Below, in pieces: positions 1 to 59,728 of a stretch of DNA of 59,728 nucleotides. The DNA comes from a virus. The stretch is taken from the IMG/VR virus record IMGVR_UViG_3300042914_003096, positions 1-59,728 of that record. The stretch is one strand, 5' to 3'. The notes under the pieces were generated by a model that saw nothing but the letters and a program-made list of their open reading frames with translations, did not search any database and had not been told where the DNA came from. Both the position numbers and the translations under genes were made by a program. The first letter of the stretch is position 1, and every line of letters starts with the position of its first letter.

Positions 1-639
1 AGATTATTTAATAACGTCATCTGTTACCCTTGTGATGGATCAGGAGGAACTAAAAGAATATGTAACACCTGCCAAGGTCAGGGTGTTGTTATACAAACGT
101 TTGGAACTGGTATGTTTACACAAAGAGTACAAACGACTTGTCCACATTGTAATGGATCAGGTAGTTTAATACTTAATGTTTGTAAAAGTTGTAATGGACA
201 AGGTGTTACAAAAAAAGAAGATCACTTACAGGCGTCAATCCCACCAAATGTCGATAACGGTGATTTTTTAAGATTACAACAAAAAGGAGATTACCACCCA
301 AAAACAAAAATGTTTGGTGATCTTATTTTAAGGGTTAGTTTGGTATCTGATGGTAAATACCAAAAAATGGGAATGGACTTGATCTATAATAAAAAAATCG
401 ATCCATTAACTTTATTGATTGAAGATGAAATGTTAATTGAACATCCTGACGGTAAACTGTCAATTAAAGTACCTGAAATTTTAAACACAGAAAAACCATT
501 AAGGATTACAAATAAAGGTTATAAAACACCAGTAGGTAACGGTAATTTTTACATAAAAGTAATAGTCGAAAAAGAATCAAATATTGATCCTGAAATAAAA
601 CAAAAACTAAAGGATTTGTTAAAAAAGACCGTAGATTGA
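1..639 (+). CDS. dnaJ: DnaJ/Hsp40 co-chaperone, C-terminal part (5' end outside window)
   Basis: The frame is open from base 1, so the J-domain lies upstream of the window. Four DnaJ zinc-binding motifs of the form CxxCxGxG are visible in the first 65 codons: CYPCDGSG, CNTCQGQG, CPHCNGSG and CKSCNGQG. They are followed by a typical C-terminal substrate-binding region containing GDLILRV and a glycine-rich segment. DnaJ stimulates the ATPase of DnaK and presents unfolded clients. A phage copy probably assists virion protein folding or replication complexes together with the host DnaK. The internal ATG at 112 is not the true start because the first zinc motifs precede it in frame. Confidence 0.93.
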   Translation, partial: RLFNNVICYPCDGSGGTKRICNTCQGQGVVIQTFGTGMFTQRVQTTCPHCNGSGSLILNVCKSCNGQGVTKKEDHLQASIPPNVDNGDFLRLQQKGDYHPKTKMFGDLILRVSLVSDGKYQKMGMDLIYNKKIDPLTLLIEDEMLIEHPDGKLSIKVPEILNTEKPLRITNKGYKTPVGNGNFYIKVIVEKESNIDPEIKQKLKDLLKKTVD

Positions 640-777
640 TTTAACTAATTCAACGGTACCATAAATTGACGTTAATAAAATATAAATACCCAATATTAAA
701 AGTGATGTTTGTGTTTTATTTAAACCTTTTTTACAGGTAGTACATCCGTTAACTTGTGTTGCCTTTTTCTTTTCCAT
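619..777 (-). CDS. Small single-pass membrane protein with a CxxC pair
   Basis: A 52-residue reading frame on the minus strand overlaps the 3' end of dnaJ by 21 nt. It starts MEKKKATQVNGC, has a CTTC motif followed by a basic stretch, then a hydrophobic helix (roughly residues 24-40). The pattern is a short N-terminal Cys pair and one membrane anchor. No function is recognised. The start is the only ATG upstream of the Cys motif. It is short, so it could be fortuitous, but the coding sequence and membrane segment look coherent. Confidence 0.5.
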   Translation of the reverse strand: MEKKKATQVNGCTTCKKGLNKTQTSLLILGIYILLTSIYGTVELVKSIYGLF

Positions 778-859
778 AGTTATATTTTAATTATAAATAA
801 TTTGAAAATAAATATTAAAATATTTTTATTTTATTGACGCACTTTTATAAACTTATTAA

Positions 860-867
860 TATTTATA
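860..867 (+). promoter_or_regulatory. TATTTATA late-type promoter motif
   Basis: TATTTATA lies 4 nt upstream of the ATG at 872. The same octamer precedes many genes in this window at similar distance and resembles the T4 late promoter TATAAATA. Confidence 0.5.
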
Positions 868-871
868 ATAT

Positions 872-1036
872 ATGGGAAAAATAGGAAGACCTAAAAAAGA
901 TGAAAAAGATAAAAAAGTCAAATATGGTATTAGTATTGATAGGTATCTTTTTGATAAAATGAAAAACGAGGAACTTAGTATATCCAAGTTTGTTCAGAAT
1001 TTAGTTAAGGAGTATTATGATAAGAAAAAAATTTAA
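872..1036 (+). CDS. Small ribbon-helix-helix (Arc/CopG-like) protein
   Basis: This 54-residue frame begins MGKIGRPKKDEKDKK. It then shows a KYGISIDRYLFDKM strand-helix and a SISKFVQNLVKEYYDKK helix, the usual order of a ribbon-helix-helix DNA-binding domain. Its 3' end overlaps the start of the homing endonuclease at 1017 by 20 nt, so the two are probably translated together. It may regulate that gene or help target DNA. The RHH assignment is by pattern only. Confidence 0.6.
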   Translation: MGKIGRPKKDEKDKKVKYGISIDRYLFDKMKNEELSISKFVQNLVKEYYDKKKI

Positions 1037-1700
1037 CGAAGATTATTTTGAAAAAATAGATACTGAAGATAAGGCTTATTTTTTAGGGTTAATATATGCC
1101 GACGGATGTATTATAAATGATTTGAATAATCATAGATATAAATTATGTATTAAATTACATAATAAAGACAAACACATACTTGAGGAATTTATTAAATTTG
1201 TAAACGGAGAAATGAAACTATGGTTTCACGGACAAAGGGAAATGTGTGAAGTAAATTTATCGGGTAAAAAAATAATTAATGATTTAGAAAATAAAGGGGT
1301 TTACCCTAAAAAAACCTTTACAATAAAATATCCGGATATTGATGAAAAATTAGAAAGACATTTTTTAAGGGGTTATTTTGATGGTGACGGGTGTGTTAGA
1401 GTTAATACAGATAAAAGAGATGGAAATAAAAGAGGTGATTTGAGAATTGTTGGTGGATCTATGGATATGTTAAATAAAATAAATGAACGAATGAATAAAT
1501 TATTTAACACAAGTATTAATAAATTATATGGACCTAAAGATAAAGATTATGGGTTTATTGGATGGGCGGGAATGGCCGACATTGAAAAAATTTATAACGG
1601 GTTCTACAATGAAACTGATTTGTTTTTAACAAGAAAAAAAATTATATTTGATAGTGTAATTAATGAAATAAAAAATAAAACAAAATATAGAAAAAAATAA
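1017..1700 (+). CDS. LAGLIDADG-type homing endonuclease
   Basis: The 227-residue protein carries two LAGLIDADG-like motifs, FLGLIYADGCI near residue 23 and LRGYFDGDGCVRV near residue 118. The acidic residues in each motif are the metal-binding catalytic positions. The spacing fits a monomeric two-motif enzyme that cuts a long DNA target and promotes its own spread. It follows an RHH gene with overlap and precedes a DNA adenine methylase by 1 nt. No intron or intein is apparent, so it is probably free-standing. Confidence 0.85.
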   Translation: MIRKKFNEDYFEKIDTEDKAYFLGLIYADGCIINDLNNHRYKLCIKLHNKDKHILEEFIKFVNGEMKLWFHGQREMCEVNLSGKKIINDLENKGVYPKKTFTIKYPDIDEKLERHFLRGYFDGDGCVRVNTDKRDGNKRGDLRIVGGSMDMLNKINERMNKLFNTSINKLYGPKDKDYGFIGWAGMADIEKIYNGFYNETDLFLTRKKIIFDSVINEIKNKTKYRKK

Positions 1701-1701
1701 T

Positions 1702-2544
1702 ATGTGTTTAAGTTATATTGGGGGTAAAAGTAGGATTGGAAAGTGGATTGTACCTTTCTATGATAAAAATATGGAAACGTATGTTGAAACATTCGGTGGT
1801 ATGTATTGGTGTTTTTTTAATATGGATTTAAAAGAGTACCCTAACTTAAAAAGAGTTGTTTATAATGACTTTAATCCGTTGAATTATAATTTATTTCAAT
1901 GTGTTCAAAACCCATCCGAACTATTAAAGGCAATAAATTCAATTGATTGTCAACGATTTGGTGTGTCAGTTACTCCACAACACCTAAAAGAACAATTTAT
2001 AAGCTTTCAGGCTGAATTATTTAATCAAGATTTCAGTGTAAAGGCTTACGATTATGAAGTGGCGGCAAAATACGTTTATATTCTAACACAAGTATTTAGT
2101 GGGTCTAAACCCGAAACATCAAATTTCATCGATCTAAAAGGTAAATACAAGTCCAAATATCTTACATTTCGAGATAAGTTATCTAAACCAGATTGGATTG
2201 AACATTTTTTAAAAATCACTGATGTTGAAAATATGGATTTTGAAGATGTGATTAAAAAATATGATTCTGAATCAACATACATTTATTTAGATCCACCATA
2301 TTGGAAAACAGAAAACTATTATTCTAATCACGATTTTGATAGAGAAGATCACGAAAGATTGGCAAATGCATTAAAAAATATAAGTGGTAAATTTTCGTTA
2401 TCTTATTATGATTTTCCGTTACTTTCTGAATGGTTTCCTAAAGATCAGTATAGATGGGAAATGAAACAATTTGCAAAAGCGGCGGCAGCAAAGAAAGGTG
2501 AAAAACAAAATATGGGTGAAGAATTATTAATAATGAACTACTAA
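1702..2544 (+). CDS. DNA adenine N6-methyltransferase (Dam/D12 class)
   Basis: The N-terminal SYIGGKSRIGKWIVPF matches the SAM-binding motif of D12-class (Dam-like) methylases. FGGMYWCFFNM matches the following region, YNDFNPLNYNLF supplies the acidic SAM contact, and the catalytic DPPY motif appears as YLDPPYWKT near residue 199. The enzyme transfers a methyl group to adenine N6. In a phage it commonly protects DNA from host restriction. It starts 1 nt after the homing endonuclease stop, suggesting co-transcription or recent insertion of the endonuclease upstream. Length is typical for the family. Confidence 0.88.
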   Translation: MCLSYIGGKSRIGKWIVPFYDKNMETYVETFGGMYWCFFNMDLKEYPNLKRVVYNDFNPLNYNLFQCVQNPSELLKAINSIDCQRFGVSVTPQHLKEQFISFQAELFNQDFSVKAYDYEVAAKYVYILTQVFSGSKPETSNFIDLKGKYKSKYLTFRDKLSKPDWIEHFLKITDVENMDFEDVIKKYDSESTYIYLDPPYWKTENYYSNHDFDREDHERLANALKNISGKFSLSYYDFPLLSEWFPKDQYRWEMKQFAKAAAAKKGEKQNMGEELLIMNY

Positions 2545-2567
2545 TAAGTTTTTTTTTAATTTTGTAA

Positions 2568-2575
2568 TATTTATA
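2568..2575 (+). promoter_or_regulatory. TATTTATA late-type promoter motif
   Basis: TATTTATA is 17 nt upstream of the ATG at 2593. An ATTTTG box of the other promoter class sits immediately upstream. Confidence 0.45.
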
Positions 2576-2592
2576 TAATAAAATATACTGTA

Positions 2593-3954
2593 ATGGCAAT
2601 TAGATTTACTAGCATTTTAAGAGACCTAATAGTTGAAGCTTCAAGATTTCAAGTATTAGCGGACAAATATTTAAAACCTAAAAAAGGTGAAAGAAAAGGG
2701 TTAATGACCCTTGAAACATTGTTTGCGATCATCGCGGCAGACCCCACAACAAGGGTTCCTGATGGTATTGATGTTGATAATGTTACACCTGAAGATATGG
2801 AAAAAGTAAAAATTGGAAAATACACCCAATGGTTACTTAAAAACTTTGTATTACCAACAACTTTAGACGTTACACCTGATTCACCAAGGTATAAGGAAGC
2901 TTACAAACAATATCAAGAGTTGTTTATGGAAGACCTTTTTAAGGTTACAAACGACCTTATGAAATACGAAAGGTTTAAAAATAGATTACCACAAGAGGCT
3001 AGAGATATTAATAAACTAACACCTGAAACATTATACGATCAAGTTAAAGATTTTAGTTTAGAAAAAACAAAAGCGTCTAAAGAAGAAAAACAAGAAGCTT
3101 CTAGAACATACGCACACCCTGGTGGTGAAGTTGTCTTTAGAGGTTCTGATTGGACTGTTGTTAAAATTTCAGATACTGGTCAATTAGGTAAAGACGCTGC
3201 TTGTTTCTACGGTGGTTACTATTTAGAACCACAAAAAGGTGAAACTAGATGGTGTACATCGGCACCTGGGCTTCAGTGGTTTGATAGATACATTTCAAAA
3301 GGACCATTATATGTTGTAATACCGAATTCACCAAGATCTTTTAACAGTGGATTAGATACTGGTGAAAAATCAGGACTTCCGGCTCTTAGATATCAATTCC
3401 ATTTCCCTGACCAACAGTTTATGGATCCTTCCGATAGACAAATTGATCTTGTTGACTTTTTATCAAAACAAGAACCAGGACTTAAAGAATATTTTAAACC
3501 TGAATTTATGAAAGGTTTAGGTGGAGGTCAAACAGGAACAAAAATATCGGTTAACTATCCAAATGATAGTGCATCTAAATACATCGCACTTTATGGATTT
3601 GAAGAATTCTTTAATGGTTTACCTGAAAATATCCAAAGGCTTGAATTTGTTAAAAAAGGTGACTCCGATTTCACACTTGATATTCCTGAATCAATTGGTA
3701 ACTTCACAAATCTAACAGCATTACATCTTGTTGGATGTGTTGGTAAATTACCTGAAAGTATTTGTAAATTACAAAAGTTACAGTTTTTGTCGATTCCTGA
3801 AAATAGAAATATGCAAAAACTTCCTGACTGTATTGCTGATCTACCAAGGCTTTCTGTTATCAACTTAAAAGGAAGTAATCTAAATGGTACAATTCCTGAA
3901 TCTATTTACAAAAGAGCAGAAACTGATGACGGATTCCATATTTTTGATAAGTAA
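2593..3954 (+). CDS. Short-propeptide protein with C-terminal leucine-rich repeats
   Basis: The 453-residue protein starts MAIRFTSILRDLIVE followed by AS. This is a short amphipathic segment ending in I-V-E, like the T4 prohead-protease sites shared by many proteins here. A helical N-terminal half leads into a conserved-looking module with GETRWCTSAPG and FDRYISKGPLYVVI. The last 120 residues form leucine-rich repeats such as LTALHLVGCVGKLPESI. I infer a virion-packaged protein, with LRRs probably for protein binding. The enzymatic role, if any, is unknown. It is preceded by a TATTTATA motif. Confidence 0.75.
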   Translation: MAIRFTSILRDLIVEASRFQVLADKYLKPKKGERKGLMTLETLFAIIAADPTTRVPDGIDVDNVTPEDMEKVKIGKYTQWLLKNFVLPTTLDVTPDSPRYKEAYKQYQELFMEDLFKVTNDLMKYERFKNRLPQEARDINKLTPETLYDQVKDFSLEKTKASKEEKQEASRTYAHPGGEVVFRGSDWTVVKISDTGQLGKDAACFYGGYYLEPQKGETRWCTSAPGLQWFDRYISKGPLYVVIPNSPRSFNSGLDTGEKSGLPALRYQFHFPDQQFMDPSDRQIDLVDFLSKQEPGLKEYFKPEFMKGLGGGQTGTKISVNYPNDSASKYIALYGFEEFFNGLPENIQRLEFVKKGDSDFTLDIPESIGNFTNLTALHLVGCVGKLPESICKLQKLQFLSIPENRNMQKLPDCIADLPRLSVINLKGSNLNGTIPESIYKRAETDDGFHIFDK

Positions 3955-3979
3955 TTTTTTTTAATTCAAAAATTATTAT

Positions 3980-3987
3980 TATTTTTG
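3980..3987 (+). promoter_or_regulatory. Bacteroidota-type promoter -7 box (TATTTTTG)
   Basis: TATTTTTG fits TAnnTTTG and lies 21 nt upstream of the ATG at 4009, with TTG at a plausible distance near the end of the previous gene. Confidence 0.4.
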
Positions 3988-4008
3988 TAAAAACTAAAAT
4001 GTATTATT

Positions 4009-4290
4009 ATGAAGAACTTGGATATTGATATTTATATGACAAATTTTACAGGATTCTTCAGAAAAAATCCAGATCAGTTAAAACAATTAATTGGTAATTC
4101 CGATCCTGAAGTATTTTATGATGGTGTTAGAAAAATTGTTGAAGAAAATTCAAAATTTGAAGACAGACAACTTGAACCAACAAGACAACAATTATTGGAT
4201 CTTATCGTAAAACTAACAATCGGGGAATCAAAACAAAACACCGAAATACCACATATGGTACACCATATGGGTTTAATTTGTCTTAATTAG
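4009..4290 (+). CDS. Hypothetical 93-residue protein
   Basis: Not recognised. It is soluble, mostly helical, with an acidic middle and a C-terminal HMVHHMGLICLN tail containing three histidines. It lies between the LRR protein and the PcfJ-like gene, 21 nt before the latter, and probably shares its transcript. Confidence 0.7.
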   Translation: MKNLDIDIYMTNFTGFFRKNPDQLKQLIGNSDPEVFYDGVRKIVEENSKFEDRQLEPTRQQLLDLIVKLTIGESKQNTEIPHMVHHMGLICLN

Positions 4291-4311
4291 TAACTATTTT
4301 ATACCTTTTTT

Positions 4312-6045
4312 ATGGAGGAAAAAAATGTCATTTTTAAATTGCAAAAGAATTACTATGCCGTAGTAAAAAATAAAAACTATAATGAATTCTTTCCAAAAGG
4401 ACATCAGAAAATTGATAAAGAAATTGTAAATCCAAAATCTTTACCGAAAAAGTCATATAGTCGAAAATACGGTCAGTTTGAGTCCGACAATCACTTTTCA
4501 ACCGAAGAAGAATTTATTAAATATTATGGTGATTTATTTTGTCAAGTATCGCACGCAAGACAAACCTTTGTTATTGAGGAAAAAGAAAATAATATTTCAA
4601 TAAAGTATTATACATATCACAGATTTAGAAATGCTGGTGCAAGATACTTTGTTGTTAGAAAAACCGTCAAGTATTTAACATTCAATTTTAAAACAAAAAG
4701 ATTTTATTATGGTGAAATTGATAAAAAAAATAAAAAAGTTTTAAGAAATAAAAGTAATTTTTATTTAACGGACGCTTCAGGACTTAGTTTTGTTTACAAT
4801 TTAAAAACATTAATAAAAGAACAAAATCAAAATGATTATGATTATAGTTGGATATCCGATAATGACGATACTTTTTATGTAAAGTCAAATGAAATTATAA
4901 ATCAATTTTTTGATAAAATTTGTAAAAAAACAAATATTACACTAGATAAAACATTAAGTTTTGAAAAAAAGGTGTTTTTGATAACACTAAAAATGAGAAA
5001 CATCAAATATCCTGATTCATTTTTTAATTTTATTGGATTAAGATTTAAAACTAAGGATCTAAAAAAATATAAGATGAATCTTGTAAACTACGTTATGGAT
5101 AATTTTGGTATAAAAGGTGATAATGTTAGGAAAATACTTAATATTTGTGCGAATATTAATTTCAGTGATTTAATTTTAATTTATAAAATATTGGGAGTTG
5201 ATCACTTTAATAAAATCAATAACGTTTCAATATTTTCTACATCTAACTATAATAATGGGTATTTTTGGAATTACTATTATGATGAAATACCTAAAATGGT
5301 AGAAGAAAAAAGAACTGTTTTGACTAATGCTGAAAAAATGAATATTGTTCATATTTTAAATTCATTTAAATATAATGAGCAACTAACTAGTATTTTTGAT
5401 CATTTGGACTTTAAACGTAAACTAATGAATTATGGTGAAACCGTAAAAATAAAGGCAAAAACATACGATCAGTTTGTTAATGAACACGACGAATGGTCTA
5501 CAATTGTTAAATCTTATCAGAATGGTATTGTTGAAAGATATTACGGTGAAAATGCTAAAAATGTTGAAAAAGTAATTGAACATAATGGTGTATTATATCA
5601 TCCTGTTCTTTTTACAACAACAACTGATTATGATAACGAATCAACCGTTCAACAAAACTGTGTTAGAACTTATTCAGAAAAAGCTCACTGTCTTATCATA
5701 TCTTTAAGAAAAAATAGTGTTGAATCAAAAGAAAGGTTAACTATAGAATATGCGATAAGTAAAGGTGGACTTAATAGAGTTCAAACAAAGGCAAGATTCA
5801 ATCAGATGCCTGTTGAAGAATGGAATGATGTGATACGAAAGTTAGATGATAATGTAAAAGAATGTTGGGATAAAGTTGAAATTAATTTACCTGAAATTAA
5901 AAAAACATTTCGTAATGGTAAAATAATCACAGCAAGAGCAACATACCCTAATGACAATAAAACATTTTTTTTAGTACCGGTATGGGATAACCCTGCAGTT
6001 GAACAATTTAGAACTTTTAACTATTTATTTGATGACCTACCTTAG
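4312..6045 (+). CDS. PcfJ-domain-like protein
   Basis: The 577-residue protein contains in its C-terminal third QQNCVRTYSEKAHCLIISLR, then an ERLTIEYAI strand and VQTKARFNQMP. This is the order typical of PcfJ-like proteins found in plasmids and phages: a QxCV..Y core, an S-x-R strand, then a Q...N.P segment. The N-terminal two thirds are rich in Lys, Asn and aromatic residues and show no domain I know. PcfJ is associated with conjugative elements but its biochemical activity is not established. The next gene overlaps its 3' end by 14 nt. Confidence 0.65.
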   Translation: MEEKNVIFKLQKNYYAVVKNKNYNEFFPKGHQKIDKEIVNPKSLPKKSYSRKYGQFESDNHFSTEEEFIKYYGDLFCQVSHARQTFVIEEKENNISIKYYTYHRFRNAGARYFVVRKTVKYLTFNFKTKRFYYGEIDKKNKKVLRNKSNFYLTDASGLSFVYNLKTLIKEQNQNDYDYSWISDNDDTFYVKSNEIINQFFDKICKKTNITLDKTLSFEKKVFLITLKMRNIKYPDSFFNFIGLRFKTKDLKKYKMNLVNYVMDNFGIKGDNVRKILNICANINFSDLILIYKILGVDHFNKINNVSIFSTSNYNNGYFWNYYYDEIPKMVEEKRTVLTNAEKMNIVHILNSFKYNEQLTSIFDHLDFKRKLMNYGETVKIKAKTYDQFVNEHDEWSTIVKSYQNGIVERYYGENAKNVEKVIEHNGVLYHPVLFTTTTDYDNESTVQQNCVRTYSEKAHCLIISLRKNSVESKERLTIEYAISKGGLNRVQTKARFNQMPVEEWNDVIRKLDDNVKECWDKVEINLPEIKKTFRNGKIITARATYPNDNKTFFLVPVWDNPAVEQFRTFNYLFDDLP

Positions 6046-6403
6046 AACTTTGGAAGAAAAAAAAACATATACGATACCAAAAAACATCATTGATTTTTTT
6101 GAAAAAAAATACAATGAGTATCCTTGTATTACCCAAACACCAAATGTAGTTTATGGGGCCATCGAACAATTAAATAAAAAAAATAAAATACTTTGGTATA
6201 ACAATTTATTTAATGGTTCTGAAACAATCATTAAAGAAGCTATAATTGATTTTAGTACAAATTTTAAAACAATGGTTTTTGTGTCAAATGTTGAAAATGA
6301 AAGAGTTTATCGACTTTTTATATTATCCACTACAGAAAATAAATTTAATGTTGATATTTTAATTAAAGGATTAAATAAATTTTACACAATAGATTTAGTA
6401 TGA
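6032..6403 (+). CDS. Hypothetical protein downstream of the PcfJ-like gene
   Basis: The 123-residue frame starts MTYLRTLEEKKTY and overlaps the PcfJ-like gene by 14 nt and the glutaredoxin gene by 4 nt, so the three appear translationally coupled. An earlier ATG at 5999 would add 11 residues. The nearer start is preferred for the smaller overlap. The sequence is mixed alpha/beta without a recognised motif. Confidence 0.7.
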   Translation: MTYLRTLEEKKTYTIPKNIIDFFEKKYNEYPCITQTPNVVYGAIEQLNKKNKILWYNNLFNGSETIIKEAIIDFSTNFKTMVFVSNVENERVYRLFILSTTENKFNVDILIKGLNKFYTIDLV

Positions 6404-6687
6404 AGGTCGTGGTTTTGTATTCAATGAAGGGTTGCCCTTTTTGTGAAATGATCAAAGAAGAATTTGATAAAGAAAATATTTTATTTTTAGAAAGAGATAT
6501 TGAAGAATATGAAGAAGAATATGATGAATTTGTAAATGCAACAGATAATGAGTATGTTCCATCTATGATTCTTTTAGATCTTGACAAAAATGATGAAGCG
6601 ACCAATGTTAAATTGATCGCTCCCGAAAGAGATTTTGAAGATATATACGAAGGAGTTAAGATTGTTAAAAAATATCTATCAGAGTAA
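6400..6687 (+). CDS. Glutaredoxin-like thiol oxidoreductase
   Basis: The 95-residue protein begins with beta strand VVVLYSMKGCPFCEMI. This holds the glutaredoxin active site CPFC after a first strand, followed by a helix, then YVPSMILLDLD with the conserved Val-Pro (cis-Pro) turn. Length and order match the glutaredoxin/thioredoxin fold. Phage glutaredoxins usually reduce ribonucleotide reductase. No reductase gene is in this window, but a split thymidylate synthase is, which fits dNTP synthesis. It overlaps the upstream gene by ATGA. Confidence 0.85.
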   Translation: MKVVVLYSMKGCPFCEMIKEEFDKENILFLERDIEEYEEEYDEFVNATDNEYVPSMILLDLDKNDEATNVKLIAPERDFEDIYEGVKIVKKYLSE

Positions 6688-7554
6688 AACTATTTCACTT
6701 ACAAGATCCATTTTATACCAAGGCATTTCACAATCATCTTTATAGATTTCTTCATATACTTTACAGTTTGATAAATCTAAAGAATCTTTTAATTTTTTAA
6801 GTTCAAAAGGAAAAATATCTAAAACCAATGATTCTAACCAAGATTGTTTAACTTTAAATTTACCACCATCAATAACGAATTTTACATTTTCATTATCTAT
6901 TTCATCAAAGTCACCGACATTATAAATTGAACATTTAATTTTGTCATAAAGATCAATTCTTTTTAAATGATTTGTAATGTATTTCATTAAAGCTAAATAA
7001 TATTTTTCATTAGTGTTTGATAAACCATAAAATCTGTCAGAAAAATATGTTTCGTTTGAAAAATTGGTTTTAGTGATTGTATATTCAGGAAACTTTTCTT
7101 TTAACTTGGACGAAACGTCTGAAATTTTATCTTCACTACAATCATAAAAAACTAATTTGTGTTCCTTTTTTACTTTTAAATTAAATGGTTGGTTATTTTT
7201 TGCCGAATCATTGACAAAATCCTGAAGATCATCTTTATACGTATTTACCTCATCTTCATATTCAATTGTCATATAATTTGTTGTAAATTCTTTATTATAT
7301 TCGATCATATCAAATACTCTTATAGTGTTTGATAATTCTTCATTATATTGAACACAGAATTCACGTAAGATGTCACTTAGATTTAATACTACATTAGACG
7401 ATGTTCTACCCTTTACAACAAAAAAATTCCTGACATTAATTACCGAAATTTCGGTATTAGCATCAGGAAATGAATCATTTATTTTTTCAACAATTAAACC
7501 AGCGAAAATATTACAGATATTCTTACCGTCCAAAAAGTTATACACTTCAATCAT
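6679..7554 (-). CDS. Hypothetical 291-residue minus-strand protein
   Basis: It is convergent with the glutaredoxin gene, overlapping it by 9 nt. The N-terminal third (NTEISVINVRNFFVVKGR, then a strand and helix) weakly recalls the first domain of S-adenosylmethionine synthetase, but the catalytic motifs of that enzyme are not evident and I do not assign it. A central acidic/aromatic region and a C-terminal MPWYKMDLVSEIVLL tail complete it. It is one of few minus-strand genes in this part. Confidence 0.7.
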   Translation of the reverse strand: MIEVYNFLDGKNICNIFAGLIVEKINDSFPDANTEISVINVRNFFVVKGRTSSNVVLNLSDILREFCVQYNEELSNTIRVFDMIEYNKEFTTNYMTIEYEDEVNTYKDDLQDFVNDSAKNNQPFNLKVKKEHKLVFYDCSEDKISDVSSKLKEKFPEYTITKTNFSNETYFSDRFYGLSNTNEKYYLALMKYITNHLKRIDLYDKIKCSIYNVGDFDEIDNENVKFVIDGGKFKVKQSWLESLVLDIFPFELKKLKDSLDLSNCKVYEEIYKDDCEMPWYKMDLVSEIVLL

Positions 7555-7619
7555 AATTTTTTAATTAACATTTTATTTTAAATAATGTTATATAAAAAAA
7601 ATTAATGATTAAATACTAA

Positions 7620-7754
7620 TTACTTCTTGTTGTAATATTTTTCAACAATCTTTTGAACTGCTTGTTTTACAGTTTCGTTATTTTGTTGTTGTTGTGTTTG
7701 AACGGGTTGTTGAGCTTGATTTCCGTTGTTTTTATTTTTACATCCGCAAGACAT
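7620..7754 (-). CDS. Small Cys/Gln-rich protein (MSCGCKNK start)
   Basis: A 44-residue frame begins MSCGCKNKNNGNQAQQ, continues with a Gln/Asn-rich linker and ends in a basic amphipathic helix, VKQAVQKIVEKYYNKK. The CxC pair next to the initiator Met could bind metal or be a thiol anchor. It follows the 291-residue minus gene in the same orientation. The function is unknown. The composition is too structured to dismiss, but the frame is short. Confidence 0.6.
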   Translation of the reverse strand: MSCGCKNKNNGNQAQQPVQTQQQQNNETVKQAVQKIVEKYYNKK

Positions 7755-7827
7755 AATACAAATTTTTAAAAGTTTATATAACAATAAATATTTAATAAAA
7801 TAAAATTGTCAAATGTAAACCAGAAAG

Positions 7828-7835
7828 TATTTATA
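7828..7835 (+). promoter_or_regulatory. TATTTATA late-type promoter motif
   Basis: TATTTATA ends 4 nt before the ATG at 7840, so a transcript starting 5-7 nt downstream of the box would be leaderless or nearly so. Confidence 0.55.
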
Positions 7836-7839
7836 AAAT

Positions 7840-9012
7840 ATGTCAATAAATACCATTATTAAAAGAATTATAAAAGAAGAAACCGAAGAATGGGTTGAAT
7901 TAGATCCAGAGGAATATCTTGATTTATTAAAATATGTTAATGGTGATGGGTCCTTAATAAAAAGATTACCTGATTATAAAAACAAAAAAATAAAAATAGT
8001 TGGGGATCTTACTATCGACGATACAGAAGTGTCAAACATAGACTCAATTGATTATGTTCAAGGAGATTTAGATATATCTTATACTAATATTGAATTTTTT
8101 GATAAATCTAAAGTGAGAGGTAGTTTCAGAAATTGGGGATCTGAAATGGAAAAAATAGAAAAAAGAAAAGCATTACAAATAAAATACGATAAACTTGAAA
8201 AATTAAGAAACTCTGACGCTTGGAACACTAGTAATGGTGATATGATATCATATGAAACCGAAGCACTTTTTCAACATTTAAAAAATTCTGGTGTTGTAGA
8301 CGAGGGTGAAGATAAATATTTTATTTATCCTGACTATGAAAGTGGATTTGCCCAACATTTTATTTGGTTTGGTAGTGATTTATTTGAGTCAGAATGGGTA
8401 GTAATAAGAGAAGATAAGATCTATGAGGCGGCATATAATAGTTTAAAAGATACTATAGATGAAGTTGGATACGAGTCCTTTAGTGCTTGGGTGTGGGAGG
8501 ATTATTTAGATAGGAATGAGATAAAAAGGTGGTTATATGATTCATATTCTGAAATGGTTTGGGACGACCCTGAAAGTTGGGGAATTGAAAAACAATTATC
8601 TAATGAACAACAAAAAATGATAGAGACTTTTGAATCAAAAATAGAAAAGTTAAATTATCGACTTAAAAATGAAGAACTTACCGATGATGAAGAAAGTGAA
8701 ATAGAAGATCAAATAAGTTCAATAGAAGATATCATTAAAGACATAAAAGAAGACCCTAAAGGTGAATATGATGACGACGAAATAGATGAAGCAATTGAAA
8801 GATTAACCGATGAGGAGGCTGACGATTTTCCAGCATATTTAGAAAATCATGGGTTTCATAGTTCTTATATTTTGAATTTTGTTGATATTGATGGTGTTAT
8901 AGATTATGTTATTAGATCTGATGGTTATGGAAGTATTTTAAATCGTTATGATGGTTCGGAAGATCAAGAAAATGTTGAAGGAACTTGGTTTTATGTTATG
9001 AGAGAAAATTAA
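7840..9012 (+). CDS. Short-propeptide acidic protein with LRR-like N-terminal region
   Basis: The N-terminus MSINTIIKRIIKE then ETEE fits the short class of putative prohead-protease propeptides: basic amphipathic helix, cleavage after I-K-E. Residues about 45-90 contain stacked short strands (GDLTIDDTEVSNIDSI, GDLDISYTNIEFF) like irregular leucine-rich repeats. The rest is very acidic and helical, with a predicted coiled coil around residues 255-310. A TATTTATA box lies 4 nt upstream. I infer a packaged virion protein. The acidic body could mimic nucleic acid, but no activity is assigned. Confidence 0.75.
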   Translation: MSINTIIKRIIKEETEEWVELDPEEYLDLLKYVNGDGSLIKRLPDYKNKKIKIVGDLTIDDTEVSNIDSIDYVQGDLDISYTNIEFFDKSKVRGSFRNWGSEMEKIEKRKALQIKYDKLEKLRNSDAWNTSNGDMISYETEALFQHLKNSGVVDEGEDKYFIYPDYESGFAQHFIWFGSDLFESEWVVIREDKIYEAAYNSLKDTIDEVGYESFSAWVWEDYLDRNEIKRWLYDSYSEMVWDDPESWGIEKQLSNEQQKMIETFESKIEKLNYRLKNEELTDDEESEIEDQISSIEDIIKDIKEDPKGEYDDDEIDEAIERLTDEEADDFPAYLENHGFHSSYILNFVDIDGVIDYVIRSDGYGSILNRYDGSEDQENVEGTWFYVMREN

Positions 9013-9047
9013 TTTACTCTAACAGTAATTTTACCTATATTTTATTA

Positions 9048-9794
9048 ATGAAAACAGACTGGTTATTTCAAGAACCAATTGATTTGGAGCACAAACAATA
9101 TGTTCTTTTAGATTATTTACAAAAACTTGATAAAAATCTTAATAATTTTAAATTATACCCACAATTTCAAGAAATTTCACTTCATCTTGCAAGTATAAAT
9201 TTGCTATTAGAAAAAGGACAGACATTAAATTTAAATAGAATTTTAAAAGATCCTGACGATGAAATATTAATTTCAGACCTAGTGCCCGTCGACTGTCCAA
9301 AACTTACAATGGAAGAAATAACTGAAATTTATAATATATGTAAATATTCACTCACAAGATTGACTGATTACTTCAACCACGCAAAGGCAATTTGGGATAT
9401 TGTAAATGATACGGTATCAATTAATCCAATTCTTAACAAAAAAAATATAGATATAAGACAAGGACTTTTTTTCTTGGAATATAACGATAAAACAACTCTT
9501 TATGAATTCAATATAAAACCAATAAAAAAGGATGGTAATGAAACAAAGTGTCATATAAAAAGAATATGTGATTGTAGTAAAAATGACTTTGAAGAAAAAA
9601 TAAAGGAAGTTAAAAACCCTTTAATAAAAAACCTACAAAGTAAAGATGTTTATTCTAATCTTATAATGTTTACTGTAAACCATAATAATAGTTACCCTTT
9701 AAAAGAAACACTTCTTCCTATTGTTAAAAGAAAAATAATGAATTATATGATCCAATCTAAAGTTTTAAAAAAAACCAATTTGACAAAAGGATAG
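9048..9794 (+). CDS. Hypothetical 248-residue protein
   Basis: The start MKTDWLFQEPID at 9048 is preferred to an in-frame ATG at 8985 that would overlap the previous gene. The protein is basic and mostly helical. It opens with W-L-F-x-E-P-I-D-x-E and a long helix YVLLDYLQKLDKNL, and carries a CDCSKN patch near residue 178. No known domain is recognised. It sits between the acidic propeptide protein and a run of small genes. Confidence 0.75.
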   Translation: MKTDWLFQEPIDLEHKQYVLLDYLQKLDKNLNNFKLYPQFQEISLHLASINLLLEKGQTLNLNRILKDPDDEILISDLVPVDCPKLTMEEITEIYNICKYSLTRLTDYFNHAKAIWDIVNDTVSINPILNKKNIDIRQGLFFLEYNDKTTLYEFNIKPIKKDGNETKCHIKRICDCSKNDFEEKIKEVKNPLIKNLQSKDVYSNLIMFTVNHNNSYPLKETLLPIVKRKIMNYMIQSKVLKKTNLTKG

Positions 9795-9821
9795 AAATTT
9801 GTTATTTTTAAAATAAAAATT

Positions 9822-10022
9822 ATGGCAACAAAAGAAAGAACATTAAACGAGTTAAGACAAGAAAAAGAATTTGGTTATAAACAACCCGCAAGTCACATTA
9901 ATTACAAAAAATTGGATGTGGACCCACAATACATTATTGATTTAATGAAGGAATACCCTAACGATGCTGATCTTGGAAAAAATGTAAGATCATATTTAAT
10001 TAATCTTGGAATTTATGAGTAA
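9822..10022 (+). CDS. Hypothetical 66-residue protein
   Basis: A small soluble frame starts MATKERTLNELRQEK. It overlaps the next gene through ATGAGTAA, indicating translational coupling to the DUF3310 gene. Not recognised. Confidence 0.65.
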   Translation: MATKERTLNELRQEKEFGYKQPASHINYKKLDVDPQYIIDLMKEYPNDADLGKNVRSYLINLGIYE

Positions 10023-10236
10023 AGAACAAGTAAATCACCCTAGTCATTATGGAGGGGCATTAAATGTTTATGAAGCAATTAAAGTGATAGATGCTTGGGG
10101 TCTTGGATTTTCATTAGGAAACACTGTAAAGTACATTTCAAGAGCAGGAAAAAAAGATTCTGATAAAGAAATTCAAGATTTAGAGAAAGCACTATGGTAC
10201 CTCCAACATCATATTGAACAACTAAAAAATAAATAA
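10015..10236 (+). CDS. DUF3310 family protein
   Basis: Starting at MSKEQVNHPSHYGG, the 73-residue protein shows the DUF3310 pattern: VNHPSHY, then a YEAIKVIDAW helix, LGNTVKYISRAGKK and DLEKALWYLQHHI. Such proteins are common in phage nucleotide-metabolism regions and resemble parts of MazG/nucleotide-binding helical bundles, but their reaction is not established. It overlaps the gene before it by 8 nt. Confidence 0.85.
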   Translation: MSKEQVNHPSHYGGALNVYEAIKVIDAWGLGFSLGNTVKYISRAGKKDSDKEIQDLEKALWYLQHHIEQLKNK

Positions 10237-10237
10237 A

Positions 10238-10450
10238 ATGGAACTAACAGAAAAACAAAAAAATCATATTTTTAGTAAATATGAAGAATTGAAAAATGAT
10301 GAACAAACACTTGGAGAACTTCACGAAGTGATTGTTGATTATTGCCTTGATGAATATATTGTTGATTTATCTGATGATGAAGATGGTGATTTATACGAAG
10401 AATTTTCAAATGAAGTTTGGGATTTATTGGAAGAAAAATTTGGAGAATAA
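10238..10450 (+). CDS. Small acidic hypothetical protein
   Basis: This 70-residue, strongly acidic, helical protein (LSDDEDGDLYEEFSNEVWDLLEEKF) begins 1 nt after the DUF3310 stop. No motif is recognised. It is part of the small-gene operon ending at the DNA methylase. Confidence 0.65.
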   Translation: MELTEKQKNHIFSKYEELKNDEQTLGELHEVIVDYCLDEYIVDLSDDEDGDLYEEFSNEVWDLLEEKFGE

Positions 10451-10465
10451 TTTAAACAGGAAAAA

Positions 10466-10990
10466 ATGAAATACGCTATTACAATAGGTGGTAGAGGTGC
10501 TGAGGTTATTACGCACAAAATCACAGAAGAACAACATGGTATTTTCAGTGAAGGGAATGTAGATGAAGATCAAATGGATCATGAGGAAATAAATGATATT
10601 TTGGGTCTTGAATATTTGTTTGATGATACAGAACCAAGATTTATGGGTGCTTATCATAATGCATTATACATACAAGTTAAAGATGAGAATGATGAAGTTA
10701 TTTTTACTCAAGAAACTGTAGATTATGATAAAATAATAAGTGATGAAGTTTATTGTGATGGTAATCATTATCTTTTTATTGAAGATTATAGTAAAGGTGA
10801 TTTTTGGGTGTACAACATTGAACTTGAAGAAGAATTTGATAAAGATAAATTGGTTTTAGAATTAACCGATATTGGATGTAGAATTGATTTAGTGACGGGA
10901 ATTTCTTATGATGGTAATAAATTTGAAGACGTAAGAGACTATGGTGACACATCAAGCAAAGGATTTTACTTTAATTTAAGCGATAATTAA
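10466..10990 (+). CDS. Hypothetical 174-residue acidic protein
   Basis: The sequence begins MKYAITIGGRGAEVITHKI and continues acidic with beta-rich character. It ends 1 nt before the methylase start. No domain is recognised. The gene lies in the same run as DUF3310 and the methylase. Confidence 0.7.
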   Translation: MKYAITIGGRGAEVITHKITEEQHGIFSEGNVDEDQMDHEEINDILGLEYLFDDTEPRFMGAYHNALYIQVKDENDEVIFTQETVDYDKIISDEVYCDGNHYLFIEDYSKGDFWVYNIELEEEFDKDKLVLELTDIGCRIDLVTGISYDGNKFEDVRDYGDTSSKGFYFNLSDN

Positions 10991-10991
10991 T

Positions 10992-11852
10992 ATGATAGAA
11001 ACAGGAAAAATAATAAATGGTGATTGTATTGAAGTGATGAAAACGTTGCCTGAATCATCAGTTGATTTGGTGGTTACCAGTCCTCCATACGGTGTTGGAA
11101 TTGATTATGATACGCACGATGATGATGTGGTGTTTGATGAATATTTAGTTTTTGCCAAAAATTGGTTAACTGAAACATACCGGGTTTTAAAAGACGATGG
11201 TAGAATTGCACTTAACATTCCATACGAAATCAACAGACAAAAAAAAGGTGGTAGAATCTTCTTTGTTTCTGAAATGTGGCAGATTATGAAAGAAATCGGG
11301 TTTGGATTCTTTGGTATTGTGGATCTAGAAGAAGATTCACCACACAGAAGTAGAACAACCGCTTGGGGATCTTGGATGAGTCCATCAAGTCCTTACATCT
11401 ATAACCCAAAAGAATGTGTGATTTTAGCATATAAAAAACACCACATTAAAAAGGTTAAAGGAGAACCACAATGGATAGGAGTACCAACAGAAATTCAAAA
11501 TGAAGATGGAACAACAAGAACTAAAATGGTTTATGATGAAATGGATAAAAAGGACTTTATGGAGCTTGTGTTTGGTCAATGGAAATACTTTGCAGATACA
11601 AAATCACTAACCAAAGCAACCTTTTCTATGGATATCCCAACAAGAGCAATTAAAATCCTATCATATAAAAACGACGTAGTGTTGGATCCTTTTGCTGGAT
11701 CAGGAACAAGTATGGTTGCTGCTGAAATATTAGACAGAAGATGGTTAGGTATTGAACTATCACCAAATTATACACAAATAGCAACAGATCGGGTCCAAGC
11801 CTTTGTGGAACAGAAAAGACAACAGACATTAGAATTTGTAAATCCCCAATAA
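10992..11852 (+). CDS. Site-specific DNA methyltransferase (N4-cytosine or N6-adenine, beta class)
   Basis: The catalytic motif TSPPYGVGIDYD occurs near residue 30 and the SAM-binding motif DPFAGSGTSMVAAE near residue 229, followed by GIELSPNYTQIA. This reversed order (catalytic motif first) defines beta-class amino-methyltransferases. The SPPY form fits N4-cytosine methylases, although some N6-adenine enzymes also use it. The family modifies specific duplex sites. Here it probably serves antirestriction, as a second methylase besides the Dam-like one at 1702. It ends with a good terminator. Confidence 0.88.
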   Translation: MIETGKIINGDCIEVMKTLPESSVDLVVTSPPYGVGIDYDTHDDDVVFDEYLVFAKNWLTETYRVLKDDGRIALNIPYEINRQKKGGRIFFVSEMWQIMKEIGFGFFGIVDLEEDSPHRSRTTAWGSWMSPSSPYIYNPKECVILAYKKHHIKKVKGEPQWIGVPTEIQNEDGTTRTKMVYDEMDKKDFMELVFGQWKYFADTKSLTKATFSMDIPTRAIKILSYKNDVVLDPFAGSGTSMVAAEILDRRWLGIELSPNYTQIATDRVQAFVEQKRQQTLEFVNPQ

Positions 11853-11867
11853 AAGTTGGGGTTTTTT
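11844..11867 (+). terminator. Rho-independent terminator after the methylase
   Basis: Stem CCCCAA / TTGGGG with a short AT loop is followed by six T residues and overlaps the methylase stop codon region. Confidence 0.85.
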
Positions 11868-11890
11868 ATTTTATATCATATTTATCATTA

Positions 11891-12331
11891 ATGAGGTATC
11901 TAATTAAAAAAATACTAAAAGAAGAATCATTAAAACAATCATTAAAAGATCAAGTTAAAGAATTTGGATGGGAAAAAACTTCAGAATTGGTTGGTGATCC
12001 AGAAGTTTTAGCAAACCTTGGGTTTAATAACGACCCGATGGAGTTTTTAAATTTGTTTAATGATTTAGATGTTGTTCGTAGTAAAGATCATCCATCTATT
12101 TTTATTTTGTTAAGATATGAAGAAGGTAAAAATATGTTTATATACGACACAAGAGAAGATTATAACATTGTATATCCTAGTTATTTTGATATTTGGCTAT
12201 TTTTAAAGCACGGATTTAATTTAGAGGTATTTGATAGGGAAGATATCGTTAAGGAATGGTTAGGTAACACATATGATATACATCCTAATGTTGTAGATTC
12301 TTTTGATCCTGGTGGTGGCGTCATAATCTAA
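11891..12331 (+). CDS. Short-propeptide protein, 146 residues
   Basis: The N-terminus MRYLIKKILKE then ESLK is the short class of putative capsid-targeting propeptide: basic helix, cleavage after L-K-E. The remainder is acidic and unrecognised, with a DPGGGVII tail. A TATTTATC box lies just upstream. Together with the next two propeptide genes it forms a cluster of three. Confidence 0.7.
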   Translation: MRYLIKKILKEESLKQSLKDQVKEFGWEKTSELVGDPEVLANLGFNNDPMEFLNLFNDLDVVRSKDHPSIFILLRYEEGKNMFIYDTREDYNIVYPSYFDIWLFLKHGFNLEVFDREDIVKEWLGNTYDIHPNVVDSFDPGGGVII

Positions 12332-12340
12332 CCAAACACA

Positions 12341-12348
12341 TATTTATA
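12341..12348 (+). promoter_or_regulatory. TATTTATA late-type promoter motif
   Basis: TATTTATA is separated by 4 nt from the ATG at 12353. Confidence 0.55.
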
Positions 12349-12352
12349 ATAT

Positions 12353-13213
12353 ATGAAAATTATCCTTACTGAAAATCAATTACAATATTTAAAATCAAAT
12401 CTTTTATTAGAAGATGAAGACGTGAATGAGCACGGGTTCACAAAAGAAGAAATGAAACAAATTGAAGAATTTGTAAGAAATTCAGTTGAAGAACAATATC
12501 AGTGGTTAAAAAAAAGAGTTGAGGAATCAGAAGAAGAAGTTCGTTGGATGAAAGATAAAGAAACCCTGAGAAAATTACCAAAAGAAAATCAGGAACTTAT
12601 TATAAAAAAATATATTGAACCAAAACTAAAACAATACGAACAGGACAAAAAAGATCTTGAAACTTTTGATTTTGAAGAAAGAGTTAAAAAAGGTATTGAG
12701 TGGGATCTTGGTGGTGGAGCATACACGATGTCTTATAAAATAAGATATGATAAGTGGGTTAAAGAGGCTTTAAATAGAAAATTAACAAAAGATGATATAA
12801 TTGATCTTTTTGTTACCTCTCTTGAGGGTGGGTCTAACTATTGGTATTATATTGAATTACCTGAAGACATAAAATCATATGGTCAATACAAATCTGAAGC
12901 TGTTGGTAATTACATCTTACAGGGAGGAACAATTCAGTTTTATGATGTTGAAGAATATAGAGAAATAAAAAGAAACCTTGTTGATGGTGAATACACAATT
13001 AAAGGTGATGTTATAGATCAAAATCAATATAACGAAGATGTTGAAAATGCAAAACTTGGTTATGTTGATATGGACAAAATTTTAGAAGCTATTACAATAA
13101 TAAAAAGAGATTACCCAGAAGTATGGTCAAATATACTATTGGAAAACGCAGATGCGGGAGACGCTGATGTATTTTTACAACTATGTGTTATGGGTGATGT
13201 AGTTTATGGATAA
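12353..13213 (+). CDS. Propeptide protein of the IILTE class, 286 residues
   Basis: The start MKIILTENQLQYLKSNLLLE then DEDV belongs to the IILTE-x-Q subclass also seen at 18193, 52947 and 58023; cleavage would follow L-L-E. A long charged helical segment (residues 30-110) is followed by a region rich in aromatic residues and Gly. No enzyme motif is seen. It overlaps the downstream DHH gene by 8 nt or, with the second start, ends just before it, so the two are co-expressed and perhaps co-packaged. Confidence 0.72.
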   Translation: MKIILTENQLQYLKSNLLLEDEDVNEHGFTKEEMKQIEEFVRNSVEEQYQWLKKRVEESEEEVRWMKDKETLRKLPKENQELIIKKYIEPKLKQYEQDKKDLETFDFEERVKKGIEWDLGGGAYTMSYKIRYDKWVKEALNRKLTKDDIIDLFVTSLEGGSNYWYYIELPEDIKSYGQYKSEAVGNYILQGGTIQFYDVEEYREIKRNLVDGEYTIKGDVIDQNQYNEDVENAKLGYVDMDKILEAITIIKRDYPEVWSNILLENADAGDADVFLQLCVMGDVVYG

Positions 13214-15056
13214 TATTATGAAAAGATTAATTAAAGAATCAGGAATTAGAGATATAAATAAACTCGCAAAAAGATACCCAAAAGCAAAAATTTATTTCCA
13301 CCAAGATTTGGATGGTGTGACTACGGCCTTAGCAATGAAAAAATATTTAGAAGATTATGGTATTGAAGTTGTTGATTGTGAAATAATTCAGTATGGTGAA
13401 AAAGAATGGGCAATAAAAAAACCTGAAGGTGAGGGTAATATAATGCCAGTCCTTGTTGATTTTGCACACGGAAAACCGATGTTTAAAATCCATACAGACC
13501 ACCACGATTCACAAGTTGGTGTTGAAAAAGATACATCAACCGATTTCAAAGCATCAAGATCAAATGTTGAAACGATTTCCCAAAGAGTATCACCTAAAGA
13601 TATATTTAAAGACGATGATTTATATGTTGTATCAACAATTGATTCTGCAAATTTTGCGGCAAATCAAATTACAACAAAAATGGTAATGAATTTTATTTTT
13701 AAATACGATAAAGATTTAAGTGTTAGAAGAAATAAATTGATGATGGGTCTTGTTGTAAATAAACTACTATTGGCTTATAAAAATGATAAAGTTAATGGTA
13801 GGGACCTACTCGAATACCTTGTAATGAATTGTAAGCCATCGTTAGAAAGTTTATATAACACCATTACAAATATCGCAAAAGAACAAGGGTTTGCTGGTGT
13901 TGATGTAATGAAAAAAAATCAAGAAAAATATATTGAAGATAGAGCACAAGAAGGTGTGATTCAAAAAGAAGGTGGTGTACTTCACCAGTTTGGATTAGGA
14001 TCAATGAGAAAAGGATCATACGACAGATATACACCATTTGATATAAATCCCGATGCTGACTTTTTGGTGACAGGTATTGGTGCTCCTGTTGGTTTAGTTC
14101 AAGCATCTTGTAATCCATATAAAGAAGATAGGGAACTTAAAGGTGTTGATTTAGGGGTTATAAAAAATAAAGTACTTTTAAGTTTCAAACCTGAACTTGA
14201 AAAAGTAATACTTCCATTTAAAATAATTAAAAGGGTGTCTGAAAAAAAGGCAACAAAAGATTCAGTAGGATTCACACAAAAAGATATGAATGCAATTTAT
14301 GGTGATAGACCATCTTATGATCCTAAAACAAATACAATAAATGCTTATGACTTTTTACTTGCAAATTCTGGTGGACATAAGTGTATTACAAATATTTCTG
14401 CGATTGGATTTGTTTATAGTGGTTATGATAAACCATACGTTAAAGATCTACCAGCAGAAGCAATTCCTATTGCATTTTACGAAGGATCAAATACATTCAT
14501 ACAAGATATTAAACAAAAACTTTTAAGGTTTAGAAAACTTTCAGAAAAACAAATTCAAGCGGCAATTAATGGAATGAAAAGAGAAGGTATTGACGTTGAA
14601 GCACTTGCAAACCCAAAACAAGGAAGAGGGACGACAGAACTTACAAAAGACATAAAAGATAAGTTTGTTGAATTACTAAATGACTATATTAAAAATCCTA
14701 AACTTAACGCTGAACCTGTAACTGAATCAGTTCAAAAAAAATCACCGATACAACTATTAAGAAAACACATCAAAAGTAGACCAATAGCAAAAAATGATTG
14801 GTCATATGTTATGGAACAATTTAATTGTATTGAAGATAATAGAGGTCAGTGGAATCATCCGGGAAAATGCACACTTATCAATAGTAGTAACATTACAATG
14901 AAAAATGTTAATTACCCTTTATTAGGTATCGACGAAACAGGTCATTATAAAATAATGTTACCTGAAGAAGATTATAAATTTCCAGGAAAACAGGTTTTTG
15001 AAATCCCAATTAAAGGAAAATATGAAAAAATTGTGTTACAAATACTAAAAAATTAA
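13206..15056 (+). CDS. DHH-superfamily phosphoesterase with short propeptide
   Basis: The 616-residue protein starts MDNIMKRLIKE then SGIR. An alternative ATG at 13218 gives MKRLIKE, the shortest version of the propeptide. The catalytic core follows: IYFHQDLDGVTTALAM (motif I with paired Asp), an Asp in PVLVDFAHG, and FKIHTDHHDSQ, the DHH signature, near residue 100. TIDSANFA supplies another Asp. A C-terminal region near residue 400 has NSGGHKCITNISAIG, like the DHHA1 GGGH motif. The family includes RecJ exonuclease, nanoRNases and cyclic dinucleotide phosphodiesterases. I infer a nuclease or phosphodiesterase carried in the virion. Confidence 0.85.
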   Translation: MDNIMKRLIKESGIRDINKLAKRYPKAKIYFHQDLDGVTTALAMKKYLEDYGIEVVDCEIIQYGEKEWAIKKPEGEGNIMPVLVDFAHGKPMFKIHTDHHDSQVGVEKDTSTDFKASRSNVETISQRVSPKDIFKDDDLYVVSTIDSANFAANQITTKMVMNFIFKYDKDLSVRRNKLMMGLVVNKLLLAYKNDKVNGRDLLEYLVMNCKPSLESLYNTITNIAKEQGFAGVDVMKKNQEKYIEDRAQEGVIQKEGGVLHQFGLGSMRKGSYDRYTPFDINPDADFLVTGIGAPVGLVQASCNPYKEDRELKGVDLGVIKNKVLLSFKPELEKVILPFKIIKRVSEKKATKDSVGFTQKDMNAIYGDRPSYDPKTNTINAYDFLLANSGGHKCITNISAIGFVYSGYDKPYVKDLPAEAIPIAFYEGSNTFIQDIKQKLLRFRKLSEKQIQAAINGMKREGIDVEALANPKQGRGTTELTKDIKDKFVELLNDYIKNPKLNAEPVTESVQKKSPIQLLRKHIKSRPIAKNDWSYVMEQFNCIEDNRGQWNHPGKCTLINSSNITMKNVNYPLLGIDETGHYKIMLPEEDYKFPGKQVFEIPIKGKYEKIVLQILKN

Positions 15057-15125
15057 ACTTTTGGTTAATTAACGCATATTTATATTTACCCCTGACAAAT
15101 TTTTCAGTTTTTTTATTGATATTAC

Positions 15126-15156
15126 TTGACAAATCAATTTGAATGTAATAACTTTG
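15126..15156 (+). promoter_or_regulatory. Bacteroidota-type promoter
   Basis: TTGACA (15126) and TAACTTTG (15149-15156) are spaced by 20 nt after TTG. This fits the -33 TTG / -7 TAnnTTTG consensus. It points at the small gene at 15222. Confidence 0.7.
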
Positions 15157-15221
15157 TAAAACATTAAGGAAACGACCTTGATAAGTTGAATTGACATAGT
15201 ATTAACCTTTAAAAACTTTGT

Positions 15222-15365
15222 ATGACTGAAGTTGTAAACGAAGTGGTAGAAATTTACTACTACTACAATGACAAGGGGCAAAAGTGCTACACACCGAACG
15301 CACAATTTGCTGAAATACAGGCAAGTAAGTATGAAACTTACTCAGTGTATGTAGAAAAATATTAA
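15222..15365 (+). CDS. Small 47-residue protein
   Basis: The frame starts MTEVVNEVVEIYYYYNDKG and ends SVYVEKY. It lies between two TAnnTTTG promoters and directly upstream of the large non-coding region. A second TTGACA/ACTTTG pair sits right at its ATG. Function is not recognised. The composition (Tyr and Val strands with a KGQKCY turn) looks like a small beta protein. Confidence 0.55.
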   Translation: MTEVVNEVVEIYYYYNDKGQKCYTPNAQFAEIQASKYETYSVYVEKY

Positions 15366-15384
15366 AAAAAAGTTGACAAAGTAC

Positions 15385-15415
15385 TTGTCTAAATGAAAAA
15401 AAAGACATAACTTTG
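15385..15415 (+). promoter_or_regulatory. Promoter of the large non-coding RNA
   Basis: TTGTCT (15385) and TAACTTTG (15408-15415) are 20 nt apart, the same architecture as the promoter at 15126. No start codon opens a credible gene downstream, so the expected transcript, starting near 15422, is the structured RNA. Confidence 0.7.
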
Positions 15416-15421
15416 TAAAAC

Positions 15422-16477
15422 ATTTGAAACCTAAAGGTGATGAAAGACACTCGGAGTCAAATGTAAAAAAGAAAAACGTTCTTTGTTTTATAGGCCGACC
15501 GAAAGGTTGACACACATAAAAAAAGTGAATTAACACCTCCCTTTCTTTAAGTGTTTAAATTATTAGGTCAATGGGCCGTGTATGGTCCATCCACTTCGGT
15601 GGCTTCTAACCTTCGGGTTAGTTGAAAATAAACTACGAAAGTAGGATAAAGTGAATCAGAAGTGTAACTGATTTGCGTCTTGGGAAACCGAGGTCGAGTA
15701 CACAAGCGGGATACCGTTTAATCTTTAGTACCGAGGGCGACGCTGTAGGGAAAGTGGTTAGATGATTGGGCGATGTGGGTCGTCTGATTGAGGTGGGAAC
15801 ACCAATAGGAATAACCCGTAGGAATTTTGCAAAAAATGTGGTTATCCAATCATATTATTGCGAGTTCCAATATTAAAGGAGACTTAAAACCGAAAGGTAT
15901 GTTGATGTACAGGTGGTGCTGTTATTAACCTTGACCGTTCCCCACCAAGGGATTGATCACGAAGTAGTCTTAAAATATGGAGATGGGGACATTTCAGAGA
16001 GTAGTTGAGTATCGACTCGTTCAAAAGATGGGTTGGCTCGTGGGCGGACCACTACTTTCACAATCCACGACACATAACTTATGGAAACTATTAATTCCCA
16101 AATTAAAAAGAGCATTAAGGAAAAGTGTCCGTCAGGTTTGAATGAAAGGTGACTACATAGTAATGAGCCGTTCATTGCACACAAAGATCCCAAGTCGATG
16201 TGTAATTATCCGAAAAACCTTTAGTCCCGCAAGGACGAACTGGGGAGGCATCCTCGGAAAGAGTCAAGTAAGGTGAGAGTAGTTCAAACCTCAAGGAGTG
16301 GTTCACCTAAATAACCGTCACTGAGAAATACTTCTCAAAAGGAAGTGGATAAGAGTAGAATAAATAATGACTCTAAAGGTTCTCAATAAAACGTGTAATC
16401 TCAGCGTTCTTTTTAGGTTTAATCTTATAAGAAAAAAAAATTGATGGATGACGTGAAATTTGTTATCCATTTTTTTG
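15422..16477 (+). ncRNA. Large structured non-coding RNA, about 1.05 kb
   Basis: No plausible gene occurs between 15366 and 16508, although the rest of the genome is tightly packed. The stretch is visibly richer in G and C than its surroundings and full of stable hairpins. Examples are ACATTTG/CAAATGT closing a small junction (15419-15464), CGACC-GAAA-GGTTG (15496), CCAC-TTCG-GTGG (15590), CTAACC-TTCG-GGTTAG (15606), CTAC-GAAA-GTAG (15632), GCGTC/GACGC (15675/15738), GGTG-GGAA-CACC (15792), TCGTGG/CCACGA (about 16038/16066), AGGTGA/TCACCT (about 16270/16303) and GAGAA-ATAC-TTCTC (16323). UUCG and GNRA tetraloops recur. A TAnnTTTG promoter precedes it and an intrinsic terminator closes it. Size, phage setting and nearby tRNAs recall the ornate RNAs GOLLD and ROOL, but I cannot confirm membership. 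Confidence 0.75.
16444..16477 (+). terminator. Terminator of the large RNA
   Basis: Stem ATGGAT...ATCCAT, extended by AC/GT with an internal mismatch, is followed by seven T residues. Confidence 0.75.
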
Positions 16478-16496
16478 TGCCTTTAATTTTTTTTTA

Positions 16497-16504
16497 TATC
16501 TTTG
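16497..16504 (+). promoter_or_regulatory. TAnnTTTG promoter box 4 nt before a start codon
   Basis: TATCTTTG ends 4 nt before the ATG at 16509. The implied transcription start is at or next to the start codon. Confidence 0.6.
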
Positions 16505-16508
16505 ATGT

Positions 16509-16919
16509 ATGGGAAACAACAACAAAACAGGTAAGGCAATATTAGATTCGCACATTAAGGTGGTTAAAAAACTAACCAAAAGTATGAATATTAAACCACA
16601 ACAAAATGATGGTTATTATTTGGATTCCGATTTAAATGATGCCGTATTCAGAATCAAATCTGTTAGAAAATATAAACACAGACGTACTATTTGGTCTGAT
16701 AACAAAGAACAATACGTTTATGAAATTGACGTTATTGTTGATGTAAAAACGGATGGTTGGTTTAGATCTAACCTTTACTGCCAACAATACGCAAGAAGAT
16801 ATAATAATTATTACCGATCTTGTATTTTAGGTGCGACAACAAACGAATTAAAGTATTTTGGTATTGATAAAGATTGTGACATCACAATTTCAAAAATTGA
16901 ATACAGGTCTATTGGTTAA
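16509..16919 (+). CDS. Hypothetical 136-residue basic protein
   Basis: It starts MGNNNKTGKAILDSH and is rich in Lys, Arg and Tyr with beta-strand character in the middle (YVYEIDVIVDVKTDGWF). No domain is recognised. A promoter box lies 4 nt upstream, so it probably starts a new early-type transcript after the large RNA. Confidence 0.7.
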   Translation: MGNNNKTGKAILDSHIKVVKKLTKSMNIKPQQNDGYYLDSDLNDAVFRIKSVRKYKHRRTIWSDNKEQYVYEIDVIVDVKTDGWFRSNLYCQQYARRYNNYYRSCILGATTNELKYFGIDKDCDITISKIEYRSIG

Positions 16920-16956
16920 TTAAAAAAAAAGTATTACATTTGTATAAATAAAAGAT

Positions 16957-17223
16957 ATGGCGACACTTAAACACATAACAATCATTCACCCAAAGCATGG
17001 AGAAGTTTTGAACGAAACATTTATGGATGAGATTCAGTTTAAACTTTTTTTAACTTTGATTCATTCATCTATTGAATTGAATCAAAACCTAACAACATTC
17101 AATGGAAAGGACTTTTTGATTCACGTACCTTCAAATATTCTAAAGGAATGTTTGGTTATCGGAGTTGCAAAAGAAGTGTCAATGGCAGATGTTGTTTTAG
17201 CTAAATCTAAGTTGGAGGGGTAG
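16957..17223 (+). CDS. Hypothetical 88-residue protein
   Basis: It starts MATLKHITIIHPKHGE, a strand-turn-strand with a helix after it. A TACATTTG box occurs about 20 nt upstream of the ATG. No family is recognised. It is followed by a structured intergenic RNA segment and a terminator. Confidence 0.65.
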   Translation: MATLKHITIIHPKHGEVLNETFMDEIQFKLFLTLIHSSIELNQNLTTFNGKDFLIHVPSNILKECLVIGVAKEVSMADVVLAKSKLEG

Positions 17224-17316
17224 TTTCTTTGTTTCTCTTTAAAACAAAGTGGTGGCAGTTGGTTCACAAGTCCGTGAACGACCCGAAAGAAGGTGATGGA
17301 GACATCACCTTTTTTA
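17224..17316 (+). ncRNA. Structured 3' region ending in a terminator
   Basis: The segment holds three hairpins: CTTTGTT/AACAAAG (17226-17247), GTTCAC/GTGAAC (about 17260-17277) and AGGTGATG-GAGA-CATCACCT (17291-17310) with a T-run. The last is an intrinsic terminator. The first two may be a 3' UTR or a small RNA processed from the 16957 transcript. Confidence 0.5.
17291..17316 (+). terminator. Rho-independent terminator
   Basis: An 8-bp stem AGGTGATG/CATCACCT with a GAGA loop is followed by six T residues. Confidence 0.85.
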
Positions 17317-17326
17317 TTTATCGATA

Positions 17327-17334
17327 TATTTATT
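17327..17334 (+). promoter_or_regulatory. TATTTATT late-type promoter motif
   Basis: The box ends 3 nt before the ATG at 17338, after a terminator, marking a new transcription unit. Confidence 0.5.
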
Positions 17335-17337
17335 ATT

Positions 17338-17706
17338 ATGGATTTAGATCAAATAATAAAAAAAGTTTTGAATGAAGAATTTATTAAATCTTCATTTTTA
17401 TATGAAGACATATATGGATCTGTCGAAGAAGTTCATTTTTTAAATGAAGCCGAATACCAAGGTAGAAAAGTACAACTTGGTAAAATAATGCAAGGAGACA
17501 TAAAAAAATTCAAAGTTTATGTTAAAAACGATAAAGGTAAAGTTGTTAAGGTAAATTTTGGTTTTGGTGGAAAATCCGCAAAAGGGAAAAGAATGGTTAT
17601 CAAAAAAAATAATCCTGAACGTAGAAAATCTTTTAGAGCAAGACATAACTGTGATAATCCAGGTCCAAGATGGAAACCAAGATATTGGGCTTGTAGAACG
17701 TGGTAA
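17338..17706 (+). CDS. Short-propeptide small basic protein with Cys/Trp C-terminus
   Basis: The start MDLDQIIKKVLNE then EFIK fits the short propeptide class, cutting after L-N-E. A second L-N-E occurs at residues 38-40 just before AEYQGRKVQLGK. The C-terminal part contains GFGGKSAKGKRMVIK, RKSFRARHNCDNPG and a final RYWACRTW, a compact basic Cys-bearing domain. A basic packaged protein could bind DNA or a virion surface. The earlier ATG at 17293 lies inside the terminator and is rejected. Confidence 0.75.
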   Translation: MDLDQIIKKVLNEEFIKSSFLYEDIYGSVEEVHFLNEAEYQGRKVQLGKIMQGDIKKFKVYVKNDKGKVVKVNFGFGGKSAKGKRMVIKKNNPERRKSFRARHNCDNPGPRWKPRYWACRTW

Positions 17707-17734
17707 TTAAAATAAAAGTTAAATTTATTTAAAA

Positions 17735-18181
17735 ATGAAAAAAAGTTATAGTAAAATTAGACACATCCAAGAAGTGAATGAAAGAATTGAAGAAGATTAC
17801 TTACAAGAACAACAAGGTATACTTAATACGGTAAAGGCTGGTGTTGCAGGGGCCGCAAAAAATGTGGCAACAAGAGCGCAAAATTTAGGAAGTGCGATAT
17901 CTTCAAAAGGCCAGAAAAAAATACCAAAAAATCCTAAGTTAGAAGCCGTAGTTAAAAAAGTGAAAGTAAGAGAAGATTATTTGAATAAACAATTAAATTT
18001 TCTTAAACAAGAATTAGAAGAATATAAACAAGAATTGTCAGCGGCGTCTGCAGCAACACCCGATTATAAGGCTGAATTTGATAAAACTGCTGGTGTAATT
18101 AATGGATATCTACAAAGTATCAATAACACCTTAGCTCAAGGTCAGTCATTACAAAATTACTCAGTAACATACACCGCATAA
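17735..18181 (+). CDS. Helical virion-type protein with possible propeptide
   Basis: Starts MKKSYSKIRHIQEVNERIEE and continues to YLQE then QQG. Both I-Q-E and L-Q-E could serve as prohead-protease sites, but this is a less typical member. The middle is Ala/Gly-rich (VKAGVAGAAKNVATRAQNLG), followed by a coiled coil around residues 75-105 and a Ser/Gln-rich tail. It lies between two clearer propeptide genes, which supports packaging in the head. Not otherwise recognised. Confidence 0.6.
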   Translation: MKKSYSKIRHIQEVNERIEEDYLQEQQGILNTVKAGVAGAAKNVATRAQNLGSAISSKGQKKIPKNPKLEAVVKKVKVREDYLNKQLNFLKQELEEYKQELSAASAATPDYKAEFDKTAGVINGYLQSINNTLAQGQSLQNYSVTYTA

Positions 18182-18192
18182 ATAATTTTATT

Positions 18193-18492
18193 ATGTCAAA
18201 AATTATAATAACAGAAAAACAATTAGAAGAAATGGTTAAAACCATAAATGAATCACAAGCTGAAGGATCATATATGGCAAAACAACAATTATTTACCATT
18301 GCAACTTTGGCATATAAAATGTGGGAAATGATGGACGATGGTGAACAACTTGAAGATTGGATGGAAACAAAAATTGCACAATCTGAGCAATCAGTTCTTT
18401 CTGTTGTTAAATCATATCTTTATGATGAAGTTGATGAAAAAATGAAAGCAAAAAACGGAATTGATATTAATAACTTAATAATAGGTTTGTAA
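18193..18492 (+). CDS. Propeptide protein of the IILTE class, 99 residues
   Basis: MSKIIITEKQLEEMVKTINE then SQAE matches the IILTE-x-Q subclass, cut after I-N-E. The remaining 80 residues are helical and contain KMWEMMDDGEQLEDWMETKI. No enzymatic motif. It lies downstream of two other head-protein candidates and ends in a terminator. Confidence 0.7.
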   Translation: MSKIIITEKQLEEMVKTINESQAEGSYMAKQQLFTIATLAYKMWEMMDDGEQLEDWMETKIAQSEQSVLSVVKSYLYDEVDEKMKAKNGIDINNLIIGL

Positions 18493-18516
18493 AATAAAAA
18501 ATATTTTAAAAATTAA

Positions 18517-18544
18517 CCCTCAGTTTTTGACTGGGGGTTTTTTA
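18517..18544 (+). terminator. Rho-independent terminator
   Basis: Stem CCCTCAGT / ACTGGGGG around a T-rich loop is followed by a run of six T residues. Confidence 0.8.
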
Positions 18545-18573
18545 TTTTATATCTTTGTTTTAAATCAAATGAT

Positions 18574-18753
18574 ATGTATGTAATAATTAAATTTATAAAA
18601 AATAGAAAAACAGGTAAAAGATTACCGGTGATCCTTTTAAATTCAGATAATGAAGTGTGGGAGTTCAAGACAGAGAAAGAGGCTGAACATATGAAAGAAA
18701 TATTTCAAAATAATTCAGATTCAGGACATTTTTATGAAATTAAAAAAATATAA
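18574..18753 (+). CDS. Small hypothetical protein
   Basis: This 59-residue frame, MYVIIKFIKNRKTGKRLPV to the end FYEIKKI, follows a TATCTTTG promoter box. It has a strand-loop-strand then helix shape and no recognised family. Confidence 0.6.
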   Translation: MYVIIKFIKNRKTGKRLPVILLNSDNEVWEFKTEKEAEHMKEIFQNNSDSGHFYEIKKI

Positions 18754-18755
18754 TA

Positions 18756-18866
18756 ATGGAAGATATCTTTGAACAATTACACCAAGAATTTATTGAATCA
18801 GAAGATTACATTCAATACCTAACAGAATTAAATTTATACCAATATAAAGATGAAAAAGAACTATAA
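18756..18866 (+). CDS. Very small acidic protein
   Basis: A 36-residue acidic helix MEDIFEQLHQEF, starting 2 nt after the previous stop and overlapping the next gene by 17 nt. Close packing and uninterrupted coupling support expression. The function is unknown. Confidence 0.5.
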   Translation: MEDIFEQLHQEFIESEDYIQYLTELNLYQYKDEKEL

Positions 18867-19179
18867 ATCATTTAAAGACATAGTGTTTAAACCCCACCCA
18901 AACTATGAGGGACAACACGGACTATTATTTTTCCCTAATGGGTATGGTATTTCTGTTGTTAGGTTTAAACTACCAAGCCCCACATCTAAAGACGGTTTTA
19001 GATATGGTTCATATACATCAAATGATAGTGAGTATGAAGTTGCAGTACTTAAAGGTGATGAAAATGATTGGGATCTTTGTTATACTACAGAAATTGGTGA
19101 TGATGTCATCGGACACCAAATAGAAAGTGAAGTTGACTATATTATGTATCAAATACAAGAACTTGAACCGTGTCTTTAG
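18850..19179 (+). CDS. Hypothetical 109-residue protein
   Basis: Starts MKKNYKSFKDIVFKPH. Beta-rich, with GLLFFPNGYGISVVRF and an acidic second half. It overlaps neighbours at both ends (17 nt upstream, 10 nt downstream). Not recognised. Confidence 0.65.
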   Translation: MKKNYKSFKDIVFKPHPNYEGQHGLLFFPNGYGISVVRFKLPSPTSKDGFRYGSYTSNDSEYEVAVLKGDENDWDLCYTTEIGDDVIGHQIESEVDYIMYQIQELEPCL

Positions 19180-19490
19180 AAGTAACATTTGACGAATATA
19201 TTAAAGAAAACCTTCCTGAAATTGCGAAGGAAGAAATTAAGCTACACCATACTAAATTTAGTCAAGGAATTTTATTTTCGATTAAACACAAAACAAAACC
19301 AAAATTTAGTTTTTTTTCAAGTGAAGACCCAAAGGAAAATCAGTTACTTTACTGTGAACCTATTGTGTATAAAGAAATTGAAAAGTATTTTGCATCTGCA
19401 ACCGATGAATTATTAATAAAGTGGGTTGAAAAAGAATACGGATTAAATTTTTCACAAGTATTGGCATCAAACTGGGTTTATTTTTTTTAG
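19170..19490 (+). CDS. Hypothetical 106-residue protein, GTG start
   Basis: The only start that uses the full frame is GTG at 19170, overlapping the previous stop by 10 nt. The protein is helical and mixed-charge, with IKWVEKEYGLNFSQVLASNW at the end. Not recognised. It closes the small operon that begins at 18574. Confidence 0.6.
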   Translation: MSLEVTFDEYIKENLPEIAKEEIKLHHTKFSQGILFSIKHKTKPKFSFFSSEDPKENQLLYCEPIVYKEIEKYFASATDELLIKWVEKEYGLNFSQVLASNWVYFF

Positions 19491-19604
19491 GTATTAAAAT
19501 ATTTATATATAACCTCTCAGGGTATTTGGTACTTTAACCCTTTTGTCTAATACACGGCCGTAAATGCAATAAAAATAAAGTATCTCGGTAGTTAAGTAAC
19601 AGAA

Positions 19605-19668
19605 GAAATCATATGGTGTAATTGGTTAGCACAATGTTGGTATGGGTTTGAATCCCATTATGGTTTCT
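19605..19668 (+). tRNA. tRNA-like RNA lacking an anticodon arm
   Basis: A 9-bp acceptor GAAATCATA/TATGGTTTC encloses a D-arm (GTG, loop with TTGG, CAC) and a T-arm ATGGG-TTTGAAT-CCCAT. Only a 9-nt linker joins them where the anticodon arm should be. A T-run directly after the 3' end may terminate transcription. It cannot decode codons. The acceptor/T stack resembles the tRNA-like domain of tmRNA, but no tmRNA body is present. Confidence 0.6.
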
Positions 19669-19685
19669 TTTTTTGTATTTAATCA

Positions 19686-19693
19686 TATTTATT
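19686..19693 (+). promoter_or_regulatory. TATTTATT late-type promoter motif
   Basis: The box ends 3 nt before the ATG at 19697 and decides that start over the ATG at 19673. Confidence 0.5.
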
Positions 19694-19696
19694 ATT

Positions 19697-20641
19697 ATGA
19701 CAATGGATACAAAAAAATTATTCAATATTGCAAAATCATATTCTGAATTTTTAAAAGATAATTACGATGAAAACTTTTTTCGTATGGATCGTATTGCACA
19801 TATACTAAAGTCAGACGATATGGCAAGAGTATATAAACAAATGATCCCAAACAAAATAGATTTAGTTAAGTTTGTTTATATCACATATTTTCTTCTTAGA
19901 GGTTATTATAAGGTAGAAGAAATCATTAAAATGGTTAATAATATATATGTTGTTGAAATTGAATATTATGATGATCAAGCATATATAAACGTTCAATGTG
20001 ATAGTTGTAATGGTAGTGGTGAGGTGGAATGTAATAATTGTGATGGTGATGGTGAAGTTGATTGTAGATCTTGTGATGGTGATGGACAACACGATTGTTA
20101 CTATTGTAATGATGGAAAAGTGGAATGTAAATACTGTGATGGTGAAGGTACTGAAACAGAAGAAGATGATGAAGGTGAAGAAATAGAAGTTGAATGCGTT
20201 CACTGTGAAGGTTCAGGTCAAGAAGATTGTAGAGAATGTAGTGGTATGGGTAATTTTGAATGTGATAGTTGTAATGGAAAAGGAACAGAAACGTGTCAAT
20301 ATTGTAGTGGAAATGGTAATGAATATTGTGATGAATGTGGTGGTAACGGTGAAGTAGAAAGTAGTGAACAATATTATATGGTAACTCTTAAAAGAATTGC
20401 AGTTATTGGAAATAAAGTAAAAGAAATAGAAAATAAAACTATGACTATTGACGAGTATAATGAATATGAATTTGAGGATGGTTATATGGATTATGATTTT
20501 ACTTTAAGATCTAGAGTATATACTAGTGATGATACAGTAGATGATGAAAGATATAGCAATGAAATGGATGAAGATTTTGTTGTAATACATAGTGTATATA
20601 AATTAGAAGGAATGGATCCGTCCGTTATTTCAAATGTGTGA
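19697..20641 (+). CDS. DnaJ-type zinc-finger repeat protein (ten CxxC units)
   Basis: After a 90-residue helical N-terminus the protein carries about ten consecutive CxxC units, nine of them CxxCxGxG-like (CDSCNGSG, CNNCDGDG, CRSCDGDG, CKYCDGEG, CVHCEGSG, CRECSGMG, CDSCNGKG, CQYCSGNG, CDECGGNG). One is altered, CYYCNDGK. Ordinary DnaJ has four. There is no J-domain or DnaJ C-terminal domain, but an acidic C-terminal domain follows. The array should bind about five Zn ions and act as a protein- or RNA-binding scaffold. Late-type promoter upstream. Confidence 0.85.
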   Translation: MTMDTKKLFNIAKSYSEFLKDNYDENFFRMDRIAHILKSDDMARVYKQMIPNKIDLVKFVYITYFLLRGYYKVEEIIKMVNNIYVVEIEYYDDQAYINVQCDSCNGSGEVECNNCDGDGEVDCRSCDGDGQHDCYYCNDGKVECKYCDGEGTETEEDDEGEEIEVECVHCEGSGQEDCRECSGMGNFECDSCNGKGTETCQYCSGNGNEYCDECGGNGEVESSEQYYMVTLKRIAVIGNKVKEIENKTMTIDEYNEYEFEDGYMDYDFTLRSRVYTSDDTVDDERYSNEMDEDFVVIHSVYKLEGMDPSVISNV

Positions 20642-20649
20642 TATTTATT
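20642..20649 (+). promoter_or_regulatory. TATTTATT late-type promoter motif
   Basis: Found 12 nt upstream of the ATG at 20662, directly after the zinc-finger gene. Confidence 0.45.
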
Positions 20650-20661
20650 AAATAAAAAGTT

Positions 20662-20988
20662 ATGAAAAAATTAATTAGACTTACAGAAACAGATTTACAT
20701 AGAATAGTTAAACGTGTAATTAGAGAATTTGAAGATCCTGATTTTTTAAAAGGTGCTGAAGAAAATTGGGAAAAAATTCACGGAAAAGATGAAGAATCAG
20801 AAAATACTGTTGATTTAGAACAAAGATTTGAAGATCTTATTGAAGATGCTTTTGATTTATTTGAACAAGAAGGTATCCCACACGAAGAATATATTATGTA
20901 CTCCGAAGAAGATGTAATTAATGCGGTTAGAGAAATTGATTCAGATCTTGCAGAAGAAATGAGTGAAATTTGGGACCAAATCGGATAA
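20662..20988 (+). CDS. IRLTESDL-family propeptide protein
   Basis: The N-terminus MKKLIRLTETDL followed by HRIVKRVIRE is the long class of shared leader, ending in V-I-R-E just before FEDP. The other 86 residues are acidic and helical and unlike the rest of the family. Cleavage after the Glu would release a small acidic protein in the capsid. One of seven genes with this leader between 20.6 and 27.8 kb. Confidence 0.75.
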   Translation: MKKLIRLTETDLHRIVKRVIREFEDPDFLKGAEENWEKIHGKDEESENTVDLEQRFEDLIEDAFDLFEQEGIPHEEYIMYSEEDVINAVREIDSDLAEEMSEIWDQIG

Positions 20989-21025
20989 CATCTGAATATA
21001 TTTCATAAATTTTTAAAACTTTTAT

Positions 21026-21466
21026 ATGCTTAAAAACGTAATATTAACGTTAATAGGAATATTTTTTTATTTAAATTCATTTTCACAAAATTATTTTCAA
21101 AAATATCAATCAGTTGCCGATAGTTTAGAAACAGTTTATGGTATACCATCTTCTGTTATTTTGGCAATTGCCTATTACGAATCTGGCGGTGGTAAAAGTG
21201 CCGTTGCAAAACATTCAAATAACCATTTTGGAATAAAAGGTAAAAACACAAAAGTAAATTCATCATACAAATACTATGAAAATGTATTACAATCATATGT
21301 TGGATTTTGTGGTGTGATAACCAGAAAAAAGTTCTACTCAAATTTAAAGGGTAATATTGATACTAATTTATGGGTCACATCAATATCAAATACAGGATAT
21401 GCTTCAAATGCAACTGCTTGGTCAAAAAAGATATTGGGTATAATAAAAACACAAAATTTAACATAG
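21026..21466 (+). CDS. Secreted glucosaminidase (GH73/FlgJ-like peptidoglycan hydrolase)
   Basis: A signal peptide MLKNVILTLIGIFFYLNSFS precedes a GH73-type core: SSVILAIAYYESGGGKSAVAKHSNN, NHFGIKG, YENVLQSYVGF and a final TGYASNATAWSKKILGII. The Glu in AYYESGGG is the expected catalytic acid. These enzymes cut between N-acetylglucosamine and the next sugar in peptidoglycan. With a Sec signal it would act in the periplasm or serve as a tail/entry lysin. It lies among propeptide genes and upstream of a late promoter motif. Confidence 0.85.
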   Translation: MLKNVILTLIGIFFYLNSFSQNYFQKYQSVADSLETVYGIPSSVILAIAYYESGGGKSAVAKHSNNHFGIKGKNTKVNSSYKYYENVLQSYVGFCGVITRKKFYSNLKGNIDTNLWVTSISNTGYASNATAWSKKILGIIKTQNLT

Positions 21467-21474
21467 TATTGATA

Positions 21475-21482
21475 TATTTATT
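21475..21482 (+). promoter_or_regulatory. TATTTATT late-type promoter motif
   Basis: Located 3 nt before the ATG at 21486. Confidence 0.5.
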
Positions 21483-21485
21483 TAT

Positions 21486-22175
21486 ATGAAATTGCAAGAA
21501 CAGGTATCAAGAATAAAATCAATGATGGGAATATTAACTGAACAGGAGGTTGATAATGAACAAAAGTTAGTTGAACTATTAAAAACAAATAATTTTATTG
21601 ATCCATCACAAACACAATTAGACTCATTTTTTACTGAATCCAAATTTACTAAAACATCCGTTTCTTGGATTTATATAAATGAAAAAACTAAAGTTTATGT
21701 CTATAAAAAAGGTGATGAATATTCGTTTAAACGAAAAAAAATATATTCACCTAAAGAAAATAAAGAATACGGAGGAGTTTTAAAAACATTTAAAACTTTT
21801 CCAATACCACAAGATGTTATTAGTGAATATATTACTAACGTTAAAGTTATTGATACATCTGAAAATTTAAAAACATTAATTAGTAAGTTAGATCAATTAA
21901 AAAAATCTTGGGATAACCCCGAAGATTATATAACATACGAAAATGGTAAATTGATGTATGGTACCAGTACAAAAAAAGAAGTGCCATCACCACTTGCAAC
22001 ATCGATTAAAAATGGGTATAAAGGAACTATAAAATTTGTAGAAGATCAAATTAAAAATCTACCAAAAGAAGATAAAGAAAAACAAGTGCAATCAGAATTT
22101 GGTAATTACAATAATATTTTAGCATATGTAGATGTTGTTAAAAAAGATGCCGAAGAACTAAAACTAACTTCATAA
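21486..22175 (+). CDS. Propeptide protein (MKLQEQVSRIKSMM class)
   Basis: The start MKLQEQVSRIKSMMGILTE then QEVD is amphipathic and ends in I-L-T-E, consistent with prohead-protease cutting at residue 19. The 229-residue body is basic and mixed alpha/beta (SWIYINEKTKVYVYKKGDEY) with no recognised motif. The stop codon overlaps the next start (ATAATG), so it is coupled to another propeptide gene. Confidence 0.7.
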   Translation: MKLQEQVSRIKSMMGILTEQEVDNEQKLVELLKTNNFIDPSQTQLDSFFTESKFTKTSVSWIYINEKTKVYVYKKGDEYSFKRKKIYSPKENKEYGGVLKTFKTFPIPQDVISEYITNVKVIDTSENLKTLISKLDQLKKSWDNPEDYITYENGKLMYGTSTKKEVPSPLATSIKNGYKGTIKFVEDQIKNLPKEDKEKQVQSEFGNYNNILAYVDVVKKDAEELKLTS

Positions 22176-22600
22176 TGAAAAAGATAATTAAACTAACAGA
22201 ATCAGAACTTATTAATTTAATTAAAAGTGTGATTAAAGAAGAAAAATATTCTGAAGAAGATTTAACTTATGTTCATCCGTATTCTGGTAAAGAATGTAAA
22301 ATAAAAATTGCAAGAAACAAATTAACCGATAGAAAATTTTCTGAATACGGTGCGGTTTTGGTGTGTGATGTTTATGATAATGGAAATGAAATGGTAATTG
22401 CTGAAATTCCAGGTACAGGATCAGATCCACAATATGTTAATGATTTAATATGTGATAATATTGAAAAAGTAATATCTTTTTTAGATCATATATTTGAAGG
22501 TGAAAAAGAATATATTAGTGAAGATGTTGATAGTAGAAGATGGGATGTAATAGAAGATCCTGTTGTTTGTAGATCTGATAAATATTTTAATGAAGAATAA
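22175..22600 (+). CDS. IRLTESDL-family propeptide protein
   Basis: MKKIIKLTESEL then INLIKSVIKE is a diverged copy of the long leader, cut predicted after V-I-K-E at residue 22. The 119-residue body is acidic with beta strands and no known motif. It overlaps the stop of the previous gene by 1 nt. Confidence 0.72.
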   Translation: MKKIIKLTESELINLIKSVIKEEKYSEEDLTYVHPYSGKECKIKIARNKLTDRKFSEYGAVLVCDVYDNGNEMVIAEIPGTGSDPQYVNDLICDNIEKVISFLDHIFEGEKEYISEDVDSRRWDVIEDPVVCRSDKYFNEE

Positions 22601-22603
22601 AAA

Positions 22604-22723
22604 ATGATAAAAATAATATTAATAATCTTTACAATTTCAACTTTAGTTTCTTGTAAAACATCAGGTCACGGTTGTGATGCTTATGGACAAGTAAAACAAA
22701 AAGAAATTAAAAAAATAAGTTAA
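22604..22723 (+). CDS. Small lipoprotein (SCKTS...CDAYG type)
   Basis: A 39-residue protein with a hydrophobic signal and lipobox STLVSC, then KTSGHGCDAYGQVKQK. Lipid attachment would be at Cys17. A paralogue with the same SCKTS...CDAYG arrangement lies at 42949. It starts 3 nt after the preceding gene. It could be an outer- or inner-membrane anchored entry-exclusion or lysis factor, but no function is established. Confidence 0.65.
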   Translation: MIKIILIIFTISTLVSCKTSGHGCDAYGQVKQKEIKKIS

Positions 22724-22736
22724 TAAAAATATTAAT

Positions 22737-23027
22737 ATGAAAAAAGTAATAAGATTAACGGAATCTGATTTAACAAGAATTGTTAAACGAATTATAAAGG
22801 AAAGTGAAGATGATATGGGTCCTTTATCAGAATTTACTAATGAAGAATTGGAAGAAATTAAATATAAGGTAATTAGATATTTACAACCAGGTTTTTTTGA
22901 TGAATGGGAAGCGGAAAATTATTTATTGTATAATGTTTCGGGTGGTAATAAACATCTTTATAATTCATTGGTTGAGTGGTTAGAACAAAATGGTGTAGAA
23001 TCATATCATCTTAAAAAAATAAAATAA
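22737..23027 (+). CDS. IRLTESDL-family propeptide protein
   Basis: MKKVIRLTESDL then TRIVKRIIKE is the typical long leader (cut after I-I-K-E at residue 22). The released 74 residues (SEDDMGPLSEFTNEEL onward) are acidic and helical. The function of the passenger is unknown. Confidence 0.75.
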   Translation: MKKVIRLTESDLTRIVKRIIKESEDDMGPLSEFTNEELEEIKYKVIRYLQPGFFDEWEAENYLLYNVSGGNKHLYNSLVEWLEQNGVESYHLKKIK

Positions 23028-23030
23028 CAC

Positions 23031-23060
23031 TTGTCAAATAAAAAAAAATACTTATATTTG
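23031..23060 (+). promoter_or_regulatory. Bacteroidota-type promoter upstream of the tRNA region
   Basis: TTGTCA (23031) and TATATTTG (23053-23060) with 19 nt after TTG. It could drive the short frame at 23107 and the tRNAs beyond. Confidence 0.65.
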
Positions 23061-23106
23061 TAGAAGAAAATTGAACTTTTAGTAAAAACGATATATTTAT
23101 AACGAA

Positions 23107-23217
23107 ATGAAAACACAAATGAAACATATGAACTTTAACACCCCGTGTCAGAATTGGGTCAAGTCGTATATTACGCTTAGTAATCTTCGGTGTCTTTCAT
23201 TTAATTGTGTGATGTAA
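23107..23217 (+). CDS. Possible leader peptide, 36 residues
   Basis: A short frame MKTQMKHMNFNTPCQNW ends just before a strong terminator. A TATATTTATAAC motif precedes it, as for the similar short frame at 27854. The combination of promoter, short frame and terminator suggests an attenuator-like leader or a small protein. Coding status is uncertain. Confidence 0.35.
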   Translation: MKTQMKHMNFNTPCQNWVKSYITLSNLRCLSFNCVM

Positions 23218-23249
23218 CGTATCATCAAATATATATAACAAATGAAAGA

Positions 23250-23274
23250 CCCGAACCAAAAGTTCGGGTTTTTT
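23250..23274 (+). terminator. Rho-independent terminator
   Basis: CCCGAAC-CAAAA-GTTCGGG is followed by six T residues. Confidence 0.85.
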
Positions 23275-23284
23275 GTTTTACATT

Positions 23285-23356
23285 GGTCTCTTAGTTTAAC
23301 AGGAAAAATACGACTCTTGTAAAGTTGAGTTGTCGGGTCAGTTCCGACAGGGACCT
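23285..23356 (+). tRNA. tRNA-Thr(TGT)
   Basis: Acceptor GGTCTCT/AGGGACC and anticodon arm CGACT-CTTGTAA-AGTTG give anticodon TGT with U33 present. T-arm GTCGG-GTCAGTT-CCGAC has an atypical loop lacking TTCG. First gene of the tRNA array. Confidence 0.8.
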
Positions 23357-23368
23357 CAAAAAGAAAAA

Positions 23369-23385
23369 GTTCTTTGACATATTGG
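23369..23385 (+). promoter_or_regulatory. rRNA-leader-like GTTCTTTGACATATTGG element
   Basis: The same 15-17-nt element recurs at 27981 and, as GTTCATTGACATATT, at 29092, each time upstream of RNA genes or a terminator boundary. I recall similar sequence in Bacteroidota rRNA operon leaders and spacers. It may be an antitermination or processing signal. Confidence 0.4.
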
Positions 23386-23393
23386 CTTCATTA

Positions 23394-23477
23394 GGAGAGA
23401 TAATCACAGCGGCCTGTGATCCCGTCTTGAAAACGGTGAGTACCGAAAGGTATGGGGATCGACACCTCATCTCTCCT
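23394..23477 (+). tRNA. tRNA-Ser(TGA) with rigid hairpin in place of the D-arm
   Basis: Acceptor GGAGAGA/TCTCTCC, anticodon loop CTTGAAA (TGA) and a variable arm TACC-GAAA-GGTA identify a serine tRNA. In the D-arm position stands ATCACAG-CGGC-CTGTGAT, a perfect 7-bp stem with a 4-nt loop. It lacks the conserved loop GG that docks with the T-loop. The tRNA may be non-canonical or functionally altered. Confidence 0.7.
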
Positions 23478-23489
23478 CTGTAAATTGCG

Positions 23490-23569
23490 GGGTAGACGAA
23501 TTAGGCAAAGTCACCAGGTTTTGACCCTGGAGGTAAATTACCATTGGAGGTTCGAGTCCTGTCTACCCT
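23490..23569 (+). tRNA. tRNA-Gln(TTG) with enlarged variable region
   Basis: Acceptor GGGTAGA/TCTACCC and anticodon arm CCAGG-TTTTGAC-CCTGG give TTG. About 15 nt, including GGTAAATTACC, lie between the anticodon and T arms, and the T-stem is weak. Gln tRNAs normally have a short variable loop. Confidence 0.75.
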
Positions 23570-23575
23570 ACAAAA

Positions 23576-23648
23576 GTCTCCGTAGCTTAATCGGGAAAGC
23601 ACCATACTTTTAATATGGGGAGAGTCGGATCGTAACCGGCCGGGGGAC
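23576..23648 (+). tRNA. tRNA-Lys(TTT)
   Basis: Regular D-arm TAGCTTAATCGGGAAAGC and anticodon arm CCATA-CTTTTAA-TATGG (TTT). T-arm GTCGG-ATCGTAA-CCGGC. The acceptor pairs with one bulge. Confidence 0.85.
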
Positions 23649-23716
23649 AAAAAAAATTAGTAAAAAAGAACGCAATATACCAAAAAATGGTTACTTTTGT
23701 TCTGAAAAACTAAAAA

Positions 23717-23787
23717 GCCCCAATGGCGTAATGGGAGCGTGGTAGTATTACAAACTATCGGTGGTGGTTCAAATCCATCTTGGGGTA
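23717..23787 (+). tRNA. tRNA-Val(TAC)
   Basis: Acceptor GCCCCAA/TTGGGGT, anticodon loop ATTACAA (TAC), T-arm GGTGG-TTCAAAT-CCATC. Regular cloverleaf. Confidence 0.85.
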
Positions 23788-23797
23788 CAAAAAATAA

Positions 23798-23870
23798 GGG
23801 AGTATCGGCAGGGTCCTGATCGTGTCTGTAAAACATCGTCTTGGTGGTTCGATTCCATCTGCTCCCACCA
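23798..23870 (+). tRNA. tRNA-Tyr(GTA), compact D-arm, CCA encoded
   Basis: Acceptor GGGAGTA/TGCTCCC, anticodon loop CTGTAAA (GTA), T-arm GGTGG-TTCGATT-CCATC and an encoded ACCA end. The D region is only 14 nt (CAG-GGTC-CTG mini-hairpin). The variable loop is short, unlike bacterial tRNA-Tyr, which has a long variable arm. Confidence 0.75.
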
Positions 23871-23877
23871 AAAAATA

Positions 23878-23950
23878 GCTCACGTAGCTTAATTGGGAAA
23901 GCACTTGACTGATATTCAAGAGATAATCGGATCGTAACCGGTCGTGAGCA
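23878..23950 (+). tRNA. tRNA-Ile(GAT)
   Basis: Acceptor GCTCACG/CGTGAGC, anticodon arm CTTGA-CTGATAT-TCAAG (GAT), normal D-arm. Confidence 0.88.
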
Positions 23951-23955
23951 CAAAA

Positions 23956-24041
23956 GGAAGGTAAACCTTGATGGTGATAGGGTCCGCCTGCTAAGCGAGA
24001 TGTACCCGTAAGGGTATTTGGTTCGATTCCAATGTCTTCCT
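23956..24041 (+). tRNA. tRNA-Ser(GCT)
   Basis: Acceptor GGAAGGT/GTCTTCC, anticodon loop CTGCTAA (GCT), long variable arm TACCC-GTAA-GGGTA, T-arm TTGG-TTCGATT-CCAA. D-stem CCT/AGG. Confidence 0.85.
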
Positions 24042-24045
24042 CAAC

Positions 24046-24115
24046 TCCCGTGTGATCAGGGATCAAAGTTGGCTCATATCCGACTTTAGAGTGGTTCGAT
24101 ACCACTACACGGGAC
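24046..24115 (+). tRNA. tRNA with CAT anticodon (Met or lysidine Ile), minimal D-arm
   Basis: Acceptor TCCCGTG/CACGGGA, anticodon arm GTTGG-CTCATAT-CCGAC (CAT), T-arm AGTGG-TTCGATA-CCACT. The D region reduces to TGATC-AGG-GATCA, a 5-bp stem with a triloop. It could be elongator Met or Ile2. Confidence 0.75.
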
Positions 24116-24120
24116 AACAT

Positions 24121-24194
24121 GGTGTATGTAGCTCAGTTGGGAGAGTGTCGGTTTGTGGATCCGAAGGTCGTGGGATCGTGACCCACCATACACA
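24121..24194 (+). tRNA. tRNA-His(GTG)
   Basis: Acceptor GTGTATG/CATACAC with an extra 5' G at 24121 (the His G-1), anticodon loop TTGTGGA (GTG), regular D-arm and T-arm GTGGG-ATCGTGA-CCCAC. Confidence 0.83.
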
Positions 24195-24197
24195 CAA

Positions 24198-24275
24198 AAT
24201 AGTTCACAACGGACAAGGCTTAGGCGTATGAAACAGGACGGTGGGATGCGAGTGGTTGACCAGAACTATTTTTTT
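24198..24275 (+). ncRNA. Small RNA closed by an 8-bp stem with T-run
   Basis: AATAGTTC (24198) pairs with GAACTATT (24263-24270), followed by a T-run. The 57-nt interior has no tRNA arms that I can assign, although its size and closing stem resemble a tRNA. Similar closed units occur at 29114 and 29673. Confidence 0.5.
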
Positions 24276-24290
24276 GATTATTGTTGTTTT

Positions 24291-24803
24291 ATGAAATTGT
24301 TTATTCCCTTAATTTTACTTTTTTTTGTTAGAGGGCTTTCACAACCATATACAAACACAATTGATGATTTTAAATTGTTCATTCAAAAACAAAAAAATAT
24401 CAAATTAGAAAAGGGACCATATAAGATTCCTGAAGATACTAATCAATACTTTTTTGTTGGAAAAATGATTGATGGGTCCTATTACTTTTTTTATAAACAT
24501 AAAATATCATCGTTTAAGTTAAATGACACTTATGAATATAAAAGTGATGATGAGTTTAATAAAAAACTACAGGAGTTAAAGATCACAGAGCAAAAAGATT
24601 CTGTTATTATTGTAAAAAAAGAAAATGAAAAAGTTTATCGGGATCAGACAATTATAATTTATGATACTGAAAACAAAAAAACAATTAAACAAAAAAGTAT
24701 TAAAGTTCCGTATGCTGAAAGAATTGATAACAAGTGGGTATATTTAAATCCAGCAAGGATCATATGGTTAGATCAAAACGGAAATGAAATAAAAAGAAAA
24801 TAA
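24291..24803 (+). CDS. Secreted hypothetical protein
   Basis: From MKLFIPLILLFFVRGLSQ at 24291 the 170-residue protein has a Sec signal peptide and a basic beta-rich body (GKMIDGSYYFFYKHKISSFKL). The longer frame starting at 24153 runs through tRNA-His and is rejected. It sits alone between RNA genes. The passenger fold is not recognised. Confidence 0.7.
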   Translation: MKLFIPLILLFFVRGLSQPYTNTIDDFKLFIQKQKNIKLEKGPYKIPEDTNQYFFVGKMIDGSYYFFYKHKISSFKLNDTYEYKSDDEFNKKLQELKITEQKDSVIIVKKENEKVYRDQTIIIYDTENKKTIKQKSIKVPYAERIDNKWVYLNPARIIWLDQNGNEIKRK

Positions 24804-24840
24804 TATCCGATGTCGGTCCCGAGCTAGGTCGGGCACTACT

Positions 24841-24912
24841 GCAAGACTAGTGTAATGGCTAACACGGATGATTCCAAACCATCAAATTTCTGCTCGACTC
24901 GGAAGTTTTGCG
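24841..24912 (+). tRNA. tRNA-Trp(CCA)
   Basis: Acceptor GCAAGAC/GTTTTGC, normal D-arm TAGTGTAATGGCTAACAC, anticodon loop TTCCAAA (CCA), discriminator G as expected for Trp. The T-arm TTCTG-CTCGACT-CGGAA is acceptable. A hairpin CCCGA-GCTAGG-TCGGG lies just upstream. Confidence 0.82.
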
Positions 24913-24946
24913 CAAATTTTAATTTTGCCAATTAAAAAACTTTTTG

Positions 24947-24954
24947 TATATTTG
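24947..24954 (+). promoter_or_regulatory. TAnnTTTG box 4 nt before a start codon
   Basis: TATATTTG ends 4 nt before the ATG at 24959. Confidence 0.6.
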
Positions 24955-24958
24955 TGAT

Positions 24959-25459
24959 ATGAAAAAACAATTACCATACGAGTCAACAGGAAATGCAATT
25001 AAAGGTTATACAGAATCCTCAATCGCGAAAGGAGAATCAGGGGATTGTGTTGTAAGAGCATTTGCTTCTTCATTTGATGTTTCATATGATTTTGCACATA
25101 AGTTCGTTGCGGAAGAATTTAAAAGACAACCAAGAAGAGGAACGTATTTCACGGCATCCAAAATGGTTTCACTTTCTGAAGGACTAATTAAAGTTAATGG
25201 TAAAAAGATCTTTCCTGTTGGTACTCCGTCTAAAAGTGTTTTATCTCCTTTTTCTTTGTCTTACAAAGTTAAAGTAAAAGGTGTTGAAAAAGAAAGACAA
25301 ATGACTGTTGGTACTTTTGCAAAGAAAAACCCTAAAGGAACTTTCTTTGTGTTAGTTAAAGGTCACGCTTTCACAATCAAAGATGGTGTTGTGGTAGGAA
25401 ACCCAGAAGACGCAATCAAACTTAAAAGACCTATGAGGGCGGCATTTGAAATTAAATAA
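24959..25459 (+). CDS. Putative papain-like cysteine peptidase
   Basis: The start MKKQLPYESTGNAIKG follows a promoter box by 4 nt. GESGDCVVRAFASSF near residue 30 resembles the G-D-C-x-x-R-A nucleophile motif of papain-fold phage proteins. A possible catalytic His appears in VKGHAFTIKDGVVVGN near residue 142. These motifs suggest a peptidase-like fold of about 166 residues. Activity and target are inferred. Confidence 0.6.
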   Translation: MKKQLPYESTGNAIKGYTESSIAKGESGDCVVRAFASSFDVSYDFAHKFVAEEFKRQPRRGTYFTASKMVSLSEGLIKVNGKKIFPVGTPSKSVLSPFSLSYKVKVKGVEKERQMTVGTFAKKNPKGTFFVLVKGHAFTIKDGVVVGNPEDAIKLKRPMRAAFEIK

Positions 25460-25514
25460 AAAACTATGGTGAACAACTCTCTATGGTTCCACAAACAAAT
25501 AAAAAATAGAAATT

Positions 25515-25970
25515 ATGAACAGGGTTTTTAGAAAGGTTACCGGAGAATCTGTTCCTGATATTGTAAAACACACATTAGACATTGTAAATGACTGCCCCTG
25601 GATTGAAGTACATATTGGAACTGACTCACAAAACCATAGAAGAAGTACCATTTATGTTACGGCAATTGCTTATAGATTTGGGAACCGTGGCGTTCATTAC
25701 ATCTATCACAAACAAAAGGTAAAAAAGATCCGAGATAAATGGACACGTTTATGGAATGAAGCTGATTATTCAATTGAAGTTGCAGAGTGGTTGACCCAAA
25801 AGGTAAATGTAAAGGTGGAAATAGATTTAGATTACAACAGCGACGAAAAACACTTCAGCTCAAAATTGGTCCAACCTGCTGTTGGGTGGGCAACATCTTT
25901 GGGTTATAAAGCAAATGTTAAACCACATAACCAAATTGCAACAAGGGCGGCAGACCACCACTGCCGCTAA
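25515..25970 (+). CDS. YkuK-like RNase H-fold protein
   Basis: The 151-residue protein has the DUF458/YkuK pattern. An N-terminal SVPDIVKHTLDIVNDCPW helix is followed by IEVHIGTDSQNH with a metal-binding Asp, a strand-rich middle, IDLDYN with further Asp residues and KPHNQIATRAADHHCR at the end. The RNase H-like fold suggests nuclease or nucleic-acid binding. Next to tRNA-Cys, 5 nt downstream. A role in RNA processing is inference. Confidence 0.7.
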   Translation: MNRVFRKVTGESVPDIVKHTLDIVNDCPWIEVHIGTDSQNHRRSTIYVTAIAYRFGNRGVHYIYHKQKVKKIRDKWTRLWNEADYSIEVAEWLTQKVNVKVEIDLDYNSDEKHFSSKLVQPAVGWATSLGYKANVKPHNQIATRAADHHCR

Positions 25971-25975
25971 TTTAT

Positions 25976-26048
25976 GAGAGGTTGTCCGAGCGGCGTTAGG
26001 TCTATGGTTGCAACCCATAGTACGGGGGTTCGAGTCCCTCACCTCTCT
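25976..26048 (+). tRNA. tRNA-Cys(GCA)
   Basis: Acceptor GAGAGGT/ACCTCTC, anticodon loop TTGCAAC (GCA) on a TATGG/CCATA stem, T-arm GGGGG-TTCGAGT-CCCTC. Confidence 0.87.
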
Positions 26049-26056
26049 CAACATAT

Positions 26057-26130
26057 GCCCCTATGGTGGAATAGGTATACACGTCAGATTTAGGATCTGA
26101 ATTTTGCAGGTTCGAGTCCTGCTAGGGGTA
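26057..26130 (+). tRNA. tRNA-Leu(TAG) with short variable loop
   Basis: Acceptor GCCCCTA/TAGGGGT, anticodon arm TCAGA-TTTAGGA-TCTGA (TAG), T-arm GCAGG-TTCGAGT-CCTGC. The variable region is only a few nt although leucine tRNAs normally have a long arm. Its 3' end is duplicated at 26787. Confidence 0.8.
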
Positions 26131-26185
26131 CTAAACTTTTTTTAATATCGATATATTTATAATAAAAATATTGATATGAAAAAAA
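26109..26185 (+). repeat. Direct repeat copy 1 (tRNA 3' end, promoter, propeptide start)
   Basis: The 77-nt unit runs from the T-loop of tRNA-Leu through the TATTTATA promoter to the first codons of a propeptide gene. It is repeated almost exactly at 26787-26863, with the same 67-nt distance to the ATG. Confidence 0.9.
26154..26161 (+). promoter_or_regulatory. TATTTATA late-type promoter motif
   Basis: Lies 14 nt upstream of the ATG at 26176, inside the duplicated segment. Confidence 0.5.
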
Positions 26186-26739
26186 TTATAAGATTAACAG
26201 AATCAGATTTAACAAGGATTGTTAAACGTGTGATTAAAGAACAATCAACACCAACACCTAAACTTGAGGATTATGAAAAAACATTTTTAATAAAGTTATT
26301 AACTGACATAAAAAATATATTATCGGATATTTTTAAAAGAACCTACGATGAAAATTTAGATGAAGGAGACAGAGTACAAGTATTAACTATGTCAATTTTT
26401 GATGACTACATAAAAAAAGTGAGTGACTTGAATTACAAAATTAGACCGTCACAATTAAAATGGTCTGATTTATATGGTAGACTTAGCTCAAGTGATAGGT
26501 TAACTATATTGGAACCTAATAGGGCTAAAAGAATTTGGACATTTATCGCCCCTTACCTCATTTCAAATTCCGATGTTAGTGACAATAATATTTTTATAGA
26601 TTTATTTAAGGGTGAACTAAAAAATAATCTAAAAGAGTTTCTTAGTCGTCTAAAGTCTTATAATAAATATATTATACAGACAATCAGTTTACCAAAAAAA
26701 CCTTTACAACAAATACCAACAAATGACGAAACCCCCTGA
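26176..26739 (+). CDS. IRLTESDL-family propeptide protein, 187 residues
   Basis: MKKIIRLTESDL then TRIVKRVIKE, cut predicted at residue 22 before QSTP. The body is basic and helical with ILSDIFKRTYDENLDEGD and a Lys/Pro-rich end. No known domain. Promoter and leader belong to a segment duplicated 678 nt downstream. Confidence 0.75.
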   Translation: MKKIIRLTESDLTRIVKRVIKEQSTPTPKLEDYEKTFLIKLLTDIKNILSDIFKRTYDENLDEGDRVQVLTMSIFDDYIKKVSDLNYKIRPSQLKWSDLYGRLSSSDRLTILEPNRAKRIWTFIAPYLISNSDVSDNNIFIDLFKGELKNNLKEFLSRLKSYNKYIIQTISLPKKPLQQIPTNDETP

Positions 26740-26786
26740 ACTAACAATTAAAAAATCACAAAAAAACTTATTAAAGAATCTTTGAT

Positions 26787-26863
26787 GGTTCAAATCCTGC
26801 TAGGGGTACTAAACTTTTTTTAATATCGATATATTTATAATAAAAATATTGATATGAAAAAAG
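26787..26863 (+). repeat. Direct repeat copy 2 (orphan tRNA 3' end, promoter, propeptide start)
   Basis: Carries an orphan tRNA-Leu 3' fragment (CCTGCTAGGGGTA) with no 5' half, then the same promoter and leader as copy 1. Two T-loop bases differ from copy 1. Confidence 0.9.
26832..26839 (+). promoter_or_regulatory. TATTTATA late-type promoter motif
   Basis: Lies 14 nt upstream of the ATG at 26854, identical in context to the copy at 26154. Confidence 0.5.
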
Positions 26864-27126
26864 TAATTAGATTAACAGAATCTGATTTAACAAGAATTGT
26901 TAAACGTGTAATTAAAGAAACTCATCCATTAGAAGGTGGTCCTGGTTATATGACTAAACACCATATTGGTGTTCTTAAACGACTTATATCTGATTTAGAA
27001 AATGAAGATACAAGTAATCTATCGGATGAAAATTTAAGAGGATATTTTAAAACACTTAATCATCTTAAGAATGCACTTAAAGGGGCAAATGTTAAATATA
27101 AAGAAGAAACAGGTGAAGATATATAA
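26854..27126 (+). CDS. IRLTESDL-family propeptide protein, 90 residues
   Basis: MKKVIRLTESDL then TRIVKRVIKE, predicted cut before THPLEGG. The short helical body (HHIGVLKRLISDLENED) is different from the neighbours. Its leader arrived in a duplicated cassette with part of tRNA-Leu. Confidence 0.75.
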   Translation: MKKVIRLTESDLTRIVKRVIKETHPLEGGPGYMTKHHIGVLKRLISDLENEDTSNLSDENLRGYFKTLNHLKNALKGANVKYKEETGEDI

Positions 27127-27142
27127 AAGGTTTTAAATAAAA

Positions 27143-27469
27143 ATGAAAAAAGTTATTAGACTTACCGAATCTGATCTTGTAAGAATCGTTAAACGTGTAA
27201 TTAAAGAATCTAAATTCCGATCTCAATTCGGTGATATGGGTTATTGGATTGACGAAAAAGGTAATTGGGTGGAATTTGATAAGGATCTGGAAAAAACCGG
27301 ATATTATGATTTTGAATATGAACCATTCACCGATGTTGAAGATTATGAAGAATTACCTGACGATCTAAAAGAAAAACTATTTCCTGATAGTAAAATTGGT
27401 AGGGAATTTTTTAACAAGTACAAAGAAAAACATGGTAAGTTTCAGTACTCAAGAAAAAAAGATATATAG
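27143..27469 (+). CDS. IRLTESDL-family propeptide protein, 108 residues
   Basis: MKKVIRLTESDL then VRIVKRVIKE, predicted cut before SKFRSQ. The body has Trp/Gly and acidic patches (GDMGYWIDEKGNWVEF) and a basic tail. It is followed after 1 nt by a further family member, so the two are tandem. Confidence 0.75.
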   Translation: MKKVIRLTESDLVRIVKRVIKESKFRSQFGDMGYWIDEKGNWVEFDKDLEKTGYYDFEYEPFTDVEDYEELPDDLKEKLFPDSKIGREFFNKYKEKHGKFQYSRKKDI

Positions 27470-27470
27470 T

Positions 27471-27794
27471 ATGAAAAAAGTAATTAGATTAACAGAAAGA
27501 GATTTAACTCGTATTGTTAAACGAGTGTTTAAAGAAAATGAAGAGGATATGATTCGTATCCCAAGAGAATATAAAGGTATCAGAGCGGAAGTTGGATCAA
27601 AGGCGTCACCTCAAGACATTATTGATATGTATAACGAAGTGGTTGCTTCTGAAGGAGACACACCTTTTTTAGTTGAATATTCAGAATACGGAACTGAAGG
27701 TATGTTTTATAATGAAGAAGGTGATGAAATTCCTGTTGATGCTATTCTTGATGAATTAAACTATGGATTAGTTGGAGAAGAAGAAGATTTTTAA
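27471..27794 (+). CDS. IRLTESDL-family propeptide protein, 107 residues
   Basis: From the ATG at 27471: MKKVIRLTERDL then TRIVKRVFKE, cut predicted before NEEDM, here with V-F-K-E. The acidic body contains IPREYKGIRAEVGSKASPQD and ends GEEEDF. A frame extended to 27396 overlaps the preceding gene and is rejected because the family leader begins at 27471. Confidence 0.75.
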   Translation: MKKVIRLTERDLTRIVKRVFKENEEDMIRIPREYKGIRAEVGSKASPQDIIDMYNEVVASEGDTPFLVEYSEYGTEGMFYNEEGDEIPVDAILDELNYGLVGEEEDF

Positions 27795-27853
27795 AAAAAC
27801 TTGACACTTTTGAAAAGTTGTATATATTTATAACAAAAATAATAAAAACGCAA

Positions 27854-27928
27854 ATGAAAAATTTACATATTATATCTTTAAGAGGGTTGGCGGGTGCTGA
27901 GGATACTTTCTGTATGGAGATGGTATGA
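27854..27928 (+). CDS. Possible leader peptide, 24 residues
   Basis: MKNLHIISLRGLAGAEDTF is followed by a terminator, with a TATATTTATAAC motif upstream, mirroring the unit at 23107. It may be a leader peptide or noise. Confidence 0.3.
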   Translation: MKNLHIISLRGLAGAEDTFCMEMV

Positions 27929-27952
27929 TAATTTAACATATAAATTTTTCAA

Positions 27953-27980
27953 ACCCATCTCCAAAAGAGGTGGGTTTTTT
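27953..27980 (+). terminator. Rho-independent terminator
   Basis: ACCCATCTC-CAAAA-GAGGTGGGT with one mismatch is followed by six T residues. The rRNA-leader-like element starts immediately downstream. Confidence 0.8.
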
Positions 27981-27997
27981 GTTCTTTGACATATTGG
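27981..27997 (+). promoter_or_regulatory. rRNA-leader-like GTTCTTTGACATATTGG element
   Basis: Identical to the element at 23369. Here it precedes a TAACTTTG box (about 28016) and the gene at 28029. Confidence 0.4.
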
Positions 27998-28028
27998 TAA
28001 ATTAAAAATTAATTAGTAACTTTGTTTT

Positions 28029-28196
28029 ATGAAAGCAAAAGATAAAAATATCGTACATAATTTGATCATCGGATCCCAGAGACAAAAACAAGTTGATCAG
28101 GGATTCTTTGATGGTAGATTTGTTTCAAGAGTTTATGATTCAAATAAGAATTATACTCGAAAAGAAAAACATAAGAAAAATTATTTGGTATATTAA
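28029..28196 (+). CDS. Small basic protein
   Basis: A 55-residue basic frame, MKAKDKNIVHNLIIGSQRQ, ends KNYLVY and follows a TAACTTTG box by a few nt. It is Lys/Arg-rich and could bind nucleic acid. Not recognised. Confidence 0.55.
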   Translation: MKAKDKNIVHNLIIGSQRQKQVDQGFFDGRFVSRVYDSNKNYTRKEKHKKNYLVY

Positions 28197-28214
28197 AATA
28201 ATTTTATATCTTTG
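28185..28214 (+). promoter_or_regulatory. Promoter of a structured RNA region
   Basis: TTGGTA (28185) and TATCTTTG (28207-28214) with 19 nt after TTG. No gene starts until 28814, so the product is RNA. Confidence 0.65.
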
Positions 28215-28219
28215 TTATA

Positions 28220-28311
28220 CACATAAACCTAAGTACCCATACCGCTGACGGTGGGCTAAGTAAGATACAATTTCGTACCGCGGGAAGTAGAATGCTTAGG
28301 AGTGTGTTTAT
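28220..28311 (+). ncRNA. Folded 5' leader of the tRNA-like region
   Basis: ATAAAC/GTTTAT and CTAAG/CTTAG form a long bulged helix around a hairpin CCCATACCG-CTGA-CGGTGGG. It ends where the first Leu-like RNA begins. Confidence 0.5.
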
Positions 28312-28411
28312 AGTCAGGTGGCGGAATTGGTAACAGTTTATGGGCTATTAAGAATGCTGGTAACGGTAGATAGAGAGATTCTTAATGCAGGTTCAAGTCC
28401 TGTCCTGGCTG
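28312..28411 (+). tRNA. Leu-like tRNA with remodelled anticodon domain
   Basis: Acceptor AGTCAGG/CCTGGCT, a Leu-type D region GCGGAATTGGTAA and T-arm GCAGG-TTCAAGT-CCTGT are clear. Between them a perfect 9-bp stem ATTAAGAAT/ATTCTTAAT with a 22-nt apical loop replaces the usual anticodon and variable arms. No convincing anticodon can be assigned. Confidence 0.55.
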
Positions 28412-28414
28412 CAC

Positions 28415-28554
28415 GTTGAGGGTTCATCACCCCATAGTGTGCCCCACACGATGAGAAACGAAGTGATGTTTCGTAGGGGAACGTACTTTGTCGTATAGGG
28501 AGAACGACTAAGAAAGTAAGTTGTACTAAGTACAGTGGAAACACACACCTCAAC
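28415..28554 (+). ncRNA. Structured RNA domain between two Leu-like RNAs
   Basis: GTTGAGG (28415) pairs with CCTCAAC (28548), enclosing a multi-branched set of hairpins: GAAAC/GTTTC, TACTTT/AAAGTA with inner GTCGT/ACGAC, TGTAC-TAA-GTACA and GTG-GAAA-CAC. No reading frame of note. Between 28555 and 28670 further pairs are CCCACC/GGTGGG and TAACACC/GGTGTTA. Confidence 0.6.
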
Positions 28555-28670
28555 AGAGATGGACTGAAAGTTCGCTTGACTGGGAAAGACGAAATGAACT
28601 ATTCCTAACCCACCTTTATGGTGGGGACAACCATAACACCTGTAAGCTGGATAAATGAGGGTGTTACTTT

Positions 28671-28784
28671 AGTCAGGTGGCGGAATTGGTAGACGCAAAG
28701 ATGTTGTGAGTTGGTAGGTAATAACTACTTGGATAGTATCCACACTAGAACTCTCAAATACAGGTTCAAATCCTGTCCTGACTA
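28671..28784 (+). tRNA. Leu-like tRNA with inserted helix around the anticodon arm
   Basis: Acceptor AGTCAGG/CCTGACT, D-arm GCG-GAATTGGTAGA-CGC and T-arm ACAGG-TTCAAAT-CCTGT are regular. The middle is about 30 nt too long. TTGTGAGTT/AACTCTCAA (one mismatch) encloses a small anticodon-like arm GGTAG-GTAATAA-CTACT and a variable-like hairpin GGAT-AGT-ATCC. The anticodon reading is uncertain. 114 nt in total. Confidence 0.6.
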
Positions 28785-28813
28785 CAAAAAAAAATAATTT
28801 TATATAAATTAAT

Positions 28814-28990
28814 ATGGGAAAGGAAATATTTGAAGAATTGGAAAATGAAGTTAACCAAGTATTAGGTTACCTTCCAATTGATAGAGATTTGGTAAAGGAT
28901 TTGATTGATAAAGCAAAAGAAAAGATGAATCAAAAATTTGAGGAACTAAAGGATTTTGATACTTGGAAGGAATGGAAAAATAAAAAGTAA
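28814..28990 (+). CDS. Small helical protein
   Basis: A 58-residue charged protein, MGKEIFEELENEVNQVLG, mostly alpha helical with a final DTWKEWKNKK. Not recognised. It is the only protein gene between 28.2 and 29.9 kb. Confidence 0.6.
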   Translation: MGKEIFEELENEVNQVLGYLPIDRDLVKDLIDKAKEKMNQKFEELKDFDTWKEWKNKK

Positions 28991-28998
28991 AAAAAGAT

Positions 28999-29029
28999 TT
29001 GGTAGATTAAAATATTCTACTTATATTTG
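28999..29029 (+). promoter_or_regulatory. Promoter of an RNA gene cluster
   Basis: TTGGTA (28999) and TATATTTG (29022-29029) with 20 nt after TTG, upstream of folded RNAs and tRNAs. Confidence 0.65.
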
Positions 29030-29040
29030 TAAGACAAACA

Positions 29041-29080
29041 ACGGGGGTAGGAAGTTTAGAGATGAGTGTCCTACTCCCGT
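29041..29080 (+). ncRNA. Long leader hairpin
   Basis: ACGGG-G-TAGGA at the start pairs with TCCTA-C-TCCCGT at the end, a strong 11-12-bp stem around an AG-rich loop, shortly after the predicted transcript start. Confidence 0.6.
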
Positions 29081-29091
29081 AAAAAGAAGAA

Positions 29092-29106
29092 GTTCATTGA
29101 CATATT
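29092..29106 (+). promoter_or_regulatory. rRNA-leader-like GTTCATTGACATATT element
   Basis: Third copy of the element at 23369 and 27981, directly upstream of the closed RNA at 29114. Confidence 0.4.
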
Positions 29107-29113
29107 AAATAAA

Positions 29114-29202
29114 GGGATAAGGTAACCACGAACCCACTGGTAATAGGCCTTTCTTGAGATGGAATGCAAGATAGAATGTAACTCCTGCCTTATCCCCTTT
29201 TT
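29114..29202 (+). ncRNA. Small RNA closed by a 9-bp stem with T-run
   Basis: GGGATAAGG pairs with CCTTATCCC (29188-29196), followed by a T-run. Inside, TCTTG/CAAGA forms a hairpin. It is tRNA-sized, but standard D, anticodon and T arms cannot be placed on either strand. Confidence 0.5.
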
Positions 29203-29224
29203 AAAAATATTGTGGTTGTAAGAA

Positions 29225-29311
29225 AAGGGAAACTCGTTAAGTACATTAACCTGTTAACGCAAAATGGTGAAACGAGAGTGTGTGTTAACTACTGAACTAC
29301 ATTATTAAAAT
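29225..29311 (+). ncRNA. Folded spacer upstream of the mini tRNA
   Basis: CTCGTT/AACGAG encloses alternative TTAAC/GTTAA pairings. No reading frame of note. It may be the 5' part of a larger RNA that includes the tRNA-like element at 29312. Confidence 0.35.
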
Positions 29312-29366
29312 AGTTAGGTGGAGGGTTATAGGTGCTCCCACACAGGTTCAAGTCCTGTCCTAACTA
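29312..29366 (+). tRNA. 55-nt tRNA-like RNA lacking an anticodon arm
   Basis: Acceptor AGTTAGG/CCTAACT, D-arm GGAG-GGTTATAGGTG-CTCC and T-arm ACAGG-TTCAAGT-CCTGT are all well paired. The D and T arms are joined by only 3 nt, leaving no room for an anticodon arm. Acceptor and T-arm resemble the Leu-like RNAs at 28312 and 28671. Confidence 0.65.
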
Positions 29367-29372
29367 CACATT

Positions 29373-29441
29373 GCGGTTTAGTGTAATTGGTAGCACACGG
29401 GGCTCATAACCCTGAGGCCAGGTTCGAGTCCTGAATCCGCT
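29373..29441 (+). tRNA. tRNA-Met(CAT)
   Basis: Anticodon arm CGGGG-CTCATAA-CCCTG (CAT), D-arm AGTGTAATTGGTAGCAC, T-arm CCAGG-TTCGAGT-CCTGA. Acceptor GCGGTTT/AATCCGC has one mismatch. Confidence 0.82.
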
Positions 29442-29447
29442 ACAACA

Positions 29448-29580
29448 CGGATGAATAGGTGGAAGGGCCTTTCCTGAAAGATGGCTAGCTAGGCCCGTGT
29501 TCATCCTGAGCCAACCAAGCTTTACCACGATACGGGTTCATACCTGTGGGTTGGGGGTGACGATCAGGAAAGACTGATAA
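29448..29580 (+). ncRNA. Structured intergenic RNA with competing helices
   Basis: AACACGG can pair with CCGTGTT, and the overlapping GGATGAA with TTCATCC. These are mutually exclusive or pseudoknotted. A further stem CCAACC/GGTTGG (about 29522/29558) and ATCAG/CTGAT follow before tRNA-Ile. No gene. Confidence 0.45.
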
Positions 29581-29586
29581 ATTTAT

Positions 29587-29666
29587 GCTGACGTACCGGT
29601 GGATGCTTATATCATCTATGCCCGTAGAGGAAGTTTAAAACGTTGGTTCGATCCCAACCGTCAGTA
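29587..29666 (+). tRNA. tRNA-Ile(TAT) apparently lacking a D-arm
   Basis: Acceptor GCTGACG/CGTCAGT, anticodon arm GGATG-CTTATAT-CATCT (TAT, decoding AUA) and T-arm GTTGG-TTCGATC-CCAAC are clear. Only 7 nt separate acceptor and anticodon stem, so no D-arm fits. The variable region is about 24 nt with a TCTA/TAGA hairpin. Confidence 0.6.
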
Positions 29667-29672
29667 CAAAAA

Positions 29673-29756
29673 GATCAACTAGTCACTGTATCCAACCAGT
29701 GGGTGTCAGTAAGTATTCTGAGCGACGTTTAAATCCTGATAGCAATGTTGATTTTT
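29673..29756 (+). ncRNA. Small RNA closed by a short stem with T-run
   Basis: GATCAAC pairs with GTTGAT(T) before a T-run. Inside is CACTG-TATCCAAC-CAGTG, an anticodon-arm-like hairpin. The other tRNA arms are not identifiable. Similar in size to 24198 and 29114. Confidence 0.45.
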
Positions 29757-29761
29757 ATTTT

Positions 29762-29833
29762 GCGGGTATCGTATAATGGTTATTACTCCACACTTCCAAT
29801 GTGGAGATGAGTGTTCGATTCATTCTACCCGCA
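29762..29833 (+). tRNA. tRNA-Gly(TCC)
   Basis: Acceptor GCGGGTA/TACCCGC, anticodon arm TCCACA-CTTCCAA-TGTGGA (TCC), regular D- and T-arms. Confidence 0.88.
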
Positions 29834-29952
29834 CAAAAACGCTTTAAAGGATTGTGTACAGATCCAGAGTGGGGAGCGGGTCCCACATTTAATTTGATTT
29901 TAAAATAAAATATTGGTATATTTTTTTAAACTAAAAAAACAAATATGAAACA

Positions 29953-30165
29953 ATGAAAATTAAATTAGGATTGTGGTGGTTGGTAGGCACCACAATTATT
30001 TACATCTACATTATGAATCTATTTTTCAATTACGTGATTAATAGGGAAGTTGATGAAATCCTACAAATCGGTGCAAGTTTTATAGCTTTAATTTACACTG
30101 CATTTCAAATAAAGCAAATAGTAAAAGAAGTAATAAATTTATTTAAAAAAGAAGAAAAAGAATGA
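29953..30165 (+). CDS. Small two-segment membrane protein
   Basis: The 70-residue protein MKIKLGLWWLVGTTII has one hydrophobic segment at residues 5-25, a second weaker one around 40-55 and a basic tail. It overlaps the prohibitin-like gene by 4 nt, so the two are likely partners in the membrane. Confidence 0.65.
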   Translation: MKIKLGLWWLVGTTIIYIYIMNLFFNYVINREVDEILQIGASFIALIYTAFQIKQIVKEVINLFKKEEKE

Positions 30166-31064
30166 TTAGTGTAATTGTAACTGTAGTATTTTTGATCGTA
30201 GCAGGTGTTATGATCTTTAAATCAAGAATTGATGATGATAACGCGGCACTTGCAAAAGGGATTGTCGTTGGTGTTGTTGGTTTGGTAGTTGGTTTGATCC
30301 AACCTTATTCCCTTGAAAGAATTGATGCTGGACATAAAGGTATTGTTGTTAACCTTTCAGGATCTGAAAGAGGTGTATCTTCATACCAATACAAAACAGG
30401 TTGGGTTGTTTATAACACTTGGTTCACACAAGTTTTGGAGTTCCCAACTTATCAACAACATATTGAATATGATGATCAAATGGTAATAACAAAAGGAGGA
30501 TTTTCTGCAACAATTAAACCAAGTTTTAACTATTCATTAAAACCTGAAGCTATTGGTGATATGTTTGAAAATTTAAGATTGGGAGTTAAAGAAATTGAAC
30601 AAGGTTGGCTTAAAAATGCGATCATCGGGGCTGTTAATGACGTATCAAACACTTGGGAAGTGGATAGCATTTTTGGTCACAGACAGGCGTTTGAATCAAG
30701 TATCGTTGTTGAATGTAATAAAAGACTTGAAAAATGGTTTAACGTTTCACAACTTAGAACAAATATCACACCACCTGAAGCGTTACAAGAGGCAATTATT
30801 GCAAAAACCAAATCTATCCAACAAGCCGAAGCATCCGAACAACAAGCACTTGCGGCAATTGCGGATGGTAAAAGAAAGATCGCAGTTGCAAGAGCTGACT
30901 CGGCTGAAACTATCATTAATGCGAAGGCCGCCGCACTTGCAATGAAACTAAAACAACAAGAATTAACACCACTATATGTTGATTATGTTAAGGCTAACGC
31001 TTGGGATGGTAAACTTCCATCAACAATGACAAGTGGATCTGGAACATTTTTGAACATTAAGTAA
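30162..31064 (+). CDS. SPFH/prohibitin-like membrane protein
   Basis: After an N-terminal membrane anchor (residues about 1-50, two hydrophobic stretches), the SPFH/Band-7 domain follows: IDAGHKGIVVNLSGSERGV, then GWVVYNTWFTQVLEFPTYQQ and TIKPSFNYSL. An Ala/Gln/Glu-rich coiled coil, QAEASEQQALAAIADGKRKIAVARA interrupted, runs from about residue 220. Prohibitin-type proteins form large membrane rings and scaffold proteases. In a phage a role in membrane remodelling or superinfection control is inference. Coupled to the small membrane protein upstream. Confidence 0.82.
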   Translation: MISVIVTVVFLIVAGVMIFKSRIDDDNAALAKGIVVGVVGLVVGLIQPYSLERIDAGHKGIVVNLSGSERGVSSYQYKTGWVVYNTWFTQVLEFPTYQQHIEYDDQMVITKGGFSATIKPSFNYSLKPEAIGDMFENLRLGVKEIEQGWLKNAIIGAVNDVSNTWEVDSIFGHRQAFESSIVVECNKRLEKWFNVSQLRTNITPPEALQEAIIAKTKSIQQAEASEQQALAAIADGKRKIAVARADSAETIINAKAAALAMKLKQQELTPLYVDYVKANAWDGKLPSTMTSGSGTFLNIK

Positions 31065-31072
31065 AAAAAGAT

Positions 31073-31103
31073 TTGGTAGTTTGAAATAAACTACCTATCT
31101 TTG
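31073..31103 (+). promoter_or_regulatory. Promoter of a tRNA/ncRNA cluster
   Basis: TTGGTA (31073) and TATCTTTG (31096-31103) with 20 nt after TTG, 10 nt before the folded RNA at 31114. Confidence 0.65.
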
Positions 31104-31113
31104 TAAGACAAAC

Positions 31114-31172
31114 AAGATGAGTTTCCCAACACTAAATTGGGACAAGTGGTACACAAGTCCACGACTCATCTT
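31114..31172 (+). ncRNA. Small three-way-junction RNA
   Basis: AAGATGAGT pairs with ACTCATCTT (9 bp) and encloses two hairpins, CCCAA/TTGGG and GTGG/CCAC. It begins right after the predicted transcript start and ends 4 nt before tRNA-Glu, so it is either a leader domain or a processed small RNA. Confidence 0.6.
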
Positions 31173-31176
31173 AAAT

Positions 31177-31251
31177 GGTCCGTTCGTCTAGCTGGTTTAG
31201 GACACTTCCCTTTCACGGAAGAGATCACGGGTTCAAATCCCGTACGGACTT
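31177..31251 (+). tRNA. tRNA-Glu(TTC)
   Basis: Acceptor GGTCCGT/ACGGACT, anticodon arm CTTCC-CTTTCAC-GGAAG (TTC), T-arm CACGGG-TTCAAAT-CCCGT. Confidence 0.88.
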
Positions 31252-31311
31252 CAATTGGACGAACAACATTGCACACAAGTTGTACCTCTACGGTTTTAAA
31301 GTGTGTTTATT

Positions 31312-31382
31312 GGTCCATTGGTGTAATAGTAACATTTGTCCCTGTCACGGACAAGCCCTCGGAGCGTAACCGGGATGGACCG
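31312..31382 (+). tRNA. tRNA-Asp(GTC)
   Basis: Acceptor GGTCCAT/ATGGACC, anticodon arm TTGTCC-CTGTCAC-GGACAA (GTC), T-arm CTCGG-AGCGTAA-CCGGG. Confidence 0.86.
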
Positions 31383-31394
31383 CAATAATTAACT

Positions 31395-31469
31395 ATGATG
31401 CAAGTACTTTTAATATTTTTTATTGGTTATCTTTTTCTTATTAGAAAAAGAACTGATCGTAGATATTAA
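31395..31469 (+). CDS. Very small membrane peptide
   Basis: A 24-residue frame, MMQVLLIFFIGYLFLI then RKRTDRRY, gives a single hydrophobic helix with a basic tail. The shape suits a small phage membrane peptide, but size makes it uncertain. Confidence 0.4.
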   Translation: MMQVLLIFFIGYLFLIRKRTDRRY

Positions 31470-31539
31470 TTAATAATAGGTCCAGTTTCAGGTTGGAAAA
31501 GAGGTAGAAAGTTAAAATAAACAAATAAAAATTTTAGTT

Positions 31540-31722
31540 ATGAAAATGTTGATAACAATGAAAACCTTTATTACCAATATTTTCAAACACAAATGTGAAA
31601 ATGAAAGTAGGGTAATTGGAATTTATGGTGGCGAAAAAGTGAATGGAAAAGTCACCGACGTTACAATCAAATACAGATGTAGAGTATGTAACAACGTTTA
31701 TGAAGTGTGCCAAGTGTTATAA
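31540..31722 (+). CDS. Small Cys-containing protein
   Basis: The 60-residue frame contains HKCENES and YRCRVCNNVYEVC, a possible zinc-ribbon half. Basic N-terminus. It stands between tRNA-Asp and the tRNA-like gene at 31735. Not recognised. Confidence 0.55.
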   Translation: MKMLITMKTFITNIFKHKCENESRVIGIYGGEKVNGKVTDVTIKYRCRVCNNVYEVCQVL

Positions 31723-31734
31723 TCATAAACGGTA

Positions 31735-31804
31735 GGTCATTGAGCGTGTTGGAGAACGCACCCAGGTCATGGGAGAATAACAGGTTCGATTCCTGTAATG
31801 ACTT
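31735..31804 (+). tRNA. tRNA-like gene, anticodon uncertain (possible CAT)
   Basis: Acceptor GGTCATT/AATGACT, D-arm GCGT-gttggaga-ACGC and T-arm ACAGG-TTCGATT-CCTGT are good. The anticodon region CCCAGGTCATGGGAG pairs only as CCC/GGG, and no frame gives both a 5-bp stem and U33. If U33 is the T at 31767, the anticodon is CAT. Confidence 0.6.
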
Positions 31805-31813
31805 CAAAAATTT

Positions 31814-32084
31814 GCACCCGTAGCTCAGCTGGAATAGAGCAACTGCCTCAAATAGGGGGTGTTATATCAGAAATGGTATAATAGAATTCATCAAATTCGG
31901 GGAAGCCTTTAAAATGGTAATCCCGAGCCAAGCCCGAAAGGGAAGGTGTAGAGACTTGACGGTGAACACCTAAGTTGTAAAAAATAAGGTGATGAGAAAG
32001 TCCAGACCACAAACAGAAATGGCAGTGAAAACTGTAGTGGGAAGTCTAAGCAGTAGGTCCTTGGTTCGAATCCAAGCGGGTGTA
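31814..32084 (+). tRNA. tRNA-Arg(TCT) interrupted by a group I intron
   Basis: The 5' exon 31814-31848 gives acceptor GCACCCG, D-arm TAGCTCAGCTGGAATAGAGC and anticodon stem ACTGC plus CT. The 3' exon 32045-32084 starts TCTAA-GCAGT and continues with T-arm CTTGG-TTCGAAT-CCAAG and acceptor CGGGTGT. Joined, the loop is CTTCTAA with anticodon TCT. The splice follows U33. Confidence 0.88.
31849..32044 (+). ncRNA. Group I self-splicing intron, 196 nt, no ORF
   Basis: Core elements appear in the right order: P-like AATTCGGGGAAGCC, Q-like AATCCCGAGCCAAG, R-like GTAGAGACTTGACGG and S-like AGAAAGTCCAGACC. The 5' exon ends in U and the intron in G, as required. An internal guide AGGGGG can pair with the exon end GCCT, with a U-G wobble at the splice site. 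The core resembles introns of bacterial and cyanobacterial tRNA genes (IC3-like), as judged by eye. Confidence 0.85.
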
Positions 32085-32086
32085 CA

Positions 32087-32230
32087 AACAGGTAGGTGGA
32101 TTGTGTTACACACCCCACTGACGAGTGGGACGGTCCTAATAATAAGTTACGAAACGATATATCATTGAGCGATTCGGATCGGGTAACAAATATGGGCTAA
32201 GGGGGTTAGATTCCCCCACCTTGTCGATAT
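32087..32230 (+). ncRNA. Structured RNA with T-arm-like hairpin
   Basis: Contains CCCACT-GACG-AGTGGG, GTTAC/GTAAC enclosing CGAT-TCGG-ATCG, and a T-arm-like GGGGG-TTAGATT-CCCCC followed by ACC, which can pair with GGT near the 5' end (GGTGG/CCACC). It looks like a heavily expanded tRNA-like RNA. No anticodon assigned and no gene within. Confidence 0.5.
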
Positions 32231-32265
32231 TGACAAATATAAATTATTATACTACTATTACTTAA

Positions 32266-32338
32266 AGTCGGGTAGCTCAGTTGGTAGAGCAATCTCAAAA
32301 AAAGAGACGTGTCATTGGTTCAATCCCTTTCCCGACTT
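32266..32338 (+). tRNA. tRNA-like gene with an all-A anticodon loop
   Basis: Acceptor AGTCGGG/CCCGACT and D-arm TAGCTCAGTTGGTAGAGC are normal. The anticodon stem TCTC/GAGA closes a loop of seven A residues, so U33 is absent and the nominal anticodon is AAA. The T-arm is poorly paired. Possibly degenerate tRNA-Phe or a decoy. T-runs follow. Confidence 0.55.
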
Positions 32339-32363
32339 TTTTATATTTTTTTTCATTTACCAT

Positions 32364-32393
32364 TTGGCAGATTAAAAATTTTGCCTATCTTTG
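32364..32393 (+). promoter_or_regulatory. Bacteroidota-type promoter
   Basis: TTGGCA (32364) and TATCTTTG (32386-32393) with 19 nt after TTG, 26 nt before the ATG at 32420. Confidence 0.7.
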
Positions 32394-32419
32394 TAATGTA
32401 ATCATAAAACAAAGACACT

Positions 32420-33148
32420 ATGGACATCACAACAAAAGTTAGAAACTACAACGGTAAAAATTCTTTCATCTTGAAAATGAAAGATGCAGTTCAAAAATAC
32501 GGATCGCTAACCGCAAAACAGGCGGCGGCGACTGAAAAGATCCTTAATGCTGTTGTTGAGGCTAAATCTGTTGAAATGTCTGACGATATGAAAAAAATCG
32601 CAGCGTACGAGGGTAAAAACTCTTTTGTTTTGGAATTGAAGGGTAAACTTGAAAAGTACGGGAGCCTTACAGACAAACAAGTGTCGGCAGCACTTTCCCA
32701 AATCCAAAAAGAAGAAGACAAGGCCGCTACAGTTCATATGAACATCCCGGCTGTTGGTGATACAATCAAGATCGGTCGTAAGATAGGTCAGACACTTAAA
32801 GAAACTTACGGGTTGAAATTTAACCCAATCCTTTTGGATGTTACTAAGGTTCTTGCAATTTCACCTAAAGCTGTTAAATTCGCAGCAAAACTTACAATCA
32901 AAAGAGGATCCGTTTGTACTTGTTGTATGAAAACTTTAACAGACGAATTTTCAATGTTGACAGGACTTGGTAAGATTTGTGCTTCACACGTAGGAGTTCC
33001 TTACATCACTGACAAGTCACAAGCAGAATCGTTCCGTATCGAATATATGAAACGAGTTGATGAAATCGGTGAAATGGAACTATGGGTTCCTAAATCCCAA
33101 ATCAAAACTTGGGAAGGTACGGCAGACATCTTGTTGAAGATGGTATAA
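32420..33148 (+). CDS. Protein with duplicated helical motif and Cys cluster
   Basis: The 242-residue protein holds two copies of a 35-residue module, YNGKNSFILKMKDAVQKYGS and YEGKNSFVLELKGKLEKYGS, each followed by LT(A/D)KQ. A beta region follows with GSVCTCCMKTLTDE and GKICASH, a probable zinc site (CxCC...C...H). The internal repeat recalls small helical nucleic-acid binding modules, but no family is certain. Codons use more G/C than the neighbours, suggesting strong expression. It has its own promoter and terminator. Confidence 0.7.
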   Translation: MDITTKVRNYNGKNSFILKMKDAVQKYGSLTAKQAAATEKILNAVVEAKSVEMSDDMKKIAAYEGKNSFVLELKGKLEKYGSLTDKQVSAALSQIQKEEDKAATVHMNIPAVGDTIKIGRKIGQTLKETYGLKFNPILLDVTKVLAISPKAVKFAAKLTIKRGSVCTCCMKTLTDEFSMLTGLGKICASHVGVPYITDKSQAESFRIEYMKRVDEIGEMELWVPKSQIKTWEGTADILLKMV

Positions 33149-33177
33149 AAAAAAGGGGTGTTAATCACCCTTTTTTT
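33149..33177. terminator. Bidirectional terminator
   Basis: A-run, stem GGGTG-TTAAT-CACCC and T-run lie between convergent genes ending at 33148 and 33176, so it can serve both strands. Confidence 0.75.
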
Positions 33178-33784
33178 ATTTTATATCTGTTGATTCAATC
33201 AAGGTATAACTAAACTTGTTACCATGAAGTTTTGAAGCCTTTTTACAAATTGACATGAATACATCAAAATCTTTTACACGTTTGAATACCTGACATCCCT
33301 CACTCCAATTTTCAACCCAAGTTGAATCAGTACCTGCTTTGTGGATATTGATACCAAACATTCCTGTATCCTTTTTTGTTTCTTCAAATACTAGATCTTT
33401 ATTTGCGTCTCTCCATACTGTAACGTTTCCGTTTCTTTGACAAAGTGCTTCGTACTTTCCTTGATGTTTATCAATTGACCATACTCCTCTGTATTGTCCA
33501 GGAACTAATCTTGCGACTCCGTTTTTGTTATGAAACTCCATAACACCTTTTTTACCTGGATCACAAGTTGCCATCCAGCAGTAAAACTGCCAAACACCTT
33601 TTTCATCTTTAAATGAAATTGTTAAATGATCGTCAAAGACATTTGTAACTTTTTTATATGTTGCAGGTGAAGTGTTTCTAACACCGACAATATTTACATC
33701 GTAACCTTTGTTTACGTTATCTTCAAACCAAACATACCCTTTTGATTTAACTGCCGTTTCTACTTGTTCTTTTGTGTAACTCAT
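33176..33784 (-). CDS. Putative L,D-transpeptidase-like or cell-wall protein
   Basis: The 202-residue protein contains GMFGINIHKAG, then NWSEGCQVF, an H...SxGC arrangement like the active site of YkuD-type L,D-transpeptidases. Upstream are strands KGYDVNIVGVRN and VPGQYRGVWSIDKHQG. Such a fold in a phage could edit or cut peptidoglycan crosslinks. A TATT-type late motif lies about 18 nt upstream on the minus strand. Assignment is by motif only. Confidence 0.55.
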   Translation of the reverse strand: MSYTKEQVETAVKSKGYVWFEDNVNKGYDVNIVGVRNTSPATYKKVTNVFDDHLTISFKDEKGVWQFYCWMATCDPGKKGVMEFHNKNGVARLVPGQYRGVWSIDKHQGKYEALCQRNGNVTVWRDANKDLVFEETKKDTGMFGINIHKAGTDSTWVENWSEGCQVFKRVKDFDVFMSICKKASKLHGNKFSYTLIESTDIK

Positions 33785-33849
33785 AACTTATAATTTTATT
33801 TATAAATATGTGTAAATCTTAAAAGTAAATAGTTTTTGATGTGTTGACA

Positions 33850-33857
33850 TATTTATT
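33850..33857 (+). promoter_or_regulatory. TATTTATT late-type promoter of the signalling/lysis cluster
   Basis: The box ends 3 nt before the ATG at 33861, the kinase gene that opens the cluster through the holin. Confidence 0.55.
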
Positions 33858-33860
33858 ATT

Positions 33861-35459
33861 ATGACAAATAACCGTAAGATATTATTATACTCATCATTAT
33901 TTTTGATGGTGGTATTCCTTTTAACTAAAATCACTATATTAATAGGAATTATTAACCCCAACACGGCAACTAGGGTTATTGAAATGTCTTGTTTTTTAAT
34001 ATTTTCACCAATATTTTATTTTTTAATAAAATTACAAACTGTTGAGTTAAAAGGTAATTTAATAAAACAAATTAAAGACAGTGAGGAGTTTATTGATGCC
34101 GCAACAATTGTTTCTGTTGCCGATAAGTACGGTAAGATTACCTACGTTAATAAAAAATTTGAAGAAGTATCGGGATGGTCATTGGATGAGGTTAAAGGTA
34201 AGGATCATAGTGTTGTTAATTCTGGATTACAACCTGACGGGTATTGGGGTAAGATGTATGAAACCGTAATGAAAGGTGAAATATGGAATGATGTTGTAAC
34301 CAATAAAGGAAAGTCAGGTGAGTTATATTATGTTGACACATACATCAAAGCAAAATTTGATAAGGAGGGTAAATTAGAAGGATTTTCATCAATTAGACAA
34401 GACATTACTGAGCTTAAGAAAAAAGAAGTTGACATTCGTAATAGAATGAATGCTATAAATAAATCTAACGCAGTTATTGAGTTTGATTTAGAAGGGAACA
34501 TTATTTTTGCTAACGACTTGTTTTTAAATACTATGGGTTATTCTTCTCAAGAAGAAATAGTAGGTAAACATCATAGAATTTTTATAGACGAAGACCACTC
34601 AAAAAGTGAAGATTATTCTCTTTTTTGGAAAAAATTAAATGAGGGTATATTATTTACAGGTGAAATTACTAGGGTTAAAAAAGACGGTTCTTTAGTTTAT
34701 TTACAGGCAACTTATAACCCTATTCTTGGATTGGATGGTAAAATTTACCGTGTTATGAAAATCGCAACAGATGTATCCAATTCGTATGAACAAAGAAAAG
34801 AGATTGAAAAGAAAAACACTTACTTAGAACACGCAGCAAAGATATTAAGACACGACATGCATTCAGGTATTAACACATATATGCCAAGAGGGTTAAGTTC
34901 ATTGGAAAGAAGATTAAGTACCGATGACATTAGTTCATTAAAAATTGAGGCACCTATTAGAATGATTAAAGAAGGGTTGAAACATTCTCAAAAAGTTTAT
35001 AAAGGTGTTTATGAATTTACCAACCTAGTTAAAAAAGATGTTGTGTTAAATAAAACTGAATGTAATTTAAAAAACATTTTAGAAGATTACCTGTCATCAA
35101 CAGCGTATAGTAGTCAAGTTATTATTGATGAGTTACCAACAATAGAAGTAAATGAAGCATTGTTTTGTACCGCAGTGGACAACTTAATTAGAAACGGTTT
35201 AAAGTATAATGATTCAGATACTAAGTTTGTTAAAATATATTCTGATGAAAATAATATTTATATACAAGACAATGGTAGAGGGATTACACAACAAGATTTT
35301 GATTACCTACGTAAACCATACGTAAGAAAAGAAGGACAAACAGAATCAGGTACAGGTTTGGGTTTAAATATTTGCGTTGCAATTTTAGAAGAACATGGGT
35401 TTAACATTACCTGTGAGAAAAATGAAATAGGGACAAAAATGAAAATAAAAATAAAATAA
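33861..35459 (+). CDS. Membrane sensor histidine kinase with two PAS domains
   Basis: Two transmembrane helices lie within residues 8-70. A first PAS domain (IVSVADKYGKITYVNKKFEE onward, with the following PAC) is followed by a second (AVIEFDLEGNIIFANDLF onward). A dimerisation helix contains KILRHDMHSGINTY with the probable phosphoaccepting His near residue 333. The ATPase domain shows N-box VDNLIRNGLKYND, G1 IYIQDNGRGI and G2 GTGLGLNICVA. All kinase motifs look intact. The next gene is a receiver, and endolysin and holin follow, so I infer that a membrane or redox/ligand signal feeds into lysis control. Confidence 0.92.
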   Translation: MTNNRKILLYSSLFLMVVFLLTKITILIGIINPNTATRVIEMSCFLIFSPIFYFLIKLQTVELKGNLIKQIKDSEEFIDAATIVSVADKYGKITYVNKKFEEVSGWSLDEVKGKDHSVVNSGLQPDGYWGKMYETVMKGEIWNDVVTNKGKSGELYYVDTYIKAKFDKEGKLEGFSSIRQDITELKKKEVDIRNRMNAINKSNAVIEFDLEGNIIFANDLFLNTMGYSSQEEIVGKHHRIFIDEDHSKSEDYSLFWKKLNEGILFTGEITRVKKDGSLVYLQATYNPILGLDGKIYRVMKIATDVSNSYEQRKEIEKKNTYLEHAAKILRHDMHSGINTYMPRGLSSLERRLSTDDISSLKIEAPIRMIKEGLKHSQKVYKGVYEFTNLVKKDVVLNKTECNLKNILEDYLSSTAYSSQVIIDELPTIEVNEALFCTAVDNLIRNGLKYNDSDTKFVKIYSDENNIYIQDNGRGITQQDFDYLRKPYVRKEGQTESGTGLGLNICVAILEEHGFNITCEKNEIGTKMKIKIK

Positions 35460-35477
35460 AAAACAAAAAAAGAAAAA

Positions 35478-35915
35478 ATGATTGATTCAATTTTATTAGT
35501 AGATGATGAGGATTTATTCCACTTAGTGTTTGAAGATGCTTGTTCATTACTTGACATAAGTTTGTCTTTAAATGCCTTAAATAGTTCTGACGAAGCAGCA
35601 AAGAAATTTGAAAAATGGTTCAAAAGTGGGGATGATAACGATAAACCTGAATGTGTGTTTGTTGATTTAAACATCATTGGTAGTTCTTTTGATGGTATAG
35701 AACTAATTAGAAAAATTAATTTTGAATACGGTAATCACGTAGTTGTTGGGATCATATCATCATCAAATGAACCTGAAGAACAAGCAAAGGCAGTTCAGGC
35801 CGGAGCTCAATTTTGGATTATTAAATCTGACGACATTGAACCACGTTTAGAAGAATTTAGAAATGATTATGAAGGATATAAAAATAGAACACTACCATTT
35901 AAAGTTTACAAATGA
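35478..35915 (+). CDS. Stand-alone response-regulator receiver
   Basis: The 145-residue protein is a CheY-like receiver: DSILLVDDEDLFH (acidic pair), phosphoacceptor Asp in CVFVDLNIIG near residue 60, VVVGIISSSNEPEE with the Ser/Thr position, and WIIKSDD with the invariant Lys. No output domain follows, so it signals by protein contact. It starts 18 nt after the kinase and overlaps the next gene by 4 nt. Confidence 0.92.
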   Translation: MIDSILLVDDEDLFHLVFEDACSLLDISLSLNALNSSDEAAKKFEKWFKSGDDNDKPECVFVDLNIIGSSFDGIELIRKINFEYGNHVVVGIISSSNEPEEQAKAVQAGAQFWIIKSDDIEPRLEEFRNDYEGYKNRTLPFKVYK

Positions 35916-36589
35916 TAAAAATAGATAATAATACTAAAAAGATTTTGATGGAGTTATATCTTAAAAAAGGTATAGGTCTTGAGGGTAATATTACTAAACT
36001 CATTGATACCGAAAATGATGAAGATTTTAAAAACTATTTAAAAGATTGTGAAACAAAAGACGGAGACAAAAGAAAAAAACGTCTTGAGATGACAAAAAAA
36101 ATACAAAAACAAAATGAAGAACTGATAACGTTAAATGAAAAAAACAAAGAAATGATGGAGGATCTTCAGTTCACATTAAAAGAAGCTGAAGAACAAAAAG
36201 TAAAAATTGAAGTTCAGAACGGAGAGTTAATCGCTTGGAGAGAAGAAAACGAAAAAATACAACAAGACCTACAAAGAGAAATGATTAATTCTGAAAGTGC
36301 AAGAATACAAGCGGAGGAGGCAAAAACAAACGCATTAAACGACTTGGATATACTCCAAAAAAGAAACCAAACAGAACTTATTTCAACGATTGTTAGAGTT
36401 GCTCTATACATTATTGTTGGTGTTGGATTTATCACAACAGGGGTTTATGTATTTACTATGATTATGGGTAAAGATACTCAAGTAATAAGCGCAGCTTGGT
36501 CTAACATATTTGGAATACTTTTAACAAACGCGTTTTCAATAGTCGGAACCATTATGGGTATTAAGTATGCAACAGAAAATAAACAATAA
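35912..36589 (+). CDS. Coiled-coil protein with two C-terminal membrane helices
   Basis: A charged coiled coil covers residues 40-150 (MTKKIQKQNEELITLNEKNK region). Two transmembrane helices follow, IVRVALYIIVGVGFITTGVY and IFGILLTNAFSIVGTIMG. It overlaps the receiver gene by ATGA and ends 12 nt before the endolysin. By position it could be the receiver's output partner, for example an antiholin-like or holin-accessory protein. That role is inference. Confidence 0.8.
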   Translation: MIKIDNNTKKILMELYLKKGIGLEGNITKLIDTENDEDFKNYLKDCETKDGDKRKKRLEMTKKIQKQNEELITLNEKNKEMMEDLQFTLKEAEEQKVKIEVQNGELIAWREENEKIQQDLQREMINSESARIQAEEAKTNALNDLDILQKRNQTELISTIVRVALYIIVGVGFITTGVYVFTMIMGKDTQVISAAWSNIFGILLTNAFSIVGTIMGIKYATENKQ

Positions 36590-36601
36590 AACTTAAAAAT
36601 T

Positions 36602-37429
36602 ATGTTATTAAAAGTAGGATCAAAAGGAACTGATGTTGTTGAACTACAAAAAAAACTCGGACTTACTGCTGATGGTAGTTTTGGTCCAAAAACTGAAGCA
36701 GCTGTTAAAGCTTGGCAAACAAAAAATGGATTAACTCCTGATGGAACAGTTACGTCGGCAAATAAAAGTTGGGACCTAATGTTTGGAACCAATTTAATAA
36801 AAGAAGATGTTGTAATTGCAAAAGTAGAAGGGTTAAACATAGATAAACTTAAAGGTCACATCCCTGATGTTGTTTTAGCACAAATAGCTGAAACTGCGCA
36901 GAAATTTAACATCACAACTAATTTAAGACTAGCACACTTTTTAGCACAATGTGCCCACGAATCAGGAAACTTTAAAGCCGTTTCAGAAAATTTAAATTAT
37001 TCTGCAGACGGACTAAGAAAAATATTCGGTAAATACTTTCCAAGCACACTTGCTGAATCATATGCAAGACAACCTGAAAAAATTGCATCAAGAGTATATG
37101 CAGATAGAATGGGTAACGGAAATGAAACATCAAAAGAAGGTTTTAAATTTAGAGGTAGAGGTTACATCCAATTAACCGGAAAATCAAATTATTCTAATTT
37201 TTCAAAATTTATTGGTGAAGATTGTGTTACAAATCCTGATCTTGTTGCTACTAAATATCCACTAGCATCGGCAGCATTTTTCTTTAACAATAATGGTCTT
37301 TGGGGTGTCTGTGACAAAGGATCTGATGATGTTACGGTAACCGCCGTTACAAAAAGAGTTAACGGAGGAACTAATGGGTTGGCAGACAGGGTAAAACACT
37401 TCAAAGAGTTCTTTAACCTACTTAAGTGA
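36602..37429 (+). CDS. Endolysin: peptidoglycan-binding domain plus GH19 lysozyme
   Basis: Residues 1-60 form a PG_binding_1 domain (GSKGTDVVELQKKLGL...DGSFGPKTEAAVKAWQ). From residue 85 a family-19 glycoside hydrolase follows: LAHFLAQCAHESGNF with the catalytic Glu, KFRGRGYIQLTGKSNY, then SAAFFFNNNGLW. GH19 phage lysozymes cut the glycan of peptidoglycan. No signal peptide, so release needs the adjacent holin. Downstream of the two-component genes. Confidence 0.92.
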   Translation: MLLKVGSKGTDVVELQKKLGLTADGSFGPKTEAAVKAWQTKNGLTPDGTVTSANKSWDLMFGTNLIKEDVVIAKVEGLNIDKLKGHIPDVVLAQIAETAQKFNITTNLRLAHFLAQCAHESGNFKAVSENLNYSADGLRKIFGKYFPSTLAESYARQPEKIASRVYADRMGNGNETSKEGFKFRGRGYIQLTGKSNYSNFSKFIGEDCVTNPDLVATKYPLASAAFFFNNNGLWGVCDKGSDDVTVTAVTKRVNGGTNGLADRVKHFKEFFNLLK

Positions 37430-37464
37430 TATTTATTACAAAATAAACCATAAAAAATAATTTT

Positions 37465-37632
37465 ATGAAATTTACAAGAGAACAAGTTATGGGTGTGGTA
37501 AGACACACATTAACATTCTTAGGTGGTATTGCAATTGCTAAAGGATATGCTTCAGACGCAACTGTAACAGAAATAATCGGTGCAGTAGTAACACTTGTTG
37601 GTGCCGTTTGGTCAGTAATGGCAAAAAAATAA
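37465..37632 (+). CDS. Holin (Pam3 gp28-like)
   Basis: The 55-residue protein MKFTREQVMGVVRHTLTF has two hydrophobic segments (LGGIAIAKGYASD around 19-31 and EIIGAVVTLVGAVWSVMA around 36-53). The VRHxLTxxGG pattern is seen in Pam3 gp28-type holins. It follows the endolysin and is closed by a terminator. It is expected to form the membrane lesion that lets the endolysin out. Confidence 0.8.
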   Translation: MKFTREQVMGVVRHTLTFLGGIAIAKGYASDATVTEIIGAVVTLVGAVWSVMAKK

Positions 37633-37657
37633 TTTTTTAGTTTAATTAATTTATGTA

Positions 37658-37683
37658 ACCCCACTCAAAAGGTGGGGTTTTTT
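37658..37683 (+). terminator. Terminator of the lysis cluster
   Basis: AACCCCACT-CAAA-AGGTGGGGTT is followed by T residues. Confidence 0.85.
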
Positions 37684-37694
37684 AATTTAAATGA

Positions 37695-37702
37695 TATTTA
37701 TA
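37695..37702 (+). promoter_or_regulatory. TATTTATA late-type promoter motif
   Basis: Located 7 nt upstream of the ATG at 37710. Confidence 0.5.
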
Positions 37703-37709
37703 AATTAGT

Positions 37710-38318
37710 ATGGAAAATTTGACAGGGATCATAATTGCATTTATAACGGGAGTTATAGGTCCAATACTTGTAATGTATATTAAAAACAAACTTGAAAAAA
37801 AAGAAAAACCCGATATGGTTATGGACACACTTCGTGTAAGTGAGTTAATAAATTCAAAAATTGAACACATAAGAGAAGAATTTGATGCTGATCGTGTTTG
37901 GGTTACACAGTTCCATAACGGAGGAAACTTTTACCCGACAGGAAAATCAATGGCAAAATTTTCAATTATGTATGAGGCGGTAAATTCTGGAGTATCATCA
38001 GTTCAAACAAATTTTCATAACATTCCTGTAAATTTATTTTCTAAATCTATTAATCAATTATATAATAACGATGTGATTGAAATTCCTGATTATAAAGATG
38101 AAACAGTTGCGACTTTTGGTTTAAAGTATATTGCTCAAGATACAGGATGTAAGTCAGGTTATTTATTTGCAATTAAAACAATAGATGAAAAATTTATTGG
38201 AACACTTGGTCTTGATTATACAAAAAGAAAAACTAAGTTAGATATCGAAGCAATAAATCATCTTATGGTACACGCATCATCAATTGGAGGTGTACTTATG
38301 ACACACTTAGAAAAATGA
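37710..38318 (+). CDS. Membrane-anchored GAF-domain protein
   Basis: An N-terminal transmembrane helix (LTGIIIAFITGVIGPILVMY) is followed by a single GAF-like domain with DRVWVTQFHNGGNFYP, a central strand-helix region and a GTLGLDY strand. GAF domains bind small ligands such as nucleotides or haem. There is no enzymatic output domain. Lying just beyond the kinase/receiver/lysis genes, it may be another sensor in the same decision. It overlaps the next gene by 4 nt. Confidence 0.75.
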   Translation: MENLTGIIIAFITGVIGPILVMYIKNKLEKKEKPDMVMDTLRVSELINSKIEHIREEFDADRVWVTQFHNGGNFYPTGKSMAKFSIMYEAVNSGVSSVQTNFHNIPVNLFSKSINQLYNNDVIEIPDYKDETVATFGLKYIAQDTGCKSGYLFAIKTIDEKFIGTLGLDYTKRKTKLDIEAINHLMVHASSIGGVLMTHLEK

Positions 38319-38971
38319 GAAAAAGTTTAATAATTGAAAATATCGTAAAAAAGATTACAAAAAATATACTTTCTGAAGGATCTTTAGATAAACCAATCCT
38401 TGATATATCAAGAGAAGTTATAAGGTTATTTAAAAATGAAGAAAGTGATGAGTTCACATATGTTTTTTACAGAAGTGGAGAAGAAATTCAACTTTTAGTT
38501 GAGGTTGATTTTGAAGTTGTGGAAAATCATAATGAACCTTTTGAGGTTTATGGAGAAGCTGGATATGATGAACTTTATGTACTAATAATATATGATCCAC
38601 AAGTATTTCCTTCCTCAATGAATGATTTGGTTGCTGAAGTTAAAGAAACAATAACTCACGAATTGGAACATATTGTGCAGCAAAATTTTGAAGATGCATA
38701 TATAAGTCCACATGAAAGTGATTACTCCCAAGACAAAAGAGGTGGTGGATTTAATTACTATGTTAAAAAAATTGAAATTCCTGCTTTTGTTAAAGGACTT
38801 ATAAAAAGGGCCCGTACCAAAAAGATAAGTTTGGATATGGCTATGGATGAGTGGTACAAAGAAAACCATAGAAACTTTGAAAATGAAAATGACTGGAAAG
38901 ACGTTAAAAGAATTTGGATTGATTATGCAAATGAAATGAGAAAAAAAGAAAAAGTTAAAAAATTCAAATAA
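38315..38971 (+). CDS. HExxH metalloprotease with propeptide-like N-terminus
   Basis: The start MRKSLIIENIVKKITKNILSE then GSLD is an amphipathic basic leader ending I-L-S-E, consistent with prohead-protease cleavage at residue 21. TITHELEHIVQQNF near residue 113 is a zincin HExxH site, and IEIPAFVKGL, 45 residues on, offers the third Zn ligand Glu. I infer a zinc protease packaged in the head and active after injection or during assembly. Overlaps the GAF gene by ATGA. Confidence 0.78.
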   Translation: MRKSLIIENIVKKITKNILSEGSLDKPILDISREVIRLFKNEESDEFTYVFYRSGEEIQLLVEVDFEVVENHNEPFEVYGEAGYDELYVLIIYDPQVFPSSMNDLVAEVKETITHELEHIVQQNFEDAYISPHESDYSQDKRGGGFNYYVKKIEIPAFVKGLIKRARTKKISLDMAMDEWYKENHRNFENENDWKDVKRIWIDYANEMRKKEKVKKFK

Positions 38972-38975
38972 CTAA

Positions 38976-39006
38976 TTGTCTTATTGTTTTAAAACACTTA
39001 TATTTG
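38976..39006 (+). promoter_or_regulatory. Bacteroidota-type promoter
   Basis: TTGTCT (38976) and TATATTTG (38999-39006), 20 nt after TTG, 16 nt before the ATG at 39023. It probably drives the long small-gene operon to about 43.07 kb. Confidence 0.7.
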
Positions 39007-39022
39007 TCTAAACAATAATTGT

Positions 39023-39469
39023 ATGGATATTATTAGACGTTGGTTAAAAAGACAAATCAAAAGAATCAAAGTTAAATTTTATATTTGGGAAAGGGGTAAA
39101 AGTTGGCTAAAAACCCCATCAGATGTTACTGGGTATGAAAAAATATCTTGCGCTATTGTTAGAAAAATGATCAACCATCCCGATTCAAAATTCACAATTG
39201 CACCACTTTCAGGTAAAAGATACATAATAAACAAAACTTTAGATATTTTTGTTATTATGGAAGATAGTAAACTTGAAATTACAAATCACGTTTATCATTA
39301 TGTAATATCACTTGGTGAAAGGGATATGGAAAAATTAACAAACCACTTCAACACAAAAGTAGAAACACAAAGATTGGAGTATGAAGATCAGATTAAATCG
39401 CAGATCACAAATACCCTTCACAAAATATATGACAAAATCACAGTAAACACTAACCAAAATGGAAAATAG
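39023..39469 (+). CDS. Hypothetical 148-residue basic protein
   Basis: Begins MDIIRRWLKRQIKRIKVKF, a very basic helix that could bind RNA or membrane. The middle is beta-rich (SGKRYIINKTLDIFVIMED). Not recognised. It overlaps the next gene by 11 nt. Confidence 0.7.
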   Translation: MDIIRRWLKRQIKRIKVKFYIWERGKSWLKTPSDVTGYEKISCAIVRKMINHPDSKFTIAPLSGKRYIINKTLDIFVIMEDSKLEITNHVYHYVISLGERDMEKLTNHFNTKVETQRLEYEDQIKSQITNTLHKIYDKITVNTNQNGK

Positions 39470-39722
39470 AAAAGAACAAGACCTATTTGATGAAGCTCAA
39501 GAAAAAATTGAAATTATGACAAATAGTAATAATGTTATGATAATTTTAATGGTTCTTGTTATTTGTGAATTCATTTTATGGTTGTCAAATTACATTAATC
39601 TTACAACATATTGTATTATAACAGTTGTTTGTTATTTTTTTTATTTTTATCATAGATTTAAATACAATAAGGCCGATAAAAGGGTTATCGAAATACTAAA
39701 TGAAATAGATCCAAATAAATAA
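39459..39722 (+). CDS. Small membrane protein, two transmembrane helices
   Basis: After an acidic N-terminus, two hydrophobic helices (VMIILMVLVICEFILWL and TYCIITVVCYFFYFYH) are followed by a basic/acidic tail, 87 residues in all. The function is unknown. Overlaps the preceding gene by 11 nt. Confidence 0.7.
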   Translation: MENRKEQDLFDEAQEKIEIMTNSNNVMIILMVLVICEFILWLSNYINLTTYCIITVVCYFFYFYHRFKYNKADKRVIEILNEIDPNK

Positions 39723-39726
39723 AAAA

Positions 39727-39984
39727 ATGACAGAAAAAGAAATACAACTATTAGGATTCGTAAAAGAAGAAATGGTTGAATATGAAGGGGAAGTGAATCC
39801 TAATTATTACTACGCTTTAGATATTGTTGATGGGCTAACATTTATTACACCAAGTAATGATGACATTAAAAATAATGAATGGTATGTTGAATTTTTCAAT
39901 ACCGATCCACAAATCAGATTTGATAAATTTGAAGAACTACAGGCATTGATAAACTTATTAAATAAAAAAATAGTAACATTATGA
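39727..39984 (+). CDS. Hypothetical 85-residue protein
   Basis: Starts MTEKEIQLLGFVKEEM, acidic, alpha/beta with YYYALDIVDGLTFITPS. A compact fold often seen among small phage genes, but no family assigned. Overlaps the following frame by ATGA. Confidence 0.65.
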   Translation: MTEKEIQLLGFVKEEMVEYEGEVNPNYYYALDIVDGLTFITPSNDDIKNNEWYVEFFNTDPQIRFDKFEELQALINLLNKKIVTL

Positions 39985-40091
39985 GAATATTTTTTAGATT
40001 TTTGCAGATGTTATTTCTAATCCCACTTGGGGCAATATTATCATCTATTGGTGGAGTATATGCTCTTTTTGAGATATTAAAATGTAAATAA
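39981..40091 (+). CDS. Very small membrane peptide
   Basis: 36 residues, MRIFFRFLQMLFLIPLGA, a single hydrophobic helix with basic N-terminus. Start overlaps the stop of the previous gene (ATGA). Confidence 0.5.
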   Translation: MRIFFRFLQMLFLIPLGAILSSIGGVYALFEILKCK

Positions 40092-40101
40092 AAACAAAAC
40101 C

Positions 40102-40287
40102 ATGAACAAACAAGTAGAGTACGAAAGATTATTAAACGAGCACCGTATAATTTCAAATCAGATTTCAGACATTAAAGCGGAACATTTTGAATTAAACGAA
40201 GAACAAAACAAACAGATTCAAAACCTTCAAAGAAAACAAGTTGTATTAATGAATCAAATGCAAAAACTATTTGGCAATAATTACTAA
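40102..40287 (+). CDS. Small coiled-coil protein
   Basis: 61 residues, highly helical with heptad-like KAEHFELNEEQNKQIQNLQ. Not recognised. Part of the small-gene operon. Confidence 0.6.
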   Translation: MNKQVEYERLLNEHRIISNQISDIKAEHFELNEEQNKQIQNLQRKQVVLMNQMQKLFGNNY

Positions 40288-40321
40288 ATTTGTAAAAACT
40301 ATTTAACATTATCATAAAACA

Positions 40322-40552
40322 ATGAAATCAAATCATCAAATTAAAAAGTGGATTGAAAGAGTGATCAATTCTTGTAATACTTGGGATCAAGTCACAAGTG
40401 CGGAAAAACTTGTAGATAATTTCAAAAAACAAATGGTAAAAAATGAATACGATAGGATGTTATATTTACCAATAACTGTTGATTTGGATCATAGAATTTC
40501 TTTAAAAAGAAGAGATCTTGTTGAAGGGTATAATCAGATTTTGAATAACTAA
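40322..40552 (+). CDS. Hypothetical 76-residue protein
   Basis: Basic helical protein MKSNHQIKKWIERVINSC. It ends 1 nt before the next start. Not recognised. Confidence 0.65.
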   Translation: MKSNHQIKKWIERVINSCNTWDQVTSAEKLVDNFKKQMVKNEYDRMLYLPITVDLDHRISLKRRDLVEGYNQILNN

Positions 40553-40553
40553 A

Positions 40554-41120
40554 ATGATTGGCAAATTAAAATTAAAAGACGATCAACCTTATGTTATGTA
40601 TAAGGTTGATTTTGATTTGCATCCTGATAGAATAATTGAAGAAAAAATAATTGAACAAATAAAAACCTATGGATTTTTATGGGTTGATTTTGAAGTTGAA
40701 ACAATAGCCGTTGGGGATAGTGAATTTGATGTTTTAGATAAGGATGTTGCTATGATTAAAAAAATATATGATTCTGATTTTGGAAAAATGAGTGAATCTG
40801 TATCGGTTGCGGCTCATAGACACGAAAAAAACATATATCCTGTTGGTGGATTTGCACCGGGTTATTACACAAATAAATGTGTTAGTTGTAAAAACTACTT
40901 TGTTGGTTATAAAAGATCCGTTCAGTGTGAAATATGTGCACACGAAGAATCAATTAACGGTGTGTTAGATCTTAAACAAAAACTTGATAGTTTAACTGAG
41001 TATTATTCAAAACTATTAAAAGTCACTATGGATAAAAACTACAGAGGAAATATCGATGAAGAATTAAAAAAAATAAAAGAAGAAATAAATCAGATAAAAA
41101 ATAAATTAAAAGATGAATAA
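40554..41120 (+). CDS. Zinc-ribbon protein with C-terminal coiled coil
   Basis: The 188-residue protein has CVSCKNYFVGYKRSVQCEIC around residue 105, a four-Cys zinc ribbon, then a coiled coil to the end. The first 80 residues are alpha/beta. Zinc ribbons of this shape often bind nucleic acid or mediate oligomers. Overlaps the next gene by 8 nt. Confidence 0.7.
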   Translation: MIGKLKLKDDQPYVMYKVDFDLHPDRIIEEKIIEQIKTYGFLWVDFEVETIAVGDSEFDVLDKDVAMIKKIYDSDFGKMSESVSVAAHRHEKNIYPVGGFAPGYYTNKCVSCKNYFVGYKRSVQCEICAHEESINGVLDLKQKLDSLTEYYSKLLKVTMDKNYRGNIDEELKKIKEEINQIKNKLKDE

Positions 41121-41313
41121 TAGTAACCCATTCAAAGGAATTGATAACGAACTATTTAAAAACCTGTCTAATATGATGGGTAACTTACCAATGAATAATA
41201 GTCCATTTGGTAAATTTGATTTTAAAAAAATTAGAAAATATATTTTATTTGCAGTAATTTCTGTATTTTTGTCGGGTGTTGCTGTTGGATTATTAATTGG
41301 TTTAATGTTTTAA
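41113..41313 (+). CDS. Small single-pass membrane protein
   Basis: 66 residues: Asn/Phe/Gly-rich N-terminal half, then a basic stop and a helix ILFAVISVFLSGVAVGLLIG at the C-terminus. Tail-anchored shape. The function is unknown. Confidence 0.65.
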   Translation: MNNSNPFKGIDNELFKNLSNMMGNLPMNNSPFGKFDFKKIRKYILFAVISVFLSGVAVGLLIGLMF

Positions 41314-41315
41314 AA

Positions 41316-41450
41316 ATGGAAAAGGTAATAGAATTAAATTTGGGTATTGGGATGAATCAGTTGTTTCCTGAAACAACAAAGATTATCATTGAAGTTGATG
41401 AAGATCAAGAATTGAAAAATGTTGAAGATACTAACGAACAGAATAATTAA
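41316..41450 (+). CDS. Very small acidic protein
   Basis: 44 residues, MEKVIELNLGIGMNQLFPE, starting 2 nt after the previous stop and ending 3 nt before the lipoprotein gene. Spacing supports coding. Not recognised. Confidence 0.55.
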   Translation: MEKVIELNLGIGMNQLFPETTKIIIEVDEDQELKNVEDTNEQNN

Positions 41451-41453
41451 AAA

Positions 41454-41720
41454 ATGAAATATTTCTTGTTTTTGACAATTTGTATTATCCTATCTAGTTG
41501 TAGAATAACCTATGTTGAAATTTATAATGTTGAAAAATATCCCGTAAGTTTTCAAGATACGATTTATTATAAACAAGAACATTGGCATTTTAAAGATCGT
41601 GATGATGTGTGGGTATGTGTTGATTTAGATGCGGATACTGCAGTGATAGATTTTCAAGACACTATCTGTGTTCCGATATATCAAGGAACCTACAAAAAGA
41701 AAAACCATAATTTTAATTAA
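41454..41720 (+). CDS. Small lipoprotein
   Basis: Signal MKYFLFLTICIILSSC with lipobox and lipidated Cys at residue 16, then a Tyr/Asp-rich 70-residue domain. Anchoring in the outer or inner membrane is expected. Neighbour of a membrane/coiled-coil gene, so the pair could act as a spanin-like unit, which is speculation. Confidence 0.7.
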   Translation: MKYFLFLTICIILSSCRITYVEIYNVEKYPVSFQDTIYYKQEHWHFKDRDDVWVCVDLDADTAVIDFQDTICVPIYQGTYKKKNHNFN

Positions 41721-41723
41721 TTT

Positions 41724-42020
41724 ATGAAACCATCTTTAATCATTTGTTTTTTTATTGGGATAATATTTTTTTCATATGTTAAAGGATTGTATGAAAAAAA
41801 TGAAGATCTTCAAATTGATAATATGATACTTGAAAGTGAATTATTAGAAAAAGAAGTTCAAATGGATAGTTTAACTAAAATGGTATACAAACTTGAAAAA
41901 AAATTAGAAACACCAAAAGAAATAAAACCAATAAAAAAACCTAAAAAGGTTATTGAAAAACCTGTTTTACCAATAATAGAAGATACGTTGGTTAATGTTA
42001 TCGATACGTTGAATAATTAA
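41724..42020 (+). CDS. Membrane-anchored coiled-coil protein with Pro/Lys-rich tail
   Basis: N-terminal transmembrane helix (SLIICFFIGIIFFSYV), a coiled coil (residues 25-65) and a KPIKKPKKVIEKPVLPII linker, 98 residues in all. Topology fits a periplasm-spanning protein. It lies 3 nt after the lipoprotein gene. Confidence 0.65.
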   Translation: MKPSLIICFFIGIIFFSYVKGLYEKNEDLQIDNMILESELLEKEVQMDSLTKMVYKLEKKLETPKEIKPIKKPKKVIEKPVLPIIEDTLVNVIDTLNN

Positions 42021-42031
42021 AATTTAAATAA

Positions 42032-42223
42032 ATGAGAATAGGTAGAATTTTTGAAGCATATAAACGTAAAGATGCTTTTTGGTTTAGAATTTTTGGATAT
42101 GGATTTGCATTTGATAACCGTCTTCGGTTTAGTCAAAAATATGGGCATACAAAATATTATAAGTTTTTTGGAAAAATAGTTACACCTTTAAAACCTTATA
42201 GGAAATGGACAAGCAACAAATGA
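42032..42223 (+). CDS. Small basic aromatic protein
   Basis: 63 residues rich in Phe, Tyr, Arg and Lys (FWFRIFGYGFAFDNRLRF). Not recognised. Overlaps the next gene by 19 nt. Confidence 0.6.
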   Translation: MRIGRIFEAYKRKDAFWFRIFGYGFAFDNRLRFSQKYGHTKYYKFFGKIVTPLKPYRKWTSNK

Positions 42224-42585
42224 ATGAATATTTAGAATCCATCGGTGGATTAGAAAACGGATTTTATAACGATAGACCGTTAATTAAAAATGATAATTTT
42301 TTTGATGTAGACGAAGGTTGGTATGAATTAATTAAAGATCTAATTGATGATCTTATTAAACTTGGTTGGAATAAACAAGTTTGCCAAGTTAAAGAAAAGT
42401 TTGGGGGACTTAGGTTTTATATCAACGAGGGATCTGATGAAATATATAAAAGAATAACCATCGCAGAAAAAGTAAGTTATAAAACTTGTGAAAGGTGCGG
42501 AGAAAAAGGTGAATTAAGAAATGATATCGGTTGGTATTTAACTTTATGTGAAAACCACTATATTGAAAAAAAAGACAAACTATGA
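42205..42585 (+). CDS. Hypothetical protein with zinc-finger-like end
   Basis: 126 residues. The C-terminus has KTCERCGEKG, then LTLCENHY, a C-x2-C...C-x2-H arrangement. VKEKFGGLRFYIN is a conserved-looking core of small phage proteins. Overlaps the next gene by 4 nt. Confidence 0.7.
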   Translation: MDKQQMNEYLESIGGLENGFYNDRPLIKNDNFFDVDEGWYELIKDLIDDLIKLGWNKQVCQVKEKFGGLRFYINEGSDEIYKRITIAEKVSYKTCERCGEKGELRNDIGWYLTLCENHYIEKKDKL

Positions 42586-42947
42586 AAAAAGAAATCCCAA
42601 TGTACGATCCCTACACCGGAGAATTAAATCCTTATTATGAAGGATTAACAGGACAACCAAATCCAATGAAAGAATCAAATTACGGAGGATTAGAAACGTA
42701 TTACATTACAGAAGAAAAACTAAGTGATGGTAATAGTAGATTTTATCCAACGATGAGTGTATCTTTAGATGGTGATAGATCTTGGAATATAGAACATCTA
42801 TTAAAAAAGTGGCATCCAGAGTATGGTGTTGATTATTGTGATAGTTATGAAATGGCGGAATCAGTAATTAAGAAAAACAAAGAATTTAGATCTGATTTAT
42901 TTTTTGAGGTAGTTGTAGTTGAAACAATAAATCACGAAATACTATAA
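42582..42947 (+). CDS. Hypothetical 121-residue protein
   Basis: Starts MKKEIPMYDPYTGELNPYY, Pro/Tyr-rich then acidic alpha/beta. Translationally coupled on both sides. Not recognised. Confidence 0.65.
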   Translation: MKKEIPMYDPYTGELNPYYEGLTGQPNPMKESNYGGLETYYITEEKLSDGNSRFYPTMSVSLDGDRSWNIEHLLKKWHPEYGVDYCDSYEMAESVIKKNKEFRSDLFFEVVVVETINHEIL

Positions 42948-42948
42948 A

Positions 42949-43068
42949 ATGAAAAAACTATTATTAATTTTACCTCTACTGTTTTCTTGTAAGACATCTA
43001 AAAAAGCGGATTGCGATGCTTACGGATCAAAAGACAAAATAGAACATACAACACATACTTCTAAATAA
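42949..43068 (+). CDS. Small lipoprotein, paralogue of 22604
   Basis: 39 residues: MKKLLLILPLLFSC, then KTSKKADCDAYGSKDK. The lipobox LLFSC and the following SCKTS...CDAYG match the lipoprotein at 22604, although the two are 20 kb apart. A terminator follows. Confidence 0.7.
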   Translation: MKKLLLILPLLFSCKTSKKADCDAYGSKDKIEHTTHTSK

Positions 43069-43075
43069 AATGAAA

Positions 43076-43099
43076 CCTCAACAATAGTTGGGGTTTTTT
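43076..43099 (+). terminator. Rho-independent terminator
   Basis: CCTCAAC-AATA-GTTGGGG is followed by six T residues; it ends the operon that starts near 39.0 kb. Confidence 0.85.
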
Positions 43100-43145
43100 A
43101 TTGCTTGATGAATTCAAATTAATATCATATATTTTAAATAAAAAA

Positions 43146-43490
43146 ATGAAAACAGAGGAGTTTAACAAAATTGTTGATGAGGTGTATAATCACTACTTGG
43201 AAACACACCAGTATGAACCATTTATTTTACAAGAAGAAATGGATCTATCAAAAGAAGATTTTATTAAAAAAGTAACCAACAATTATGGATTTGGTCAATT
43301 ATTTGGAATATCTTTAAATGAAAGAGAGTTGAATACAGACGAAAGAAATAAATGGTTTCAAATAAATTTGAATGGTAATAACCCATTAATGAAATCTGAT
43401 TGGAAAGATTATGAATTAGACCAACAAAACATCCCAAGCAAACTAGTCACAGTGACATACAACGATAAAACAATAGAAAGTTATGAATAA
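43146..43490 (+). CDS. Small protein with RELx-xxER module (copy 1)
   Basis: From MKTEEFNKIVDEVYN the 114-residue protein carries EDFIKKVTNNYGF, then NERELNTDERNKW and ends NIPSKLVTVTYNDKTIESYE. The same ordered elements appear in the next gene and inside the thymidylate synthase C-part. Its last codons overlap the next start in GAAAGTTATGAATAA. The function is unknown. Confidence 0.7.
   Translation: MKTEEFNKIVDEVYNHYLETHQYEPFILQEEMDLSKEDFIKKVTNNYGFGQLFGISLNERELNTDERNKWFQINLNGNNPLMKSDWKDYELDQQNIPSKLVTVTYNDKTIESYE
43458..43490 (+). repeat. 3'-end repeat, copy 1
   Basis: A 33-nt block coding YNDKTIESYE and the overlapping start of the next gene. It recurs at 43840 with a few substitutions. 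Confidence 0.8.
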
Positions 43491-43872
43491 AGAACAACAA
43501 GAATTATTGGATGAATCATATAAGGATTACTTCGTTAAAAAAAGTTCTGAAACTGGTCCTTTTGGGGTTGCTGGTATAATACCAACAAAGGATGAGTTTA
43601 TCAACAATTGTAAAAACAATCCTGAGTTCTCTGAAAGGTGGGGATTGAAAATTGAGGAACGAGAGTTGAGTTGGGAAGACCGTAAAAATTTGTTAACTCC
43701 AGAACAATATGACGGCACTGCATTAAATAAATATGGACATAAAGATTGTGGATTTGGTGACATAAGTCCATTTACAGATAAAGTGATTCATTATTGGATG
43801 AATTTACATAATATTCCAACCAAACTAATAACAATTAAATACAACGATAAAACAATTGAAAGTTATGAGTGA
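43483..43872 (+). CDS. Small protein with RELx-xxER module (copy 2)
   Basis: The 129-residue protein repeats the elements of its upstream neighbour: DEFINNCKNNPEFSERWG, EERELSWEDRKNL and the end NIPTKLITIKYNDKTIESYE, with different spacers. Tandem duplication is evident. It overlaps both neighbours by 8 nt. Confidence 0.7.
   Translation: MNKEQQELLDESYKDYFVKKSSETGPFGVAGIIPTKDEFINNCKNNPEFSERWGLKIEERELSWEDRKNLLTPEQYDGTALNKYGHKDCGFGDISPFTDKVIHYWMNLHNIPTKLITIKYNDKTIESYE
43840..43872 (+). repeat. 3'-end repeat, copy 2
   Basis: Second copy of the 43458 block. A shorter remnant (GTAGAAAGTTATGAATAA) lies at 44393-44410 at the start of thyA. Confidence 0.8.
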
Positions 43873-44125
43873 TAATAGTAAGATGGGTTATACAATTAAA
43901 CATATAGGTGAAGGTAATTTTGAGGCAACAATAGATGAAACCGGAGAGATCAAGGAATGTGGTCCTAATGTAAAAGGAATGATCAGGTATACATATTTTG
44001 AAGATTATTCATTACCACCGGTTGGGTGGGAAGTAACACAAAAACAATTACTTGAAGATTACCAACCAAAAGTTATGAAAGATATTATGGATGGAAAAAT
44101 TAAACCAGGAAAACACGAATTTTAA
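43865..44125 (+). CDS. Hypothetical 86-residue protein
   Basis: The start MSDNSKMGYTIKHIGE at 43865 is preferred to an upstream TTG. Mixed alpha/beta with a Lys-rich end. Its start overlaps the repeated 3' block of the previous gene. Not recognised. Confidence 0.65.
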   Translation: MSDNSKMGYTIKHIGEGNFEATIDETGEIKECGPNVKGMIRYTYFEDYSLPPVGWEVTQKQLLEDYQPKVMKDIMDGKIKPGKHEF

Positions 44126-44137
44126 ATTAAAACAAAG

Positions 44138-44389
44138 ATGAGTAACAATAAAACAAAATGGGAAGATATTAAATTTCCAAGAGTTAAAAATATACAAGCA
44201 AAAACAGTAGCTGATAGCATTGAAGGAATACCAACAGAAGATATGCCAAAACGTATGGCTGAAATGTACGTGTCAGTAACTAAACACGCATTAGAAACAA
44301 TACATAAAAAACTAAATGAAATACGTGGTGTTGAAGGTAAAGAAGATAGAGTTAAATACCTAGAAGAACTTTTAGTTGCGTGGTCATAA
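44138..44389 (+). CDS. Hypothetical 83-residue helical protein
   Basis: MSNNKTKWEDIKFPRV then a helical bundle-like sequence (DMPKRMAEMYVSVTKHALET). Located 13 nt before thyA. Not recognised. Confidence 0.65.
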   Translation: MSNNKTKWEDIKFPRVKNIQAKTVADSIEGIPTEDMPKRMAEMYVSVTKHALETIHKKLNEIRGVEGKEDRVKYLEELLVAWS

Positions 44390-44402
44390 AAAGTAGAAAG
44401 TT

Positions 44403-44723
44403 ATGAATAATTTAGATAAACAATACACAGATTTATTACAGGACATTTTAGATAATGGAGTTACAAAACAAGACCGTACTGGGACAGGAACGATTTCAGT
44501 ATTTGGAAGACAAATACGTCATAAAATGAGTGATGGATTTCCACTTCTTACAACAAAGAAGATGCCATTCCGTCTTATAGCAACAGAATTGTTATGGTTC
44601 CTACGTGGTGATACAAACATTAAATTCCTTGTTGATAATAATTGTCATATTTGGGATGGGGACGCTTACCAAGCGTATCTCAAAGAATGTGAAAAATTAA
44701 AAAAAGATGAGGAAAATATGTAA
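44403..44723 (+). CDS. thyA: Thymidylate synthase, N-terminal fragment
   Basis: Residues 1-90 match Thy[18 protein letters not shown] (dUMP phosphate Arg), [11 protein letters not shown] and [24 protein letters not shown]. The frame stops shortly after, at a GIY-YIG-like gene, and the rest of ThyA resumes at 45471. The enzyme makes dTMP from dUMP and methylene-THF. The split pieces must either assemble as two subunits or be joined by RNA processing. The fragment alone lacks the catalytic Cys. Confidence 0.92.
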
Positions 44724-44741
44724 TTTTTATATCCATCACCA

Positions 44742-44749
44742 TATTTATA
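44742..44749 (+). promoter_or_regulatory. TATTTATA late-type promoter of the endonuclease
   Basis: Lies 12 nt upstream of the ATG at 44762, inside the split thyA locus, giving the endonuclease its own late-type promoter. Confidence 0.5.
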
Positions 44750-44761
44750 TAAAAAGAGAAT

Positions 44762-45484
44762 ATGGAAACAAAATATTATTTGTATATTAAAACAAGTCCG
44801 TTAGGGTTGAGATATCTTGGTAAAACAACAAAAGACCCAATCACCTATTTAGGTAGTGGTAAGATTTGGAAACGACACATTAAAAAACATAATTTTACCA
44901 TTAATGATATTGAAACGGAAATTGTTTTTGAAACAAATAATGTTGATGAGTTAATTAAAAAAGGTATAGAATTAAGTAATTTATATAATATTGTTGAATC
45001 AAAGGAATGGGCTAATTTAAGAGAAGAATCTGGTGATGGTGGAGATACTAGTAAGTTTATTGATTTTTCAAACCCATCTTTCCACAACTCAAATAGAAGT
45101 AAACATTTAAATATTTGGTTAAATGAAGTAACAGAAGAAGAAAGAAAAAAAATTCTAAGAGACAGAATTAGTAAAGTGAATTTTAAAGAAAGAGATAAAA
45201 AAACAAAAGAAAATACAGATTGGGATAGTTGGCGAGAATCTATCAAAAATAGGAAAACCGACTATTCTAAATTCTTAAACAAAGTACACGAAAAGAATAA
45301 AAAACCAGTATTACAGTTTGATATGGATGGTAATTTTATACAAGAATTTGATAGTGCTTCATCTGCCGCTAAATCATTGGGTTACGATAATGGTGGAAAC
45401 ATAACAAATTGTTGTAAAGGTAGGTGTAAATCTACTTTAGGTTATAAATGGAAATATAAAAATATAGAAAATGAAAGCAAATAA
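44762..45484 (+). CDS. GIY-YIG-like homing endonuclease inserted in thyA
   Basis: An N-terminal GIY-YIG-like strand pair, KYYLYIKTSPLGLRYLGKTT, is degenerate at the first motif. The C-terminal module KPVLQFDMDGNFIQEFDSAS then SAAKSLGY and GYKWKY is a NUMOD-type DNA-binding repeat. Length 240 residues. It lies between thyA pieces, overlapping the second by 14 nt. It resembles free-standing endonucleases that insert in phage metabolic genes. T4 td carries a GIY-YIG enzyme in an intron at the homologous gene. Confidence 0.8.
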   Translation: METKYYLYIKTSPLGLRYLGKTTKDPITYLGSGKIWKRHIKKHNFTINDIETEIVFETNNVDELIKKGIELSNLYNIVESKEWANLREESGDGGDTSKFIDFSNPSFHNSNRSKHLNIWLNEVTEEERKKILRDRISKVNFKERDKKTKENTDWDSWRESIKNRKTDYSKFLNKVHEKNKKPVLQFDMDGNFIQEFDSASSAAKSLGYDNGGNITNCCKGRCKSTLGYKWKYKNIENESK

Positions 45485-46442
45485 AAAAGATTTACACGAA
45501 AGTGGTAGACCCCTTACACAAGAAGAGTTTATAAACAAAATCAAAACCAATGATGAGTTTGCTGAAAAATTTGGAGAATTGGGAAAAATTTATGGACATC
45601 AATGGAGAAGTTGGGAGCACAATACAGGTGATACTTGGACTGGGATGAAACACAACCAATCAATTAAAACCAAAATAGACCAAATCGCAAACCTAATCAA
45701 CGACCTTAAAACAAATCCAGACTCAAGACGTTTGATGGTTAATGCTTGGAATGTTGGAGAATTGGATTCAATGGTACTCCCACCTTGTCATTATGGATTT
45801 CAAGTTTATACAAGAGAGTTGAGTTTAAGGGAAAGAAATCTTTATTGGTATGGTAAAAATGGTAATACGGTTTTCCCAGAAGATAATATTGATAATGAAA
45901 ATTTAGATAAATTAAATGTTCCTAAACGAGCAATCTCTTTAATGTGGAATCAACGTTCAGTAGATACATTCTTAGGTTTACCATTCAATATTGCATCTTA
46001 TGGATTGTTATTGGAAATAATTGCTAAAGCAGTTAATATGGTTCCAGATGAATTAATTGGTAACTTGGGTGATACACATTTATATTTGAATCACATTGAA
46101 CAAGCAAAGGAACAGATTGGTAGAGAATTGAGTTTGGAAGAAAGAAATGAAATTCATAAGAATCTTGCTGGACATATGAGATATCACATTGATAAACTTG
46201 ATTTGTTAAAAAAAATAGACTATAGTGGTGATTTAATTACACACGAAATTTTAGATGAGTTAGATGTTCCGAAAAGAAAACGACAACCATATCCATTACC
46301 TACATTGAAGATAAATTCAGGAAATGAAAATTGGCATTTGTTAGAAATCGACGAAGTCATTAATAGCTTAGATCCTGATATTACTTTTAAAGTAGAGAAC
46401 TATCAATCACATCCAACAATTAAAGCACCTTTAAGTAATTAA
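45471..46442 (+). CDS. thyA: Thymidylate synthase, C-terminal fragment
   Basis: Continues ThyA from EFAEKFGELGKIYGHQWRSW through SRRLMVNAWNVGELDSM, the catalytic Cys in LPPCHYGFQVY (residue 106), QRSVDTFLGLPFNIASY, NLGDTHLYLNHIEQA and SHPTIKAPLSN. Two in-frame insertions absent from E. coli ThyA lie at residues about 114-153 and 218-269. Both begin RELSL-xERN and end (L/E)D-x-L-x-VPKR. The ATG overlaps the end of the endonuclease gene. Confidence 0.92.
   Translation: MKANKKDLHESGRPLTQEEFINKIKTNDEFAEKFGELGKIYGHQWRSWEHNTGDTWTGMKHNQSIKTKIDQIANLINDLKTNPDSRRLMVNAWNVGELDSMVLPPCHYGFQVYTRELSLRERNLYWYGKNGNTVFPEDNIDNENLDKLNVPKRAISLMWNQRSVDTFLGLPFNIASYGLLLEIIAKAVNMVPDELIGNLGDTHLYLNHIEQAKEQIGRELSLEERNEIHKNLAGHMRYHIDKLDLLKKIDYSGDLITHEILDELDVPKRKRQPYPLPTLKINSGNENWHLLEIDEVINSLDPDITFKVENYQSHPTIKAPLSN
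45810..45929 (+). repeat. In-frame insert 1 in thyA (RELSL...VPKR)
   Basis: About 40 codons between the catalytic Cys strand and the QRS motif, beginning TRELSLRERN and ending LDKLNVPKR. Confidence 0.65.
46122..46277 (+). repeat. In-frame insert 2 in thyA (RELSL...VPKR)
   Basis: About 52 codons replacing the short REP turn of E. coli ThyA, beginning RELSLEERNEI and ending LDELDVPKR. Confidence 0.65.
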
Positions 46443-46456
46443 TAAAAATAAGCCAT

Positions 46457-46651
46457 ATGGAAAATCACATACTACCTATCGACGATGCGGCTCAACACAC
46501 CTTCTACGAACCACCTAAATCAGTTGGCGGATACCGAATAGGAAAAGAACTAACCGGATCAATACAATTCATCCTTACATATAAACCAAACTTCATACAT
46601 AGATTTTTTATGAAAATATGTTTGGGTTGGTATTGGTTTGATCAAAAATAA
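46457..46651 (+). CDS. Small hypothetical protein
   Basis: 64 residues, MENHILPIDDAAQHTFYE, with a C-terminal aromatic stretch (FFMKICLGWYWFDQK) that may touch membrane. Not recognised. Directly after thyA. Confidence 0.6.
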   Translation: MENHILPIDDAAQHTFYEPPKSVGGYRIGKELTGSIQFILTYKPNFIHRFFMKICLGWYWFDQK

Positions 46652-46667
46652 TTATTATAATTAAATT

Positions 46668-46973
46668 ATGAAAAAGATATTATTACCCCTATTTGGACTT
46701 TTAATTATGTCCTCTTGTATTACAAGAAAAAATTTATTGACAAAAAACGAAATAAAAAATTGGAAAGTTGTTAATGATACGCTTATGTATAACAACACAC
46801 CTACTGCGGTTTTCACTCATTATGAAATAGAATTATATAGAGGAAAAGTGGTTAGAGAGTTATGTCTTGAACAATTAAACGATACTGTTACAACAATTGA
46901 CAACATCATTTATTATGTTCATACACTTCATCATAATGATAAAGTTCAAGTAATATCAACGTATAAAAGATAA
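46668..46973 (+). CDS. Lipoprotein
   Basis: Signal MKKILLPLFGLLIMSSC with lipidated Cys at residue 17, then an 84-residue beta-rich domain. Start of a run of exported proteins extending to 50.4 kb. Confidence 0.72.
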   Translation: MKKILLPLFGLLIMSSCITRKNLLTKNEIKNWKVVNDTLMYNNTPTAVFTHYEIELYRGKVVRELCLEQLNDTVTTIDNIIYYVHTLHHNDKVQVISTYKR

Positions 46974-46984
46974 AAATGAGTATT

Positions 46985-47353
46985 ATGAAAAAACTTATTT
47001 TAACATTAGGGTTGTTGTTTAGTACTTTTTTAACAATAGCGCAGATTGGTGTAATCACACTCAAAAAAAATGAATCAGTACCACTTAATATGTGGTATAC
47101 TATAGATGAAAAAGATAGAGAGGACAATCTATATATCACTTTTGAAAATGAGGATTTAGCGGTATATGCTCTTAAAAATCTATTGGGTCAATTTGATATG
47201 GAAATAGATTTGCCAAATGATAAAGATGTTGATGGTGACCCTTACTGGACGGTAGAACAAGAAAATGGTTATATAAGTGACATTTACTATATCAAAGAAA
47301 AGAACTATCCATTATACACAATAACAATCGTCTCAGCTTGGGGTGGTGAATAA
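46985..47353 (+). CDS. Secreted hypothetical protein
   Basis: Start at 46985 (MKKLILTLGLLFSTFLTIAQ) gives a clean signal peptide; an ATG three codons upstream is also possible. The mature part is acidic and mixed alpha/beta. Overlaps the next frame slightly. Confidence 0.7.
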   Translation: MKKLILTLGLLFSTFLTIAQIGVITLKKNESVPLNMWYTIDEKDREDNLYITFENEDLAVYALKNLLGQFDMEIDLPNDKDVDGDPYWTVEQENGYISDIYYIKEKNYPLYTITIVSAWGGE

Positions 47354-47363
47354 ATTAAAAGAT

Positions 47364-47786
47364 ATGAAAACAATAACAACAATTTTATTTTTATTAACAA
47401 CCATGTTTGTTAATTCTCAATCATTAAATCATTTAGATTATGTGAGTGCATCAAATCTATATGTGTCTACAAATAAAAAACAAGTTTTAACCAAATATGA
47501 AACAAGTCCTGAACCTATGTTTATATTATTTTATGGGGATGGAGAAGTCTCAAATTTAAAAAATTATGATTACATTGTTTTTAACACAAAAAGTGATTTA
47601 TTGGGTTTTTTAAATATCACTGAAAGGTCAATTTTAAAAAATAAAACAATTACCCATATAATGGAAAAAAATAAAGTTAAAATGGAAGGTGTAACCAGTC
47701 AAACAGCTGAATTAAATGTCAATAAATACTATTTTTATTTAAACGTAGCAAGTATAAACGACATTAAAAAACAATTGAATGACTAG
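47364..47786 (+). CDS. Secreted hypothetical protein
   Basis: MKTITTILFLLTTMFVNSQS is a signal peptide; the start at 47364 is chosen because the longer frame would bury it. The mature 120 residues are basic/beta. Not recognised. Ends immediately before the next start. Confidence 0.7.
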   Translation: MKTITTILFLLTTMFVNSQSLNHLDYVSASNLYVSTNKKQVLTKYETSPEPMFILFYGDGEVSNLKNYDYIVFNTKSDLLGFLNITERSILKNKTITHIMEKNKVKMEGVTSQTAELNVNKYYFYLNVASINDIKKQLND

Positions 47787-47978
47787 ATGGGTTTTATTAA
47801 ATTTTTAATAGTATGGATATCACAAAATTTATCAATTCCGTTTTGGGTGATAGGTCATATCCATTTATCATTAAATATATACAAAGACTTATATGAAATA
47901 TTAACTTCTTTTGGTTTGAACATTATTGTAGCTATAGGTTTTTATTTAGACTGGAGGGAGTATAAAAAAAATACATAA
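47787..47978 (+). CDS. Small membrane protein
   Basis: 63 residues with two hydrophobic stretches (FIKFLIVWISQNLSIPFWVI and ILTSFGLNIIVAIGFYL) and a basic tail. Start codon abuts the previous stop. Confidence 0.65.
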   Translation: MGFIKFLIVWISQNLSIPFWVIGHIHLSLNIYKDLYEILTSFGLNIIVAIGFYLDWREYKKNT

Positions 47979-47981
47979 TTT

Positions 47982-48287
47982 ATGAAAAATATAATTTTAA
48001 TTTTATTTCTATTTTTGTCTTTTTTGACAATGGGTCAATTAGCACCCCCAAAACAAAGTATTACTTTAAATTTACCAACAAGTTATACACCAACATTACG
48101 GGTTGGTACCGGAATGATAATTGGTGGATTAGTTTTAACTACAGCCGGACTTCTAACACCACCCCTTATGGTTGGTGGATCCACAACACAGAAACAACCG
48201 TTCTATAAACAAGTAAGAATGTTACCAATAATCTCAGGAACTCTTGTCTTTACAATTGGTCTTGGGGTAACAGTAAGTGGGAATTAA
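47982..48287 (+). CDS. Secreted/membrane glycine-rich protein
   Basis: Signal peptide MKNIILILFLFLSFLTMGQ, then a Gly/Thr-rich hydrophobic segment (VGTGMIIGGLVLTTAGLLT) and another near the C-terminus. 101 residues. It may insert in a membrane after export. Not recognised. Confidence 0.65.
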   Translation: MKNIILILFLFLSFLTMGQLAPPKQSITLNLPTSYTPTLRVGTGMIIGGLVLTTAGLLTPPLMVGGSTTQKQPFYKQVRMLPIISGTLVFTIGLGVTVSGN

Positions 48288-48288
48288 T

Positions 48289-48669
48289 ATGAAAAAACCT
48301 GATAATGTCGCAGATAACCCAAATATTTTACCATATGGATCAAATATTGGAGCCCCGGCAATTAAACCTGATAATATTGATGGGTGGAAACTAAAAAATG
48401 TTGATAAAGTTAATAAACAACTTAAAACAAAATACGAAGAATTAAATAAGGAGTTTCAAAAACTTATTGATGAATATAATTGGAATCAACTTGTTTATTC
48501 TTCACAGTTTAACTTTGAACCCGTCATTGGTGAAATATATCACCTTTATTCAAAAAAGAATGGTGATATATTTCTTTCACTTATTTCTCCAAACGAATGG
48601 AAACAAAAATACGTTGCAAGTTTTAGATTAGATTCAAACAACAAGTGGGAAAAATATGATTTAGATTAG
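48289..48669 (+). CDS. Hypothetical 127-residue protein
   Basis: Start MKKPDNVADNPNILPYG at 48289. Soluble, with a coiled-coil middle and an SH3-like end (GEIYHLYSKKNGDIFLSLIS). Not recognised. It separates the short exported genes from the T9SS-type trio. Confidence 0.65.
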   Translation: MKKPDNVADNPNILPYGSNIGAPAIKPDNIDGWKLKNVDKVNKQLKTKYEELNKEFQKLIDEYNWNQLVYSSQFNFEPVIGEIYHLYSKKNGDIFLSLISPNEWKQKYVASFRLDSNNKWEKYDLD

Positions 48670-48682
48670 TATTTATATATGT

Positions 48683-49285
48683 ATGGTAAAACATTTATTT
48701 ATTGTATTTTTTTCTTTAATTGGTTTTTTAACATTATCACAATGTAATGGTGTGCAATCATTTACTCTAACACCACCACCAGTAAATAACACATATCTTC
48801 CGGGTCAAACAGTCACAATGTGTTATACGATGGTTGGTTATACACAATCAAATTCAAATTGGATTGAAGGTTTTGATCTAACTCTTGGTCCTGGTTGGTC
48901 AAGTGTTACACCACAAACCGCACCCGCTAATTGTGGGGGAAATTCAACAGGAGGTCAATGGACTTGGATGAATTCCACAACTTCAACAACAACACCTGTA
49001 ACAACTGTTGGTCCTGGTTACTTTTTTGATTTAACTGTAGACGGAAATCCCGGAAATGATTTTGGGGACAACAATGGATCAAATTGCACTTGGACGTTTT
49101 GTGTAACTTTGGTTGTATCAAATGTGTGTTCACCACAAAATTTATTAATACAAGTAACTGCAGGTCCTGATGGACTTTGGGGTAGTTATTCAAGTTCTGC
49201 GTGTGACGTTGTTGCACCATTTACCGTGTTCAATGGAACAATAAATCCGGTACTTCCATCACTTGGTAGTATCAGTCATAATTAA
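48683..49285 (+). CDS. Secreted Flavobacteria-type beta protein
   Basis: A signal peptide MVKHLFIVFFSLIGFLTLSQ precedes a 180-residue Cys/Gly/Thr-rich beta domain (TYLPGQTVTMCYTMVGY, CTWTFCVTLVVSN), like N-terminal domains of long flavobacterial surface proteins. First of three consecutive exported genes. In a host such domains occur in one polypeptide with Ig repeats and a CHU_C end; here each has its own signal peptide. Confidence 0.7.
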   Translation: MVKHLFIVFFSLIGFLTLSQCNGVQSFTLTPPPVNNTYLPGQTVTMCYTMVGYTQSNSNWIEGFDLTLGPGWSSVTPQTAPANCGGNSTGGQWTWMNSTTSTTTPVTTVGPGYFFDLTVDGNPGNDFGDNNGSNCTWTFCVTLVVSNVCSPQNLLIQVTAGPDGLWGSYSSSACDVVAPFTVFNGTINPVLPSLGSISHN

Positions 49286-49292
49286 TAAAAAA

Positions 49293-49856
49293 ATGAAAAA
49301 GTTATTAGGTATTTTAATGTTTATGATGACCACATTTGTTTTTGGTCAGTCAACGGTTAATCCCGATACCGTTTGTTATCAAACACCGGGATCAACATAT
49401 TCAGTCCCATCACTTGGTGCTGGATATACATATACTTGGACAGTTTCTTCTCCGGGTGTTTTAGTATCAGGTCAAGGAACAAATGCAATTAATGTGGATT
49501 GGTCTACCGCATCCCCCGGTCTTATAACAAATGGTATTACTGTTTATGCAACAAACGCTTCGGGATGTCAATCAACACCTATAACACTTAATGTATTTAT
49601 ATTGCAAGTTGTTCCGACTATCACGGCTCTTGGACCATTTTGTGCTACTGAACCTTGTGTTACTTTAACGGGAACACCGGCTGGTGGGACATTTTCAGGA
49701 CCAGGTGTTTCAGGAAATCAATTCTGTCCTGCAAACGCTAACATTGGATCAAATACTATAACTTATACCGTAACACAAGGCGGTTGTACTTTTTCAACAA
49801 CAACATCGGTTACTGTTAATTCACAACCTGTTTTATCTCCAATACAACACAATTAA
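49293..49856 (+). CDS. Secreted Ig/PKD-like protein
   Basis: Signal peptide MKKLLGILMFMMTTFVFGQS; the start at 49293 is chosen accordingly. Two PKD/Ig-like modules follow, with GAGYTYTWTVSSPGVLV and CVTLTGTPAGGTFSGPGV, typical of Bacteroidota surface proteins. Its end QPVLSPIQHN resembles the end of the gene before it. ATG of the next gene overlaps its stop. Confidence 0.75.
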   Translation: MKKLLGILMFMMTTFVFGQSTVNPDTVCYQTPGSTYSVPSLGAGYTYTWTVSSPGVLVSGQGTNAINVDWSTASPGLITNGITVYATNASGCQSTPITLNVFILQVVPTITALGPFCATEPCVTLTGTPAGGTFSGPGVSGNQFCPANANIGSNTITYTVTQGGCTFSTTTSVTVNSQPVLSPIQHN

Positions 49857-50419
49857 TGAAATTTTGGTGGGTAATATTGTTTTTAACATCTTTTGCTTTT
49901 TCACAACAAGAAATTGAAATTTGTGGAGAAGAAGGATTAACTTTTACATATTCAGCACCATCCACAGAACCCGGAACAAATGAATGGGAAGTTAACGGTC
50001 AATACTATTATAGTGAAAATTTAGAAATGACTTGGACCGATACGGGAACTTATGTTATTAATGTTATTAGATATAATGATGGTTGTCCATCACTTCCACA
50101 ATCATATACAGTTATAGTTACAAAATGTGAAGATCCCATATATTGGATACCAAATGCGTTTACGCCTGACGGAGATGATTATAATCAATCATTCAAACCA
50201 ATTTTTACTTTGGGTGTTGATCCATATGATTATCATTTAATGATTTTTAATAGATGGGGTGAATTACTATTTGAAAGTTACGATATGACAAAAGGTTGGA
50301 ATGGTAAATATGGAGGAATCCAATGCCAAGATGGTATATATACTTGGAAAGTAGAATTTAAAGTATTAAAAAATGACGAACATATAATGAAAGTTGGTCA
50401 CGTAGTACTCGTCAAATAA
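49856..50419 (+). CDS. Secreted protein with T9SS type-B (CHU_C) sorting domain
   Basis: Signal peptide MKFWWVILFLTSFAFSQQ, a PKD-like domain, then the C-terminal domain IPNAFTPDGDDYNQSFKPIF, YHLMIFNRWGELLFES, KGWNGKYGG and QDGIYTWKVEF. These are hallmarks of the gliding-motility-associated C-terminal domain used by the type IX secretion system to put proteins on the cell surface. In a phage this implies use of host secretion or surface display. Confidence 0.88.
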   Translation: MKFWWVILFLTSFAFSQQEIEICGEEGLTFTYSAPSTEPGTNEWEVNGQYYYSENLEMTWTDTGTYVINVIRYNDGCPSLPQSYTVIVTKCEDPIYWIPNAFTPDGDDYNQSFKPIFTLGVDPYDYHLMIFNRWGELLFESYDMTKGWNGKYGGIQCQDGIYTWKVEFKVLKNDEHIMKVGHVVLVK

Positions 50420-50588
50420 CTTCAATTAAAATACCCATTCCAACAAGATCTGTAATTGTCTTATTGGTTGGCGCCTTTACATAGTGAATATCATTTTCAG
50501 TTCTGAAAAAGCACCAACCGTTTAACATAGGTTTTAAATTTTCATAGGATTCTTTATCCTTGAATTTATATACTTTTAATCCCACCAT
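50412..50588 (-). CDS. Small hypothetical protein
   Basis: 58 residues: MVGLKVYKFKDKESYENLK, then a LNGWCFFRTENDIHYVKAP strand region. It overlaps the upstream minus gene by 13 nt and the CHU_C gene's end by 8 nt. The sequence looks like a compact beta protein. Not recognised. Confidence 0.6.
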   Translation of the reverse strand: MVGLKVYKFKDKESYENLKPMLNGWCFFRTENDIHYVKAPTNKTITDLVGMGILIEVI

Positions 50589-51175
50589 CTTTGAATGTTT
50601 TCTTGTAAAATTTTAAAAATAAGTTTATTACATCTTTCGTGATTTTCAATTGATATTTCAAGAGCAATAGTATGTTTGTCTTTTTCGTTTGGGTTTTTTT
50701 GTGTTCTATTAATTTCCCCTGACAAAACTTTTTTATACTGTCTTGGATATTTTTTAAAGTAATCATCAAAATTTTCACTAACAAGTGTTGATTTCATTTC
50801 AAAACACCCTTCACCATCGATTTTATAATCAGTTGGAACAAAATCATAGTCAGTATTGTGATAATCCATATATTCCATACCATAGAATTCATCTTGGTGT
50901 AATTTGATTAATCTTGTAACAAGCTGCATAATTTCAGCATCTCTTTTAGCACTAACGTGATTACCTCTACCACCAATGTAGTTTGCCTGTTTACTTAGTT
51001 TAAACTTTAAAACTTCAAAGATGTAATGATCATCATAGTCACGATCTTTCCAAATCACAGGAAACCATTTCCAAAGGTTTTTAACCCCATTAATAAAATC
51101 TTTGTGGTAGTATCTACCTTCAAATTTCCACCAAAGTGATATCTTTTCAAATATGTTTAATTTTTTATTTTTCAT
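50576..51175 (-). CDS. Hypothetical 199-residue protein
   Basis: Start MKNKKLNIFEKISLWWKFEG at 51175. Rich in aromatic and charged residues, with WKWFPVIWKDRDYDDHYIF and a histidine/acid-rich middle. Phage families with this W-K-D-R-D-Y-D-D-x-Y pattern are known to me only as uncharacterised. No motif for catalysis can be defended. Confidence 0.7.
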   Translation of the reverse strand: MKNKKLNIFEKISLWWKFEGRYYHKDFINGVKNLWKWFPVIWKDRDYDDHYIFEVLKFKLSKQANYIGGRGNHVSAKRDAEIMQLVTRLIKLHQDEFYGMEYMDYHNTDYDFVPTDYKIDGEGCFEMKSTLVSENFDDYFKKYPRQYKKVLSGEINRTQKNPNEKDKHTIALEISIENHERCNKLIFKILQENIQRWWD

Positions 51176-51243
51176 AATGCAAATATACAAAAAAGTTTTA
51201 GATAGTGGTGATTTATTATAAAAAAATTATTATACTTATTTGT

Positions 51244-51480
51244 ATGGCAAAAAAGAAAATACACGTTAATCAACATAACATAAGATCAAATAAAACAAAA
51301 GATACGGATCTACCGGTTATCACAATAAAGGAAGGAAGAAAAAATACCTATTGTAATGAAGTTGAAATCTTAGGTCCTAGTAGAATCATATATTGTGGAA
51401 GTGGGGATCAAAAACCAATACTAAGTTGTGGTGCAAGGGTTGTGATTGAAACAGAAAGTGAAATTAAAATAATAAGTTAA
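51244..51480 (+). CDS. Small basic protein
   Basis: From MAKKKIHVNQHNIRSNK, 78 residues: basic N-terminus, then a beta-rich part with LPVITIKEGRKNTYCNEVEI and two Cys (YCG...SCG). An ATTTG promoter-like box immediately precedes the ATG. Not recognised. Confidence 0.65.
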   Translation: MAKKKIHVNQHNIRSNKTKDTDLPVITIKEGRKNTYCNEVEILGPSRIIYCGSGDQKPILSCGARVVIETESEIKIIS

Positions 51481-51481
51481 T

Positions 51482-51802
51482 ATGGAACAAAAAGACATTT
51501 TAAAGTATGGTGAAATACAATACCTAAAAGGTAGATTGGATGAACTAAATAAAGCGATTAAAACAATTACAGATCTTTCAAGATCAAGAAAAATAGATCA
51601 AAGGATTGAAAAGTATTTTCAAAAATTAAAAAAGGTTGATGAAGTTGCTTATCATTTATATATGGTTGAATTAAAATCAAGAACCCATGCAAAAGAAAGA
51701 TCCAAAAGGGAAATTAAAGATCTACTTGAAGAAGTATTGAAATTTGAAAATTTGGATCAAGAACTAATTGAAAAAATAAAAAAACAAATAGACACATATT
51801 AA
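51482..51802 (+). CDS. Helical coiled-coil protein
   Basis: 106 residues, highly charged, continuous helices. Starts 1 nt after the previous stop and its stop overlaps the thioesterase start (TAATG). Not recognised. Confidence 0.65.
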   Translation: MEQKDILKYGEIQYLKGRLDELNKAIKTITDLSRSRKIDQRIEKYFQKLKKVDEVAYHLYMVELKSRTHAKERSKREIKDLLEEVLKFENLDQELIEKIKKQIDTY

Positions 51803-52215
51803 TGGAATTAATAACAACACACCCTATTAAAAAATCAGATCTAGGATTTCACGGAAACCTTTTTGGTGGTAAACTTTTGGCTTGGCTTGACGCGGCAGCA
51901 GTGGCATATGCAATGCAATTATGTGATACACCAAGAATGGTCACAGTAAGTATTGATAAATGTATATTTGAAAAACCAACCAAAGAAGGTCAAGTATTAA
52001 AGATTTTTGGTTATCCATCTGCTTTAGGTAATACGTCTGTTACATTATATATGGAAGCAAGATCACATAATGTTAGAACAGGAAAACAAAACGTGGTTTT
52101 AAAAACACATACAAAGTTTGTGTATGTTGATGAAGATGGAAACCCAATACCATTAAAAGATAAATCAGTAAAAAGAATAAATGATTTATTAGAAAAGTTA
52201 AAAGTTGATGAATAA
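51802..52215 (+). CDS. Hotdog-fold acyl-CoA thioesterase (YciA-like)
   Basis: 137 residues with the acyl-CoA thioesterase pattern. An early Asn/Gly loop HGNLFGGKLLAWLDAAAVAY is followed by ARMVT-type strand PRMVTVSIDKCIFEKP and TKFVYVDEDGNP. The family hydrolyses acyl-CoA to CoA and acid. In a phage it could change host lipid or CoA pools. The gene is coupled to the coiled-coil gene upstream. Confidence 0.8.
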   Translation: MELITTHPIKKSDLGFHGNLFGGKLLAWLDAAAVAYAMQLCDTPRMVTVSIDKCIFEKPTKEGQVLKIFGYPSALGNTSVTLYMEARSHNVRTGKQNVVLKTHTKFVYVDEDGNPIPLKDKSVKRINDLLEKLKVDE

Positions 52216-52220
52216 TTTAC

Positions 52221-52228
52221 TATATTTG
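52221..52228 (+). promoter_or_regulatory. TAnnTTTG box 4 nt before a start codon
   Basis: TATATTTG ends 4 nt before the ATG at 52233. Confidence 0.6.
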
Positions 52229-52232
52229 TATT

Positions 52233-52940
52233 ATGAAACAGAGAATAACTTTTATTAGTGATACACACACCAAACACAATAAGTTGACAGAATTTCTACC
52301 TGGTGGAGATATTCTTATTCACGCAGGTGATCTTACAAGTAGAGGTTATGAAACTGAAATTGAAAATTTTATGTGGTGGTATAATAAAATCAATAACTAC
52401 AAACATAAAGTTTTTATTGCAGGAAATCACGACTTTGGATTTCAAGATGATAATGAAAAGATTCGTGAAAATATTAAAAGTTATGAAACCATAACTTACT
52501 TGCAAGACGAACTACTTGTTCTTGGTGAAGGTGAAGTTGAATACATCGATATGATTAAAATATGGGGTAGTCCTTGGCAGCCCGAATTTCATAATTGGGC
52601 ATTTAATCTTCCTCGTGGTGAAGCTTTAAAAGAAAAATGGGATTTGATTCCTATTAACACTGATATTCTTATTACACACGGACCGGCATTTGGTAAGTTA
52701 GATTATGTGCCTTTTAGTAATTTGAATGTTGGTTGTGAAGAATTACTAAAAAGAATTCAAGAAATTAAACCTAAAATTCACTGCTCAGGTCATATTCACG
52801 AGGGTAGAGGTTATGTATTTGATGGAGACACTCATTATATAAACGCATCTGTTTTGAATGGTAGATATGAATATAGAAACAAACCAATAACTGTCGATTG
52901 GGACAGTGTAACTAACGAACTTGAGTTTATTGAAGAATAG
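52233..52940 (+). CDS. Calcineurin-like metallophosphoesterase
   Basis: Metal-binding motifs in order: ISDTHTKHNK (D-x-H), LIHAGDLTSRG (GD), FIAGNHDFGF (GNHD), TDILITHGPA and HCSGHIHEG (GHxH). The 235-residue length fits class III small phosphoesterases acting on phosphodiesters, nucleotides or phosphoproteins. The substrate is unknown. Promoter box 4 nt upstream. Confidence 0.88.
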   Translation: MKQRITFISDTHTKHNKLTEFLPGGDILIHAGDLTSRGYETEIENFMWWYNKINNYKHKVFIAGNHDFGFQDDNEKIRENIKSYETITYLQDELLVLGEGEVEYIDMIKIWGSPWQPEFHNWAFNLPRGEALKEKWDLIPINTDILITHGPAFGKLDYVPFSNLNVGCEELLKRIQEIKPKIHCSGHIHEGRGYVFDGDTHYINASVLNGRYEYRNKPITVDWDSVTNELEFIEE

Positions 52941-52946
52941 GTCTGG

Positions 52947-54536
52947 TTAGGTATAAACCGGACCTATTTCTAATATTTCAGCACCAAATCCTTTATTTTT
53001 TAAAGTAACTTCTTCTTCATTAGGATAAAGAATATTGTTTTTTATTGATTCATAATAATCAACAAGTTGTTTTTGTACTTTTACTTTAATTAAAAATGCA
53101 TATTCACCATAACTACTATCTCTCATAGAACCGTAATGGTTATCTATTAAATTTTCTTTATTCATTGAGTAGTGACTCCCTGGGTATTGAGTATCGATTG
53201 ATTCATCACTATCAGCAAAAACAATTCTATATAAAATAACAGTACTTGGTAGATTGTCATAATAATTAGTAAGGTTATTTAATTCATACATTGCATCATC
53301 ATTTGCTAACCCCATTTCATATAAATAACCAAGTAAGTTATCTATATCATCTTCAGTTAATCTAACAAATGATTCTACAATTCTTTTTGATTCATCAAGT
53401 GTTTCAGGTTTAACTTCTTTTGGTGGAAGTGGTGGATCAAGTAAAAATTTTTCATTAACCCATTTTCTTAATTCATTTTCTACAAAATATTCAGGAACTA
53501 TTTCATTATCAGGTTTTTGACTTGCAACATCTGATATGTGCCTTGCAAATTTTACTTTTTCCTTATCGTCTAACATTACTAAAAGACCATCTGAAATAAA
53601 AAATATCTTAGATAAAGGGTCATTAACTCCAAGTTCACCTTCAACAAGGTTAAAGATTTTCATTATTGATTTACCCCACCAAGTTTTATAATTGTTTGTT
53701 TCTTCAAGTGCCGGTCTAAAAACTTTATTAAACGCTCTTATTAGTGATCCTGTAAAACCAGCAATTGCAATTTGTGGGAAAAACCAAGGAAGAAGCCTTA
53801 AAAGTGCTTTATAACCACCTTCACCTATATGTAAAACTAATCTTCTTGTTTTTGCCGATTCAACAAGTTCCCTTAACTGACCAAATGTGATTTTACCTTG
53901 AGCTTCACAAAACTTTTTGGAATCACAAACATTTTTGATTACCCTGTCTGATGGTTCAATTTCTTCTTTTAGATTATCTTTTTTATTTGTGAATTTATCT
54001 TTTAAATTACCAATTAAATTTTTAACTGAAAAAACAATACCAGCTAAAACAACACCACTTAATAATACATTTATATTGTCTGTTGTTATTTGTCTATCAG
54101 TAATGATTTTTGTTATAATTTTCATTATTGGGTTTAAAAGAAATGCAAACCCTAAAACATCACCAAGTGAGTATGTAACACCTAAAATACTTTTAATTGT
54201 TGATTTTATTATTTCAATTACACTTTTTACAAATTCAACAACACCATCAAGAGCTGATGTTAGATTTTTTTCTTTAACATATGAAATTAATTTTTCTTTG
54301 TTTGTGTCATTAATAAGAATTGCAAAAGATGTTATAATTAAAAGTGATATTTCATTTTCATTAAAAGAAAATCCTGATCCTGTGAGTAATCTTTCTACAG
54401 GACCCATAAAGGCTGCCATTCCTGTACCAAACGTAAATAAAATACCTGTATTAATTTTAAGATCCTTTAATGTGTCTTTAATAATACTTTCACTTAAAAG
54501 TTCTTTATATTGTTCTTCTGTTAAAATTATTTTCAT
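52947..54536 (-). CDS. Propeptide protein with membrane region and ADP-ribosyltransferase-like C-terminus
   Basis: Starts MKIILTEEQYKELLSE then SIIK (IILTE class, cut after L-L-S-E). Several hydrophobic segments lie in residues 25-260, including GILFTFGTGMAAFMG and ILLIITSFAILI-type stretches. The last 100 residues show the R-S-E order of ADP-ribosyltransferases: VILYRIVF (Arg about 437), GSHYSMNK (Ser) and YPNEEEVTLKNKGFG (ExE about 507-509). T4 Alt, also head-packaged and cleaved at its N-terminus, is an ADP-ribosyltransferase of host RNA polymerase. I infer a similar injected effector here. Confidence 0.68.
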   Translation of the reverse strand: MKIILTEEQYKELLSESIIKDTLKDLKINTGILFTFGTGMAAFMGPVERLLTGSGFSFNENEISLLIITSFAILINDTNKEKLISYVKEKNLTSALDGVVEFVKSVIEIIKSTIKSILGVTYSLGDVLGFAFLLNPIMKIITKIITDRQITTDNINVLLSGVVLAGIVFSVKNLIGNLKDKFTNKKDNLKEEIEPSDRVIKNVCDSKKFCEAQGKITFGQLRELVESAKTRRLVLHIGEGGYKALLRLLPWFFPQIAIAGFTGSLIRAFNKVFRPALEETNNYKTWWGKSIMKIFNLVEGELGVNDPLSKIFFISDGLLVMLDDKEKVKFARHISDVASQKPDNEIVPEYFVENELRKWVNEKFLLDPPLPPKEVKPETLDESKRIVESFVRLTEDDIDNLLGYLYEMGLANDDAMYELNNLTNYYDNLPSTVILYRIVFADSDESIDTQYPGSHYSMNKENLIDNHYGSMRDSSYGEYAFLIKVKVQKQLVDYYESIKNNILYPNEEEVTLKNKGFGAEILEIGPVYT

Positions 54537-54540
54537 ATTT

Positions 54541-54548
54541 TATAAATA
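54541..54548 (-). promoter_or_regulatory. TATTTATA late-type promoter motif (minus strand)
   Basis: On the minus strand TATTTATA ends 4 nt before the ATG at 54536. Confidence 0.5.
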
Positions 54549-54554
54549 CTTTTG

Positions 54555-54938
54555 TTACTCATAATAGATATGGGCACCTCTAACATCTTTTATATTAACA
54601 TCAGGAAAAATACTTTTGAAATAATCAAAAAGTGCGTATCTGAAATGTCTTGTAAATACATTCCAAGGTATTAGATTTTCAATACCTTCTGACCAACCAT
54701 AATCAAAATATAAAGTTTTGCTTTTTTTATAATAATCAATTACAACTTTTTTATCTGAGTCAAATAACATAATTGTATTTTCTGATTCACCTGAACCGAT
54801 AAGATCAAGTTTGATTGCCGTTGTGATCATATCTTTATACTTTGGATATTCATATGAATATTCAGCATCAATCCAACTCCTACTAAACTCATTTTCTAAA
54901 ATAACTTCTTTTAATATTTTTCTGATCAGGTTTTTCAT
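54555..54938 (-). CDS. Short-propeptide protein, 127 residues
   Basis: MKNLIRKILKE then VILE, short class of leader cut after L-K-E, or after I-L-E four residues later. The acidic body contains FDYGWSEGIENLIPWNVF and a final RGAHIYYE. Upstream of the ART-like gene on the same strand. Not recognised. Confidence 0.68.
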   Translation of the reverse strand: MKNLIRKILKEVILENEFSRSWIDAEYSYEYPKYKDMITTAIKLDLIGSGESENTIMLFDSDKKVVIDYYKKSKTLYFDYGWSEGIENLIPWNVFTRHFRYALFDYFKSIFPDVNIKDVRGAHIYYE

Positions 54939-54945
54939 ATAATAT

Positions 54946-54953
54946 TATAAATA
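54946..54953 (-). promoter_or_regulatory. TATTTATA late-type promoter motif (minus strand)
   Basis: Ends 7 nt before the ATG at 54938 on the minus strand. Confidence 0.45.
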
Positions 54954-54990
54954 GTTTGATATAATAAAAGAATATTGATATAATTAAAAT

Positions 54991-55770
54991 ATGAAAATTG
55001 ATAAAAAAATAAAAAATCTGATTTTTGGTATGTTTGATAAGATGATTGAAGGTGCTGATAAATACATTTCTGAATCATCAACTTGGTTAATATTCACAGA
55101 AGAGAGAAGATGGGTTTTAGAATTTACAAAAGAAAAAATTCTTTGGTTTAATTATAACACCTTCCAAAGTGAATTAAATTTACTTAGTATAGATTGTGTT
55201 GAGTCAAAAGACATTATTAAAAAATGGTTTGAATCAAGATTTTTGGGTATTGAGGTTGAGAATACCATTCAAAATGGTGTGAAAAATAGTCAGTCGTATG
55301 GTGGTGAATCTTTGAAATTGGTTGAAGATACCATTCAAAATGGGGTGAAACACACCTACAAAAAGAAAATTACGCGATTAAATGAAGTTGAAGATACCAT
55401 TCAAAATGGGGTGAAGGATGCGCAGTCGGTTGATGCTTCATATTTTATAAATGTTGAAAACACCATTAAAAATGGGGTGAAACACACCCTGAGTCATTTT
55501 GGGTCATTTCCACCCCCAAGTAAAAATAATATTCAAAACGTTATACAAAATGGTGTTAAAAATACATTTTCGGGTGCTGGAGACAATTATTATGAAGTAG
55601 ATAACACCATTCAAAATGGGGTAAAAGAAAGTTATCCGCATTATTTTGAGGGTGATATAAATGTTAAAGACACAATTAAAAATGGGGTTAAAGTTATGAT
55701 GTCAGGTAGTGAATGGTATCATCAAGATGAAGTTAATACTTTAATAGAAAAGGGTGTTAAAATCTATTAA
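54991..55770 (+). CDS. TIQNGVK-repeat protein
   Basis: An 85-residue helical N-terminus (KNLIFGMFDKMIEGADKY, possibly a diverged leader) is followed by eight copies of a motif V-E-(D/N)-T-I-(Q/K)-N-G-V-K. Copies are spaced by 14-22 variable residues, and the last copy is degenerate (LIEKGVKIY). Between copies the sequence is unrelated, including one SFPPPSK segment. The conserved part is also strongly conserved at DNA level (ACCATTCAAAATGGGGTGAA). It could be a repeat surface, or a series of fused C-terminal tails. Confidence 0.75.
   Translation: MKIDKKIKNLIFGMFDKMIEGADKYISESSTWLIFTEERRWVLEFTKEKILWFNYNTFQSELNLLSIDCVESKDIIKKWFESRFLGIEVENTIQNGVKNSQSYGGESLKLVEDTIQNGVKHTYKKKITRLNEVEDTIQNGVKDAQSVDASYFINVENTIKNGVKHTLSHFGSFPPPSKNNIQNVIQNGVKNTFSGAGDNYYEVDNTIQNGVKESYPHYFEGDINVKDTIKNGVKVMMSGSEWYHQDEVNTLIEKGVKIY
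55258..55760 (+). repeat. Eight spaced copies of a 25-30-nt coding repeat
   Basis: ATACCATTCAAAATGGGGTG-type units occur near 55260, 55327, 55393, 55459, 55540, 55602, 55669 and 55738, in frame. Confidence 0.8.
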
Positions 55771-56821
55771 ACCAAGTATTATTTTCAAATAAAGCCCAAC
55801 TATAATTAGATAATGTTGATTGATAAAAAGACATTTCTTCTTCAGAATTAGTCGAGTCAAAGTGTAATAAAAACATATGATGAGAGTCAACTTGTGTTTG
55901 ATACTTTGTGTTAATAACATTTACACTACTATCTTTTAAAGTATCACCATAAGAAATTATTTTATCAAAGTATAAATCTTGTAAAAGTATTTGTTGCCAA
56001 GGTTCTAATGAAAATCCAACAAATCTAATTTTATTATTTGGTATGTTATGTATTGGCCAAAGACCTGTTGTGATTTTTTTTATTGATTCAAAATAAGGAA
56101 ATAACCCATCATTATCTTTTCGATTATTGTTATAATATTCTAAAAATTGACCAATGGCCCTTCCATGTGACTCCATTAAAACATTAGATAATTCTAATCT
56201 ATGACCAAATGGTTTACGGTTACCGTCTTCATTTAAAAACTCCCTATACTCAATAAATATTCTTGGAATAATTAGTAATCTGGTTTTTAAACACAACTCA
56301 TTTACTATAAACATATCATTACTGACAGTAAAAAAATTATCTTCTATTATCCCCGTAAAGTCAATTTCAATACTTCTTCTCCAACATCTTCCTAAAAAAC
56401 AAATCATACCTTCGCGATGTTTGTGAACATTATAGGACCTAAACACACCATGCTGTGAAACAAATTTGGATCCTGTCAAAATAACACCCACATCAGGAAA
56501 TCTATTAAACATTTTTTCACAAAGTTCTAAATAACCAGGGTAAACTAAATCATCAGAGTCTATGTGAAAAACAAATTCACCTTCTGCAAATTCAGATGGG
56601 TTTCTCATAAATTGCATCTTATGGGTTTGATTAATATATCTAACTCTATCATCTTTTTGTGAAAGTAAAATAAGATAATCTTTTACTTCAGTATTTTCAG
56701 AGAAGTCATCGGTAACAACCCATTCCCAATCAACATTTTGATTTAAAATTGTCCCGTAGAGTGAATCCACATTAGATATTTCATCGTTAAAAAATGATGT
56801 ACAGATTGAGAATTTTTTCAT
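55757..56821 (-). CDS. Family 2 glycosyltransferase
   Basis: GT-A fold signature: FSICTSFFNDEISNVDSLY at the start, WEWVVTDDFSENT (donor nucleotide Asp), then FVFHIDSDDLVYPGYLELC (DxD-type metal site). 354 residues with a variable acceptor C-terminal half. GT2 enzymes build glycans. A phage copy may glycosylate virion or host surface, or modified DNA. Convergent overlap of 14 nt with the TIQNGVK gene. Confidence 0.85.
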   Translation of the reverse strand: MKKFSICTSFFNDEISNVDSLYGTILNQNVDWEWVVTDDFSENTEVKDYLILLSQKDDRVRYINQTHKMQFMRNPSEFAEGEFVFHIDSDDLVYPGYLELCEKMFNRFPDVGVILTGSKFVSQHGVFRSYNVHKHREGMICFLGRCWRRSIEIDFTGIIEDNFFTVSNDMFIVNELCLKTRLLIIPRIFIEYREFLNEDGNRKPFGHRLELSNVLMESHGRAIGQFLEYYNNNRKDNDGLFPYFESIKKITTGLWPIHNIPNNKIRFVGFSLEPWQQILLQDLYFDKIISYGDTLKDSSVNVINTKYQTQVDSHHMFLLHFDSTNSEEEMSFYQSTLSNYSWALFENNTWFNRF

Positions 56822-56929
56822 AAACTAATTATAATTAATTTGGTTATGTCTAACTTAATAAAACTTGTCATAATAAATATTTTTTGATATATTTGTATCC
56901 AACACTAATTGTATCAGTAATAAAAATAT

Positions 56930-57346
56930 ATGAATAGTTTAAAAAATACAGTAATAGACGAAAAGATTTTGTATATTGTTAGGGGAATCCCTGGTAGCGG
57001 CAAATCAACATTTGCAAAACAACTTACATCAAACGTGTTTGAAGCTGATCATTATTTTATTGATAATGAAGGTAATTACAATTTTGACCCATCTAAAATT
57101 AAAGACGCACATAAAGATTGTCAAGATAATGTAAGATATGCAATGGAGTCAAGTATTACAAAAATTGCAGTATCAAACACATCAACACAAGAATGGGAAC
57201 TACAACCATACTTTGAATTAGCTGAAAAATATGGATATACTGTGTTCAGTGTTGTTGTTGAAAATAGACACGAAGGTGTAAACCAACACGGAGTTCCTGA
57301 AGATAAATTAGAATTAATGCGTAACCGTTTTGAAATAAAATTATGA
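56930..57346 (+). CDS. P-loop kinase (polynucleotide kinase-like, AAA_33)
   Basis: Walker A GIPGSGKSTFAKQL, then EADHYFIDNEGNYNFDPSKI (lid Asp) and IAVSNTSTQEWELQPYFELA, the N4BP2/PNK-type arrangement. 138 residues, a minimal kinase. A TATATTTG-type box is about 35 nt upstream. It overlaps the phosphoesterase gene by ATGA. With that partner it may repair 5'-OH and 2',3'-phosphate RNA or DNA ends. Confidence 0.8.
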   Translation: MNSLKNTVIDEKILYIVRGIPGSGKSTFAKQLTSNVFEADHYFIDNEGNYNFDPSKIKDAHKDCQDNVRYAMESSITKIAVSNTSTQEWELQPYFELAEKYGYTVFSVVVENRHEGVNQHGVPEDKLELMRNRFEIKL

Positions 57347-57996
57347 GTTTTAAAAAATTATTAACGTCAGGAAAAGTATGGATTACATCCGATACACACT
57401 TTGGACATAAAAATATTGTGCGAGGTGTTACAAACTGGCGTACGCAAGAAGGTGAAGTACCGGTTAGTTCAACAAGGGATTTTCAAACAATTGAACAAAT
57501 GAATAATCGACTTGTTGATGGTATAAATAATGTTGTTGGTCAGGATGATACACTTATTATGCTTGGTGATGTTTCATTTGGTGGGTTTGATAATATTGGA
57601 ATTTTTCTTGAAAGACTGGTTTGTCATAATATTCATTTGATACTTGGAAATCACGATCACCACATTGAAAATAATCGTGACTATGTGCAAGGAAGGTTTT
57701 TAAGTGTCCAACACTATCTTGAAGTAAACATTGAAGGTAAAGATTTTGTTTTATGTCATTATCCACTCCAAAGTTGGCACGGACTTAACAAAGGTGTTAT
57801 TCATCTTCACGGACACGTACATCTATCTGAAAACAATAAATTTGGTAATGGAAAAAGAATGGATGTTGGTGTTGATGGTAACGGAATGGACCCTTACAGT
57901 ATTTTCGATATCATTAAAATTATGGATAAAAGACCGATTGGATCTGATATGACAAATGATCATCACTTGGATGATTTGATTGGTGTTGTGGGTTAA
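57343..57996 (+). CDS. Calcineurin-like phosphoesterase paired with the kinase
   Basis: Motifs ITSDTHFGHKNIV, MLGDVSFGG, LILGNHDHHIEN, FVLCHYPLQSWHG and HLHGHVHLSE in order. The S-D-T-H-F-G-H form is typical of phage metallophosphoesterases. 217 residues. Coupled with the upstream P-loop kinase, recalling the kinase and phosphatase modules of bacterial Pnkp. No ligase is adjacent. Confidence 0.87.
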   Translation: MSFKKLLTSGKVWITSDTHFGHKNIVRGVTNWRTQEGEVPVSSTRDFQTIEQMNNRLVDGINNVVGQDDTLIMLGDVSFGGFDNIGIFLERLVCHNIHLILGNHDHHIENNRDYVQGRFLSVQHYLEVNIEGKDFVLCHYPLQSWHGLNKGVIHLHGHVHLSENNKFGNGKRMDVGVDGNGMDPYSIFDIIKIMDKRPIGSDMTNDHHLDDLIGVVG

Positions 57997-58011
57997 ACCA
58001 TAACACCAATA

Positions 58012-58019
58012 TATTTATA
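58012..58019 (+). promoter_or_regulatory. TATTTATA late-type promoter motif
   Basis: Ends 3 nt before the ATG at 58023. Confidence 0.55.
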
Positions 58020-58022
58020 GGT

Positions 58023-59279
58023 ATGACAAAAATTATTTTAACAGAATCTCAATTTAATAACCTTACCAGATCTTTAGTTAGTGAAGCGGTGGGTGTTCCT
58101 GAATATATATTAGAATCAGGGGAAAAACTTTATCAATCGGTTTCAAAAGTTTTAAAAAACATAAATGATAAAGAGACTAACTATGAATTTGATATTGATG
58201 ATGTTGAATTACCTATTTCTGATATAATTGTTGACAACATTTATTTATCAATCGTTGTTGAAGAAATTGATGGTTATAATGGTCCTGTACTTATTGGTGC
58301 TATGGGATCTGGAGAAAGACATCATTTTGATGAAGGATTAATGATGCAGGTAAATGAAAAAACAAAAACACTTATTTTAAGTATTACTTATTTGGCTTCA
58401 CCAGAATGGGAACCTGAAGATCTTTATGATGTATTCACAAAAGATAAAATACAAACAACTTCAGTATTATCTCACGAATTGATGCATAAATTTTCACACT
58501 TTAAAAAACCATATGAATTAATGGGTGGAACATCAGATTATGGAGCTTATAGTTCAGGTAGTATGCAATTTGGAATTTCAGTAATTAATGATTTCATGAA
58601 ATATAGCTATTATATACAAATAGCTGAAAATCTTGTAAGACCAACCGAATTGGCATCAAGAATGGTTCAAAAAGGAATAACAAAAGATCAATTCTATGAT
58701 TTTTTCAATAGTGATGAAATTATTGTTGAGTTGAAAAATATAAAAAATTTCACTTATGAATATTTAATAGAATCATTAAATGATCAAATGGATCAAATAG
58801 ATGACCTTTTAATGCATCTTGATATAGACATAACCGTTATGTCTGACGATGAAAAAATAAAAGAAACATTAAGATTGGTTTATGTTAATTTAGCTAGTAC
58901 GAAAGTAGAGATATTTGATAGAATGTTCTACACCACACAAGAAAAAATATTTAGAGAACTTGGACCACTGGCGGGGCTTTTTGGTAGAGGTATAGAACCA
59001 TCAGAAGAGAAGGAAAATGTTAGAAACAATTACATAAACTACGTTATTAAATATCAAAATAGAGAAATAGACTTTTTTAAAGATGAATGTGATAGGTTCA
59101 ATTATGTATCAACAAAGCTTATAAAAAGGTTATCCAAAATCTATTCACTATTAAGTGAGTCAAAAATACGAGAAGAAGAAAACTGTATCATTAATTGGGA
59201 TTTGTACCACGAAATGATGGAAAAAAAGTATGGTAGAAGAAAAATAGATACTGAACTTAAGTACCGATTTAAAAAATAA
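58023..59279 (+). CDS. HExxH metalloprotease with IILTE-class propeptide
   Basis: Starts MTKIILTESQFNNLTRSLVSE then AVGV, cut predicted after L-V-S-E. TTSVLSHELMHKFSHFKKPY near residue 155 is a zincin HExxH motif. LVRPTELASRM about 50 residues later supplies a possible third ligand Glu. The C-terminal 170 residues are helical. I infer a protease carried in the virion. It has a late-type promoter 3 nt upstream and a terminator downstream, so it is a monocistronic late unit. Confidence 0.8.
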   Translation: MTKIILTESQFNNLTRSLVSEAVGVPEYILESGEKLYQSVSKVLKNINDKETNYEFDIDDVELPISDIIVDNIYLSIVVEEIDGYNGPVLIGAMGSGERHHFDEGLMMQVNEKTKTLILSITYLASPEWEPEDLYDVFTKDKIQTTSVLSHELMHKFSHFKKPYELMGGTSDYGAYSSGSMQFGISVINDFMKYSYYIQIAENLVRPTELASRMVQKGITKDQFYDFFNSDEIIVELKNIKNFTYEYLIESLNDQMDQIDDLLMHLDIDITVMSDDEKIKETLRLVYVNLASTKVEIFDRMFYTTQEKIFRELGPLAGLFGRGIEPSEEKENVRNNYINYVIKYQNREIDFFKDECDRFNYVSTKLIKRLSKIYSLLSESKIREEENCIINWDLYHEMMEKKYGRRKIDTELKYRFKK

Positions 59280-59322
59280 TTTGTGGAAGTAGTTAGTTAA
59301 CCGTTTATACAACAAAAAAATT

Positions 59323-59350
59323 AAATCCCTTCTTTATGGAGGGATTTTTT
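59323..59350 (+). terminator. Rho-independent terminator
   Basis: AAATCCCT-TCTTTATGG-AGGGATTT continues into a T-run. Confidence 0.8.
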
Positions 59351-59371
59351 GTTTTATTAAAGAAAGTTTTT

Positions 59372-59379
59372 TATATTTG
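59372..59379 (+). promoter_or_regulatory. TAnnTTTG box 4 nt before a start codon
   Basis: TATATTTG ends 4 nt before the ATG at 59384 and decides this start over the ATG at 59336, which lies in the terminator. Confidence 0.6.
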
Positions 59380-59383
59380 TTCT

Positions 59384-59701
59384 ATGAATTTTGAAATGAC
59401 GATAGAGGACTTTAGACAAGACAAACACAAAAGTTTTACAAAACTTGTGATCAAAGGTGTTAATTCTACTATAGATGGTGAATATACAATCAAAGAAATG
59501 GCAAACTTTGGTAATGGTTTTTGGTTTTATACTAATGAAGCTCACACTTTAATCGGTTATGCACCTATGACAAAAGGTCAATCTGTTGACGGTTGGGATG
59601 TTACATTCTTTAGAAATAGAACTGAGTTGAGAGTAACATACAAGTCAAACAAAAACTATATGGAAAAAAGAATCCAGGTTGATAAATTTTATTTTATCTA
59701 A
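59384..59701 (+). CDS. Hypothetical 105-residue beta-rich protein
   Basis: From MNFEMTIEDFRQDKHKSF; beta-rich with VIKGVNSTIDGEYTIKEM and GFWFYTNEAHTLIGYAP. No family recognised. New transcription unit after a terminator, near the window end. Confidence 0.68.
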   Translation: MNFEMTIEDFRQDKHKSFTKLVIKGVNSTIDGEYTIKEMANFGNGFWFYTNEAHTLIGYAPMTKGQSVDGWDVTFFRNRTELRVTYKSNKNYMEKRIQVDKFYFI

Positions 59702-59728
59702 CGTCCGATGATAAACAATCGTTTTAAT

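Follow-up and report, generated by a model that had tools for sequence, protein, structure and literature searches.

A GOLLD RNA of a probable Bacteroidota phage and its putative rRNA-type boxA leader

GOLLD RNAs are among the largest structured RNAs known from bacteria and phages. The cage that they can form has reportedly been suggested, in published work, to hold phage tRNAs or ribosomes. The solved GOLLD of env-38 is a hollow RNA cage, a 14-mer, in which loop L20 of one chain pairs with J13/15 of another and copies of L21a in the two half-shells pair with each other (PMC12286853). One GOLLD accumulates in lytic growth, an RNA of GOLLD size exceeds all other ICP1 transcripts in abundance, and GOLLD is dispensable in one prophage (PMC7567579). 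Furthermore, ribosomes were pulled down with GOLLD in work that is cited in PMC12286853. The second system of interest is the leader of rRNA operons. In this leader boxB is followed by boxA, and recruitment of the Nus complex requires boxA, which also suffices for it (PMC10250234). Here, we describe a GOLLD locus whose leader resembles that of rRNA operons.

Identity, extent and fold of the RNA

The window, i.e. the whole stretch of 59,728 nucleotides that was analysed, comes from a virus record, as expected for an RNA encoded in phages and prophages. RF02032, the Rfam family of GOLLD, matches its plus strand over the full length of the model (positions 1-416) with 333 bits, compared to a cut-off of 150. 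This model covers the 3' domain only. The RNA is firmly a member of the GOLLD family; a preliminary description made from the letters of the DNA had considered both membership in the GOLLD- or ROOL-type RNAs and a class of its own. It had also proposed a search with the models of GOLLD, ROOL, OLE and HEARO, of which only the first one matched. No other Rfam family exceeded its threshold at the GOLLD locus, and the identities ROOL, OLE, HEARO and raiA were rejected because their covariance models gave no match even at E-values up to 10. The features of the locus are compiled in Table 1.

Table 1. Features of the GOLLD locus and further putative boxA copies in the window
Feature	Position	Strand	Evidence or remark
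Promoter TTG-N20-TAACTTTG, Bacteroidota type	15385..15415	+	position; conserved in 12 syntenic relatives
Leader hairpin directly upstream of boxA, boxB-like position	15420..15464	+	fold z = -3.4; pairing kept among relatives
Putative boxA GTTCTTTGT (preliminary description: GTTCTTTG, 15478-15485)	15478..15486	+	conservation, cluster counts, match to rRNA leaders
Pyrimidine-rich element TTAACACCTCCCTTTCTTTA between boxA and 5' domain	15530..15549	+	conserved in relatives
GOLLD 5' domain, ~427 nt, outside the Rfam model	15570..15996	+	covariation in 56-sequence alignment
GOLLD 3' domain, 411 nt	15997..16407	+	full-length match to RF02032
Variable linker of the 3' domain, holds no tRNA here	16060..16116	+	model alignment and 56-sequence alignment
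Base of J13/15-like strand AAGG, pairs with 16190	16120	+	non-nested covarying pair
Partner base in L20-like loop (GATCCCAAGTC)	16190	+	non-nested covarying pair
Palindromic GC in CCCGCAAGG loop	16229..16230	+	self-complementary dinucleotide in 56/56
Intrinsic terminator GATGGAT...ATCCATT and T-run (stem-loop 16443-16471)	16443..16478	+	best terminator-like match of the region
Second putative boxA, 17-mer GTTCTTTGACATATTGG	23369..23385	+	25 nt before tRNA-Ser(TGA)-like gene
Third putative boxA, identical 17-mer GTTCTTTGACATATTGG	27981..27997	+	directly after terminator hairpin

The GOLLD body of approximately 840 nt lies within a unit of approximately 1.05 kb, whose extent was read from the sequence and which is presumably transcribed as a whole. 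Transcription is expected to start near 15420, and the putative cage-forming part of the RNA begins at about 15570. In the window, promoters of the TTG-N20-TAACTTTG type number 24 on the plus strand and eight on the minus strand, a bias that is expected for the Bacteroidota type. The spacer of the GOLLD promoter holds GTC...GAC and locus L018 has GAC...GTC there; this may be an operator dyad or a chance occurrence. Relatives retain the terminator, though its loop varies, and a new promoter (16475-16505) is located between it and a downstream gene for a protein of 136 amino acids. The clear promoter and the intrinsic terminator of the preliminary description were both recovered. Its interval 15366-16508 contains a real RNA, which however starts at about 15420, and the last 30 nt or so are the promoter of the next gene.

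For the 845-nt body, the folding energy is -243.1 kcal/mol, compared to -217.9 +/- 7.3 kcal/mol for 20 shuffled sequences (z = -3.4). In order to assess covariation, 56 related phage loci were aligned across both domains. The consensus fold comprises 219 pairs, 96.5% of the cells are paired, and 152 pairs display double changes, which is far above shuffled and slid controls. For the 5' domain, the corresponding values are 113 pairs, 96% and 82 pairs; its double-change cells number 921, compared to 226 with shuffled partners and at most 148 with slid partners. The structure of the 5' domain, which is absent from the Rfam model, is as well supported as that of the 3' domain, and the alignment provides this unmodelled part with a covariation-supported structure. 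As is characteristic of GOLLD, the RNA is longer than 800 nt and combines a conserved 3' domain with a less conserved but structured 5' domain, both of which covary. The loops include UUCG and GNRA, so that the impression of an RNA rich in stable stems with such tetraloops, as well as the conserved pairing sought in homologues, held up on closer inspection. Two tandem UUCG hairpins (~15590-15624) are an insertion that is unique to the window sequence among the 56.

Two sites of the 3' domain resemble contacts of the solved cage. Positions 16120 and 16190 form a Watson-Crick pair in all 56 sequences (31 G-C, 24 C-G, one A-U); this pair ranks 14 among all column pairs and is not nested in the consensus fold. 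By its position, rather than by means of env-38 coordinates, it was assigned to the putative intermolecular bridge B7 (L20-J13/15). The same kind of placement assigned 16229-16230 to the putative self-kissing loop L21a (bridge B8), whose dinucleotide is GC in most of the 56 sequences, with UCGA in L015 and L016. Because B7- and B8-type contacts are kept, formation of a cage of 14 copies is likely for the window RNA as well. Judged by alignment, the variable linker would face the cage interior, as it does in the solved env-38 GOLLD (PMC12286853).

The GOLLD of the window has no directly adjoining tRNAs. Fifteen tRNA genes are predicted in an array, the first one at 23285, i.e. about 7 kb downstream, and a single isolated Rfam tRNA match is found in between, at 19607. 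The location in phages near tRNAs, which the preliminary description mentioned for ornate RNAs of this size, therefore applies with respect to the phage and to an array in the window, but not in the sense of immediate neighbourhood. A group I intron (RF00028, 31839-32026, 80 bits) apparently interrupts the anticodon loop of a tRNA-Arg(UCU)-like gene (31816-32085). Another part of the window, 28230-28790, holds two tRNA-Leu-like sequences whose anticodon regions are odd; between them lie about 250 nt of noncoding DNA that looks structured and for which no Rfam family match was obtained.

Relatives were gathered by means of the neighbouring gene for a 616-aa protein and of a DNA signature that was first checked on known GOLLDs. 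Approximately 100 different GOLLD loci were collected, including L015 and L016 from genomes larger than 600 kb; the GOLLDs of Acinetobacter phages were found separately by BLAST. In one of these, phage Ab15 (L212, 3652-4503), the annotation places small hypothetical proteins, which are probably spurious, in the GOLLD region. GOLLD was absent from nine other phage contigs that contain the upstream gene and are fragments; it may not be universal in this phage lineage. RF02032 gave no match in 301 Bacilli genomes either, a result that carries no weight because only four candidates per genome were scored, and no similar DNA was found among PLSDB plasmids. The upstream 616-aa and the downstream 136-aa proteins belong to no informative family, and for this reason we do not propose a protein partner. 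Uncultured phages with genomes of 634-735 kb contain relatives of the upstream gene. Among the proteins encoded in the window are a PAS-histidine kinase, a thymidylate synthase, an SPFH protein and a chitinase-like lysin. The 59.7-kb window therefore probably stems from a phage of very large size, of which it would be one piece. Its host is probably a member of the Bacteroidota, as suggested by the types of promoter and boxA.

The leader and its putative boxA

Most can be learned from the motif that had initially, and rightly, been noticed as reminiscent of rRNA leaders. In the window, its ninth base is T in place of A, and nearly all relatives possess GTTCTTTGA. Among 12 syntenic sequences cGTTCTTTG is invariant, whereas the remaining leader varies. 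After clustering at 90% identity, 37 of 44 GOLLD clusters contain GTTCTTT(G/A)A in one short interval between promoter and 5' domain; at 95% identity, these are 61 of 69. By chance, 0.2 (shuffled sequences) to 0.55 (control windows) clusters would be expected at 90% identity, and 0.2-0.7 when both levels are considered. Coarse clustering yields 4/7 (75% identity) and 8/14 (80%), and all these counts refer to GOLLDs most of which were retrieved by one DNA signature and have Bacteroidota-type promoters. No boxA was found near the GOLLDs of Acinetobacter phages (L210-L212) or of the huge phage L015, all of which are located inside tRNA arrays. Because of these cases the motif is widespread among GOLLDs but not universal.

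The same motif precedes rRNA genes. Exact GTTCTTTGA is located 85-220 nt before 16S rRNA in about 17 of the 29 sampled Bacteroidota leaders, and several of the others contain GTTCATTGA or GATCATTGA. There is thus a strong case, drawn from sequence comparison, for reading the leader motif as a boxA, the signal for NusB-S10 in rrn-type antitermination. The sampled rRNA leaders themselves provide weak support for a hairpin ahead of boxA (24% compared to 8% of controls).

tRNA genes of viruses are marked in a similar way. In viral contigs, GTTCTTTGANATATTG occurs at 115 different places; at 28 of these a tRNA gene follows at a distance of 22-30 nt, compared to an expectation of about 1.1. At one further viral site (L417), the boxA precedes a GOLLD that adjoins the 3' side of a tRNA-Met. 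Viral tRNA arrays (L371, L383, L384, L411, L413, L419, L428, L434 and others) display, as a general feature, GTTCTTTGA(C/A)ATATTG at a fixed distance of 22-30 nt before their first tRNA. The tRNA-Ser(TGA)-like gene downstream of the second copy in the window (at about 23394-23478) is absent from the ARAGORN list; its spacing from the motif agrees with that in other viral tRNA arrays. Since GTTCTTTGACATATTGG occurs twice in the tRNA region and viral tRNAs carry the boxA as well, phages of this kind would mark stable RNAs with boxA. The presence of boxA on tRNA genes suggests that, for the phage, GOLLD ranks among the stable RNAs.

The leader hairpin of the window is of a long type, CATTTGA...GATGAAAGACACTCG...TCAAATG, with a conserved GATGAAAGAYACTC loop that is common to several other phages. 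Most relatives have a short hairpin, for example TCGGAAACGTCCGA or TCAGGAAAAGTCCTGA. The stems differ in sequence with pairing kept (CGGA/UCCG, CAGG/CCUG, CAGU/ACUG, UUGG/CCAA). Upstream of boxA, z is below -2 in 48% of 60 GOLLD leaders, compared to 7% of control windows. The conserved loop GGTGATGAAAGATACTCGG characterises a second, recurring hairpin type in the leaders of the window and of L247, L275, L240, L251, L217, L222 and L220, which are otherwise different phages. The pyrimidine-rich element downstream of boxA reads AACACCTCCCTTTC here and TTAACCCCCTTTTCTTT, AACCCCCTTTTC or AACCCCTTTTTC in other clades. A resemblance between AACACCTCC and the 16S rRNA 3' terminus was dropped, as other clades have AACCCCC at that place. 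By eye, no consistent complement indicative of a boxC or a leader-trailer helix was recognised in the compared leaders.

Proposed transcription and alternative explanations

We consider it quite probable that the window encodes a GOLLD cage RNA of a Bacteroidota phage that is transcribed with the rRNA-type NusB-S10 complex of the host. Transcription would start at the Bacteroidota-type promoter, and the nascent leader would expose the hairpin and then the boxA, which is the boxB-boxA order of rRNA leaders. The boxA would be read by host NusB-S10 together with NusA, NusG and probably SuhB. RNA polymerase could then make the long untranslated RNA like an rRNA, shielded from early termination and perhaps with its folding aided, and would halt at the intrinsic terminator. 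The ~840-nt body would fold into the 5' and 3' domains and, by homology, 14 copies would close into a hollow cage. By putting the same boxA on its tRNA genes, the phage would handle GOLLD as a stable RNA. We infer both the binding of NusB-S10 and antitermination at the GOLLD leader from the motif and its context. A wider proposal, which is tentative and somewhat doubtful, is that in Bacteroidota phages the boxA on GOLLD and on tRNA arrays recruits NusB-S10, which may prevent termination and hold the leader for folding and cage assembly, as with rRNA on its way to ribosomal subunits.

Other explanations of the leader have to be weighed. In most relatives, no more than about 10 nt separate the hairpin from the expected 5' end, as with 5'-protecting hairpins, and hairpin and motif might serve RNA stability or 5'-end processing instead of antitermination. 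This is rather unlikely, as a fixed motif of nine bases identical to the boxA of rRNA would be left unexplained. Alternatively, the boxA could be real but act as a sponge, such that abundant GOLLD captures NusB and S10 and shuts down host rRNA synthesis. Lytic accumulation and the top rank of a GOLLD-sized RNA among ICP1 transcripts (PMC7567579) would fit, as would the ribosomes pulled down with GOLLD in the work cited in PMC12286853. However, the boxA is part of the leader, which may be removed, and the same motif before the phage's own tRNAs fits expression better than capture; we judge such a sponge unlikely. It is very unlikely that GTTCTTTGA is a structural piece of GOLLD that pairs elsewhere in the RNA. 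The motif is strongly conserved and near the 5' domain, and there is complementarity between its UUUGAA part and the conserved UUCAAAAG loop in the 3' domain, but it precedes tRNA genes and 16S rRNA where no GOLLD is present, GOLLDs without it exist, and the region that corresponds to the solved 833-nt RNA does not include it.

Two further alternatives concern the RNA as such. The 136-aa gene is syntenic in the closest relatives, and the RNA might be a long leader that controls this gene instead of a free RNA. The conserved terminator and the new promoter in between, the insertion of about 2 kb between GOLLD and this gene in L022, L023 and L030, and the other genes or tRNAs that adjoin GOLLD elsewhere make this highly improbable. 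The chance that the stretch codes for small proteins is practically negligible. Reading frames reach 54 aa on the plus and 78 aa on the minus strand of the RNA, with a maximum of 146 aa in a single relative; those of the window are at about the level of shuffled sequence. Moreover, 147 of 169 indels relative to nine close relatives are not multiples of three, no long reading frame recurs at one place among relatives, and the conservation is explained by base pairing. Coding potential was rejected on account of the frame-breaking indels and the non-recurring frames; these data bear out the initial claim that more than 1.1 kb lack a credible gene, and the conserved protein frame that had been named as an argument against an RNA is not shared across relatives.

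The boxA leader, as opposed to the identity of the RNA, is the new part of the finding. Its novelty is probable: a literature search, which did not extend to the original description of GOLLD or to most of the subscription literature, found no publication linking GOLLD with boxA. The leader would tie the synthesis of GOLLD to the rRNA machinery and offers a first testable idea of how such RNAs are made, with NusB, S10 and SuhB as candidate proteins and a target of nine bases. A further suggestion is that, for phages, tRNA arrays and cage RNAs belong together in a single class of stable RNAs. In addition, the DNA signature finds metagenomic GOLLD genes efficiently.

Comparison with known systems

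The closest known system is GOLLD RNA (RF02032), including the solved GOLLD of env-38. The domains of the window RNA, of ~427 and 411 nt, correspond to domains of 420 and 413 nt in env-38 (PMC12286853), and the variable linker of the 3' domain, a B7-type pair and a palindromic L21a-type loop are kept. In contrast to GOLLD as represented by RF02032, including env-38, it has its own promoter, a leader hairpin and a putative boxA; there are no directly adjoining tRNAs and no tRNA in the linker, and two extra UUCG hairpins are found near the start of the 5' domain. ROOL, OLE, HEARO and raiA are likewise large ornate RNAs of bacteria or phages, and ROOL forms a cage, too; the window RNA differs from all of them by the missing match to their models up to E = 10.

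With lambda nut sites, the leader shares the use of boxA and a hairpin by a phage. It differs in that the hairpin comes before the boxA (rrn order), in that an untranslated RNA follows, and in that no N-like protein was identified. The leader of an rRNA operon is another counterpart. Both consist of a promoter, a hairpin and a GTTCTTTGA-type boxA that precede a long structured untranslated RNA, and the motif is that of the sampled Bacteroidota leaders, except for the ninth base in the window. By eye, no boxC or leader-trailer helix was recognised. In contrast to an rRNA leader, an intrinsic terminator follows after about 1 kb, and the RNA that this leader would drive is the presumed cage RNA of a phage.

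Follow-up and report, generated by a model that had tools for sequence, protein, structure and literature searches.

Mimicry of transfer RNA outside translation is known from few RNAs, among them tmRNA, the bacterial Y RNA YrlA, viral 3′ ends and mascRNA. YrlA RNAs (Rfam RF02553), found in bacteria and phages, are modular non-coding RNAs that join a domain mimicking the D and T arms of tRNA to another domain with a different role (PMC8394870). YrlA is connected through its anticodon-like stem and lacks a free acceptor end. The tRNA-like domain of tmRNA has no anticodon arm and is fused to extra RNA, and in the MALAT1/mascRNA arrangement a tRNA-like element lies 3′ of a longer non-coding RNA and is cut out by RNase P. 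Phages also carry canonical tRNAs (RF00005) and, near tRNA arrays, the GOLLD RNA (RF02032), a nanocage RNA of unknown function proposed to hold tRNAs (PMC12286853).

Here we describe a previously uncatalogued RNA of about 165 bases, carried by a group of large environmental phages, whose 3′ end copies the shape of a tRNA but has no anticodon arm and so cannot decode. Its conservation shows that it is a working RNA and not a broken tRNA gene, although its function is inferred. Like a canonical tRNA it has acceptor, D and T arms, but it has U56 instead of C56, an acceptor of 10 bp or more, and no CA after the acceptor. As in YrlA, a tRNA-like domain is joined to another domain, but here the acceptor is open and 3′-terminal, the anticodon arm is absent, and the other domain lies 5′ of the mimic and is not closed by the two ends of the RNA. 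Compared with tmRNA, the D arm is well formed, ARAGORN reported no tmRNA and no tag reading frame was called in the window (the whole 59,728-nucleotide stretch of viral DNA analysed), and no member has a G3-U70 pair or an encoded CCA. As with mascRNA, the element lies 3′ of a longer RNA, but here the acceptor runs into a U-tract. It is unrelated to GOLLD in sequence and structure, but lies on the same strand and follows the same promoter-like box. Literature searches, limited to open-licence papers, found no description of such an RNA.

Results

An anticodon-less tRNA-like element

An earlier note, made from the sequence alone, had described a tRNA-like RNA with well-formed acceptor, D and T arms, a 9-bp acceptor and only 9 nt in place of the anticodon arm. 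This observation was confirmed, with two corrections: the acceptor is longer than 9 bp, and the element is the 3′ part of a larger conserved RNA (Table 1). The acceptor has at least 10 bp, and the minimum free energy structure extends it to 13 bp. ARAGORN did not detect the element. The Rfam tRNA model did, at 41.5 bits (gathering score 29, E = 2e-5 for the window), with the anticodon-arm positions of the model absent. No other Rfam 15 family, including YrlA, matched 19500-19760 at E values up to 1. The folding z-score of the single sequence was only -1.8, and the proof that the element is not a chance fold therefore comes from its relatives.

Table 1. Positions of the RNA, its parts and other features in the window
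Position	Strand	Feature	Observations
15076	+	ATATTTATA box	At the start of the 1.4-kb gap holding the GOLLD core
15997-16407	+	GOLLD RNA, Rfam core	333 bits; a neighbour, not part of the element
19499-19507	+	ATATTTATA promoter-like box	5 nt before the conserved RNA
19513-19675		Conserved unit	About 163 nt
19513-19522	+	5′ hairpin CCU-CUCA-GGG	Pairs invariant
19529-19583	+	5′ domain
19529-19536/19576-19583		Outer helix of 5′ domain	3 pairs with compensatory changes; 94% of cells paired
19543-19546/19566-19569		Inner helix	Invariant, no covariation to support it
19551-19553/19560-19562		Inner helix	Invariant, no covariation to support it
19555-19560		Palindrome CGGCCG in loop region	Invariant
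19591-19600	+	Small hairpin GUUA/UAAC	100% of cells paired; two pairs with compensatory changes
19604-19668	+	Mini-tRNA	No anticodon arm
19604-19613/19659-19668		Acceptor	AGAAATCATA with TATGGTTTCT; 10 bp
19614-19615		tRNA positions 8-9	TG
19616-19619/19629-19632		D stem	GTGT with GCAC
		D loop	AATTGGTTA, containing G18G19
19633-19641		Connector	AATGTTGGT, 9 nt
19642-19646/19654-19658		T stem	ATGGG with CCCAT
		T loop	TTTGAAT
19666-19674	+	U-tract following the acceptor	Terminator-like; scan found 1 site vs 0.2 in shuffles
19706-20641		Protein with many CxxCxGxG-like zinc-finger repeats	DnaJ central-domain type, below the Pfam cut-off; directly downstream of the RNA
28671-28784		tRNA-Leu-like gene, 114 nt	42 bits; missed by ARAGORN; extra paired sequence around the anticodon arm, perhaps an intron or an inserted helix
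31839-32026		Group I intron match	80 bits; among the tRNA genes

Relatives of the RNA

To find relatives, IMG/VR was searched with sequence patterns. Fifteen other contigs with the same element were obtained (L006-L015, L018-L020, L116 and L117), giving 16 records in all, none of which has an anticodon arm. One of these searches used only the upstream part of the RNA as query. All 13 contigs that it found carry the armless tRNA and none a full one, so the joint inheritance of the two parts is not an artefact of the query. The mini-tRNA pattern was not found in any of 84,980 cellular genomes.

Other searches gave no further members. The downstream protein at 19706-20641, used as bait for relatives, gave no hit. 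BLAST hits in Lak phage B7 and MT837648 were not tRNA-like, and LR756500 is an ordinary tRNA-Arg. Weak hits of a full-length model in L010, L019 and LR756501 were coding sequence (read by eye) and an ordinary tRNA. A search for gp23 in the family records gave no signal, but neither did its controls. One window protein has its best relatives in uncultured phages of 634 kb and 642 kb, which carry GOLLD but not this RNA, as far as seen.

Conservation and covariation

Conservation begins just after an AT-rich box and runs to the U-tract. Over this unit the relatives are 82-90% identical to the window, against 57-68% in flanks of 200 nt; these values leave out L116 and L117 and were obtained without a chance level for the aligner. 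The consensus structure has 42 pairs. On 16 sequences 97.8% of cells were paired, 13 pairs showed changes on both sides (0/500 shuffles), and the covariation score was 0.273 compared with 0.152 in shuffles. Controls in which the pairing was slid gave 45-55%. In a 14-sequence alignment of the tRNA-like part alone (14 pairs), all 182 acceptor, D and T cells were paired. As related sequences inflate shuffle tests, the slid controls and the different pair types in the acceptor (G-C, A-U and C-G at one position) carry most weight.

The acceptor continues beyond 7 bp, and the outer pairs also show compensatory changes (alignment columns 93-94), although some members have a bulged or mismatched base in it. 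The mini-tRNA keeps A14, G18, G19, U54, U55 and A58, so that a tertiary elbow is plausible, but has U56 in every member. Selection by the search patterns explains U56 only for the first and last tRNA scans, and in part; one other scan left that base free, and the upstream-only search did not use the tRNA part at all.

Two further structures were considered and rejected. A closing stem UCUCAG/UUGAGA for the 5′ domain, examined in a register nearly that of the intended stem, paired 76% of cells, against 100% for the GUUA/UAAC hairpin that uses the same bases. A kissing-loop dimer through the CGGCCG loop would be consistent with the invariant palindrome, but cofold energies cannot prove it.

Genomic context

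The ATATTTATA box occurs 14 times on the + strand, against 2.65 expected (Markov-2), and once on the - strand. Most copies lie 3-21 nt before an ATG, one precedes the GOLLD region and one precedes this RNA. An equivalent ATATTTAT-type box precedes the RNA in most relatives, and the strand bias follows the orientation of the RNA in other contigs. We read the box as a phage promoter, which is an inference. GOLLD is also present in seven other records of the family; it lies 3.1 kb upstream of the RNA in the window and 4-6 kb upstream in other records where both are seen.

The sequence downstream of the RNA differs between contigs, so it is not the leader of one particular gene. Large tRNA arrays follow downstream. 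Intact tRNA-Gln genes coexist with the RNA in the window, L010, L013, L014, L019 and L020, and the Gln-type D arm of the mini-tRNA is therefore not the remnant of a lost, only tRNA-Gln.

Discussion

The interpretation offered in the earlier note was partly supported. The element is a real, non-decoding tRNA-like RNA, and similar mini-tRNAs do exist in related phages. Homologues pointing to a decayed tRNA, which the note had named as a refutation, were looked for, and every relative was found to lack the anticodon arm and to keep the stems by compensatory change. The note had missed that the mini-tRNA is the 3′ domain of a longer RNA with its own promoter-like box and terminator-like end. Its proposals of recognition by RNase P, CCA-adding enzyme or EF-Tu, and of a decoy, primer or cap role, remain suppositions. 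The lengthened acceptor, its fusion to a U-tract and the lack of an encoded CCA argue against ordinary tRNA maturation.

We tentatively favour a stand-alone phage non-coding RNA, probably transcribed from a phage promoter at the ATATTTATA box. In this view the 5′ domain carries the specific function, probably through its invariant loops, while in the 3′ domain the D and T loops form a tRNA elbow and the lengthened acceptor helix doubles as the transcription terminator stem. The mimic would not be matured into a translation tRNA, and would most likely serve as a docking and stability module, recognised by host factors that bind the tRNA elbow (RNase P, TruB/TrmA-type modification enzymes, tRNA-handling nucleases), so protecting or localising the 5′ domain. 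The anatomy, conservation and covariation, the absence of the anticodon arm in all members, the strand-matched box, the terminator-like end and the synteny with GOLLD are established by the analysis. Expression of the RNA, the three-dimensional elbow, the docking and stability role with its putative partners, and the 5′ domain as effector are inferred from sequence alone; the modest single-sequence stability and the invariance of the inner helices of the 5′ domain count against this reading. An RNA that keeps the elbow and drops the decoding arm gives a natural test of what the elbow alone recruits in bacteria, and its company with GOLLD gives a second handle on the open question of GOLLD function.

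The main alternative, which we consider possible but less likely, is a processing signal, in which host RNase P, and perhaps RNase Z, would cut at the mini-tRNA, giving the 5′ domain a defined 3′ end and releasing the mini-tRNA as in MALAT1/mascRNA. RNase P reads the acceptor plus T stem and the elbow. Loss of the anticodon stem-loop alone is tolerated by human nuclear RNase P (PMC4919922), and the mini-tRNA does lie 3′ of a conserved RNA domain. A mimic that docks elbow-binding factors cannot be told from a processing signal by sequence alone, which counts against the favoured reading. Against processing, the acceptor helix continues 3 or more bp past the normal cleavage point, with compensatory changes in those outer pairs, leaving no single-stranded leader at the canonical site, and no CCA or CA follows the acceptor, although most of this phage's real tRNAs have CA there. 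A decoy that titrates a tRNA-binding host factor (RNase P, a modification enzyme or a tRNA-targeting defence enzyme) would fit the preserved elbow without a decoding part, and phages with large tRNA arrays, but seems unlikely: it does not explain the equally conserved 5′ domain, and anticodon nucleases would presumably not recognise the RNA.

Membership of the YrlA class bound by a Ro60 protein is very doubtful, despite the shared modular design and the fact that Microbacterium phage Zooman, which has a similar mini-tRNA, encodes a Ro60/TROVE protein. The YrlA model does not match the RNA, and the YrlA topology is the opposite one. No TROVE gene was found in the window or in 11 family records, all of which are fragments, by a search that worked in Zooman and in a control genome. 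The RNA works like YrlA or the tRNA-like domain of tmRNA in using tRNA mimicry as a module, but by the tests made it is a member of neither. A decayed tRNA gene or chance fold is contradicted by the compensatory changes, the 16 records, the conserved 5′ domain and the diverged flanks, although isolated armless tRNAs can arise by deletion.

Armless tRNAs in other phages

As a control for random loss of anticodon arms, IMG/VR was scanned for armless tRNAs with the commonest D arm, TAGCTCAG. This gave 60 contigs with 45 distinct cores, unrelated to the window family; 45 of the 60 had at least 6 of 7 acceptor pairs, with many different acceptor sequences. Some recur in cellular genomes with the sequence of a viral contig, which points to prophages (Corynebacterium, Streptococcus, Lactobacillus and Microbacterium), but many other genome hits are assembly gaps (N) or have unpaired acceptors. 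Several of the viral elements lie in gaps between co-directional genes, as in contigs L046 (before a small-terminase-like gene), L080 and L042, annotated by eye. Armless tRNAs are thus not unique to the window family, and acceptor pairing alone does not prove function, because a freshly deleted tRNA would also keep it. This does not weaken the family-level covariation and the conserved 5′ domain. It is possible, though this remains speculative, that anticodon-arm-less tRNAs are a recurrent, functional class of phage RNA modules, occurring as the 3′ domain of this GOLLD-associated RNA, in Zooman, and as free-standing mini-tRNAs in intergenic gaps of dozens of temperate phages, all exploiting the tRNA elbow without decoding.

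The Zooman element (OK040793, 4997-5051) is unannotated, lies between two tRNA-Phe genes and has a Gln-type D arm, with a hairpin just upstream; a single armless tRNA of this kind cannot be told from a relic. The weak YrlA-like candidates of this phage, below the family's cut-off, lie elsewhere, next to its Ro60 gene. Six Bacteroidota chromosomes among the genome hits (Spirosoma and Larkinella; L129, L132, L136, L140, L152 and L158) share a D-arm/T-arm pair joined by a short connector, such as AGCAGGAAAACGCA, but the flanks do not form an acceptor, and these are not the same thing.

Follow-up and report, generated by a model that had tools for sequence, protein, structure and literature searches.

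The analysed DNA, hereafter the window, is a virus record of 59,728 bases that IMG/VR classes as linear, a label often meaning a fragment. Within it, five intact open reading frames on the plus strand follow one another in the order kinase, receiver, membrane protein, endolysin and holin, as a first-pass annotation had proposed and as the reading frames and Pfam matches bear out. The first encodes a membrane PAS-PAS histidine kinase (HK, 33861–35459, 532 aa; two PAS domains and HATPase_c in Pfam), the second a stand-alone receiver that lacks an output domain (RR, 35478–35915, 145 aa; Response_reg, 2.4e-8), and the third a protein in which a conserved head is followed by a coiled coil that differs in length between relatives and by two transmembrane helices, TM1 and TM2 (CC, 35912–36589, 225 aa), which is the proposed output. 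These are followed by a GH19 endolysin (36602–37429, 275 aa) with a peptidoglycan-binding PG_binding_1 domain and a Glyco_hydro_19 domain, and by a holin of the Pam3 gp28 family, PF23987 (37465–37632, 55 aa; Phage_holin_10, 2.8e-17). From HK to holin the genes are spaced by 18, −4, 12 and 35 nt, the negative value being an ATGA overlap of 4 nt between RR and CC. The run is closed, again as originally described, by one intrinsic terminator 3′ of the holin (37657–37679, plus strand), a 9-bp stem with five GC pairs and a T-rich tail that is the sole terminator-like site on the plus strand between 33861 and 38318.

Two flanking genes complete the locus. Downstream lies a plus-strand gene for a 202 aa protein with one transmembrane helix (37710–38318), preceded by its own TATTTAT motif. 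The label "GAF" that had been given to this protein did not hold, as it has no Pfam GAF match and belongs to no assigned family, its only PHROG matches being of unknown function; it is conserved only close to the lineage of the window and stands outside the core module. Upstream of HK and divergent from it is a gene that we call UPm (33176–33784, minus strand), whose product matches phrog_3000 (5.9e-32) and, less strongly, phrog_33083, annotated "endolysin" (9e-11).

HK is anchored by two helices assigned by hydropathy to residues 13–31 and 39–57, with about eight residues between them, so that an external loop is nearly absent. Its HATPase_c domain (1.8e-14) is accompanied by a phospho-acceptor histidine, an N-box asparagine and a G1 aspartate, the DHp/CA region aligns with 2c2a and the core is HK853-like. 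The predicted phospho-acceptor His331 (codon 34851–34853, plus strand), Asn445 and Asp470 are invariant in 67 of 67 non-redundant relatives, which range from 417 to 740 aa and vary in length mostly at the sensor end. The first PAS domain (34089–34412, plus strand) finds its best solved structures in MmoS (3ewk, 7.6e-25), Aer (8dik, 1.1e-17) and NifL (2gj3, 4.2e-9), which we take to be FAD proteins, so that by sequence similarity this domain is most like FAD redox PAS sensors. These three proteins act on transcription or taxis, whereas the output of the HK module is linked to lysis.

RR has the Response_reg match, the acidic pair, the phospho-acceptor aspartate, the Ser/Thr and the lysine of a receiver; D9, D10, D63, S94 and K116 are invariant and the mean column identity across 27 diverse members is 87%. 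It carries no DNA-binding part. The invariant histidine, N-box asparagine, G1 aspartate, receiver aspartate and lysine are shared with canonical bacterial two-component systems, that is, with HK853-type kinases and CheY-like single-domain receivers. HK-RR differs from these in being phage-encoded, in having a membrane partner found only in phages and in its want of a DNA-binding output. A survey of 224 jumbo phages described a divergent REC domain, cREC, that never occurs in histidine kinase signalling systems (PMC7824862). Although cREC and RR have in common that they are receiver-like domains of large phages, RR is canonical and directly follows a kinase. The initial proposal of a real, dedicated phage two-component system is supported.

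The third gene encodes a member of an undescribed membrane protein family. Hydropathy places the transmembrane helices of CC at residues 156–174 and 199–217, the TM1-loop-TM2 domain being encoded at 36377–36562 (plus strand), and an AlphaFold (AF2) model, which is in agreement, consists of a small head, a single very long helix and then the second membrane helix. Alignment of relatives reveals a conserved head, a coiled coil that varies in length by deletion and a TM2 (GILLTNAFSIVGTIMGVKY) that hardly changes, its sequence GILLTNAFSIVGTIMG(V/I)KY being nearly invariant. CC gave no match in Pfam, and searches of PHROGs, PDB sequences, BFVD and PDB folds returned only coiled-coil noise, with the exception of one relative, the uncharacterised phage protein A0A6J5PRT3. 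None of Pfam, PHROGs, PDB and BFVD yielded a homologue of known function; for all its two transmembrane helices, CC has no Pfam match, informative PHROG or fold match to a holin.

Comparison with related sequences, all of them metagenomic contigs and many partial, reveals that the conserved unit is one of three genes, HK-RR-CC, and not of five. CC comes after RR in all 129 contigs that allow the test, and in 103 of 106 HK is found upstream of RR at a distance of at most 1.5 kb. The start and stop codons of RR and CC overlap in 126 of 131 contigs, which suggests that their translation is coupled. The order of five genes implied by the initial reading of the locus proved to be the arrangement of one lineage, and its strict conservation is rejected, since relatives place their lysis genes around HK-RR-CC in other ways. 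The module occurs in at least hundreds of viral contigs, and CC in more than 500, in each case among the matches listed, while among 84,980 bacterial and archaeal species genomes CC was found in one contig, from an uncultured bin; the module is therefore treated as phage-specific. A tblastn search of INPHARED phages returned no relatives of RR or CC, and the matches to HK in that collection were mostly to its PAS domains. The host is probably a member of the Bacteroidota, as the endolysin resembles those of Flavobacterium and Cellulophaga phages and a neighbouring gene encodes a type IX secretion domain.

A promoter-like motif, TATTTAT, gives some indication of how these genes may be transcribed. 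In the window it stands a few nucleotides ahead of many start codons (22 upstream regions against 2.8 expected, 7.8-fold), including that of HK, where it lies 4 nt from the start codon (33850–33856, plus strand), and that of the holin (37430–37436, plus strand). In relatives the motif is found before the leading HK in 42 or more of 70 distinct upstream regions, an undercount because the start codon was in some cases set too early, and before the holin and divergent GH19 genes in 12 of 12 and 9 of 9, respectively. It is absent before RR (0/75), CC (0/75) and second kinases (0/15). GH19 genes directly after CC also lack it (0/24, vs 9/9 when divergent), and the endolysin of the window is therefore probably carried on the HK transcript. 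The distribution of the motif thus predicts a single HK-RR-CC-endolysin transcript in the window, and the holin may also be transcribed separately because it has a motif of its own. The motif was considered as a marker of late genes and discarded, being absent directly before most MCP genes and of similar density around MCP and DNA polymerase.

The first-pass annotation regarded CC as the output of the kinase and receiver. The overlap of RR and CC agrees with this, and the strongest new support comes from phages that lack the receiver. In contig L063 a PAS-PAS region is fused straight onto the CC membrane domain, an architecture here termed PAS-TM. Scans with short motifs of the membrane domain, which took no account of HK, RR or lysis genes, gave comparable numbers of two classes once near-duplicates were removed, 35 HK-RR-CC loci and 38 PAS-TM fusions. 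RR is absent from 13 of 13 larger PAS-TM records, and the membrane domain is present in exactly one copy in each of 30 large records, two of which give it as a single gene split into two overlapping parts. Because PAS domains can be fused to it without RR and because it is single-copy, the membrane domain is best understood as a constant output with interchangeable inputs, and CC is the likely output of the HK-RR system. An endolysin (16 loci) or UPm (one locus) lies within 1.5 kb in all 17 PAS-TM loci that have 1.5 kb of sequence on both sides, and in 6 of 9 HK-RR-CC loci. The membrane domain belongs to lysis cassettes, with kinase and receiver forming one of two modes of driving it.

These observations also bear on whether HK and RR were taken from a host, as a two-component system that rewires its signalling, and are not dedicated to the phage. 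Such an origin would account for the likeness of the HK core to cellular HK853-type kinases, but it fits poorly with a receiver that is 87% conserved across diverse phages and has no DNA-binding output, with a partner essentially absent from bacteria, and with a CC domain that can be driven without RR. Host capture is rejected as the main reading because CC is found only in phages, and we regard it as very improbable.

In the window, Pfam places both an endolysin and a holin beside the module, and in relatives such a neighbourhood is strongly enriched without being universal. Among 24 large records, 20 carry a GH19 gene; in 11 of these 20 its distance from RR is at most 4 kb, where 1.1 would be expected and none of 20,000 random placements reached 11, in a permutation test whose true significance is lower because the records are related. 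The amidase_2 genes of the same 24 records, taken as a negative control, are not linked to RR in this way. Around the membrane domain the density of endolysins drops with distance, from 0.32 per kb over the nearest kb to 0.115, 0.013 and 0, and none occurred in control stretches totalling 240 kb that surround capsid and polymerase genes. The enzymes near the domain are of the GH19, GH24, M15 and amidase_2 classes. GH19 lies downstream of CC or divergently upstream of HK, elsewhere GH24, UPm and holin_4_1 are found upstream of the module, and in other cases an amidase and a holin occupy that position. Since both arrangements and enzyme classes differ, simple inheritance of one gene order is argued against.

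The linkage has exceptions. It had been anticipated that kinase and receiver genes lying far from lysis genes would refute signal-controlled lysis timing, and this is in part what is seen: in 8 of the 24 large records GH19 or GH24 is 10–75 kb from RR, although one of the eight has an M15 endolysin 1.6 kb away. One further large record has neither GH19 nor GH24, and the records with no GH19, GH24 or M15 within 10 kb are G005, G007, G009, G012, G015, G017, G019 and G021. Of the 10 records that possess a PF23987 holin, only 3 have it within 3 kb, and this type of holin is usually encoded elsewhere. The module might sense envelope or energy stress for other ends, such as superinfection exclusion, membrane protection or host takeover, its lysis neighbourhood being incidental. 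The large phages with distant lysis genes would suit such a role, as would the many neighbouring membrane genes of unknown function. Against it stand the tight and repeated linkage to four Pfam-defined endolysin classes in differing orders and the PAS-TM fusions, which always adjoin an endolysin or UPm in the testable sample, and we consider a role outside lysis improbable.

We favour the reading that HK-RR-CC controls lysis as a signalling module specific to phages, with signal passing from HK to RR to CC to a lysis step, and give this a probability of roughly 0.6. The proposal that the locus times lysis in response to a signal is well supported, with lysis linkage far above chance, but without the five-gene order, which is bound to one lineage. 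In the scheme that we propose, HK would read the infected cell's energy, redox or membrane state and phosphorylate RR, which would contact the cytoplasmic head or the coiled coil of its translationally coupled partner CC. This contact would change the state of the two-helix membrane domain, which in turn, as a brake or as a trigger, would set the time of the holin/endolysin step. In PAS-TM phages the PAS domains would drive the same membrane domain directly, within one polypeptide. CC could gate a holin, be a holin itself or be an antiholin.

The second of these options can be extended to a distinct alternative, in which CC or PAS-TM is itself a former of holin-type lesions, probably of N-in/C-in topology, the coil or PAS region is the trigger, and the annotated holin serves as an additional holin or as an antiholin. 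Its two-helix C-terminal domain with a short loop and a nearly invariant TM2, its occurrence once in each of 30 records, and the position of an endolysin or UPm right after CC or PAS-TM (between −38 and 139 nt across the 19 loci sampled) are all compatible with this. CC resembles class II holins of the S21 type in its two transmembrane helices and probable N-in/C-in topology, but differs from them in that a long conserved head and coiled coil, or PAS domains, lie on the cytoplasmic side, and homology to them was not found. Sequence and fold searches gave no match to a holin, holin-like genes (HOL4, g1 family) often also adjoin CC, and the holins described so far do not, to our knowledge, resemble a protein of 190–370 aa whose cytoplasmic coil is long. 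We therefore judge it unlikely, if worth keeping in mind, that CC forms the lesion, and prefer the signalling module described above.

Control of lysis timing by a sensed signal is known in detail for few systems, chiefly T4-type lysis inhibition. This depends on the holin T and the antiholins RI and RIII (PMC11413866, PMC8385771, PMC6832632), is also found in ICP1 (PMC7182436), and is the nearest known sensing control to the module proposed here, in that a phage-encoded sensory input likewise adjusts the time of holin-mediated lysis. The two differ in mechanism, as in T4 a periplasmic antiholin binds the holin directly, whereas the module would apply PAS domains and a phosphorelay, or PAS domains alone, to a coiled-coil protein with two transmembrane helices. 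In a search of literature open without subscription, no phage two-component system with a link to lysis was encountered. Taken further, our tentative view, held at a little short of even odds, is that many uncultured phages, probably of Bacteroidota, use a single-copy, phage-only membrane effector of the lysis cassette as a signal-gated lysis valve driven directly by redox-type PAS domains or by a complete phosphorelay of kinase and receiver, and that this is a categorically new kind of lysis decision. If the module does control lysis, hundreds of environmental phages time it by a classical phosphorelay or by a PAS-gated version of one; the genes involved would form a defined set, the energy or redox state would be a signal open to testing, and a family of membrane proteins not described before would acquire a name. 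The position of CC, at the end of a kinase-and-receiver chain and beside lysis genes in many related viruses, suggests that such viruses sense conditions before choosing when to burst the host.

UPm is a recurrent neighbour of the module and is marked by an invariant GINIHKAG..(W/Y)S(E/H)GCQVFK motif. It is possibly an L,D-transpeptidase-like enzyme of the cell wall; the motif fits, but the top Foldseek match, DpaA, is not significant (E 0.18), and a firm identification as an L,D-transpeptidase was set aside. The sensor side of the module also varies between phages, with two kinases before one receiver in 28 of 97 testable loci (about 29%). In such loci the second kinase combines a signal peptide with a large external segment and a single transmembrane helix, and a small secreted coiled-coil protein is often encoded between the paired kinases.

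The PAS-TM class, in which the coiled-coil protein's membrane domain is fused directly to PAS domains in phages without the stand-alone receiver, was recognized from one gene of a related viral contig (L063:2553-3668), where two PAS domains and this membrane domain are joined in a single product. Its neighbors are a holin-like gene encoding two transmembrane helices, a nuclease-like gene and the gene for UPm, the phrog_3000 protein that recurs beside the kinase-receiver-coiled-coil module.

Holin-like membrane proteins of 80-90 amino acids (family f11/g1; L010:6488-6748 and L344) occurred 39 times in the 76 sampled loci and had no convincing match in Pfam, making them a candidate new holin family. 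A secreted coiled-coil protein of about 200 amino acids (L194:8215-8829 and relatives; 20 copies) is encoded between two tandem kinase genes; it could partner the second kinase in the periplasm or, alternatively, be spanin-like. A full-length gene for a DnaK-like chaperone (L137:12122-13984 and relatives) lies near the module in many of the phages that carry it. The kinase gene of some relatives adjoins a phage gene whose product carries CHU_C, a sorting domain of type IX secretion (L040:501-2705); this domain points to Bacteroidota as their hosts.

Within the window, TATTTAT recurs mostly 4-15 nt 5′ of start codons (for example at 860, 7828, 12341, 19686, 33850, 37695 and 58012); should it act as a promoter, many transcripts would have almost no leader. 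An identical stretch (26120-26200 and 26797-26880) precedes each of the adjacent genes 26176-26739 and 26854-27126, which suggests a tandem duplication. Gene 38315-38971 overlaps that of the one-transmembrane-helix protein (37710-38318); its product contains the motif HELEH (ITHELEHIVQ), similar to a zinc metalloprotease site. Fifteen tRNA genes with differing anticodons lie within 23285-32339.
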